Positions 1 to 36,422 of a DNA stretch of 36,422 bases are shown here, one piece after another. The position numbers and the translations under genes were made by a program. The notes below the pieces were generated by a model that saw nothing but the letters and a program-made list of their open reading frames with translations, made no database searches and had not been told where the DNA came from. Source of the DNA: Clostridia bacterium (GTDB lineage: Bacteria > Bacillota > Clostridia > UMGS1883 > UMGS1540); the NCBI GenBank assembly GCA_017620205.1, contig JAFZQX010000030.1, forward strand, positions 1 to 36,422, written 5' to 3'. The first letter of the stretch is position 1; the number at the start of each line of letters is the position of its first letter.

Positions 1-1
1 A

Positions 2-175
2 ACTTTTCTGTTTAGCCTAATGTCTAACACGGCGTTCCTTGCCCGTTCTGAAGGCTTCAGAGAAATGATCGAAGACCGGAGAATGGCGATTGATCTATGG
101 AAGGACATAGTAATAGATGTTGCTTACGCTTTTCTACTGATCCAATTATTGGTTATCATCAAGTCGACGATATAG
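2..175 (+). CDS. C-terminal fragment of an unrecognised ORF (cut by window edge)
   Basis: A reading frame is open from the first bases and ends at a TAG at 173-175, giving 57 visible residues. The visible part ends in a hydrophobic stretch (AYAFLLIQLLVII) preceded by a charged segment (EGFREMIEDRRMAIDLWKD), as in a protein with a C-terminal membrane helix. I do not recognise the family. The upstream part is outside the window, so this could also be a chance open frame. A TATAAT at 182-187 directly after it may serve the next gene. Confidence 0.25.
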   Translation, partial: TFLFSLMSNTAFLARSEGFREMIEDRRMAIDLWKDIVIDVAYAFLLIQLLVIIKSTI

Positions 176-233
176 CATTGGTATAATGAGAGCGTTAGAC
201 GAGAATATAAACAGTATGGTGGGATAAGGATAA

Positions 234-653
234 ATGGATAACAGCAGAATAGAGAGTTTTATCAGAAAACAAAATGTGGCATTTATATGCTCTGTTGATG
301 AGACAGGGTATCCCAATGTAAAAGCGATGCTCAAGCCGAGAAAGATCGACGGGTTACGTCAGTTCTATTTTTCGACAAACACTTCTTCTATGAGAGTAAA
401 ACAGTATATGAATAACCCGAATGCATGTATCTATTTCTATCATAAGGGACTGATCAAATACACGGGTGTAATGCTTAAGGGCACGATGGAAGTACTGACT
501 GACCAAAAGACGAAAGACATGATCTGGCGCAAAGGCGACACGATGTTTTATAAGGGCGGTGTCACAGACCCTGACTACTGTGTTTTGAGATTCACTGCAG
601 AAAGCGGAAGATACTACTGTGATCTTGAGACAGAAAGTTTTACGATAGAATAA
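234..653 (+). CDS. Pyridoxamine 5'-phosphate oxidase-like flavin-binding protein
   Basis: A 139-residue cytoplasmic protein with the split-barrel pattern of the PNPOx-like / general stress protein 26 group. The N-terminus reads FIRKQNVAFICSVDETGYPN, the typical first strands (avoidance of 'noise' at the N-terminus, then D-xx-G-xPN). FYFSTNTSSMRVKQYMNNP matches the region that contacts FMN phosphate, and YFYHKGLIKYTGVMLKGTME matches the following barrel strands. Such proteins bind FMN or a related cofactor; the substrate cannot be told from sequence, and true PNPOx activity is unlikely at this length. The start is ATG 234, preceded by GGTGGGATAAGGA at 218-230, slightly close to the ATG. A TATAAT at 182-187 lacks a clear -35. 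It stands alone, followed by repeats rather than by another gene. Confidence 0.85.
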   Translation: MDNSRIESFIRKQNVAFICSVDETGYPNVKAMLKPRKIDGLRQFYFSTNTSSMRVKQYMNNPNACIYFYHKGLIKYTGVMLKGTMEVLTDQKTKDMIWRKGDTMFYKGGVTDPDYCVLRFTAESGRYYCDLETESFTIE

Positions 654-660
654 TAGCAGA

Positions 661-687
661 AACACAAGGGGACGGTTCTGTTGTGTT
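661..687. repeat. Dispersed GGGGACGGTTCT-type intergenic repeat
   Basis: The sequence AAGGGGACGGTTCT is flanked by the inverted arms AACACAA (661-667) and TTGTGTT (681-687). The same core occurs in reverse complement three times at 21943-22034 (AGAACCGTCCCCTT). Similar units are widespread in Clostridia intergenic DNA and often accompany RAYT-type transposase genes (knowledge, not checked here). No transposase is present in this window. Confidence 0.6.
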
Positions 688-706
688 GACAAATTAAACG
701 TAGTGT

Positions 707-722
707 TATGCCAATTGGCATA
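707..722. promoter_or_regulatory. Perfect 16-base palindrome, possible operator
   Basis: TATGCCAATTGGCATA reads identically on both strands. It is in a gene-free stretch between the flavoprotein and a terminator hairpin. Its size and symmetry fit a dimeric repressor site or part of a mobile repeat; no promoter clearly overlaps it. Function is unknown. Confidence 0.3.
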
Positions 723-816
723 TATTACTATTTCAAGGATACAGAGCAAAATGGTGTACAATTTGCTTTTCTTACCCCTAAAATGTACCTTTTTGCCCGT
801 CTTTGCCAACAAAATA

Positions 817-844
817 GCATCCGATTTTTCGGGTGCTTTTTTTG
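817..844 (+). terminator. Rho-independent terminator
   Basis: Stem GCATCCGA (817-824) pairs with TCGGGTGC (829-836) around a TTTT loop and is followed by eight T residues (837-843 plus neighbour). It could terminate the transcript from the flavoprotein gene. The sequence just after it (GCTTTTTTTGTTGCGTGGG) recurs almost exactly at 21922-21939. Confidence 0.7.
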
Positions 845-1032
845 TTGCGTGGGTCTTTCTCACTAACGTTCGACGGGCTCAAACTTCGCAAACTCGTTTT
901 CGCCTCGCAGGGACTCTCGGGCTGCAAAACAATTCACAGGATTGTTTTGTTTAACACCTTCGTCTGAATGCCCACCAAAGTCAAGTCCTATAAATCGTAT
1001 AACCATGCGGTTTGTAGGACTTTTCTTTTCCC
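845..1032. repeat. Gene-free stretch with two hairpins, the second terminator-like
   Basis: No convincing gene is seen. CAAAACAAT (925-933) pairs with ATTGTTTTG (941-949) as a 9-base-pair hairpin. AAGTCCTATAAATC (983-996) pairs with GGTTTGTAGGACTT (1009-1022), including G-T pairs, and is followed by TTTTCTTTTC, so it resembles a terminator although no gene precedes it. The stretch looks like a non-coding repeat unit or the remains of a mobile element. Confidence 0.35.
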
Positions 1033-1138
1033 CAAAACAGGCAAATGTCCTATGTTTTGCGGTTGTTTGTTTTTGTCCTTTAATTGTTTTTCCTGTTTAT
1101 ACTAAATTAATGACACAAATGACACTGCATTGTTTCTC

Positions 1139-1167
1139 TTGACTTTTAAATATATTAGAGCTATAAT
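1139..1167 (+). promoter_or_regulatory. Sigma-A-type promoter for the STAS gene
   Basis: TTGACT (1139-1144) and TATAAT (1162-1167) are separated by exactly 17 bases, very close to the vegetative consensus. The STAS gene starts about 75 bases after the likely transcription start. This suggests the anti-anti-sigma protein is made constitutively while its activity is set by phosphorylation. Confidence 0.75.
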
Positions 1168-1249
1168 CAACATATAATCCAGTATAATTGCATTTAGGCG
1201 CTGAGTTGTTTACGGCGCTTATATCGCAATGAAATAAAGGAGAATGAAA

Positions 1250-1549
1250 ATGGATATCAAAACAAACAAAAACGGAAATGAATTCACAGTAGCGCCGGAG
1301 GGTGAAATAAATATACTAACGGCGCCGGAGCTTGAAGCGGCAATAAACAGCGGGATAGACGGCATATCGCTTTTAACGCTCGATTTTAGCAGCTGTGACT
1401 ATGTTTCGTCGGCAGGACTGCGCGTGCTGCTTGCGACTTTTAAGACGCTTAAAGCAAACGGTGCGGAAATGCGTTTTACAAACCTCGGCGAAAACTTTAC
1501 CGAGGTTTTAAGAAACACCGGACTTGACGCAGTTTTTGGCATTGAATAA
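1250..1549 (+). CDS. STAS-domain anti-anti-sigma factor (SpoIIAA/RsbV-like)
   Basis: A 99-residue single-domain protein. The beta strand LLTLDFSSCDYVSSAGLRVLL matches the signature of SpoIIAA/RsbV, in which a serine before the helix is phosphorylated by the partner kinase; by alignment with SpoIIAA the site is Ser54 (numbered from ATG 1250). In the family, the unphosphorylated form binds the RsbW/SpoIIAB-type kinase and frees its sigma factor or other client. ATG 1250 is preferred over ATG 1244 because AAAGGAG at 1236-1242 would be only one base from the latter and is seven from the former. It has its own promoter and terminator. Matching partners, a SpoIIE-type phosphatase and an RsbW-like ATPase, lie 18.7 kb away on the other side of the export locus; pairing with them is inferred. 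Confidence 0.9.
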   Translation: MDIKTNKNGNEFTVAPEGEINILTAPELEAAINSGIDGISLLTLDFSSCDYVSSAGLRVLLATFKTLKANGAEMRFTNLGENFTEVLRNTGLDAVFGIE

Positions 1550-1578
1550 TTAAAAATCGCATATATTTTGATGTTTTG

Positions 1579-1618
1579 AAAAAAACTGCCCGAACGGTTG
1601 ATGCTCCGTCAGTTTTTT
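1579..1618 (+). terminator. Terminator after the STAS gene
   Basis: AAAAAACTG near 1579-1588 pairs with CAGTTTTTT near 1610-1618, with an inner ACGG/CCGT stem, giving a hairpin that ends in a T run. It separates the STAS transcript from the export operon. Confidence 0.65.
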
Positions 1619-1696
1619 GTCAATTGTTTTATTGACTAATCTTACAAAAAATTTTTGTGCACTTTGATAAAAATATATAAAATACACAACTGTTTC

Positions 1697-1725
1697 TTGA
1701 TTTTTTTGGAGAAATCTGCTACAAT
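1697..1725 (+). promoter_or_regulatory. Promoter of the export operon
   Basis: TTGATT (1697-1702) and TACAAT (1720-1725) are 17 bases apart, a good vegetative-type match. Transcription would begin near 1732 and leave an untranslated leader of about 190 bases before the adaptor gene at 1921. Confidence 0.6.
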
Positions 1726-1833
1726 TAAATTGTCATTTTATCCCGAAAAGAGGTTGGCAACTTTGTATAGACATGACAGTTTAAATACATTTATACACAG
1801 CGCAGAAGCGCCTTTTTGTAAAACGGTTTATAA

Positions 1834-1885
1834 AAAAGCACACATCAAAGGATAATCTTGTTCTTTGCCGCGTGCTTTTGTGCTT
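1834..1885 (+). promoter_or_regulatory. Leader hairpin, possible attenuator before the export genes
   Basis: Within the 190-base leader, AAAAGCAC (1834-1841) can pair with GTGCTTTT (1872-1879) and CAAAG (1846-1850) with CTTTG (1863-1867). A second GTGCTTTTT follows directly (1880-1887) and could compete for the same arm. A smaller GCGC/GCGC hairpin with CCTTTTT lies just upstream (about 1800-1817). This resembles a regulated terminator, but no known riboswitch class is recognised. Confidence 0.3.
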
Positions 1886-1920
1886 TTTACGGTTATTCTA
1901 AGGTCAGAGAGGAGAGTAAT

Positions 1921-2337
1921 ATGGAACAGTCATTATTCAGAAAAGAAAGCTTAAAGCGCGTTTCCTCGCCGGAGGAGTTAAATGAATATCTGCACATAAC
2001 GTCCCCGAAAAACTGGATAATTTTGGGTGCGGTTCTCTTGCTTATAGCAAGCCTGATTATCTGGAGCTGCGTGACGGCGGTTGAAAGCTATGCTGCGGGA
2101 GACGCCGAGGTTTGCGGCGGGGTTTTGACGCTGACATTTGACGACGCCGAGAAAGCCGGAAACGTAGAAGTCGGCATGAACGTAAAAGTAGGCGGTACGC
2201 TTTCGCCCGTAATGAGTATCGGCGAGGACGGCGACGGAAATATGTTCGCGGTTGCGGAAACTTCTCTTCCCGACGGCAGCTATGAAGCCCGCGTCGGCTA
2301 CAAGAGCACGAAGATAATAGAAATGTTTTTCAATTAA
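1921..2337 (+). CDS. Short HlyD-like adaptor of an NHLP/NHLM-type export system
   Basis: A 138-residue membrane protein. The start LFRKESLKRVSSPEELNEYL followed by HITSPKNW and one transmembrane helix (about residues 37-58) is the typical N-terminus of the NHLM bacteriocin-system secretion protein (TIGR03794, membrane fusion protein family). Full-length members are about 400 residues and carry a coiled-coil hairpin and lipoyl-like domain; here the chain ends at 138 with a short beta-rich extracytoplasmic part. The downstream gene follows after 11 bases with no sign of a frameshifted remainder, so this looks like a genuine short form. ATG 1921 is supported by GGAG at 1911-1914. It probably links the ABC exporter to the cell envelope. 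Family assignment is good; the role of the short form is inferred. Confidence 0.75.
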   Translation: MEQSLFRKESLKRVSSPEELNEYLHITSPKNWIILGAVLLLIASLIIWSCVTAVESYAAGDAEVCGGVLTLTFDDAEKAGNVEVGMNVKVGGTLSPVMSIGEDGDGNMFAVAETSLPDGSYEARVGYKSTKIIEMFFN

Positions 2338-2348
2338 GGATGATATAA

Positions 2349-4511
2349 ATGTGCAAACATAAAAAAGGGCCCGCCAAAGTTCCCGTTGTTATGCAGATGG
2401 AAGCGCTTGAATGCGGCGCGGCAAGCCTTTGCATGATACTTGCGTATCACGGAAAATGGCTTCCGCTTGAGCAGGTGCGCGCGGAGTGCGGCGTATCGAG
2501 GGACGGCTCAAACGCGGTAAATATTTTAAAAGCCGCAAGAAGCTACGGCCTTACCGCAAAGGGCTTTAAGACGGGCGTTGACGCTTTAAAAAACAGCGGA
2601 ACATTTCCGTGTATAATATTTTGGAATTTCAATCACTTTGTTGTGCTCTGCGGTTTTAGCGGGAAGTATGCTTATTTAAACGATCCCGCGCGCGGCAGTA
2701 TAAGAGTTACAATGGAGGAATTTGATAAAGCTTTTACGGGCGTATGCTTAAATTTCACGCCTTCGGAGAATTTTGAGAAAAGCGGCAAACGCAAAAGCAC
2801 GTTAGCCTTTGCGAGAAACCGTTTAAAAGGCGTAGGCGCGGCGGTGGCGTTTGTAATGGTTTTAGGTATGGCGGCCGCTTTGCTTTCGGCGATGAGTCCC
2901 GCGTTCTCCCGCTTCTTTACTGACAGGCTTTTAACGGGAGAAAACACGGAGCTTTTAATGCCGTTTATAGCGCTTGTCGCGGGCGTCAGCATATTCCAGA
3001 TACTGATCTTGGCTTTTCACGCGGCATATTCTGTTAAGGTAAACGGCAAGATGGCTGTTATAGGCAGCAGCTCGTTTATGTGGAAGATACTCCGTATGCC
3101 GATGGAGTTTTTCTCACAGCGCATGGCGGGCGATATTCAGCTTCGCCATAAGGCAAACGTTGAGATTGCCGAAATGATAGTAAATACCTTGGCGCCGCTT
3201 TTACTGAGCGCCGTAATGATGGTATTTTACCTTGTTGTAATGATGCGTTACAGCTTTGTTTTAACGCTGATAGGGCTTATAAGCGTTTTAATAAATCTCT
3301 TTATGAGCCGCCTGATTTCCGAAAAGCGCGTAAATATAACGCGCGTAAGCATGAGAGATGAGGGAAAACTTGCGGCGGCTACCGTTTCGGGTATCCGCAT
3401 GATAGAGACCATAAAGGCGGGCGGTACGGAAAACGGCTATTTCAGCCGTTGGGCAGGCTTTCAGGCTTCCGTAAACGCGCAGGATAAAAGGTTTGAAGAG
3501 CTAAATCAGCGCCTCGGAATAATCCCCCCGTTTATAACATTACTTACAAATTCCGCAGTGCTTATTATGGGCGTTTGGCTTTGTATGAAGGGCGAGTTTA
3601 CGCTCGGTATGGTAACTGCTTTTCAGGCGTTTTTGGTTTCGTTTATGAACCCCGCCATGACGCTTATAACGGCCGGACAGACGCTTCAGGAAATGCGGAC
3701 GCAGATGGAGCGCGTTGAGGACGTTTTAGAGTATCCCGAGGATACACGCGTATCGGGCGCCTCGGGCGCCGAACTCGAAGAATATGAAAAGCTCGGCGGC
3801 GCGCTGGAGCTTAAAAATGTAACGTTTGGCTATTCCCGCCTTGCGGAGCCTTTGATAGAGAATTTTTCGCTCAGCGTAAAGCCGGGCGGGCGCGTTGCCA
3901 TTGTCGGCGCATCGGGCTGCGGCAAGTCAACGGTTGCAAAGCTTATTTCGGGACTTTATCAGCCCTGGAGTGGAGAGATACTTTTTGACGGCATACCCGC
4001 ATCCGATATAAACCGCGATATTTTCACGGGCAGCGTTGCGGTTGTCGACCAGGACGTTATCCTTTTCGAGGATACAATAGCTAATAACATTAAAATGTGG
4101 GACAGCACTATAGAAGATTTTGAGATGATAATGGCCGCTATGGACGCGCAGATACATGAAGACATTATGCTGCGCCCCGGCGGATACCAAAGCAAGCTCA
4201 CGGACGGCGGCCGCGATATATCGGGCGGACAGCGGCAAAGGCTTGAAATAGCCCGCGTTCTTGCGCAGGACCCGCACATAATTATTATGGACGAGGCGAC
4301 AAGCGCGCTCGACGCGAGAACGGAATACGAGCTTGTTAAAACGGTTAAAAGACGCGGCATGACGTGCATTATAATAGCACACCGCCTTTCAACGATACGC
4401 GACTGCGACGAGATTATAGTTCTTGACCACGGCAAGGTCGTTGAGCGCGGAACGCACGAAGAATTATACGCAAAAGGCGGATATTATACTGAGCTTATTT
4501 CAAGCGATTGA
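2349..4511 (+). CDS. Peptidase-containing ABC exporter (C39 peptidase, NHLM ABC1 type)
   Basis: A 720-residue protein that cuts the leader from a double-glycine-type precursor and exports the rest. Residues 1-140 are a C39 cysteine peptidase: oxyanion Gln16, catalytic Cys22 (QMEALECGAASLCMI), His96 (NFNHFVVL) and Asp112 (LNDPARG) are all present, so the protease should be active. Residues about 155-445 hold the six-helix ABC membrane domain. The nucleotide-binding domain has Walker A GASGCGKST (520-528), signature ISGGQ (624-628), Walker B Asp648-Glu649 and the H-loop His678. Order and motifs match NHLM_micro_ABC1 (TIGR03796). It follows the adaptor by 11 bases with GGATGAT as the ribosome site. 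The two small peptides at 7266 and 9354 are the obvious cargo candidates. Confidence 0.93.
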   Translation: MCKHKKGPAKVPVVMQMEALECGAASLCMILAYHGKWLPLEQVRAECGVSRDGSNAVNILKAARSYGLTAKGFKTGVDALKNSGTFPCIIFWNFNHFVVLCGFSGKYAYLNDPARGSIRVTMEEFDKAFTGVCLNFTPSENFEKSGKRKSTLAFARNRLKGVGAAVAFVMVLGMAAALLSAMSPAFSRFFTDRLLTGENTELLMPFIALVAGVSIFQILILAFHAAYSVKVNGKMAVIGSSSFMWKILRMPMEFFSQRMAGDIQLRHKANVEIAEMIVNTLAPLLLSAVMMVFYLVVMMRYSFVLTLIGLISVLINLFMSRLISEKRVNITRVSMRDEGKLAAATVSGIRMIETIKAGGTENGYFSRWAGFQASVNAQDKRFEELNQRLGIIPPFITLLTNSAVLIMGVWLCMKGEFTLGMVTAFQAFLVSFMNPAMTLITAGQTLQEMRTQMERVEDVLEYPEDTRVSGASGAELEEYEKLGGALELKNVTFGYSRLAEPLIENFSLSVKPGGRVAIVGASGCGKSTVAKLISGLYQPWSGEILFDGIPASDINRDIFTGSVAVVDQDVILFEDTIANNIKMWDSTIEDFEMIMAAMDAQIHEDIMLRPGGYQSKLTDGGRDISGGQRQRLEIARVLAQDPHIIIMDEATSALDARTEYELVKTVKRRGMTCIIIAHRLSTIRDCDEIIVLDHGKVVERGTHEELYAKGGYYTELISSD

Positions 4512-5010
4512 GGGCTGCCTCACTATGCACAGACCGCAAAAAGCAAGGTAAACCAATAATTTTTAGATTAAAAAACTTATTAAAACACTTGATGTAAAAA
4601 TTCGTAAAAACGAATTTTTGATGAATAAATGTTTTTTGCTGCGAACAAACTTCGCCTCTCGACAGAGGCTGACAGAAGTCGAGTCCGAACCGCCTATAAG
4701 CGGATATTTTCGCCTCTTTTTTCCTTGTCGTCTTTGCCTTGCGTCAGCAAGGCGGCGTCCTCCGCGAATAAAATAGGCAGAAACTATCCAGCTTATAGGT
4801 GCATAGCAGTTTTTGCCGAGCAGATTTTTGTCAAGATAAGGAAAAAGCCGCAGGGAATACAAGGTATTTCCAAGGTTTTTGACAACATATTGGCGTAAAT
4901 CTGCCGACAAAAACCGGTTTGTACCCGGCTCCTGTCAGCCTGATACGACTTCGGGTTCAGTTTGTCCGTTCTGCACTATATTGAGACACCCGGGGGAGGG
5001 AGGACAGCGT
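4512..5010. other. 500-base non-coding gap with structured RNA potential between the two ABC genes
   Basis: No convincing gene is present, although genes on both sides are tightly packed. AAAAATTCG (4596-4604) pairs with CGAATTTTT (4611-4619), a possible terminator after the first ABC gene. Further on, nested arms GCAGATTT (4820-4827)/AAATCTGC (4897-4904), TTGTCAA (4828-4834)/TTGACAA (4879-4885) and GGAATAC (4854-4860)/GTATTTCC (4864-4871) form a coherent extended stem. A GCCTC/GAGGC hairpin is near 4652-4667. This may be a leader RNA, a non-coding RNA or an inserted intergenic repeat; no known class is recognised. Confidence 0.4.
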
Positions 5011-7191
5011 ATGGGTTGGTTTGACGATCAAATACGCACCCGTAAGGATAAAGACAGGGAAATATTTGAAGACGCCATTTTAGAGATGGCATCTGTCGTT
5101 GTCGGCAGACACGGCGCTGACGCTTTAAGGGATAAGTTTATAGTAACTAAAGAGGTCATCGGTGATATTTTAAAATATTATCATTTCAGACCCATAGAAA
5201 TTCCCGATTCCATAAAAGAGCCGGAGGAGCAGCTTGAATACGCGCTCCGCCCGCACGGGATCATGTACAGAGAGGTTTCGCTCACGGGGGATTGGTATAA
5301 AAGCGCGTTCGGGCCGATGATAGCATACCGCGAGGAGGACGGTATGCCCGTTGTGCTTTTCCCGAAGCGGTTCGGCGGCTATTGTTGGTATGATAAGGGC
5401 GGAGAAAAGGTTACGGCCAATAAAAACACGGCTTTATATCTTTCTTCCGAAGCTCTTTGCTTTTACACTCCTCTGCCGCTTAAAAAACTCGGCATATCGG
5501 ACCTTTTTAAATTTATGCGGGGCTGTCTTAATTTCAGTGACTATGCTCTTTTAATAGGACTTACATTGGCGGTTACCGTTGCGGGCTTGTTTTTGCCGCG
5601 CATAACGAAGATGCTGACGGGCTTTGTTTTGGAAAGCGGAAGCGGAGTAGTTCTTATAGCCACTGCCGTATTTATGCTTTGCGTTATAGTATCGTCACAG
5701 CTTTTAACGTCTGCGCGCGAGCTTGCAATGGCAAGGATCAGAATTAAGGCGTCGCTTCCTATGGAGGCCGCTATGATGGCGCGCCTTATGAGCCTTCCCG
5801 CACCGTTTTTTAAAAAGTTCAGCGCGGGCGAGCTTGCAAGCCGCAGCGGAGCTGTTAACAACCTTTCGACGATTATGCTCGGCGGCGTGCTTTCAACGGG
5901 ACTTACCGCTATAGCTTCGCTTTTATACATAAAACAGATTTTTGATTATGCCCCCTCGCTCGGCTTTATAACCTTTGCAATAACGCTTCTTATGCTTGGC
6001 GTTACGCTCTTTTCGGGCTATCTGCAGACAAAAGAGGACCGCGGGTATATGAATGCCGACGCAAAGGAAGCGGGTTTCAGCTACGCAGTTATAGCGGGCA
6101 TAAGAAAGATAAAGCTTTCGGGCGCAGAAAAAAGAGCTTTTGCGCGCTGGGCAAAAAAATACGCAGAAGGCGCGGAGATAAAATATAACTCCCCCCTGTT
6201 TTTAAAAATACATACGGCGCTTTTGCAGGGCGTTTCGCTTATAGGTATGCTTGCCATTTATTTTGCGGCGGGCAAAGCGGGCGTCAGTCCCTCTTCGTAT
6301 CTGGCATTTACAGCCGCATACGGCGCGCTTACGGGCGCGGTTACGGTGTTTGCGGACTCTGTTATAGAGGCGGCGCAGATACGCCCGATACTCGAGATGG
6401 CAGAGCCTATTTTGGAAGCGGAGCCGGAAGTTGCGGAAGAAAAAGAAATAGTTACAAGGCTTTCGGGCAGCATAGAACTTTCAAACATTTCTTTCAGATA
6501 TAATGAAACGATGCCGTATCTTTTAAATGATCTTAATATTAAAATAAAACCGGGCGAATACGTTGCAATTGTCGGCAGAACGGGCTGCGGCAAATCAACT
6601 CTTATGCGTTTGCTGTTGGGCTTTGAAACGCCCGATAAAGGCGCCGTTTATTACGACAGACGCGATATACGCTCGCTGGATTTAAAATCACTCAGGCGCA
6701 AGATAGGCGTTGTAATGCAGGACGGAAGCCTCTTTAGCGGAAGTATTTTTTCAAACATAACGGTTTCCTCGCCGAATCTGACGCTTGATGACGCATGGGA
6801 CGCGGCGGAAAAGGCCGGCATTGCGGACGATATACGCGATATGCCAATGGGAATGCATACATTTATAAGCGATGAGCAGGGCGCAATTTCGGGCGGGCAG
6901 AAGCAGCGCCTCATGATAGCAAGAGCTATTGCGGCAAAGCCGAAGATACTCTTTTTTGACGAAGCGACAAGCGCGCTTGATAACAAAACGCAAAAGCAGG
7001 TATCGGACTCGCTCACTGGGCTCAAATGCACGCGCCTTGTCATAGCGCACCGCTTGTCAACTGTTAAAGAGTGCGACAGGATTCTGGTACTCGACGGCGG
7101 CAAAATAGCCGAAGCGGGCACATATGACGAGCTGATAGATAAGGGCGGCATATTCGCGGAGCTTGTTGAGCGCCAGAGAATAGATATTTAG
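5011..7191 (+). CDS. Second ABC exporter subunit without peptidase domain (NHLM ABC2 type)
   Basis: A 726-residue ABC permease/ATPase. It begins MGWFDDQIRTRK and carries an N-terminal region of about 165 residues without the C39 Cys/His pair, then the membrane domain (roughly 180-455, starting near LLIGLTLAVTVAGLFLPRI) and an ATPase domain with Walker A GRTGCGKST (522-530), signature ISGGQ (about 626-630) and Walker B LFFDEATSALD. This layout is typical of NHLM_micro_ABC2 (TIGR03797), which is thought to work with the C39-bearing partner. The frame is open farther upstream from a TTG at 4879, but ATG 5011 is chosen because GGGAGGGAGG lies at 4995-5003 and because the family starts with this MGWF-type sequence. 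The gene is separated from the first ABC gene by 499 bases, unusual for this pair. Confidence 0.92.
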   Translation: MGWFDDQIRTRKDKDREIFEDAILEMASVVVGRHGADALRDKFIVTKEVIGDILKYYHFRPIEIPDSIKEPEEQLEYALRPHGIMYREVSLTGDWYKSAFGPMIAYREEDGMPVVLFPKRFGGYCWYDKGGEKVTANKNTALYLSSEALCFYTPLPLKKLGISDLFKFMRGCLNFSDYALLIGLTLAVTVAGLFLPRITKMLTGFVLESGSGVVLIATAVFMLCVIVSSQLLTSARELAMARIRIKASLPMEAAMMARLMSLPAPFFKKFSAGELASRSGAVNNLSTIMLGGVLSTGLTAIASLLYIKQIFDYAPSLGFITFAITLLMLGVTLFSGYLQTKEDRGYMNADAKEAGFSYAVIAGIRKIKLSGAEKRAFARWAKKYAEGAEIKYNSPLFLKIHTALLQGVSLIGMLAIYFAAGKAGVSPSSYLAFTAAYGALTGAVTVFADSVIEAAQIRPILEMAEPILEAEPEVAEEKEIVTRLSGSIELSNISFRYNETMPYLLNDLNIKIKPGEYVAIVGRTGCGKSTLMRLLLGFETPDKGAVYYDRRDIRSLDLKSLRRKIGVVMQDGSLFSGSIFSNITVSSPNLTLDDAWDAAEKAGIADDIRDMPMGMHTFISDEQGAISGGQKQRLMIARAIAAKPKILFFDEATSALDNKTQKQVSDSLTGLKCTRLVIAHRLSTVKECDRILVLDGGKIAEAGTYDELIDKGGIFAELVERQRIDI

Positions 7192-7265
7192 AAAATTAAA
7201 AAAATATTGCCAAAAATCAAAGTGATTCGGATAAATAAATATAAAGGAAAAGAGGTGATACGTAT

Positions 7266-7466
7266 ATGGATGCGGAAAAACTGCTTGGGAAGCTTTTTGA
7301 CTTCCAGCGGTTCCAGCATGAGCCGACGCTAAAAAGCATAATAGATGAAACCGAGGAGCGATATGAAGGTAAAGAGCTAACGGATGACGATTTGGGCGGC
7401 ATCTCGGCGGCGGGCGATGCATATACGGGTATCACCGATCCCCTAAAACGGGATAAAAAGCCGTGA
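7266..7466 (+). CDS. Small double-glycine-like precursor peptide 1 (candidate export cargo)
   Basis: A 66-residue peptide with AGAGGTGAT at 7251-7259 as ribosome site. The N-terminal 41 residues are charged and helical-looking; then comes ELTDDDLGGISAAGD (residues 37-51), which resembles the end of Nif11/NHLP/bacteriocin leaders (E-L-S-D-E-x-L-x-x-V-x-G-G). A C39 peptidase could cut after Ala49-Gly50 or nearby, releasing a hydrophilic tail beginning DAYTG and ending KRDKKP. The same DLGxxSxAGDxxxG pattern is found in the peptide at 9354. It lies 74 bases after the second ABC gene, and its stop overlaps the GTG start of the sigma factor, so the two are translationally coupled. Cargo status and cut site are inferred. 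Confidence 0.75.
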   Translation: MDAEKLLGKLFDFQRFQHEPTLKSIIDETEERYEGKELTDDDLGGISAAGDAYTGITDPLKRDKKP

Positions 7467-7942
7467 CAAATATAAGCTACGAAAAGCTATATAAAGAATA
7501 CCGCGAAAAAGTGCTCGCCTATCTTAAAAGCAGAGTTGCGGGCGCGGAGGAAGCAGAGGACATATGCCAGGATGTGTTCGAGCAGATACTTAAATCCCTC
7601 CCGCGGTACGATGCGGAGCGTTCCTCCGTTTCAACCTGGATATATAATATAACCCGGTTCACTTTGATAGATTATATAAGAACAAAACATGAAGGTATGC
7701 CGCTTCCCGAAAATATGGCGGTTTTGGATGATATAGAGGAAAAAATAATAAGAAAAGAAACGCTCGAAAACCTTGCCAAAGTTTTAAAAGCAATGGATAG
7801 GGAAGAGAGAGATATTATAATCCTTCGCTACTATAAGGGATATACCCTGACGGAAATAGCAAATCTCACGGGAATAAGCTACGGCATGGTAAAGGTAAAG
7901 CACAAAAAAGCGCTTAAAAAGATAGGTGAAGAGCTTAAATGA
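7463..7942 (+). CDS. ECF-like RNA polymerase sigma factor
   Basis: A 159-residue sigma-70-family protein. Region 2 spans about residues 8-72: EAEDICQDVFEQILKSL is the core-binding helix, and STWIYNITRFTLIDYIR the -10 recognition helix. Region 4 spans about 100-157: REERDIIILRYYKGYTLTEI is followed by a helix-turn-helix (IANLTGISYGMVKVKHKKAL). There is no region 1 or 3, as in extracytoplasmic-function sigmas. It starts with GTG at 7463, sharing four bases (GTGA) with the stop of peptide 1, and its own stop shares ATGA with the protease gene. No classical membrane anti-sigma gene adjoins it. It may direct transcription of this operon; the RsbW-like ATPase at 21458 is a conceivable antagonist, but that pairing would be unusual for ECF sigmas. 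Confidence 0.9.
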   Translation: MTNISYEKLYKEYREKVLAYLKSRVAGAEEAEDICQDVFEQILKSLPRYDAERSSVSTWIYNITRFTLIDYIRTKHEGMPLPENMAVLDDIEEKIIRKETLENLAKVLKAMDREERDIIILRYYKGYTLTEIANLTGISYGMVKVKHKKALKKIGEELK

Positions 7943-9303
7943 AGAAAACGAGACTTAAAAAAACAGCTGTTCTTACCCTGTTTTGGGCGGCGCTGATGTT
8001 AATAGTATTCAGCATTTCCGCAAGCGCGGCAAAGGGCGATTACATAGTAAAATATAATGAAAACGCCGTGCGCCTAATGGGAGAGCAAAGCGAGCCTTTC
8101 GATGTTGTAAGCGAAGAGGAAATGAAAAGGCTCGCGGAGGCGGGACTTTTAAAGTGGTATGAGGAAGACGGCGAAATGACGCTTTTGGATGATATGCAAA
8201 CGTATAATTATCCTGCCGATAAATGGGATTTTCCGATGATAAATGCGGACGCGGCATTTGAGCGCGGCTATCTCGGGCAGGGCGTTCGCGTAGGAGTTAT
8301 CGACTCCGGCGTAAACGCGCATGAAGATTTAGCGGACAGTTTAAAAAGAGGTCATTGCTACATGGAAAACGGCAGCCCGACGGACACCGCCGATGAATAC
8401 GGGCACGGAACAAGCGTTGCGGGACTTATAGCAGGCTCCGGGAAAAACGGATATATAGGTGCCGCGCCGAAAGCCGAAATAGTGCCTTTAAAGGTAACGG
8501 ACGGAAAACCGGTTGCGGTTAGCACCGTCTGCCGCGCCATATACGGCGGAATAGATGACTTTAACTGCGATATACTGAATATGAGCCTCGGTATAAAGGT
8601 AGAGTCCGAGGCGCTGAAAGAAGCTGTGGAACACGCAGAGGAGCAAGGCGTTTTACTGGTATCCGCTGTCGGCAACAACGGAAGCCGCGCAAAGCTGTAT
8701 CCCGCGGCATATGATTCCGTAATAGGCGTTGGCGCGGTAGACGAAACCGAAGAGATTTATTATCACTCCAACCATAACGAAAGCGTGTTTATAACGGCGC
8801 CTGGCGTAAATGTTAAAACTCTGGGCAGATTCAGCGGTTACGAACTGAAATCGGGCACATCATTTGCCGTTCCTTTTGTAACTGCAGCCGCAGCCGTGAT
8901 GCTGAGCATTGACGGCGCGCTGACGCCGCGTGACATAATGAGAATTCTTTCGGAAACGGCGGCCGATAAAGGCGATAACGGCTATGACGAATATTACGGC
9001 GCGGGCATCCTCCAAATAGGCGGCTGTGTTACGAAGCTTTTAAACCGCAAACTGAGGTTTCTGCCCGAAACGGGTGCGGCTTCGCAGATACAAAATTTGA
9101 CAGATACTGATTTAAGCTGCAGATATATGATGGCGGAATACGGCGAAAACGGCGTCTGCACAGGCGTTACCGCTTGTGATTTGACAATACCGGCAAACGG
9201 CACCGCGGAAATAGAAGCGCCCAAGGAAAACGCACAATACGGTCAGTTCGTTTTTAAAACAGATAAGTTAGAACCTCTTGCAAGCGCGAGAAAATCGCGC
9301 TGA
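7939..9303 (+). CDS. Secreted subtilisin-like serine protease (S8 family)
   Basis: A 454-residue protein with a signal peptide (residues 1-31, ending SISASAA), a short pro-region (about 32-105) and an S8 catalytic domain. The triad is visible: Asp122 (VGVIDSGVN), His156 (YGHGTSVAG) and Ser308 (SGTSFAVPF), with the oxyanion Asn at 246 (AVGNNG). Residues about 370-454 form a beta-rich C-terminal extension without a membrane anchor or SLH repeat. It starts inside the end of the sigma gene (ATGA overlap). Likely jobs, all inferred, are maturation of the exported peptides outside the cell, processing of the giant surface protein downstream, or signal generation for the sigma factor. An AGCGCG/CGCGCT hairpin (9283-9301) covers its last codons, but it has no T run. 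Confidence 0.93.
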   Translation: MKKTRLKKTAVLTLFWAALMLIVFSISASAAKGDYIVKYNENAVRLMGEQSEPFDVVSEEEMKRLAEAGLLKWYEEDGEMTLLDDMQTYNYPADKWDFPMINADAAFERGYLGQGVRVGVIDSGVNAHEDLADSLKRGHCYMENGSPTDTADEYGHGTSVAGLIAGSGKNGYIGAAPKAEIVPLKVTDGKPVAVSTVCRAIYGGIDDFNCDILNMSLGIKVESEALKEAVEHAEEQGVLLVSAVGNNGSRAKLYPAAYDSVIGVGAVDETEEIYYHSNHNESVFITAPGVNVKTLGRFSGYELKSGTSFAVPFVTAAAAVMLSIDGALTPRDIMRILSETAADKGDNGYDEYYGAGILQIGGCVTKLLNRKLRFLPETGAASQIQNLTDTDLSCRYMMAEYGENGVCTGVTACDLTIPANGTAEIEAPKENAQYGQFVFKTDKLEPLASARKSR

Positions 9304-9353
9304 AAGAGTTAATAAAAAAATAAAATAATATATAAAGAAAAGGAGAAAAAATT

Positions 9354-9545
9354 ATGTTCAACAAATCCAAAAAGAACAAAGAAGAAAAAAAGGTTCAGGA
9401 CGCAGCTATGCAGGCAAAAGATGAAGCTATGCAGGAAGTAGCCGATGAAGATCTCGGCGAGGTAAGCGGTGCGGGCGATCCTTTCGCAGGCCATGCGCGC
9501 GTATCAACAAAGAAAATTGACAGCTCGGTAAGAGAAAAAGGATAA
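9354..9545 (+). CDS. Small double-glycine-like precursor peptide 2 (candidate export cargo)
   Basis: A 63-residue peptide with a strong ribosome site (AAAGGAGA, about 9338-9345). The N-terminus is very rich in Lys, Glu and Ala (NKSKKNKEEKKVQD). EVADEDLGEVSGAGD (residues 28-42) aligns position by position with ELTDDDLGGISAAGD of the 7266 peptide. The predicted tail after Gly41 is hydrophilic, DPFAGHARVSTKKIDSSVRE plus two residues, with no Cys and few Ser/Thr, so lanthionine formation is not possible and azole formation would have little substrate. I recall Clostridia small proteins with a similar GAGxPF and RVP-PID pattern after such leaders, but could not check. It sits between the protease and the giant protein genes in the same transcript. 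Confidence 0.72.
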   Translation: MFNKSKKNKEEKKVQDAAMQAKDEAMQEVADEDLGEVSGAGDPFAGHARVSTKKIDSSVREKG

Positions 9546-9589
9546 GTATTAACTTTTAAGCGCAATTTCATTTTAGGAGGAGCACATAC

Positions 9590-12500
9590 ATGAAGCGATT
9601 TATGAAAAAGTTTATTGGTTTTCTTGTTGCGTTTATTATGACGTTTGAAGTAGGCGACGTTTTGATAGCACAAGCCGCTTACGCCATGAATGACGCTATA
9701 AATCCGACATGGGACAGCACTTTGGTAGTTCCCGAAAAGTACCGGGACGGCGGAAACTGGTTCTTTATCGCGCAGCCTGACTGGTGGGCAAGCGAAAACG
9801 ACAGCGAACCGATGTATATCCCTATTCAGCGTACGGGCGATTTAGACTCCGAGGCTGATATAACCTTAAAGGTTATTGACCTTACGGCTAAGCACGATGT
9901 AAACTATAAAGCCGAAATTTTCAGGGAAAATACAGAGGCGCAGGTTGAATACGCGGATATGTCCGTTAAAGATCTGGCGCTAAATGAAGACAACGAATAT
10001 ACGGAAGTTGAAACAACCGATGAAAACGGTATGGGCGCGGCTATAAACGAGATGGGCGGCGCCGATATCTTGGACGGCAGCGGCACCGTTATAGGCAGCG
10101 TTACGGCTACTCCGCTTGACGAAAACGGCAATCCGATAGTTGAAGACGCGGAAGCCGAAGAAGGGGAAGAAGTCCCTGAAGAGCAGGCGGCAGAGCTTAT
10201 AGAGGACGAAACCGCTGAGGCGACTGCTCAGGACGGCAAGAAGTCTCCGACAGACCGCCTGCGTGCGGCACGCAGCGCCTATACGGGCAAAGCCTCCGAC
10301 CGCCAGGAGCTTGAAGGCGGCGACCTTAAAGACCTTGCCGAACAGGTAGGCGGAAATACTATGTCCGATGACGAGTTTGACCAAGAAATGGCGGACGCCA
10401 CGCAGGACGGCTATCCGGGCCTTCTGTATGTGCTCCACTTTGAGGCGGGCGAAGAAGCGAAATATTTAAAGGTAACACCGCTTTATTCCGACGCGGCTGA
10501 AGGCGACGCGCAGATTATGCTTATGCTTAAGTCTCCGAGCGAAAACTTCGGCATAGGAGAGGACACAAACCCTGTAAACATTACTATTTTCGATGAGGAC
10601 GAGCCGGAGCCCGTAACGGTTTCTTTGGCTTCCGAGCTCGTTATGGCAGAAGACGGCAAAGCGAAAATCACGGTTACCCGCGAAGGCCGCTTAAACGCCA
10701 TTAAGGGCGTTACGGTATCTTCATGGGACGGCACCGCAAAACAGGGCGATGAGTATTCCGGAATAGGAGCGAAGCTCTATTTCCCGATGGGCATAAAGAG
10801 CCGTACCATAGAAATACCGGTATATCACGGCACTGAGGAAAAGGACTTTAATATCACTATCACTCCGCTTGACGATGAAATAATAGAAACAGCTACTGCC
10901 CGCGTTGTTATACCCGCGGCGACAACCCAAAGCGACGGCGAATTGATGGGCGTATCGGATTACCAAGGTCAACCCTTCACCGAGCCTATCAACATCAAAG
11001 CGGGATCGGGCGGAAATGGCTTTGGCTTTGATGGTGACACCGGGTTCCATATGTCCACAAGAATAGATAAAGAGGAGACCACACATTTCTGGCTGCCTAC
11101 CTCGGGATCCGGCTATGCCTACGACGGTATGTATGTACACTATAATGGCTTTTTGAACTGGTGTGACGGCGAATTCCGCTTATCACGCTGGAATCCCGGC
11201 GGAACCAATATTCAATACAACGATTTTGATGACGGCGGCAAGCACGACGACCACTGGCTTTTCGGCTATTGGGGAGACAAAAAAGCCCCCGAAAAAATCT
11301 CCATTGAGGTGGCTAATGTAGATAACGAGGGTGCTGTTTGGGATGACAGCTATGCGGCAATGTGGGTAGATGAGGTACGCTTTATCAAGCGTAAATTCAA
11401 CATTTATGTTGAGCCTGCTGAGGTAAAACCGCTTATCGGCATGACAGACGAGCAGGTTTTGAACGATTATGAAGCGGTTATGCTCGATAACAGCACCTAT
11501 TCGCATAGGTCACTCTGGTCGGAGGACAGCTTTGCTTTGACCGCAAAGGATACCAAGAGCCCTCTGCGATTAGTCGGTATCGAAGCGAAGGTAAGAGATA
11601 ACACCAAAGAAGCGTGGTATCGCATTGCGACTATTGACGGCAAGAGCGATACGGCTGTTGTAAAAATGACGCAGGACCGTATAAACGCAATGGCGGCGAA
11701 GGGCTGTATCCAGTGGGATAAAAACGGCAGCGGCAACGGCGGCGATTCCTGGCAGGGAACTATTACCGTCCGCCCGGTATTTGACTATATAAATACAACC
11801 GTTGAAATAAAAAACGAAGCTTTTGGTTACGGCGCGCTTAATCTGCCGAGCCCGACGCCCTCTATGCTCTGGGATTTCAATTCCGACAGAAAAATGGACG
11901 ACGTTATGGGCGTTGACTCCTTTTACGCTACACGTCGTGTTACATGGACGGGCGAAAAGCAAGGCGATGATGATTATTATACATTTACAGCCACAGGCGG
12001 AGACCCCTTTGTACCTGTAATTACGCACGCGGAAAGCCTTGATAATATAAGATATATAAAGGTAAGGGCTAAAAATTTAAACAGAGCCGACAAAATGCAG
12101 TTATATGCATCTATAAACGGCGGCGGTCTTACCGAAAATGCACATATTGACATTCCGCTTGAAAAAGACACCGGTTGGCACGAATATGTAATAGATATCA
12201 AAAATTCTCCGGGCTATGTTGACGGCGGCTGGAACGGCAGAATAAGCTATATCCGTTTTGACCCGATGGACGGCAACGCTGCAAGCGGCAGCAAGATACA
12301 GGTAGACTATATGGCGTTCTTCCCGGACGAGAATAGCGCGAAAGCATATAGAAACGGAACCGGAGTGTACGAAGCAGGTACATATACATACCACCTTAAT
12401 GATAAAATTGACTTTAAAACCGAGATGAAAGCAGCGGGCCTGCTCGCTAATATGGAACCGGACGGCTTTTATTACGAGCTGAGAAAGTCAAACCAAAACG

Positions 12501-15500
12501 GCGAGCTTATAAACTTTAACGACATCCATTACATAAACGGCGGTCTGCCGTTCCAGCTTACCGATAAAGCGCTTTCCAGCGATACGGTAGATCACCCGTA
12601 TTACAGCTTTAAGCCGATATTTACGGAAAAGGGCAACAGGATAACCGTTATGGTGCCCGATACATATTACGATAACTATCTTGATACAACAACGGGTATT
12701 TTCGCAGAAGGCGATGAATATTATACGTTCACTGCTTCCTCGGAAGACCCGATGGTATCCATAGACATGTCGGCAAATGCTGACGATATTCAGTGGGCAA
12801 AATTCCGCGTAAGAAACGTAGGCGGCGCGGAAGGTCTTCAGATTTTTACAGGCTCCGGCGCGTCTTCCGTCAGCGCTTCGACAGGCGCATGGATGCTGCT
12901 GAGTCAGGATAAATACTGGCGCGAGTATGTTGTAAACCTAAAGGAGCTTAATAAGCAGACAACTCACGCGGAAGACACGACATGGAAGGGAAATATCGAA
13001 TGGTTCCGTCTTGACCCGATGGACGGAAACACCAAAAACGGCACTCAGATACAGATAGATTATATGGCGTTCTTCCCGGACGAAGCAAGCGCCAAGGCAT
13101 ATAAAAATAACGGAAAAGGCTCACCCTCTATGCTTTGGGACTTTAATAAATCGGGCGCACCCGCAATGGGCGGCCACTGCAAAGCAAACGTTAGCTTTGC
13201 AGGCGCTAAAGAGGGCGGACAAAGCTATATAAGCGTAACGCATAAAGACGGCGCATATTACTATGTAATTGCCGAGGATATCTTAACAAACGATATATAC
13301 GAGCTTGACGCTTATACAAAAAACCCCGACAGAGTAATACCTAAGTGGACGCTTTCGGACGGCTCCGAATATTTCGGCAACGCTATGTATATCCGTTCAA
13401 ACCCGCGCCCGAAGGATAACGCTATAACGCTTACCGCGGCTTCGGGCAGTCACTTAACTTACGCTACGCTTTCGGGTACCATAGTATCATCTACCATGAA
13501 CCTTGCAAGCGGGCGCAGCGCAACAGACTTAAATTCCGCAAACGGCGCTGTAGTATCGTTTGGCGTAACGGGCGCTGTTACAAACGAAGACGGTAAATTT
13601 ACAACCCCCGCGTTTTTATATGACAGCGAGGCAAAAATCCGCTACCTTGTAAGCTACAACGGCGTAACTACCATACAGGAAGCAAAGGTGCCCTCAAACC
13701 GCGCGGCAAAGACAAGCGAGATGTCGGTATCGGGCAAGCAGGTTCAGGCGGTAAACGCAGACGCGGGCATGGTTCGCGTTGATACATACTCCGAAACGGG
13801 CGCGCACTTTGTAAGCGCAATCGCGAGCCAGCGCGGTCAGCTTCAGGGCGCGCTCCACGGCCTTACCTTAAACGGAAACGAGCTCAGAGTTTTGGTAAAG
13901 GTTGACAAGGGCGGAGAATATACCGTAGGCAATAAGACATATACAGAAAACATAAAAGACGTAACGCTTTACTTTATGGACCAGGAAACGGGCGAAATAC
14001 ACGGCAGATTTTCGTCAAACACGGAGCCTGCAACGGGCGGACCCGCTAAATGGTCTTATGATGATGAAACCGGCGAGTTCTGGCTCGTTATAAACTCCTT
14101 CGACCCGGCGCACCCGACAGAATGGACATACGGCGATGTGCTTATGGCACAGCTTACAACGGACAAAATAACGGCTATGGGCGGCATGGGCGATGACAAC
14201 GCGGCTGTAAAGGATATGGTATATGACGCGGTATCAACAGGCTACGGCGTTTACGCAGACCCGAACTATTCGCCTTTAGTGCTTGACTATAAGGTAGAAG
14301 ACGTAGCCTCCGAGCTCGGAGTTTTGCCGAAAACTGACGAGGACGGCGATCTTCTGGGCGATGACGACGATACGCGTTACAGCTTCGGCGCGTTCCCGTA
14401 TATAGGACAGATATCGGCGGCAGTAGGCGTTGTAAGTAAGGTAGTTGCTACCGTAACGAAGTCTGAGGACGCAGAGGCAATGCTTGAAGACCTTAAAAAC
14501 GCGCCCGATCCCGCGTCGCTTACGGGGACCGGCGTAGATGAAAACGGTAATGAAATTGAAATAGACCCGACAGAAGATGACTTTGACGAAGCGGCAGGAG
14601 ACACCGGTAACGACGCCGGACAGAAGTCTACCTCCTATACCTTCCTTTTCAGTTTGTTCTTTGAGGTACAGGAAACATCTTACGGCGGCGTAAGGTTCAT
14701 GCTGGGCGTTATCGCGGCAGTTGGCGGCGGCAAAGGCTATTCAAGACAGAAAAACCCGTTCCATAATAAGGGCTCGTTCTTGAAGAGATTTAAACAACCC
14801 GTGAGCACCGATACATATACAATCGGAGCCGGTGGCAGTTCGCTTAACGAGAAGACCGGTGAATTGACAAAAGTCGGCGGCAATGTTATAGAAAACGATT
14901 TGATCCACGGAAATAATAAGTATATGGGAACCAGCGGGCAAGGATACAGCGTCAGCGATTACGGCGGACCGTACTTTAAGATAACCGCGTATATAGGCGT
15001 ATATCTCGATTACGGATATATAGAAATATCCAAAAACGGCGGCGCTGAAAAGAGCCATGATATGGTTTATATGGGCGCGGGCGGCTTTATAGGCTTTTCA
15101 GGAACTGTAGGCTATACATGGGCGTTTATGCTGGTTGTTATACCTGCCTATGTAAACGTTGAGGCGGGAATTGGCGTTACCTTCTTCCTCGGCTCCTCGG
15201 CAAATCCGAATAAAACGCTTGAAAGCTTTAAAAACAGCAAAGAGCTTAAAGGTCAGGACTTCGGCTTTACCTTTGAAATTAAGGGCAACGCTTATGTAAG
15301 CGGTACTATCGGCGTAGGTCTTTACAAGATTATAGGTATACGTGTTACGGTAGGGCTTGGATTCGAGCTTGCATACAGTCCGAAGATGTCGGATTGGTAT
15401 CCCGGAAAGTTTGACAGCGATTTCGGCTATGTTTCCGAGATATCCTTCACAGGTACTATTGACCTTTTCATAACATCCATAGATATTTACAGCGCGTCAT

Positions 15501-18500
15501 GGCCGCTTCCGCTGGCGGACGGCTTCCTCTATTACTTCCAGGAGGTACGGCGGGCAAACCTTACCATAAGCTATGTTGAAAACGCCATGAAGAACACAGA
15601 GGCAAGTGAATCAGAGAAGGCAACGGCGCGCGCTATGATAAAAGAGCTTTCGGAGCTTATTGACAGCGATAAGTCCAATACCGAAACCATAAAGGAAAAG
15701 GCAAAGGCTCTTAAAAACTACGCATACGACCACGATATGCTCTCTTGGGTTGCAAAGTGCCGTATTGAGATGAACAAGCAGGGCGGTATAGTAGGCTCTA
15801 TAGTAAACGCCGCATTGCAGGACGATACGGATGAAAGCGGCATAGCTTTCCATACAAACGATCACGTAGATTCCAAGTGGGTAGCAAATGACGGTGAGCT
15901 TACGGCGGCATTTTCCGCGGTAGAATCAACTCCGCTTGTTAAAAATGCTATCTCGCAGCCGTCAAGCAAGATAGTAAATATAGGTGACGGCAAGTTCCTT
16001 ATGACGTTCCTTGATGATACAACGTCGAGAGACAAACAGCAGGCGTCAACGCTTAAATGGAGCGTTTATGACGGCAGCAAGTGGTCAGAGCCCGTGACGG
16101 TACAGGATGACAATACCGCAGACGGCAAACCAAATCTTGTTGACGCGGGCGATAAGGTTATACTTTCATGGTCGTCCATAACAGACGAGAAGTATAATGA
16201 CCTTAAAGAAGCGGTACGCGCAGAGCTTACGGACGCAGGTCTCAGCGATACCGATACAGACGTTCAGGAGATGCTTGAAAAAGACCCCGCGCGCGTACTC
16301 GCCCAGATGGATATATTCACGGCTGAGTTTGATAAGGCTGCGGGAGAATTCGGCGAAATCACACAGCTTACGGATGATGAATTTTACGATGACAACCCGC
16401 AGGCAGTATACGACGCCGAAACAAAAGACTATATAGTTCTTTACTACAAGACGGCGCAGGACGATGAGGATTATACTACGGCAGGCGATAAGCTTTTAGA
16501 CGTTGTAGGCGCTTCGGCAGATCCCGAAAAGAGCTACAGCGTAATAGCTTATATGCTCTATAACGGTCAGCAGGAAGACGGCGATCCTTACGATATAGGC
16601 TGGGTAACGGAAGGTCTTTACGATAACGAGGTTCCGGAAAACTATACAAGCGATAGCTACATAGCAGAATACGGACCCGAGCGTTATCTCCCGTCCGCTA
16701 TAATCTATGATAACGGCGAATATGCAGATCCGCCTATCTATGACCTTACAACTGCACCGGGCTATAACGGCCTTGCGGCATACGCGTTCACGGTTGATAA
16801 GGACTATAACCTTAAAACCGCTGAGGACCGCGAGCTTTATACACAGTTCTATGATTTCGCATCGCACTCAACATATGTTCCCGTTCGCGTTGCGGGCGAT
16901 GTAACATATGAAGCAGAGAAGTATAACAGCGAAACAGAGCAGTTTGAAACAAGACAGTATACGGATCAGGTAGAGGTTGGCGCGCCGAAGCTCATACGAA
17001 ACGGCGGCAATACATACCTCTTCTGGAGAGAAAACGGTCAGAACCTTAAATATCTCAATATTTCGCAGATGCTCAATGCCAAGGTAGCGGCAGTAGCAGA
17101 GCCCGGCGAAAATCCCGCTGACTGGCAGTATGCACTCGGCGATGACGGCACATTCAATACTGACGCTTCAACAGGCATTACATACGCGCCGAATGCTAAG
17201 TATGTAGACTTTGGCTCTCTTATGACATCGGCCAATATTGAAATAACGGATTACGAAGTAATTTCCGATGATAACGACAACCTCTATGTTGTATGGACAG
17301 ACGCGGTAACGCATGACGTGACAGACGAGGTAGGTATTACATACCCCGTAGTTTCACAGCCTATTTATGCGAGCGCAATGATACATCAGGATGAGCGCGA
17401 AATTGCATACACAAATGAAGAAACAGGCGAAGAGCAGACGCGCAAGGAAAGCACGGTAAGCTGGTCAAAACCGTACCGCTTAACGCGCGATGATAACTTC
17501 AACGACGGTCTTGCCTTAGCGCTCGATGATGACGGCAACCTCATGATAGTTCATAACCAGTATGAGAAGAAAAACGCCGAAGATGAAGCAGAGCTTATGC
17601 AGCTTGTAAAAGACGGAAAGATAGGTCTTGCTTATGATAAGGAAGGCAACGCTTACGCGCCGACCTTAAGCTACAATTCGCCCGTAAATCTTATGGTAAC
17701 AAAGTGCGAAAAGATAGGCTCTTTGGAGGCTACAAGATTTGAGTACTCCGATTATAATCCCGCACCGGGAGAGACTGTAACAGTTCGCGCAACGCTTGAA
17801 AACGTTGGTCTTACGGACGCCGAGGGCAGCAAGGTTGAGTTCTATGAGTACAAAGACGGCGCTTTGGGCGAAAAGATTTATTCGTTTACAAGCGATGACC
17901 ATATTCAGGTTAATACCGCAAAGGCTGTAAACTTTAAATGGACTGTTCCCGAAGAGGGCGCAGACGGATACCAGATAGCCGCGGTAGTTCAGGAGAGGAA
18001 CAGTAGTGGCGGATATTACCCCGCAGTTACATCTTATTCCGACGCGTTTACGGAAGAAGCGCAGCTTGTACTTAAAGTAAACAGCGTAACCCAGGAGGGC
18101 GATAAGTTCAGAGTTGATTACAGCGTTATAAACGCAGGCAACGCGCCCGTTCCGGAAGGCTATAAAGTAGGGTTAAACCTTGTAGGTCTTTACGGCGACC
18201 TTGACAGCGACCAGTACGGCAATATTGAAAACGGTCAGCTCTACAGCACAGATTTAGTACTTGACAGCAAGTGGGCAGAGCCCAATACAAAGCTTATTTC
18301 TACCGATGACGGCGTGGTAGAGCGCAAGGCTTCAACTATACACACGACAGAATTTAACGAGAGCGTGCTCGTTGATATCCCGGTCAGCGTATTTAAGTTC
18401 TGCGGATATGACGCATTGCAGCTTGTTGTTGAAGACGAAAAGGGCAATGTAAGTCAGGAAAGCGACCAGGCGTTTGTATCGCTCGCTTCACCTATGAATT

Positions 18501-19864
18501 TGAGCTTAAACGGCGGCGAGGCAGTAAGCCTTATGGGAGACGAAACAAAGCAGGTAGAAGCCACCTTTGATTCAACCGTATTTATGGGAGAGAATAAGGT
18601 TATATACAGCGTTGAAGATCCTTCTATTGCAAGCGTTTCGGAAGACGGCACTGTAACAGGTATCAAGAACGGTACAACAACTGTTACCGCAACGCTTCTC
18701 CCGAGCGGACAGAGCGAAACGGTAGACCTTACCGTCAGCGGCATTACGTATGACAGCTACATAGTTTCCTTTGACGCAAACGGCGGCAGCGGCGAGATGG
18801 AAGATATGGAGGTCGAAGCCGAAACAAAGACCGCGCTTACAGACAATGCGTTTACGAGAAAAGGCTATAAGTTCACAGGCTGGAACACCAAGTCAGACGG
18901 CAGCGGTACATCGTATAAAAACGGTCAGGAAATAACACTTGAAGACGATATCAGGCTCTACGCACAGTGGAAGAAGAACTCATCATCATCCGGCGGCGGT
19001 GGCGGCGGAACTGCAAGCGCTGAAACATATTCAGTTTCCGCAGGCGAAACAGAAAACGGAACCGCTAAACTTTCTTCCGAAAAAGCAAAAGCCGGCGATA
19101 CGGTGACAATAACCGTAACTCCCGATGAAGGTTATGAGGTAGATACCGTAACGGTAAAAGATGCAAACGGCAACGAAATACCCGTAACAAGACTTGGCGC
19201 TAAAACCTTTACATACAAACAGCCTGCAAGCGAAGTAACGGTTGATATTACCTTCAAAGAAGCGGGAGATGAGCCGTATACATCTAAAGGCAAGTTTATC
19301 GATGTAAATGAAGGCGACTGGTTCTATGACGCGGTTTACGAAGCCGTTGACGACGGTATCGTATACGGTATGACGGAAAACACATACGAACCTCAGTTAG
19401 AGCTTACAAGAGCGATGTTTGCGGCAATGCTCCACCGCTATGACGGCTCCGAGGCTTCGGAATATGAGTTTACATTTGAGGATATACCCGAAGACGCATG
19501 GTATGTAGATGATATACGCTGGGCTGCTGAGCACGGTATCATAAAAGGCTATGACGATAAGACGTTTGGCCCCGATGATAAGATAACCCGTGAACAGGCA
19601 GTTGCTATGATGCAGCGTTATACGGCATATAAGGGCATCGATACAGCTGTGGAAGACGGCAGTGTTCTTGAGGCATACAGCGATAAAGATACTATTTCCT
19701 CTTACGCAGTAGAGCCTATCACATGGGCGCTGAGCGCCGGAGTTATAAAGGGACGCTCGGAAGACACTTTGGCGCCGCTTGATAACATCACAAGAGCAGA
19801 AATAGCCCAGGTATTTGTAAACTACAAAAACAATATAAAAACCGACATCGAAGATGCCGAATAA
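9590..19864 (+). CDS. Giant secreted mosaic surface protein with C-terminal SLH repeats
   Basis: A 3424-residue protein beginning at ATG 9590 with AGGAGG at 9575-9580 and a signal peptide (about 1-34, GDVLIAQAAYA). Visible parts in order: an acidic stretch (about 175-260); a Calx-beta-like domain (about 340-445); a Trp/Tyr/Asp-rich module (about 465-740); two related carbohydrate-binding-like modules (about 786-923 and 1041-1174), each ending in MAFFPDE; a Gly/aromatic beta-rich stretch (about 1685-1995); a helical linker; a propeller-like region (about 2105-2670) with repeated WxD/YLFW strands; a CARDB-like domain (about 2715-2810); a Big_2-like domain (about 2980-3045); an InlB-type repeat (FDANGGSG..GWNTKSDGSG, about 3057-3125); a Ser/Gly linker and a beta-repeat domain; and three SLH repeats (from about 3234, 3293 and 3361) that bind cell-wall polysaccharide. 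No catalytic domain is recognised. It is likely an adhesin or surface scaffold, a possible substrate of the upstream protease. Confidence 0.9.
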   Translation: MKRFMKKFIGFLVAFIMTFEVGDVLIAQAAYAMNDAINPTWDSTLVVPEKYRDGGNWFFIAQPDWWASENDSEPMYIPIQRTGDLDSEADITLKVIDLTAKHDVNYKAEIFRENTEAQVEYADMSVKDLALNEDNEYTEVETTDENGMGAAINEMGGADILDGSGTVIGSVTATPLDENGNPIVEDAEAEEGEEVPEEQAAELIEDETAEATAQDGKKSPTDRLRAARSAYTGKASDRQELEGGDLKDLAEQVGGNTMSDDEFDQEMADATQDGYPGLLYVLHFEAGEEAKYLKVTPLYSDAAEGDAQIMLMLKSPSENFGIGEDTNPVNITIFDEDEPEPVTVSLASELVMAEDGKAKITVTREGRLNAIKGVTVSSWDGTAKQGDEYSGIGAKLYFPMGIKSRTIEIPVYHGTEEKDFNITITPLDDEIIETATARVVIPAATTQSDGELMGVSDYQGQPFTEPINIKAGSGGNGFGFDGDTGFHMSTRIDKEETTHFWLPTSGSGYAYDGMYVHYNGFLNWCDGEFRLSRWNPGGTNIQYNDFDDGGKHDDHWLFGYWGDKKAPEKISIEVANVDNEGAVWDDSYAAMWVDEVRFIKRKFNIYVEPAEVKPLIGMTDEQVLNDYEAVMLDNSTYSHRSLWSEDSFALTAKDTKSPLRLVGIEAKVRDNTKEAWYRIATIDGKSDTAVVKMTQDRINAMAAKGCIQWDKNGSGNGGDSWQGTITVRPVFDYINTTVEIKNEAFGYGALNLPSPTPSMLWDFNSDRKMDDVMGVDSFYATRRVTWTGEKQGDDDYYTFTATGGDPFVPVITHAESLDNIRYIKVRAKNLNRADKMQLYASINGGGLTENAHIDIPLEKDTGWHEYVIDIKNSPGYVDGGWNGRISYIRFDPMDGNAASGSKIQVDYMAFFPDENSAKAYRNGTGVYEAGTYTYHLNDKIDFKTEMKAAGLLANMEPDGFYYELRKSNQNGELINFNDIHYINGGLPFQLTDKALSSDTVDHPYYSFKPIFTEKGNRITVMVPDTYYDNYLDTTTGIFAEGDEYYTFTASSEDPMVSIDMSANADDIQWAKFRVRNVGGAEGLQIFTGSGASSVSASTGAWMLLSQDKYWREYVVNLKELNKQTTHAEDTTWKGNIEWFRLDPMDGNTKNGTQIQIDYMAFFPDEASAKAYKNNGKGSPSMLWDFNKSGAPAMGGHCKANVSFAGAKEGGQSYISVTHKDGAYYYVIAEDILTNDIYELDAYTKNPDRVIPKWTLSDGSEYFGNAMYIRSNPRPKDNAITLTAASGSHLTYATLSGTIVSSTMNLASGRSATDLNSANGAVVSFGVTGAVTNEDGKFTTPAFLYDSEAKIRYLVSYNGVTTIQEAKVPSNRAAKTSEMSVSGKQVQAVNADAGMVRVDTYSETGAHFVSAIASQRGQLQGALHGLTLNGNELRVLVKVDKGGEYTVGNKTYTENIKDVTLYFMDQETGEIHGRFSSNTEPATGGPAKWSYDDETGEFWLVINSFDPAHPTEWTYGDVLMAQLTTDKITAMGGMGDDNAAVKDMVYDAVSTGYGVYADPNYSPLVLDYKVEDVASELGVLPKTDEDGDLLGDDDDTRYSFGAFPYIGQISAAVGVVSKVVATVTKSEDAEAMLEDLKNAPDPASLTGTGVDENGNEIEIDPTEDDFDEAAGDTGNDAGQKSTSYTFLFSLFFEVQETSYGGVRFMLGVIAAVGGGKGYSRQKNPFHNKGSFLKRFKQPVSTDTYTIGAGGSSLNEKTGELTKVGGNVIENDLIHGNNKYMGTSGQGYSVSDYGGPYFKITAYIGVYLDYGYIEISKNGGAEKSHDMVYMGAGGFIGFSGTVGYTWAFMLVVIPAYVNVEAGIGVTFFLGSSANPNKTLESFKNSKELKGQDFGFTFEIKGNAYVSGTIGVGLYKIIGIRVTVGLGFELAYSPKMSDWYPGKFDSDFGYVSEISFTGTIDLFITSIDIYSASWPLPLADGFLYYFQEVRRANLTISYVENAMKNTEASESEKATARAMIKELSELIDSDKSNTETIKEKAKALKNYAYDHDMLSWVAKCRIEMNKQGGIVGSIVNAALQDDTDESGIAFHTNDHVDSKWVANDGELTAAFSAVESTPLVKNAISQPSSKIVNIGDGKFLMTFLDDTTSRDKQQASTLKWSVYDGSKWSEPVTVQDDNTADGKPNLVDAGDKVILSWSSITDEKYNDLKEAVRAELTDAGLSDTDTDVQEMLEKDPARVLAQMDIFTAEFDKAAGEFGEITQLTDDEFYDDNPQAVYDAETKDYIVLYYKTAQDDEDYTTAGDKLLDVVGASADPEKSYSVIAYMLYNGQQEDGDPYDIGWVTEGLYDNEVPENYTSDSYIAEYGPERYLPSAIIYDNGEYADPPIYDLTTAPGYNGLAAYAFTVDKDYNLKTAEDRELYTQFYDFASHSTYVPVRVAGDVTYEAEKYNSETEQFETRQYTDQVEVGAPKLIRNGGNTYLFWRENGQNLKYLNISQMLNAKVAAVAEPGENPADWQYALGDDGTFNTDASTGITYAPNAKYVDFGSLMTSANIEITDYEVISDDNDNLYVVWTDAVTHDVTDEVGITYPVVSQPIYASAMIHQDEREIAYTNEETGEEQTRKESTVSWSKPYRLTRDDNFNDGLALALDDDGNLMIVHNQYEKKNAEDEAELMQLVKDGKIGLAYDKEGNAYAPTLSYNSPVNLMVTKCEKIGSLEATRFEYSDYNPAPGETVTVRATLENVGLTDAEGSKVEFYEYKDGALGEKIYSFTSDDHIQVNTAKAVNFKWTVPEEGADGYQIAAVVQERNSSGGYYPAVTSYSDAFTEEAQLVLKVNSVTQEGDKFRVDYSVINAGNAPVPEGYKVGLNLVGLYGDLDSDQYGNIENGQLYSTDLVLDSKWAEPNTKLISTDDGVVERKASTIHTTEFNESVLVDIPVSVFKFCGYDALQLVVEDEKGNVSQESDQAFVSLASPMNLSLNGGEAVSLMGDETKQVEATFDSTVFMGENKVIYSVEDPSIASVSEDGTVTGIKNGTTTVTATLLPSGQSETVDLTVSGITYDSYIVSFDANGGSGEMEDMEVEAETKTALTDNAFTRKGYKFTGWNTKSDGSGTSYKNGQEITLEDDIRLYAQWKKNSSSSGGGGGGTASAETYSVSAGETENGTAKLSSEKAKAGDTVTITVTPDEGYEVDTVTVKDANGNEIPVTRLGAKTFTYKQPASEVTVDITFKEAGDEPYTSKGKFIDVNEGDWFYDAVYEAVDDGIVYGMTENTYEPQLELTRAMFAAMLHRYDGSEASEYEFTFEDIPEDAWYVDDIRWAAEHGIIKGYDDKTFGPDDKITREQAVAMMQRYTAYKGIDTAVEDGSVLEAYSDKDTISSYAVEPITWALSAGVIKGRSEDTLAPLDNITRAEIAQVFVNYKNNIKTDIEDAE

Positions 19865-19876
19865 CAACTTAACTTT

Positions 19877-19919
19877 ACCGCAAATATCCACCCGCCCCGG
19901 CGGGTGGATATTTGGCGGT
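19877..19919 (+). terminator. Strong hairpin ending the giant-protein operon
   Basis: AAATATCCACCCGCC (19882-19896) pairs perfectly with GGCGGGTGGATATTT (19899-19913), and outer ACCGC/GCGGT arms extend it. The A-rich 5' arm and TTT 3' arm resemble a terminator, although the T run is short. It is only 23 bases from the next start codon, so some readthrough is plausible. Confidence 0.6.
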
Positions 19920-19942
19920 ATCAGCTGAAAGGAATTCATGCT

Positions 19943-21421
19943 ATGATTGAATACGGGCAATACTTTGATATGGCTGAATACAGGCTATACCTTGAACTGC
20001 TGTTTGTTGGATTTGTCCTGTTGTCCATACTATTTATAAACAACATCTTTCTTTACAAGCAGAAGATAACCGACTATATTTCTCTTATGCTGATTTTCGG
20101 CATAGCTATGAGCGCATTTGAAATTATATGGACTATCCTCGATGCGTTTCCGAACACGACGGCTGCAACCTTCGCCTCGGCGTGCGGCTACAGTCTCGCG
20201 TTTGTGCTCTTTGCGCTTTTCTTAAACCGTTATCTTATAGACCGTTTGGGCTTAAAGCCGAAGAAAATCCATATTATTATTTTCTATGTGCTGCCTTTTA
20301 TAGTGTTTTCGCTGGTTTGTCTGACAACATGGTGGACTAAGTGGATGCTTTTTGTGGACGAAAACGGAATGGTGCAGACGGGAGAATACTTTGATTCTGT
20401 TTGCTACTGGCTGATTCTCTCATATCTTTTTTCACCTCCGCTTTGGGCTATTTATTATCTTACAATCGGCAGGAAACATAAACCCGCCGAAGCGGAAATA
20501 TCGGGCAGTCTTATTGCTTTCGGATTTATGGTGCCCGTTTTATACTGGCTTGAGCTGGTTGTTGTCGGTGATGTCGGGCAGCTTTATGAAACCATGTCTC
20601 TGCCTGTTTCCATATCGCTTGTGTATCTTGTCGCAAACGTCAGCACACACAGTATTTTAAGCTCCCGCGCAAAGATCGAGGCGGTTGAAACGGATTTGCG
20701 CATAGCGGCAAAAATCCAGACCGACGCACTGCCGCCCGTAGCGCCCGAGTTTGCAGATCACCTTGAGATAAACCTTCGCGGCAGTATGAACACGGCTAAA
20801 GAAGTCGGCGGCGATTTCTATGACTATTTCGCAATAGACAAAGACCGCATCTGCTTTCTTATAGCAGACGTTTCGGGCAAAGGAACTCCGGCGGCGCTCT
20901 TTATGATGACGGCTAAGACCGTTATTAAAGACTATGCTTTGACAAGGAGCACCACGTCCGAGATTTTCACCGCAGTAAACGAGCGTCTTTGCGAAAATAA
21001 CGAAGCGGGAATGTTTGCAACTGCCTGGATAGGCATTGTCGATACGCGCACCATGACGCTTCAGTATACAAACGCGGGACATAATTATCCGTTGCTGCTC
21101 GCAAAAGGCAAAAGCTGCGAAATGCTTAAAACCGTACACGGTCTTTTTTTGGCGGGAATGGAATATACGCAGTACAAGCAAAGCGAGCTAAAGCTAAATC
21201 CCGGCGACAGACTGCTCCTTTATACAGACGGCGTTACGGAGGCGCACAACCGTGAGGACGCTCTCTACGGCACAGACCGCCTTGAAAAGGTTTTGGAGAG
21301 CAGCAAAGACGACTCGGGCGATGAGGTTTTGGAGCGCATTTTCGCCGATGTAAACGTTTTTGCAGACGGAGTGGCGCAGTTTGACGATATTACTATGATA
21401 GTTCTGTCCATTAAAGAATAG
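19943..21421 (+). CDS. Membrane-bound SpoIIE-type PP2C phosphatase
   Basis: A 492-residue protein. The N-terminal half has about seven transmembrane helices (approximately 16-38, 45-66, 75-98, 110-128, 151-174, 188-208, 216-236), a 7TM sensor-like layout. A short helical linker (VETDLRIAAKIQTDALPP) leads into a PPM/SpoIIE phosphatase domain with metal-binding Asp291 (GGDFYDY), Asp309 (ADVSGKG), a TDGVTE motif and the final DDITM. Proteins of this type dephosphorylate STAS proteins such as the one at 1250 and so turn on partner-switching. ATG 19943 is chosen over an in-frame ATG at 19904 because the earlier codon lies inside the terminator hairpin and AAAGGAA at 19928-19934 serves the later one. 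The RsbW-like gene follows by 36 bases. The signal sensed by the membrane part is unknown. Confidence 0.92.
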   Translation: MIEYGQYFDMAEYRLYLELLFVGFVLLSILFINNIFLYKQKITDYISLMLIFGIAMSAFEIIWTILDAFPNTTAATFASACGYSLAFVLFALFLNRYLIDRLGLKPKKIHIIIFYVLPFIVFSLVCLTTWWTKWMLFVDENGMVQTGEYFDSVCYWLILSYLFSPPLWAIYYLTIGRKHKPAEAEISGSLIAFGFMVPVLYWLELVVVGDVGQLYETMSLPVSISLVYLVANVSTHSILSSRAKIEAVETDLRIAAKIQTDALPPVAPEFADHLEINLRGSMNTAKEVGGDFYDYFAIDKDRICFLIADVSGKGTPAALFMMTAKTVIKDYALTRSTTSEIFTAVNERLCENNEAGMFATAWIGIVDTRTMTLQYTNAGHNYPLLLAKGKSCEMLKTVHGLFLAGMEYTQYKQSELKLNPGDRLLLYTDGVTEAHNREDALYGTDRLEKVLESSKDDSGDEVLERIFADVNVFADGVAQFDDITMIVLSIKE

Positions 21422-21457
21422 GAGGAAAAAACCTTCTTCCGAAAGGATTTGATATAT

Positions 21458-21871
21458 ATGGCTGAAGCAAAGGTACTTAAAGTGCCCGCAAAGCTTGAAA
21501 AATTAGATGAAATACTTGATTTTGCCGGCTCTCTTTTAGAGGCAAACGGCGCTTCTGTGCAGGTTTGCACCCAGGTGCGTATGGCTCTCGAAGAGCTTTA
21601 TGCAAATGTTACGCTTTATGCGTACCCCAAGGGCGAAGACGGCTGGGTCGAGATACGGGCAGATGTCACGGACGGCGTTGCGGCCTTTCAGATAATTGAC
21701 GCAGGCAAGCCGTTTGACCCTCTCGCAAAGCCCGACCCCGATATTTTACTGTCGGGCGAAGAGCGCGCCATAGGCGGCCTCGGCATTTACATGGTAAAAA
21801 CCATGATGGACGAGGTGGAATATGAATATTCAGGCGGCTGTAACCGTTTAACGCTGAGGAAAAAGATTTAA
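21458..21871 (+). CDS. RsbW/SpoIIAB-like ATP-binding regulator
   Basis: A 137-residue GHKL-fold ATPase of the HATPase_c_2 group. The N-box MALEELYANVTLYAY holds the expected Glu46 and Asn50, the G1 box is IIDAGKPFDP (Asp81) and the G2 box is GGLGIYMVK (106-114). In this family the protein phosphorylates its STAS partner and sequesters a sigma factor or another client. ATG 21458, preceded by AAAGGA at 21442-21447, is preferred over a TTG at 21449. It is in one transcript with the SpoIIE-type phosphatase and ends at a terminator. With the STAS protein at 1250, all three components of a partner-switch are in the window, bracketing the export locus. Which client it holds is not shown by the sequence. 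Confidence 0.9.
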   Translation: MAEAKVLKVPAKLEKLDEILDFAGSLLEANGASVQVCTQVRMALEELYANVTLYAYPKGEDGWVEIRADVTDGVAAFQIIDAGKPFDPLAKPDPDILLSGEERAIGGLGIYMVKTMMDEVEYEYSGGCNRLTLRKKI

Positions 21872-21891
21872 CTTAAAAACAGAGCATAGAA

Positions 21892-21916
21892 AAAGCGCCC
21901 CAAAAGGGCGCTTTAA
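21892..21916 (+). terminator. Terminator after the RsbW-like gene
   Basis: AAAGCGCCC (21892-21900) pairs with GGGCGCTTT (21906-21914) around CAAAA. It is a typical rho-independent hairpin, usable in both directions because both arms end in A/T runs. Confidence 0.75.
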
Positions 21917-21942
21917 TTTGTGCTTTTTTGTTGCGTGGGCGC

Positions 21943-22034
21943 GTTGTCGGGAGAACCGTCCCCTTGACACGTTGTCGGGAGAACCGTCCCCTTGACACGT
22001 GGGCGCGTTGTCGGGAGAACCGTCCCCTTGACAG
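21943..22034. repeat. Three copies of a 28-base repeat
   Basis: Each copy contains GAGAACCGTCCCCTTGACA. Copies at 21943-21970 and 21971-21998 abut head to tail; the third at 22007-22034 follows an 8-base GTGGGCGC spacer that also precedes the first copy. The core is the reverse complement of the repeat at 661-687. There is no regular spacer as in CRISPR; this looks like a locally amplified dispersed intergenic repeat. Confidence 0.85.
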
Positions 22035-22073
22035 GGACAAAACTGTTTCGCGGAAATTTGGTTGATGTTTTGA

Positions 22074-22102
22074 TTGAAAAACAGGAAAAATTTTGGTATA
22101 CT
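22074..22102 (+). promoter_or_regulatory. Promoter of the first CPBP protease gene
   Basis: TTGAAA (22074-22079) and TATACT (22097-22102) are separated by 17 bases, a good vegetative match located about 70 bases before the start codon. Confidence 0.6.
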
Positions 22103-22170
22103 TTAATCAAACAAATGGGGTTTGATTATTTAAAGGCTTCGAAAACAATCTCAGAAAAAGAGGAAATGAA

Positions 22171-23028
22171 ATGACACACTATAAGTACCGTCCTGTTTTA
22201 TTCTTTGCACTCGCTTATCTTTTTACATGGATTTTCTGGATACCGGCGATTTATTTACCGGAGAGTATCGGACAGATACTGATGCTGCTTGGGTTAATAG
22301 CTCCTGCAGTTATATCAACTTTGTTCATTTTGCTTTCGGGCTCAGAATCGCTAAAGCAAGATTTGAAGAACAAGATAATAGGGTTTTATAAAGTCAATTG
22401 GCTAAACGTCCTGCTTGCCGTATGCGTTTTTGCGGCGGTTGTGGCTGTGTCTATTCTGCTTTCGCTCGCTTTCGGTCAATCGATCAATCAGTTTTCTTTT
22501 ACCGAAGATTTTTCATTCACGGGCATTGGTATCGGCGGCGCTTTTCTTACAATTTTGCTTGCATCGATCATTGAGGAAGTCGGCTGGAAAGGCTACTGCG
22601 AAGATTCCATCGGAAACTATATGAACTGGGTTTGGGAATCGATGCTGTTCGGCGCGTTGTGGTCGTTCTGGCATTTTCCGCTTATTTTCATACAGGGAAC
22701 GTACCAGGCGGGATTAACGGTAAATCCCTTGTATGTGGTTAATTTCTTTATCAGCGGCATACCGCTGGGATTCGTTATTACGTGGGTATATCTTGTCAGC
22801 GACAGGTCAATCCTTGCTTGTATGGTGTACCATCTGTTTGTCAATTTTATGCAGGAAAAAATCGCGATGACACCTGAAACCAAGTGCGTTGAAACTATTG
22901 TTATAACAGTTGCCGCCGCGCTTATCGTTCTTGCAAACAGAGAACTCTTTTTTGAAACAAAACACATCGGGAAAATGCCGGAATACAAGTACGGGGATTT
23001 AAACGTTAAGACAAATTCCGGTTTGTAA
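22171..23028 (+). CDS. CPBP-family intramembrane metalloprotease (CAAX-like), copy 1
   Basis: A 285-residue protein with about seven or eight membrane helices. The CPBP motifs are visible: Glu135-Glu136 (EEVGWKGY, with Lys/Gly where many members have Arg), His168 (WSFWHFPLIF) and His221/Asn225 (YHLFVNFM), which together make the metal site of the Abi/CAAX-like glutamic protease fold. In bacteria such proteins serve as bacteriocin self-immunity factors, peptide-processing enzymes or anti-sigma proteases. The ribosome site is AGAGGAAATGA just before ATG 22171. It has its own promoter and terminator, so it is not co-transcribed with the export locus. A link to the exported peptides by position is inference. 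Confidence 0.85.
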   Translation: MTHYKYRPVLFFALAYLFTWIFWIPAIYLPESIGQILMLLGLIAPAVISTLFILLSGSESLKQDLKNKIIGFYKVNWLNVLLAVCVFAAVVAVSILLSLAFGQSINQFSFTEDFSFTGIGIGGAFLTILLASIIEEVGWKGYCEDSIGNYMNWVWESMLFGALWSFWHFPLIFIQGTYQAGLTVNPLYVVNFFISGIPLGFVITWVYLVSDRSILACMVYHLFVNFMQEKIAMTPETKCVETIVITVAAALIVLANRELFFETKHIGKMPEYKYGDLNVKTNSGL

Positions 23029-23071
23029 AAGTTGCGTTATAATTAACTTATAAACTAAACTCACCAAACCG

Positions 23072-23100
23072 GCCTCACAGCCGTGAGGCTTTTCTCTTTT
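23072..23100 (+). terminator. Terminator after the first CPBP gene
   Basis: GCCTCAC (23072-23078) pairs with GTGAGGC (23083-23089) around AGCC, followed by TTTTCTCTTTT. Confidence 0.8.
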
Positions 23101-23139
23101 ACTTTCCGAGACATTTGACACACTTGTCATACCCATAAA

Positions 23140-23194
23140 ATATGCACCTCCAAAAGTGTCTAACTTTTGGGGTGCATATCACTTTTGGGGGTGC
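23140..23194. repeat. IS-end-like inverted repeat with an extra direct copy
   Basis: ATATGCACCTCCAAAAGT (23140-23157) and ACTTTTGGGGTGCATAT (23163-23179) form a long hairpin with a five-base GTCTA loop and one bulge. A further ACTTTTGGGGGTGC lies at 23181-23194 and runs into a T tract. The core resembles terminal repeats of IS3-type elements in Clostridia (recollection, unchecked). No transposase is present, so this would be a solo remnant or small hairpin repeat. Confidence 0.5.
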
Positions 23195-23385
23195 TTTTTT
23201 GTTTGGCGGACCATTTGCGGGCTGCAAAAAGGAAATATCCCGTCTTGTTATTTTGTATAATATCCGGCGGTGTTATATGGTACATTTGACAAAATATCCG
23301 TTTTAATCTTTACTTCTTTTTCGATTTTATGTTAAAATTAAAATAAGTTTAAGGCGCAGGATGCCAAACAGACAGGAGGATTCAA

Positions 23386-24216
23386 ATGAAAAAAGCAATT
23401 GGTTTTATGAAGGGGCATCCGCTGTTTACAGGCATCATAGGTGTTACAATCGGCGTTGCCGCAACCAAAATTTTTGTGGAAAACACTATAGGCAGGATAG
23501 CTTATATGAGAATCATACTTGCTCTGGCTATGTGCACTTTCGTGTATCTGATTTCGGGAGAAAAATCCTTTGAGAAGTGCCACAAAACAACCGGATACGT
23601 GTTCAAATGGGGACTTTTGACCATAATACCGGAGATGTTGATGCTTTTAGGCTTTTTATTTATACTGGTATCGGGAAACACCAATGTGGCTGCGGGATGG
23701 CCGCTGAGAGTTCTGCTTGCTGTCATAGCATGTGTTTTTGTAGGGCTTTTTGAGGAGCTTACATTCAGAGTAACCATAAATGATGCATTATTATACAGGT
23801 TCAGAAATAATAAGAACATTTTCGTTTGGATCGCAATAATAAGCTGTCTTGTATTTGGAGCTGTTCATGTAATATCGGGCAAAATATTCGGCTCTCCGGC
23901 GACGCTCGGCATGGCGGCGCTTAAAATCTTGTCCTCCGCACTTTGCGGATTATGCTGGCTTATTCTTTACTGGAAAACCAGAAACGTCTGGGGCATTGCA
24001 CTTATACACGCGCTGTGTGACTTTACCACGTTCCTTCAGTCGGCATTAACCGAAACGCAGGTAAGCCTTGGCGGTGCGGAAAATTATACCGGGGCAAACG
24101 CAGGCGGTCTGGGAGTATATCTGTTCCAGATAGTATTTGGCTTGGTCTTTGTGATAATCCTGTGGAAAAAGGTCGGTAAAACCATTGACTTCGATGAGAT
24201 CCGCAAGACATGGTAA
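23386..24216 (+). CDS. CPBP-family intramembrane metalloprotease (CAAX-like), copy 2
   Basis: A 276-residue membrane protein starting at ATG 23386 with AGGAGGA at 23374-23380. It shows the full set of CPBP motifs: Glu123-Glu124-x3-Arg128 (FEELTFRV), His161 (FGAVHV) and His208 with Asp212 (HALCDF). It has about eight membrane helices and a short loop near the C-terminus (TETQVSLGGAENYTGANAGG) before the last helix. It is only distantly similar to the neighbour at 22171 and the two have separate control regions. Possible roles are bacteriocin immunity or prenylated/peptide-signal processing; nothing in the sequence decides. A TTGACA at 23286-23291 with a weak TTTACT 17 bases on may be its promoter. 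Confidence 0.85.
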   Translation: MKKAIGFMKGHPLFTGIIGVTIGVAATKIFVENTIGRIAYMRIILALAMCTFVYLISGEKSFEKCHKTTGYVFKWGLLTIIPEMLMLLGFLFILVSGNTNVAAGWPLRVLLAVIACVFVGLFEELTFRVTINDALLYRFRNNKNIFVWIAIISCLVFGAVHVISGKIFGSPATLGMAALKILSSALCGLCWLILYWKTRNVWGIALIHALCDFTTFLQSALTETQVSLGGAENYTGANAGGLGVYLFQIVFGLVFVIILWKKVGKTIDFDEIRKTW

Positions 24217-24289
24217 AGACGATATTGGCTTGAGTGGCAGATATGATAAAATTCAGAAAGAACGGGTTACGGAAGGGTGTTACCGGTAA

Positions 24290-24967
24290 ATGTTTAAATA
24301 CGAAATGCATTGCCATACGTCGGAGGCGAGCAGGTGCGCAAGAGTGGGCGGCGCGGATATGGCGGATTTTTATAAGAATATGGGCTACAGCGGTCTTGTT
24401 ATCTCCGACCATTTTTTTAACGGAAACTCAGCCGTGCCTGACGGAATACCGTGGGAGGAGAGGATAAACCTCTTTTGCGCCGGGTATGACGCGGCGAAAA
24501 AACGCGGTGACGAAATAGGTCTTTCCGTTTTTTTCGCGTGGGAGTGTTCATACAGAGGAACGGATTTTCTTACATACGGGCTCGAAAAGCAATGGCTTTT
24601 AAAACATGAGGACTGTCATTTGCTCGGAGCAAAAGAGTATATCGAGCTGGCTCATGGCGACGGCGGATATGTAGTTCAGGCGCACCCTTTCCGCGAAGCG
24701 GGATATATTGATATGATAAGACTTTTGCCGCGTGATGTGGACGCCGTTGAAACGGTAAACGCATGCTGCAAGGATTTTGAAAACGAGACGGCGGATTTAT
24801 ACGCTGAACGCTACAAGCTTATAAAAACCTGCGGAAGCGACAACCATGTCGGAAAACGGGAAAGAATCACCGCGCTGGAGCTTGACTTTGAGGCGAAAGA
24901 TTTAAGAGAAATAATAAATGCGATAAAGGCGGGAAAACACAATATGGCGGTGTATTATCCTGATTAA
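24290..24967 (+). CDS. PHP-domain metal-dependent phosphoesterase
   Basis: A 225-residue cytoplasmic protein of the PHP (polymerase and histidinol phosphatase) family. Expected metal ligands are present: His7 and His9 (MHCHT), Asp40-His41 (SDHFF), Glu85 (AWECSY), His132 (QAHPFR) and Asp184-His186 (GSDNH). Family members hydrolyse phosphoesters such as histidinol phosphate, nucleoside 3',5'-bisphosphates or oligonucleotide ends; this substrate cannot be assigned. The length fits a stand-alone PHP protein rather than a polymerase subunit. GGAAGGGTG at about 24270-24278 is the ribosome site. It follows the second CPBP gene by 73 bases and may share its transcript, ending at the terminator near 25000. 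Confidence 0.85.
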   Translation: MFKYEMHCHTSEASRCARVGGADMADFYKNMGYSGLVISDHFFNGNSAVPDGIPWEERINLFCAGYDAAKKRGDEIGLSVFFAWECSYRGTDFLTYGLEKQWLLKHEDCHLLGAKEYIELAHGDGGYVVQAHPFREAGYIDMIRLLPRDVDAVETVNACCKDFENETADLYAERYKLIKTCGSDNHVGKRERITALELDFEAKDLREIINAIKAGKHNMAVYYPD

Positions 24968-24998
24968 TTAAGCATTCTAAATATATAAAAAAGGCAAC

Positions 24999-25028
24999 AA
25001 AGCGTCCGATGCTTAGGGCGCTTTTCTC
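24999..25028 (+). terminator. Terminator after the PHP gene
   Basis: AAAGCGTCC (24999-25007) pairs with GGGCGCTTT (25016-25024) and is followed by TCTCTTT. Confidence 0.7.
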
Positions 25029-25040
25029 TTTGCTCCGCTG

Positions 25041-25070
25041 TTGACAAAGGACGGTGCGTCATGGTATAAT
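25041..25070 (+). promoter_or_regulatory. Promoter of the surface-protein operon
   Basis: Perfect TTGACA (25041-25046) and TATAAT (25065-25070) are separated by 18 bases. Transcription should begin near 25077 and cover the three surface-protein genes downstream. Confidence 0.8.
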
Positions 25071-25147
25071 AATTGTATAGTTTTACTATTTTTTTGCGTT
25101 TGTTGCAAAGAGGTTTTTTGCAAATTTACGCAATCGGAGGGATGGAT

Positions 25148-28100
25148 ATGAAAAAACAGTTGGCGGTTATACTTTCGGTACTGCTTCTTTTGCCAATGGC
25201 GCAGGGCGCTTTGGCGGAAGGGGTTTACTACACTCCCGAAACTGCGGGACCTATGTATTTTAAGGTTGATTTGCAGAAACCGCTTTCGCGCGAAGGCGGA
25301 GAGGAAAAACTCGTACTCGGCGCAGGCGGCTCTGCCGCGTTTGACATTTTCTTCGGCGCGGACACAGAAAGCGTTGAGCTTTCATACGAGGCGGCAGAAG
25401 GCGGCGAAGTTAAGATTTTAACGGAGCAAAACGCTTACGGTTTAAATATCGTGCAGGGCGAAGGCACGGCAACTGTCGCCATAGCAGAACACAAAGGCTC
25501 GCACACTGTAACCGTAATGTCAGATGCTAACATAACAATAACGGAAATAGCTTTTCACAAGGCTAAAATAGACGGCATAAGCCCCTTTGCGCAAATAGCC
25601 GTAGGCTATACGGATTATGAGGCGGCTTTGCAGACGGCTGTTGTAGTAAATCCTTCAAAAAACGCAATAAAAGTAAACGGCGCTTTCCGTTACTATGATT
25701 ACACGGATACATCTCTTGCGCCAAAAAACATAGACGGCAAAGTCTATATCCCGATACATGCTTTTGCGAGAGCGTTTTCGCTCTACTATGAAGACTACGG
25801 GGATTTAAATTACGCATATATAAGCCGTGACAATACGGATGTTTTCCGGCGCGGCGATGACGCTTATATGATTAAAAACGGCGTAAAAACAGATATTAAT
25901 AAATTTGCCGTATACGAAGACGGCATAACATGGGTACCTTTCCGTCAGACGGCGGAGCTGTTCGGGGAAACCGTAGTATGGCGCGACGGCTATGCTATAG
26001 CCGATGACAGAATAAGGGCAAACGATATAGTTTCAAACGACATTATATTCGCAGAACTTCAAAAAGACTTTGAAAAGTTTGATATATCGGGACTTAACCC
26101 GAAAAATACATACTATGTATCGCAGGCTGTGGGCTCCGACTCAAACGACGGCAGTGAGGGAGCGCCTTTTAAAACTATTCAGCGCGCGGCAGATGTGGCT
26201 CAGGCGGGCGACACCGTTATTATCCGCGAGGGCGTATACCGCGAAACGGTAACACCCAAAAACAGCGGCAACGCGACGCAGCCTGTAATCTTTAAAGCGG
26301 CGGACGGCGAAAACGTAACTATTTCCGCGTTTGAAGAATTATCGGGCTTTAAGCCTTATAAAAACGGAATTTATCAGGCGCCGATAAATTCAATCGGCTA
26401 TGACAGAAACTTTGTTATATTAAATGATGAAATTTTAAGAGAGGGCAGGCACCCGAATACGGATACATCGGAGGTTGCCGCACCGCACCCTAATTATACG
26501 GACGAAAATGTAATGCGCGCAACATACGGCGCTATCGCGATGCCCGTTGAGCAGAAGGAAACAGGTGAATATAACTATGCGGTAAGCGATAAGGACTTAA
26601 ACCAGGACGAGCCTGACTTTTGGAAGGGCGGCACGTTTGTAACAATGACGGGCGAAGGCTGGACGCTTTGCTACGCACAGATCACGGGCAGCAAAAAGGG
26701 CAGAATAGATTTAACGCACAACGGCCTCGGCGGCTATGCTATTGACACATATTATCTCGACAAAAAGCCTAATGACTGGGGCTATATAACGCACCATTTA
26801 AACACGGTTGATATGCCGGGAGAATGGTATGTTGATAACGATAATAATATTCTTTATATTATCCCGCCCGAGGGCACAAAGGGCGAAGACCTCCGGGTTG
26901 AAGTTAAGCAGCGCCAGGTAGTAATTGATTTAACCGATAAAAAGTTTGTACAGTTTCATAACATAAACACGCGCGGCGGCGGCATTACAATGGCGGGCGA
27001 TACCGAGATGGACGTTATAGACGGCGGCACGCATAAGTATATCTGTCAGATAGACTGGAGTGCGGCGCACGCAACGCACGATTTAAGATACATAGACAGA
27101 GCAAACAGATGGACAAACAAAGCAGACGGTCCCGAAATGGGTGAAGCGGGCTTCTTTGCACACGGCAAAAACAACGCTTTTGTAAATACGCATATCGCAT
27201 ACTCCGCGGCGGCGGGTATTTATATGACGGGCCTTTACGGCTATATTGAAAATAACTTTATCGAGTCGGCAAGCTATATGGGTACATACCCCGGCGCTAT
27301 AACGCTTGAAGGCGTTAAGTGGGATGAACCCACTGCAAAATACGGCGGTCACACGGTAGTTGCAAATACCCTTGTGGGCTCGGGACGCGCAAACCTATAT
27401 CTCAGCCGCAACCAGGCGGCAAAGGGCTCTGACATGATGCTCCCTTATATAGGCTGCGACTTATCGTTTAACCGCATAAGAATGGGCGCGACGGTATCAA
27501 GAGATACGGGCAGCTTCTATTCGTTCGGTCTTACGGCAGGAAACGATTTAGTTCACACCCGACTGCACCATAACGTAGTTTACGATATTGGTACAAGCAC
27601 GGAAAATTCATCCATAAATACGCTTTTATACCATGACGGCTACGCAAACTTCTACGACACGTATTCAAACGTTTTGTTTGAAACGGTCAAAGGCTATGTA
27701 TATAACGATGTTTTCTCATACCTCGGCGTATCGGATTATAAAAACTATGTTGAAAAATGGGGTAACGTTTCGGCAGGACTTGTGCCCCGCGGCATGGAAG
27801 GTCTGACGGTAAAAGACTATCCGTTCGGCAAGATGTTTGACGTAGGTTCGACCGTTGACGGACATTCTCGTATAATGGCAAACTATGAAAGAGCAAATGA
27901 AAAATATATTTTCCTTGCAGAAGGCGCAGAACTTCAAAACGGCGCAAAAATAGGCGATGACGGAGCTATAGATATGCCGTCTCCCTACTCGTCAATAACG
28001 TTTAAAGATGTTAGTTTATCGGATAGCGGCACGGAGCTTTCAATTTGCTATGTAGCGGACAGACTTTTGGCAGACTTGAAAAATCCCCCCGAAATTACCG

Positions 28101-28291
28101 TAGAATTTATTAAAGACGGCAACGTAACGGAGACGAGATATGTAAACGCATTTTCATGCGGCAAAGAGCTTTCGGACGTTGACAGAACAATGCTTTATTT
28201 AAAGCCCGAAACGGCGGGAACATATGACGTGCGCATCCGCGTAAACAAGAGCTTTGTAAGACCGATAAAGCTTCTTAGCGCGCCTTGTTGA
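25148..28291 (+). CDS. Secreted right-handed beta-helix protein with copper-amine-oxidase-like N-terminal domain
   Basis: A 1047-residue protein. The signal peptide is KKQLAVILSVLLLLPMAQG followed by ALA. A beta region and a stalk-like domain resembling copper amine oxidase N-terminal repeats follow (about 175-300, with VNGAFRYYDY and WVPFRQTAELFG). From about residue 321 the chain reads YYVSQAVGSDSNDGSEGAPF and AADVAQAGDTVIIREGVYRE, the classic opening of a parallel beta-helix (pectate-lyase or alginate-lyase-like fold), continuing to about 870. A C-terminal beta domain completes it. It probably binds or cleaves a polysaccharide, but no lyase residues can be named. ATG 25148 is chosen over ATG 25142 and an upstream TTG because GGAGGG at 25135-25140 fits it and the longer frame would begin at the promoter. 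No SLH repeat is present. Confidence 0.85.
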   Translation: MKKQLAVILSVLLLLPMAQGALAEGVYYTPETAGPMYFKVDLQKPLSREGGEEKLVLGAGGSAAFDIFFGADTESVELSYEAAEGGEVKILTEQNAYGLNIVQGEGTATVAIAEHKGSHTVTVMSDANITITEIAFHKAKIDGISPFAQIAVGYTDYEAALQTAVVVNPSKNAIKVNGAFRYYDYTDTSLAPKNIDGKVYIPIHAFARAFSLYYEDYGDLNYAYISRDNTDVFRRGDDAYMIKNGVKTDINKFAVYEDGITWVPFRQTAELFGETVVWRDGYAIADDRIRANDIVSNDIIFAELQKDFEKFDISGLNPKNTYYVSQAVGSDSNDGSEGAPFKTIQRAADVAQAGDTVIIREGVYRETVTPKNSGNATQPVIFKAADGENVTISAFEELSGFKPYKNGIYQAPINSIGYDRNFVILNDEILREGRHPNTDTSEVAAPHPNYTDENVMRATYGAIAMPVEQKETGEYNYAVSDKDLNQDEPDFWKGGTFVTMTGEGWTLCYAQITGSKKGRIDLTHNGLGGYAIDTYYLDKKPNDWGYITHHLNTVDMPGEWYVDNDNNILYIIPPEGTKGEDLRVEVKQRQVVIDLTDKKFVQFHNINTRGGGITMAGDTEMDVIDGGTHKYICQIDWSAAHATHDLRYIDRANRWTNKADGPEMGEAGFFAHGKNNAFVNTHIAYSAAAGIYMTGLYGYIENNFIESASYMGTYPGAITLEGVKWDEPTAKYGGHTVVANTLVGSGRANLYLSRNQAAKGSDMMLPYIGCDLSFNRIRMGATVSRDTGSFYSFGLTAGNDLVHTRLHHNVVYDIGTSTENSSINTLLYHDGYANFYDTYSNVLFETVKGYVYNDVFSYLGVSDYKNYVEKWGNVSAGLVPRGMEGLTVKDYPFGKMFDVGSTVDGHSRIMANYERANEKYIFLAEGAELQNGAKIGDDGAIDMPSPYSSITFKDVSLSDSGTELSICYVADRLLADLKNPPEITVEFIKDGNVTETRYVNAFSCGKELSDVDRTMLYLKPETAGTYDVRIRVNKSFVRPIKLLSAPC

Positions 28292-28306
28292 TGGGAGGGA
28301 AAAACA

Positions 28307-29503
28307 ATGAAAAAAATACTTTCTATATTTTTGGGTTTATGTATGATGCTTTCTGTTTCCGCCGTATTTGCGGAGGAAAACATGCTTGAAACAAAAGAGC
28401 TTTTGCCCGAGTGGACGCGCGACCAATATTTTGAGCTCTGCGACCCGGCGCCCTGGACGGTAGACGAGCTTCAAAAGGCAGTTGACGTTTGTGACCCCAG
28501 AAGCGTTGCCGCGTACTATGTATGGGCGGTAAACAGACTTCCCGACGATTATGATAACGCCATTGAAATGATGAAATACCTCTATGGCGGAGAGGGAGAC
28601 CTCGGCGGCTGGGATGAGGCTTTAAATGAAAAGCTTTCGGACCCCGCGGCAAAATGGCCTACAAGATCATACTTTATCGGTGCGGCGGCGGAAAACGGCT
28701 TTTACCCCACGCGCCCGTATATTCTTGAAATGTATTACATGAGAAACGATACCGAAAAATTAAACGCGAAAACGCTCAATCAGACGGGCAGGCTTAATAT
28801 TGTATACTGGCTTATGGGATACGCGGCGGGCAACAAGGTGTATATAACCGTTTCAAAGGATAAGGACAGCGACCGCTGGTATATCACAAGCGACACTACG
28901 GCTGCACAGCTTTTTACCGACCAAAACGCCGTTGCAAACGAAAATGTTCGCGCGCTTATGGACGGCAAGCCAAACGACCTTACAACCAAAGAAGAGCATG
29001 ACTCCTTTAACGCACCGCTTCCGTTTACCGATGTAGAGGGCGACTTCTGCGAAGCCGTAAAATGGGCTTATAAAAACAATATAACAAAAGGCGTTTCGGA
29101 AACGGAATTTGCACCCGGGGAGAGCTGCACAAGAGGTCAGGTTGTGACATTTTTGTGGCGCGCGGCGGGCTGCCCCGAACCACGGATATTTGCGGAAGAA
29201 CGCTTTAGCGATGTCTGTGCTTCGGATTACTTTTATAAACCCGTGCTTTGGGCTATAGAAAAGGGCATAACGGCAGGCACGTCGGAGAGTGAATTTTCTC
29301 CTTCCATGACATGCTCCACGGCGCACATAATAACTTTCCTGTACCGCGCAATGTGCATAGGCGATAACGGATGGTATGAGGAAGCCGCCGCCTGGGCAAA
29401 AGAAAATGGAATTACAAACGGCACGGAGCTTGATATAAACCCTTCCGTTATGTGTCCGAGAGGCGCGGTTGTAACGTATTTAAGCAGGATATATATTAAT
29501 TAG
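28307..29503 (+). CDS. Small SLH-anchored surface protein
   Basis: A 398-residue protein with a signal peptide (KKILSIFLGLCMMLSVSAVF then A). Residues about 25-235 form an unrecognised domain rich in Trp and Tyr. Three SLH repeats follow (from about 238, 296 and 352), giving cell-wall attachment. Each repeat has a Cys at the equivalent place (GESCTRG, SMTCSTA, VMCPRG), unlike the SLH repeats of the giant protein. It follows the beta-helix gene by 15 bases with GGGAGGG as ribosome site and precedes the CotH gene by 17 bases, so all three are one operon. It could serve as the wall anchor for its secreted neighbours; that is inference. Confidence 0.88.
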   Translation: MKKILSIFLGLCMMLSVSAVFAEENMLETKELLPEWTRDQYFELCDPAPWTVDELQKAVDVCDPRSVAAYYVWAVNRLPDDYDNAIEMMKYLYGGEGDLGGWDEALNEKLSDPAAKWPTRSYFIGAAAENGFYPTRPYILEMYYMRNDTEKLNAKTLNQTGRLNIVYWLMGYAAGNKVYITVSKDKDSDRWYITSDTTAAQLFTDQNAVANENVRALMDGKPNDLTTKEEHDSFNAPLPFTDVEGDFCEAVKWAYKNNITKGVSETEFAPGESCTRGQVVTFLWRAAGCPEPRIFAEERFSDVCASDYFYKPVLWAIEKGITAGTSESEFSPSMTCSTAHIITFLYRAMCIGDNGWYEEAAAWAKENGITNGTELDINPSVMCPRGAVVTYLSRIYIN

Positions 29504-29520
29504 TATTAAGGAGAGCGAAT

Positions 29521-32500
29521 ATGAGCATTAAAAACAATTCCCGGAAACTAATTGCCTTCTTTGTGATTTGTCAGATGATAATTATGGGCCTGCCCGCTTT
29601 GGTGCAGGCGGATCCGATTATAGCTATCTCAAACGCAGACGAGCTTATGGGGTTTGCCGTTTTAGCTCAAAGCGGCACAGATGCCAAAGCAGAGCTTTGG
29701 GCTGATATTGTGCTCGGTGCGGATATGACGCCGATAGGTCTTAATGCGGACAAACCGTTTAACGGGGAATTTAACGGAAACGGATATTCCATAACGTTTA
29801 CATCTCCCGTAAACGCAACGTTTGATAAGACCGTATATTCGTGTCTGTTTGGCTACATAGGGCAAAACGGCACGGTCAAAAATCTAAAGCTTTGCGGCGC
29901 ACAAAACTCGGAAAACTCCATAGCCGCTTTGGCATACTGCAATAACGGCGACATTACAAACGTTTCATCAAGCGCAACGCTTACGTCCGCGCGCTTTGTT
30001 TCGGCTTTTGTATATACAAACAAAGGAAATATACATAGCTGTGAAAACAGCGGAAAACTTACAACCCAGTACGGCGAGATTTACGCTTTTGCGCGCGACA
30101 ACTACGGAAGCATAACAAACTCGAAAAACAAAGGAGAAATTTCGGGCGCGGAGTTTTATAATCAGGAGCTTTTTGCACTGTCGGCGTCCGCTTTTGTAAA
30201 TTCTAACAAAGGCGATATAAGGAGCTGCGAAAACTCCGCCAAAGTATCGGGCGGGCAGAATGTAAGCGGCTTTGCCGCAAGCAACGAGGGTATGATTGAC
30301 GGCTGTGTTAACGGCGGCGACATATATGCCTATTCGCAGTACGGCGCGGGTATAGCAAATACAAATGCGGGCATAATTTCGAGCTCTGAAAATTCGGGAA
30401 ACGTATACGCAAACGCCAACTACACGGCGGGTATTGCCGATAAGTCAAACAGCGGTGAAATAACAGGCTGCAGAAATTTCGGCACAATCACGGGCGACAG
30501 TCAGGTTGCGGGAATTGTATCGGAGACGAAAGCGACCGTCAGAGACTGCCGTAACTACGGAAGTATTCTGTGCATAGCGCCCGACCCTGCGAACCAGAGA
30601 AAGAAATATTTTGCGGGCATAGCGGGTATGACAACGGCAGAAATAAAAGAATGTGTAAACTACGGAGAAGTAAACGGCGGCTGTATGTACACGGGCGGTA
30701 TTACGGGATACGCAAACGGCAGTTTTGAGATAGTAACGTGTGGAAACTATGGGACTGTAAATTCCGCCGCGCACCGCGTAGGCGGTATAGCAGGGCAGAC
30801 GGGTGCGGGCGTTACAATACGCGAATGCGAATCAATGGGCGGCGTTCACGGCGCTTTAAGCGGTACGGGCAATTACGCCGGCAGCATAACAAGCTACAAC
30901 GCCGGAACTATTACGGATTGTATTTCGAAATGTGAGGTAACGGGACTAAATACCGTAGGCGGTCTTATAGCGAGAAATTATTCGACTGAGCCTATAGCCG
31001 TTTCAAACTGCCTTATGATGGGAGATAACTGCAAGTTAAACGCGCAAAACAATCCCGCGGGATTTGAAAACATATATGTAACGTCCGCCTGCACGGGCGG
31101 CACGCTTGTAACGCCTGAAGAATTTGCGGACGGCACGGTAATAACGCTTTTTAATACTAAAAACTATACCGTAGAAGACAGGGGTATTTTCTCCGGCACC
31201 CAAATATACGGCATACCGGTGGGTGTGTTATGGCCTGAAGAAACAGATCCTCCTGCAGAGCAGGACCCCGCCGCAGCTTCAGATATAGTTGTAAGCGCGG
31301 CTAAAAACGAAGGAATATCAAAAGACATATATGCCGTTTTCTTGTCACCTGCTGCATATATTTTCCTGCCGTCAACGTATTTGGGCGATACGGTAAACAT
31401 TGATATAATTAATAAAAGCGGAGAAACGGTATCTGATATGACAATAAACACCGCGCAAAGCGATTCTGCGGCAGGTATAGTAAGTCTTCAAAGCGGAGAT
31501 TATGAAATCAAAGTAATAAAGTCCGATTTGCCCGCGTTTTATATGGATATAGACGAAACCTACGGCAGGACAGACGTTATGAACACGTCCGATAAACACG
31601 TTGATTACTGCTACGGCGACTTTTCGCTTGATATGCCCGAAGAGCTTGCCCAAAGCCGGGGCTGGAGCACGCATTACGAGAGCATAAACGACCCTAAAAG
31701 CGATACGCCCGGCAGCATGTCGGTGCGAGGCAGAGGCAATTCAAGCTGGAAAATACAGACAAACAAAAAGCCTTCATATCAGCTTAAATCCGAAAAGAAG
31801 GTTGACTTACTCGGTATGGGCAAGTCTAAAAAATGGGTTCTTGTCGCAAACGATTATGACCTTTTCAAAAACAAATTCGGTCTCGATCTCGGCAAGAATA
31901 TGGGCATAAAATATACAAACGACTCGGAGTTTGTAGACTTGTATTTAAACGGCGCGTATATGGGCGTTTATATGCTCAGCGAAAAGGTTGAAATAGCGTC
32001 AAACAGAATAAATATAACGGACATGGACGAAGAAATAGAAGCCGCAGGCGCGGAGAATATAGACACCGTTGATAAAACGGGCGGCTATCTGGTTGAGATA
32101 GATAACGCGGCGGACGCCACAGAAGCTTTTACGGTTCAGGGAAATTCCGTTTCCGTAAAATCGCCCGAAGACCTTGATACAAAGGTCACGGCGGATAACC
32201 GCTACTCGTATATCGTAAATCTAATAACCGATATGTTTAACGCTGTTTATGACAGCGACGACCTTTTGATGCAGGACGGCACGTCTCTGCTTGATAAAAT
32301 TGATATCGAAAGCTTTGTAAGATATTTCTGGCATCAGGAGTTTTTGGAGAATACGGACTGCGGCCGCGGAAGTACATATTTTTATAAAGACAAAGACAGC
32401 ATAGATCCTAAAATTTACGCGGGTCCCGTATGGGATACGGACGCGCTCAGTTATTATTACAGAACGGGCACATGGTGGATGCCGCAAAGTACATATTCGG

Positions 32501-33702
32501 CGTCGAAGCCCGATTCCGCACCGTCTTTCTACCGCAAGCTTATAGAGCACAAAGAGTTTATAAGCTATGTAATGTGGTACTATGAAAACAGCAGCGATAT
32601 TAAAGAAGCGATGGAAGGCGCGGCGGACCTTATCCGTTCATATAAGGAACAGCTTTCTGTTGCGGGTCCCATGAACTCAATACGCTGGAATTTCGGGGCG
32701 GAATTTAATATAGACAAGTTTATTACATCAGCAGAAACCCGCGCAAGTTGGGTGGAAGAAAACTATGGCGAGCTTGCGGAGCTTGCCTCAAAGGGCGAAT
32801 TTATTGAGATAAAAGAGCCCGAAGAAGAGGAAGAACCCGGCATTATTGCAAAACTCATATTAAAAGACGGCACGGCCGGCGCGGAAATAGAAGAAAGCGA
32901 AGATAACTTCTATGACGGATTTAAGGGTGCAAAAGCTTTAAAAACGACGCTCGCAGGCTCTGTAAACGGCGCTGCTTTGTCGGACATTGTATATTCCGAC
33001 AGCGCGTATAAAAGCGGCGAAGAAAACTTGTTTGTTCCGATTCTTGCAGCTTCGGCGGAGTGCGGATGGGGAGAAGCTCCGTACTTTGAAATTATAACGG
33101 ATACGCTCGGATATAAAAACGTAACGTTCAGCGCAAAGCTCGGCGGCTCTAAAAAAGGTCCGAAGAATTTTAAACTGTTATACAGCACGGACGGAATTAA
33201 TTTCGCAGCCGCCGCGGAATATGCAATAAATACAAATAAAACCATGGAGCAGGCATTTGATTCTGTAGCTCTGCCCGGTGATGCGTTCGGACAAAGCAAG
33301 CTTTATATAAGGATTGAGGCAGTTGACCGCACAACCATATCGGGAGGCTCAACAGGGGATGCACCCGCAAGCGGCGAGATTGCTATAAACGATATTATAA
33401 TATCGGGCGAGCTTAAAGAGTCAATGATAAGCGAGCTTAAAACAGGAGAGAATGTAAGCGCTTTGTTTACAAATACTACGGACGCTTCTTTAGAGGCAAG
33501 TGTAATACTTGTATGTTATAAAGACGGCAGAGTCACGGATGTTTCCATAGTAAACACACCCGCGCTTGATCCGGCAGCACAGCATGAGCTTATCTTCGGC
33601 GCGGCGGACAAAGAATTTGATACGGCAAAAGTATATGTATTTGAGGGCATAGGCACAATGCATCCGCTTTGCGATGTTTATGATTATGAAGCGGAGCAGT
33701 GA
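29521..33702 (+). CDS. Secreted GLUG-repeat protein with CotH kinase domain
   Basis: A 1393-residue protein with a signal peptide (about 1-30, ending LPALVQA). Residues about 60-510 hold roughly a dozen GLUG-like repeats (pattern G-x-I-x-x-C-x-N-x-G), expected to form a beta-helix. A linker is followed by a CotH domain (about 673-1090) with RGRGNSSW (about 737), a conserved Lys-rich segment, LNGAYMGVYMLSEK (about 808) and GPVWDTD (about 967), which match the atypical kinase active site: nucleotide contact, catalytic base region and metal-binding Asp. CotH of Bacillus phosphorylates spore coat proteins; relatives outside sporulation are secreted. A jelly-roll-like C-terminal domain (about 1100-1330) may bind sugar. 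There is no SLH repeat. It is third in the operon, after the SLH protein. Confidence 0.88.
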   Translation: MSIKNNSRKLIAFFVICQMIIMGLPALVQADPIIAISNADELMGFAVLAQSGTDAKAELWADIVLGADMTPIGLNADKPFNGEFNGNGYSITFTSPVNATFDKTVYSCLFGYIGQNGTVKNLKLCGAQNSENSIAALAYCNNGDITNVSSSATLTSARFVSAFVYTNKGNIHSCENSGKLTTQYGEIYAFARDNYGSITNSKNKGEISGAEFYNQELFALSASAFVNSNKGDIRSCENSAKVSGGQNVSGFAASNEGMIDGCVNGGDIYAYSQYGAGIANTNAGIISSSENSGNVYANANYTAGIADKSNSGEITGCRNFGTITGDSQVAGIVSETKATVRDCRNYGSILCIAPDPANQRKKYFAGIAGMTTAEIKECVNYGEVNGGCMYTGGITGYANGSFEIVTCGNYGTVNSAAHRVGGIAGQTGAGVTIRECESMGGVHGALSGTGNYAGSITSYNAGTITDCISKCEVTGLNTVGGLIARNYSTEPIAVSNCLMMGDNCKLNAQNNPAGFENIYVTSACTGGTLVTPEEFADGTVITLFNTKNYTVEDRGIFSGTQIYGIPVGVLWPEETDPPAEQDPAAASDIVVSAAKNEGISKDIYAVFLSPAAYIFLPSTYLGDTVNIDIINKSGETVSDMTINTAQSDSAAGIVSLQSGDYEIKVIKSDLPAFYMDIDETYGRTDVMNTSDKHVDYCYGDFSLDMPEELAQSRGWSTHYESINDPKSDTPGSMSVRGRGNSSWKIQTNKKPSYQLKSEKKVDLLGMGKSKKWVLVANDYDLFKNKFGLDLGKNMGIKYTNDSEFVDLYLNGAYMGVYMLSEKVEIASNRINITDMDEEIEAAGAENIDTVDKTGGYLVEIDNAADATEAFTVQGNSVSVKSPEDLDTKVTADNRYSYIVNLITDMFNAVYDSDDLLMQDGTSLLDKIDIESFVRYFWHQEFLENTDCGRGSTYFYKDKDSIDPKIYAGPVWDTDALSYYYRTGTWWMPQSTYSASKPDSAPSFYRKLIEHKEFISYVMWYYENSSDIKEAMEGAADLIRSYKEQLSVAGPMNSIRWNFGAEFNIDKFITSAETRASWVEENYGELAELASKGEFIEIKEPEEEEEPGIIAKLILKDGTAGAEIEESEDNFYDGFKGAKALKTTLAGSVNGAALSDIVYSDSAYKSGEENLFVPILAASAECGWGEAPYFEIITDTLGYKNVTFSAKLGGSKKGPKNFKLLYSTDGINFAAAAEYAINTNKTMEQAFDSVALPGDAFGQSKLYIRIEAVDRTTISGGSTGDAPASGEIAINDIIISGELKESMISELKTGENVSALFTNTTDASLEASVILVCYKDGRVTDVSIVNTPALDPAAQHELIFGAADKEFDTAKVYVFEGIGTMHPLCDVYDYEAEQ

Positions 33703-33757
33703 AAATATGCCATGATGTTTTAACAAAAAACCGGTATATGCATGAAAGGACAGAAGA

Positions 33758-35011
33758 ATGAAATTAATTAAAAAATATAACAGCACAAGTCTTATAATAC
33801 GTATTATCTGCGGCCTCGTTATCGGCATTATACTCGGAATTGCTTTTAAAGATTTAAAAGTAATTCCGCTTATAGGCAATATGTTTGTAGGCTCGCTTAA
33901 AGCGATTGCGCCCGTGCTTGTTTTCGCGCTTGTTGTATCCTCGCTTTCGCAGAGCAACAATAAGCTTGACAGCAGATTCGGACTTGTAATAGCGCTTTAT
34001 ATGATAAGCACGCTGCTTGCGTCGCTCTTTGCCGTAACGGCAAGCTTTTTGTTCCCGCAAACAATAACGCTTACCGAAGCCGCCGTTGCGGATGCCGTGC
34101 CTACGGGCGTAGGAGAAGTTTTGGAAAACCTGGTGCTCAGCATGGTATCAAATCCCATAACCGCGATTGGCAGTGCAAATTACATAAGCATTTTATTCTG
34201 GGCGGTTGTGTTCGGACTTGCGGCAAAAAAGCTTGCAAACGAAACTACAAAGAAAATGATGTCGGATATTGCAGAGGTTATATCGGCAATTGTGCGCTGG
34301 ATAATAAACCTTGCACCGTTTGGTATCATGGGTCTTGTTTACAGCAATGTCGCGTCAAACGGACTTGCAATTTTCACCGACTACGGAAAGCTGCTTATTC
34401 TGCTTGTCGGATGTATGCTTGCGGTTGCGCTTATAATTGACCCGCTAATTGCGGCGATAGTGCTTCGCAGAAATCCTTATCCTTTGGTTTTCCGTTGTCT
34501 TAAAGAGTCGGGAATCACGGCGTTTTTCACAAGAAGCTCCGCGGCGAATATTCCCGTTAATATGGAGCTTTGCGAAAAGCTCGGCCTTGACAGAGACATG
34601 TATTCGGTTTCAATTCCACTCGGCGCCACAATCAATATGGACGGCGCGGCCATAACAATTGCCGTTATGGCGCTTGCCGCGGCAAATACAATGGGAATAC
34701 ATGTGTCGTTTATGACGGCTATAGTTCTCGCTTTTATAGCAACTCTTGCCGCGTGTGGAACATCGGGCGTTGCAGGCGGATCGCTGCTTCTTATCCCTAT
34801 GGCATGTTCGCTTTTCGGAGTTGACGCAAACGTCGCTATGCAGGTTGTAGCGGTTGGTTTTGTTATAGGCGTTGTTCAAGACTCCGTTGAAACGGCACTC
34901 AATTCCTCCGGCGACGTTATGTTTGCCGCAACTGCGGAATACGCAAAGTGGAAAAAGGACGGCAAGCCCCTGCCGAAATTCCTCGGCGGAACAATGGAAA
35001 CGGAAATTTAG
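33758..35011 (+). CDS. sstT: Sodium:serine/threonine symporter (SstT-like)
   Basis: A 417-residue polytopic membrane protein of the dicarboxylate/amino acid:cation symporter family. Matching elements are the N-terminal IIRIICGLVIGIILGIAF, the re-entrant loop FFTRSSAANIPVN (serine-rich, hairpin 1), SVSIPLGATINMDGAAITI and the C-terminal CGTSGVAGGSLLLIPMA hairpin 2 with VQDSVETALNSS, which bind substrate and sodium. The order, length and motifs fit SstT better than GltP/GltT. It takes up serine and threonine with sodium. AAAGGA at 33745-33750 is the ribosome site. A 55-base gap separates it from the CotH gene with no clear terminator, so partial co-transcription is possible; a perfect terminator follows. 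Confidence 0.9.
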   Translation: MKLIKKYNSTSLIIRIICGLVIGIILGIAFKDLKVIPLIGNMFVGSLKAIAPVLVFALVVSSLSQSNNKLDSRFGLVIALYMISTLLASLFAVTASFLFPQTITLTEAAVADAVPTGVGEVLENLVLSMVSNPITAIGSANYISILFWAVVFGLAAKKLANETTKKMMSDIAEVISAIVRWIINLAPFGIMGLVYSNVASNGLAIFTDYGKLLILLVGCMLAVALIIDPLIAAIVLRRNPYPLVFRCLKESGITAFFTRSSAANIPVNMELCEKLGLDRDMYSVSIPLGATINMDGAAITIAVMALAAANTMGIHVSFMTAIVLAFIATLAACGTSGVAGGSLLLIPMACSLFGVDANVAMQVVAVGFVIGVVQDSVETALNSSGDVMFAATAEYAKWKKDGKPLPKFLGGTMETEI

Positions 35012-35020
35012 GTATTTACA

Positions 35021-35056
35021 AAAGGGATGCTTCGCGTTTTTGCAAAGCATCCCTTT
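35021..35056. terminator. Terminator after the symporter
   Basis: AAAGGGATGCTT (35021-35032) pairs perfectly over 12 bases with AAGCATCCCTTT (35045-35056). A/T arms on both sides suit termination from either direction. Confidence 0.85.
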
Positions 35057-35072
35057 AAATATAATATAGCTA

Positions 35073-35100
35073 TTGACAATATTGCGTAAAATGGTATAAT
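35073..35100 (+). promoter_or_regulatory. Promoter of the tRNA-Ala gene
   Basis: Perfect TTGACA (35073-35078) and TATAAT (35095-35100) are separated by 16 bases and sit 14 bases before the tRNA. Confidence 0.75.
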
Positions 35101-35113
35101 AGAACTGTTACGT

Positions 35114-35189
35114 GGGCTATTAGCTCAGCTGGGAGAGCGCAAGGTTCGCAATCTTGAGGTCAGGGGTTCGATCCCCCTATGGTCCACCA
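35114..35189 (+). tRNA. tRNA-Ala (anticodon CGC)
   Basis: A 76-base cloverleaf including encoded CCA. The acceptor GGGCTAT (35114-35120) pairs with ATGGTCC (35179-35185), allowing G-T pairs. The D stem is GCTC/GAGC, the anticodon stem CAAGG/TCTTG around TTCGCAA gives anticodon CGC (codon GCG), and the T stem AGGGG/CCCCT encloses TTCGATC. A strong promoter precedes it. Its last 13 bases are shared with the end of the convergent recombinase gene. Confidence 0.95.
35177..35189. other. Probable attachment-site half at the tRNA-Ala 3' end
   Basis: The recombinase on the minus strand ends at TAG (complement of 35177-35179), inside the tRNA. Its last residues, NGGP, are encoded by the tRNA T-arm/acceptor end and the few bases after it. 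This is the layout seen when an element has integrated into the 3' end of a tRNA gene and restored it. The exact core and the other attachment half are not visible in this window. Confidence 0.5.
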
Positions 35190-36422
35190 TTCACTTTTAA
35201 AGGCGAACTCTGATAATCGTTTGAATTATCGGAGTTCTTCTTTTTTGCGATTTTTTCTATATCTGAAAAATCAATGCTTTTTTCGCCGTCTTTGTAATTG
35301 AATGTGATTATAATCTTATCTTCATAAACGTAAACACTGTTTATAAACACATCAATAAGCTTTTGTTTCTGTATCTGATCTGTTATATCGGTATTTTGGA
35401 ACCGACCTATCCAAAACTCTATTTGCTCTTTTGTTAATACCGGGTGCTTAATCTGCTCTCTGGCAATAGATGTCTGCAAACCGTTCTTTTCCGCTTCCAA
35501 GCTCGATAGTTCTGTCTTTGTGCTTTCGGTTATAATCCCCTGCTTGATTGCGGCAATCATATTACTGATTTCTTTTTCAATTTGTTTGAGACGGTTTTCC
35601 ATAGATTTCAGCACAGAACTTGTATTCGATTGCATATTGAAGCAAGTATTTACAATTTTTTTAATCAGCTTCTTGTCTTTCAGCATTTCCAGTGTACTGA
35701 CAAGGACAGTGCTTTCAAGTAAATCCTTCTTGATTCTTTTCTTGCTGCAAGATTTTTTGTTTTTTGCGTTGCGGCAGCAATAATACCTGTGTTTCGTGCC
35801 TGTCTTGCTCGTTCCGCTGACGCCTATCATGGAATTTCCGCAAAGACCGCAGAATATCTTTCCCGTCAGGATATATTTATCTTCCACTTTCTTAAAATGG
35901 GCAGGCTTTTTCTTGTTTGCTTCCAAGCGCTTTTGGCATTTGTCAAACAATTCTTGTGATACGATCGGTTCAAATGCGTTTTCGACAACGGTATCTTTGA
36001 AACGATATTCACCTAAATACCGTCTGTTTTTAAGAATTGTTGTTATAAAGTTATATCCGGGAATTTTGCCATGGCTGTTCTTGATACCGCTTGCCTTTAA
36101 TGAGTTTAGTATACTCTTTGTTCCTTCGCCGTCCGCATAGCGTGTAAAGATTTCTTTTACAATAGGTGCATTTGTAGGATCAATCTGAAAATGTTTGTTC
36201 TCGTCGATGATATATCCAAAAGTTTTGCAGCCTCCGTTGAACTTCGCATTTAATGCATTTTCCGTCATGCCGCGAATAATCTTTTGCGATAATTCTGCTG
36301 AATAATACTCCGCATACCCTTCAAGCATGGATTCGAGAATAATCCCTTCGGGACCGTCCGATATGGTTTCCTTTGCCGATATAACTCTAACACCGTTTTT
36401 ACGCAAAACGCTTTTATAATGA
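35177..36422 (-). CDS. Large serine recombinase (site-specific integrase), N-terminus outside the window
   Basis: At least 414 residues, open to the right edge of the window. The visible part starts in the end of the resolvase domain (GVRVISAKETISDGPEG and AEYYSAELSQKI), continues with the recombinase domain (GYIIDENKHFQIDPTNAP, IVKEIFTRYADG, LKNRRYLGEYRF), then the zinc beta ribbon (FCGLCGNSMIG with YYCCRN and a later Cys), a coiled coil (about 270-320) and a C-terminal DNA-binding part. The catalytic Ser of the N-terminal domain is not in the window. A TTG near 36404 is an internal Leu codon, not a credible start. Such enzymes integrate and excise conjugative elements or phages. It converges with, and overlaps, tRNA-Ala. 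Confidence 0.9.
   Translation of the reverse strand, partial: HYKSVLRKNGVRVISAKETISDGPEGIILESMLEGYAEYYSAELSQKIIRGMTENALNAKFNGGCKTFGYIIDENKHFQIDPTNAPIVKEIFTRYADGEGTKSILNSLKASGIKNSHGKIPGYNFITTILKNRRYLGEYRFKDTVVENAFEPIVSQELFDKCQKRLEANKKKPAHFKKVEDKYILTGKIFCGLCGNSMIGVSGTSKTGTKHRYYCCRNAKNKKSCSKKRIKKDLLESTVLVSTLEMLKDKKLIKKIVNTCFNMQSNTSSVLKSMENRLKQIEKEISNMIAAIKQGIITESTKTELSSLEAEKNGLQTSIAREQIKHPVLTKEQIEFWIGRFQNTDITDQIQKQKLIDVFINSVYVYEDKIIITFNYKDGEKSIDFSDIEKIAKKKNSDNSNDYQSSPLKVNGGP

Follow-up and report, generated by a model that had tools for sequence, protein, structure and literature searches.

A sigma-linked small protein with a leader-like end represents a new, putatively regulatory peptide family of clostridial NHLP export loci

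Clostridia of gut and rumen commonly carry Nif11/NHLP export loci, and the literature that we searched holds no description of how they are switched on. Sigma factors and their antagonists have been tied to export in other systems: the anti-sigma factor FlgM is exported by the flagellar secretion system, a type III apparatus. NepR, another anti-sigma factor, has about 60 residues. Together with CnrY it exemplifies the class II ASD anti-sigma factors, which are small, helical and encoded beside ECF genes (PMC8103513), and TcdR/UviA-type sigma factors drive clostridial toxin and bacteriocin genes, according to references given in the same article. The double-glycine peptides of Nif11/NHLP loci, which are served by PCATs of the TIGR03796/TIGR03797 type (Haft 2010, PMC2887384; LahT, PMC6363468), carry a leader end whose 13-residue consensus has Leu at positions 2 and 7, Val or Leu at position 10 and GG at positions 12-13 (PMC2887384, Fig. 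6). In PCAT1 and LahT, affinity depends on L-7 and L-12 (and -4), and GG is required because the cleft is very narrow (PMC6959990, PMC6363468); GA is a standard C39 site as well (PMC6363468, PMC10885120), and the LahT150 protease cuts after GG, GA and GS (PMC6363468).

The window analysed here, a stretch of 36,422 nucleotides from a genome of 2.34 Mb in 46 contigs, encodes, in this order, a STAS protein, an HlyD-like protein, ABC1, ABC2, peptide 1, an ECF sigma factor, an S8 protease, peptide 2, a giant surface protein and a SpoIIE phosphatase (Table 1). Both peptide ORFs start with ATG behind a ribosome-binding site (aagaggtga for peptide 1, aggag for peptide 2), and overlaps of 4 nt join the peptide 1 and sigma genes and the sigma and S8 protease genes. 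Among named records, the closest exporters come from Clostridia MAGs, many of ruminant origin. In our survey of related loci (numbered with L below), a STAS gene lies near the HlyD/ABC genes in most cases; an S8 protease gene was not found in the other loci surveyed, L037 having only a remnant.

Table 1 Features of the NHLP export locus, with the evidence for each assignment
Feature	Position	Strand	Basis
STAS anti-anti-sigma-type protein	1244..1549	+	Pfam STAS, E 1.5e-15
HlyD-like accessory protein, short NHLP type	1921..2337	+	TIGR03794, E 4e-7, N-terminal part only; ATG 1921 assumed
ABC1, exporter subunit with C39 peptidase domain	2349..4511	+	TIGR03796, E 3.7e-282, above cut-off
ABC2, second NHLP exporter subunit	5011..7191	+	TIGR03797, E 1.2e-215, above cut-off; inner ATG assumed as start
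Putative ECF-type promoter of the peptide 1-sigma operon, TTGCCAAAA...CGGATAAATA	7207..7237	+	Spacing as in relatives
Peptide 1, 66 aa, conserved sigma-linked small protein with leader-like end	7266..7466	+	Family, purifying selection, sigma overlap
Peptide 1 leader-like 13-mer ELTDDDLGGISAA: L(-12), L(-7), I(-4), AA replacing GG	7374..7412	+	Consensus of PMC2887384
ECF sigma factor, GTG start	7463..7942	+	TIGR02937, E 3.9e-32; Sigma70_r2 and r4
S8 subtilisin-like protease, N-terminal hydrophobic segment	7939..9303	+	Pfam PF00082, E 1.6e-44
Peptide 2, 63 aa, GA-type leader peptide	9354..9545	+	L037 homologue; G[GA]-leader relatives adjoining giant surface proteins
Peptide 2 leader end EVADEDLGEVSGA: L(-7), V(-4), Gly(-2)-Ala(-1)	9435..9473	+	Leader pattern
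Peptide 2 predicted cargo GDPFAGHARVSTKKIDSSVREKG	9474..9542	+	Aligns with GAFDNVPRVPEHKIDDNLKSKI-type cargo in relatives
Secreted surface protein, 3,424 aa; Calx-beta, Big_2, InlB-type repeats, SLH	9590..19864	+	Pfam

Set beside the described Nif11/NHLP peptides, the locus has the same 13-residue leader end and the same type of exporter, the likeness consisting in L(-12), an acidic run, L(-7) and V/I(-4). Peptide 2 fits this pattern with GA, whereas peptide 1 departs from it by its AA(G), by an unrelated conserved N-terminal half, by a charged tail unlike a core and by a gene that, in the Clostridia set, sits on the sigma gene. As in the TcdR/UviA systems of Clostridia, exported peptides or proteins have a sigma factor dedicated to them, but here a typical ECF sigma comes with a dedicated leader-mimic partner, and we know of no such partner in the TcdR/UviA group. 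The idea shared with FlgM is that of a sigma factor coupled to the state of a secretion machine; FlgM, however, is secreted, whereas peptide 1 has the look of a protein that docks on an ABC exporter and is probably left uncut. The likeness to NepR and to the cytosolic part of CnrY (PMC8103513) is limited to size, two predicted helices and an ECF-adjacent gene; peptide 1 has no sequence match to them and has a PCAT leader-like end, and its sigma binding is putative. Our preferred reading, to which we give a probability of about 0.42, is that the ECF sigma factor would have peptide 1 as its regulatory partner, whose uncleavable leader mimic would couple expression to the state of the exporter.

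The two peptides had been brought together by an earlier note on this DNA, which singled out the 15-mers ELTDDDLGGISAAGD (7374-7418) and EVADEDLGEVSGAGD (9435-9479), and both are encoded at exactly those positions. Nine of the 15 residues are identical, the highest value among 1,418 non-overlapping pairs of small ORFs on the + strand of the window, and even 8/15 was reached by only one of 3,000 shuffles of peptide 2. This likeness is that of two PCAT leader ends, and the note was right to call both peptides leader-type and to place them within an NHLP ABC1/ABC2 locus. As for the motif in which it was summarised, DLGxxSxAGDxxxG, the likeness is real, but relatives do not keep the Gly after DL or the final xxxG; what they retain is L(-12), the acidic run and L(-7), followed by AAG (peptide 1) or G[GA] (peptide 2). 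A common origin of the two peptides past the leader end is not supported, their N-termini, tails and partners all being different.

The 13-mer of peptide 1 reads E-L-T-D-D-D-L-G-G-I-S-A-A, with Ala-Ala at -2/-1, and that of peptide 2 reads E-V-A-D-E-D-L-G-E-V-S-G-A, with V-12, L-7, V-4, Gly-2 and Ala-1; the G-D that follows each 13-mer occupies positions +1/+2. The proposal that GG is replaced by AAG/GAG followed by Asp, with cleavage at AG-D, was accordingly one residue out of register, and we rejected it on alignment with the local GG precursors as well as the Nif11/NHLP consensus. Since peptide 2 has an ordinary GA site and peptide 1 has AA, the two do not form one class. Nor is there support for a distinct C39 cleavage class, because the C39 domain in the window is LahT-like (70% identity to LahT150, PDB 6MPZ) with intact catalytic residues (Q16, C22, H96, D112), and the C39 domains of loci with an AAG peptide are no more divergent than others (mean identity to LahT 75.2%, versus 74.7% in loci without one). 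Among the other small ORFs of about 80 related loci, a strict leader pattern, for which peptide 2 was included, matched 98 with GG, two with GA (peptide 2 and its L037 homologue) and four others, and a relaxed pattern gave an approximate count, excluding peptide 2, of 153 GG. It is thus very improbable that both peptides are bacteriocin-type precursors of one new AG-D class, as the note had supposed from what are genuinely nine identical leader-end residues beside a locally encoded C39 exporter: peptide 2 has GA by register, the C39 domain is of LahT type without divergence, precursors at these loci carry GG, and the peptides belong to separate families with separate partners, a sigma factor and a giant surface protein.

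Peptide 2 has the features of a PCAT precursor leader, with hydrophobic residues at -12, -7 and -4 and GA at -2/-1, and a PCAT exporter (ABC1/ABC2) is encoded alongside in the window and in L031, L036 and L037. Its relatives (in L037, L121, L123, L125 and L031) have GG or GA followed by cargo like GAFDNVPRVPEHKIDDNLKSKI, and adjoin large secreted proteins. In L037 the homologue of peptide 2 is followed by a surface-protein ORF with a similar signal-peptide start, and L031, which belongs to the window's own genome, holds a second ABC1-ABC2 pair followed by a similar protein of 2,516 aa and a GG peptide. As far as its sequence tells, peptide 2 is a GA-leader peptide, an ordinary export precursor, paired with the giant surface protein. 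Since its cargo is conserved rather than hypervariable, peptide 2 more probably works with the surface protein than as a bacteriocin.

The pattern of a leader end plus a variable core, which the note had seen in both peptides, holds for the leader-type end of each, but peptide 1 as a whole is a conserved sigma-linked small protein unlike the local GG precursors. A search that covered 80 exporter-fetched loci, the earlier loci and the window yielded 27 matches (26 distinct) in related NHLP export loci, with the consensus LFDFQRFxxNxRLxxxI...LSDxDLExVxAAG. This family is previously undescribed: peptide 1 had no useful match in Pfam, NCBIfam, PDB or plasmid searches and matched no anti-sigma family, and its AlphaFold model has two helices at low confidence (pLDDT 66). 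Mean pairwise identity is 41% in the N-terminal half, 63% in the leader-like segment and 15% in the tail. In six close pairs, pN/pS is 0.21-0.35 for the N-terminal part plus AAG and 0.26-1.28 for the tail, where it is near 1 in two of the six; these values show that the gene is real and its N-terminus constrained. Within the leader-like segment, L(-12) (L38) is invariant, L(-7) (L43) is kept in at least 90% of members, and -4 is I46 in the window. Thirteen of the 16 canonically spaced members have AA at -2/-1 and three, in L043, L094 and L102, have GG and might be cleaved; the remaining members are spaced one residue shorter, with NAAG followed by E, D or G and Asn at -4. Peptide 1 therefore has the docking residues of PCAT precursors (L-12, L-7 and a hydrophobic -4) and Ala where these have Gly at -2. 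AAG is present throughout the canonical AA members and the shorter-spaced ones; the precursors at the same loci keep GG, and since these separate precursors share the loci, a role for peptide 1 as an ordinary precursor is disfavoured.

The complete leader geometry and the short tail, so much more variable than the N-terminus, could also belong to an exported, pheromone-like signal, cut between AA and G or between AG and a following D or E, in which the tail would be the messenger and its level would feed back on the sigma circuit. The residue after AAG, mostly D, E or N, the tail pN/pS of about 1 in two close pairs and the true GG of three members are all consistent with this. We consider it unlikely, since the same exporter is served by GG precursors at the same loci, a receptor gene was not identified, the C39 sites that the surveyed literature names do not include one with Ala at -2, and an exported signal needs no long conserved N-terminal half; the tail, moreover, is charged, and lacks Cys in the A1 members.

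Linkage of the peptide 1 family to sigma genes was counted in the 62 related loci in which 5 kb or more follow ABC1. The AAG motif, for which the earlier note had asked for an enrichment check, is conserved and enriched near NHLP exporters, being present in 25 of these loci: 23 have peptide and sigma, two the peptide only, one the sigma only (L088) and 36 neither (Fisher p 1e-13). The two peptide-only loci are L053, at a contig end, and L100, in which the sigma reading frame is ridden with stops. At each of the 24 readable junctions, the end of the peptide 1 gene and the beginning of the sigma gene have 1-23 nt in common, and from this overlap the two genes are probably co-expressed. Such translational overlap, with the peptide 1 gene first, would also suit a peptide that assists the ECF sigma, as positive cofactor, stabiliser or folding partner, rather than inhibiting it, antagonist activity being only putative; but small helical proteins beside ECF genes are often anti-sigma factors (PMC8103513), L088 retains its sigma gene without the peptide, and a positive role seems to us quite improbable.

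Upstream sequences suggest what such a sigma factor might read. An ECF-like promoter, TCTAACAAAA-N13-CGTATAAATAA, lies 5' of peptide 1 in nine of the ten NAAG loci; L110, L082 and L106 also have it 5' of GG precursors, and L082 has it 5' of the STAS/export gene run as well. Sites over threshold number 23, against 8 expected in shuffles, and the top-scoring ones all precede the peptide-sigma, precursor or export genes just named. The element in the window, TTGCCAAAA...CGGATAAATA, has this spacing and another sequence, and L037 has a similar element. When up to 2-3 mismatches were allowed, neither the window nor the genome gave a match besides the one at 7207-7237, and a wider regulon, or control of the exporter by this sigma, is therefore not seen here.

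The family and its sigma linkage extend beyond the exporter-fetched loci. In genomes sampled irrespective of exporter, besides the window, the family was found in 1 of 27 from the order and 2 of 390 from the class, in each case in an ABC/sigma context; of the sample genomes, G021 matches L034/L082, and G281 matches L110 as judged by coordinates. The phylum sample gave two weak matches, L129 and L130. In L129 the ECF sigma gene comes first and is overlapped by a gene for a 110-aa peptide ending ELSDDELEGISAAGDSW..., the N-terminus differing from that of peptide 1 and the gene order being swapped, in a cluster that holds a leader-type GG precursor; AAG peptides adjoin an ECF sigma in L129/L133 and in L154. 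L130 has ABC1, ABC2, sigma, an outer-membrane-efflux-like gene and an 87-aa peptide (...FDFS...LDDEALDMVAAAGNP), together with leader-type precursors, a large membrane phosphatase-like gene and STAS. Relatives of this peptide, the A3 family (FDFS...AAGNP, with AAG invariant), which are remote homologues of the peptide 1 family in a second lineage, occur in 33 of 101 genomes of that taxonomic family, and an A1-A3 profile alignment runs over the full length (probability 85%, E 5.8e-6); no Pfam, NCBIfam or PDB family covers either the peptide 1 family or A3. Most A3 loci fetched have a sigma gene nearby, usually with ABC1/ABC2; five (L152, L155, L156, L159 and L164) lack one nearby, and two of these look solitary.

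The two halves of peptide 1 also appear to follow different partners. Distances in the N-terminal half correlate with those of sigma once ABC1 is removed (partial r 0.45), and distances in the leader-like segment correlate with ABC1 once sigma is removed (partial r 0.41, versus 0.15 with sigma), which is suggestive of co-variation of each half with its own partner, in a partial Mantel test that is permissive for related sequences. The co-variation of the leader-like segment with ABC1 would be expected, too, of an adaptor or plug on the exporter side, a pseudo-substrate in the C39 groove that gates export without touching sigma, the sigma linkage then reflecting co-regulation only, and the A3 copies in L155, L159 and L164, which adjoin leader-type precursors and no sigma gene, point the same way. 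An explanation of this kind is nonetheless improbable, as the sigma gene overlaps in every readable Clostridia case, L129 and L154 have sigma-linked peptides with different N-termini and gene order, and a conserved FDF helix pair would be superfluous in a pure plug.

We return to peptide 1 as a regulatory sigma partner, most probably an anti-sigma factor of the small, soluble kind. The sigma-binding part would be the N-terminal half, with its two predicted helices (LFDFQRFxxNxxLxxVI), and the C-terminal half would be a degenerate PCAT leader, of which L-12, L/M-7 and a usually hydrophobic -4 dock into the C39 groove. Since the docking residues are kept and Gly-2 is lost, AA(G) standing in place of the Gly that cleavage requires at -2, peptide 1 should bind ABC1 yet stay uncut. 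A free exporter would dock peptide 1 and draw it off sigma, which would become active and drive its own operon as well as, in several relatives, genes for precursors and exporter; once precursor crowds the exporter, peptide 1 would be released back onto sigma. Behind this reading stand the family, the sigma linkage, the motif, the promoter-like elements and an intact LahT-type C39 domain, from which we infer sigma binding and its sign, docking without cleavage, and feedback. Against it count the low-confidence fold model (pLDDT 66) and the lack of an anti-sigma family match, the three members with GG, the sigma without peptide in L088 and the peptide with a degraded sigma gene in L100, the five fetched A3 loci without a sigma gene nearby, and a promoter element that is single in this genome. 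The broader proposition, that peptide-export ECF sigmas of Firmicutes are governed by anti-sigma proteins ending in an uncleavable AAG leader mimic, so that occupancy of the C39 exporter sets sigma activity, is possible but tentative.

The sigma-linked leader mimic is a new peptide family, with a regulatory role that its sequence and gene context suggest and that can be tested. An ECF sigma with a leader-mimic partner would provide a directly testable answer to how NHLP loci are switched on. If this is true, it would be, to our knowledge, the first known case of a C39 ABC exporter acting as a sensor for the genes that it serves, and the AAG peptides would be natural, genetically encoded candidate inhibitors or probes of LahT-type C39 proteases.

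NHLP exporters were repeatedly adjoined by genes for STAS proteins, SpoIIE-type phosphatases and RsbW-like ATPases, often in the absence of an ECF sigma factor, and we read this exporter-side set as a putative partner-switch module. No sigma gene was found near the AAG peptides of the A3 family, which are remote relatives in a second lineage, at loci L152, L155, L156, L159 and L164; among these, some peptides adjoin leader-type precursors and two are apparently solitary. At the related locus L100 (15700-16300), stops break the sigma gene 3' of peptide 1, the AAG-type small protein, which is itself intact. Both peptide 1 and sigma are absent from L101, L064, L059, L062 and L052, where many small double-glycine (GG) ORFs encode proteins that combine a GG leader with tandem repeats of the form KYGNGxxR...LVN, resembling the Faecalibacterium MAM protein.

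Positions of regulatory, protease and recombinase-like genes
Feature	Locus	Positions	Strand	Remark
STAS/SpoIIE-type phosphatase/RsbW-like ATPase	window	1244-1549 + 19904-21421
STAS/SpoIIE-type phosphatase/RsbW-like ATPase	L037	2354-4817
STAS/SpoIIE-type phosphatase/RsbW-like ATPase	L129	7388-8165
STAS/SpoIIE-type phosphatase/RsbW-like ATPase	L130	5789-8425
Two CPBP (Rce1-like) membrane proteases	window	22171-23028 + 23386-24216		downstream
409-aa ORF	window	35177-36406	-	resembles C-terminal portion of large serine recombinase

CPBP membrane proteases are commonly associated with bacteriocin immunity or maturation. Because of the recombinase-like ORF, a mobile element may end at that edge of the window.

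In the related locus L037, peptide 2, the GA-type leader peptide, is retained and the S8 protease has been lost, since only a C-terminal remnant of the latter (YGQFVLETATMTPLANAKK) lies between sigma and peptide 2 (10500-10680). The window's own genome carries a second NHLP exporter pair (L031, G000:C36, 2394-14381), downstream of which lie genes for a 2,516-aa surface protein and for a GG peptide of 51 residues with the cargo ...DLPPTVPENPLDPSIYNNI, an arrangement parallel to that of the window with its giant protein and peptide 2.
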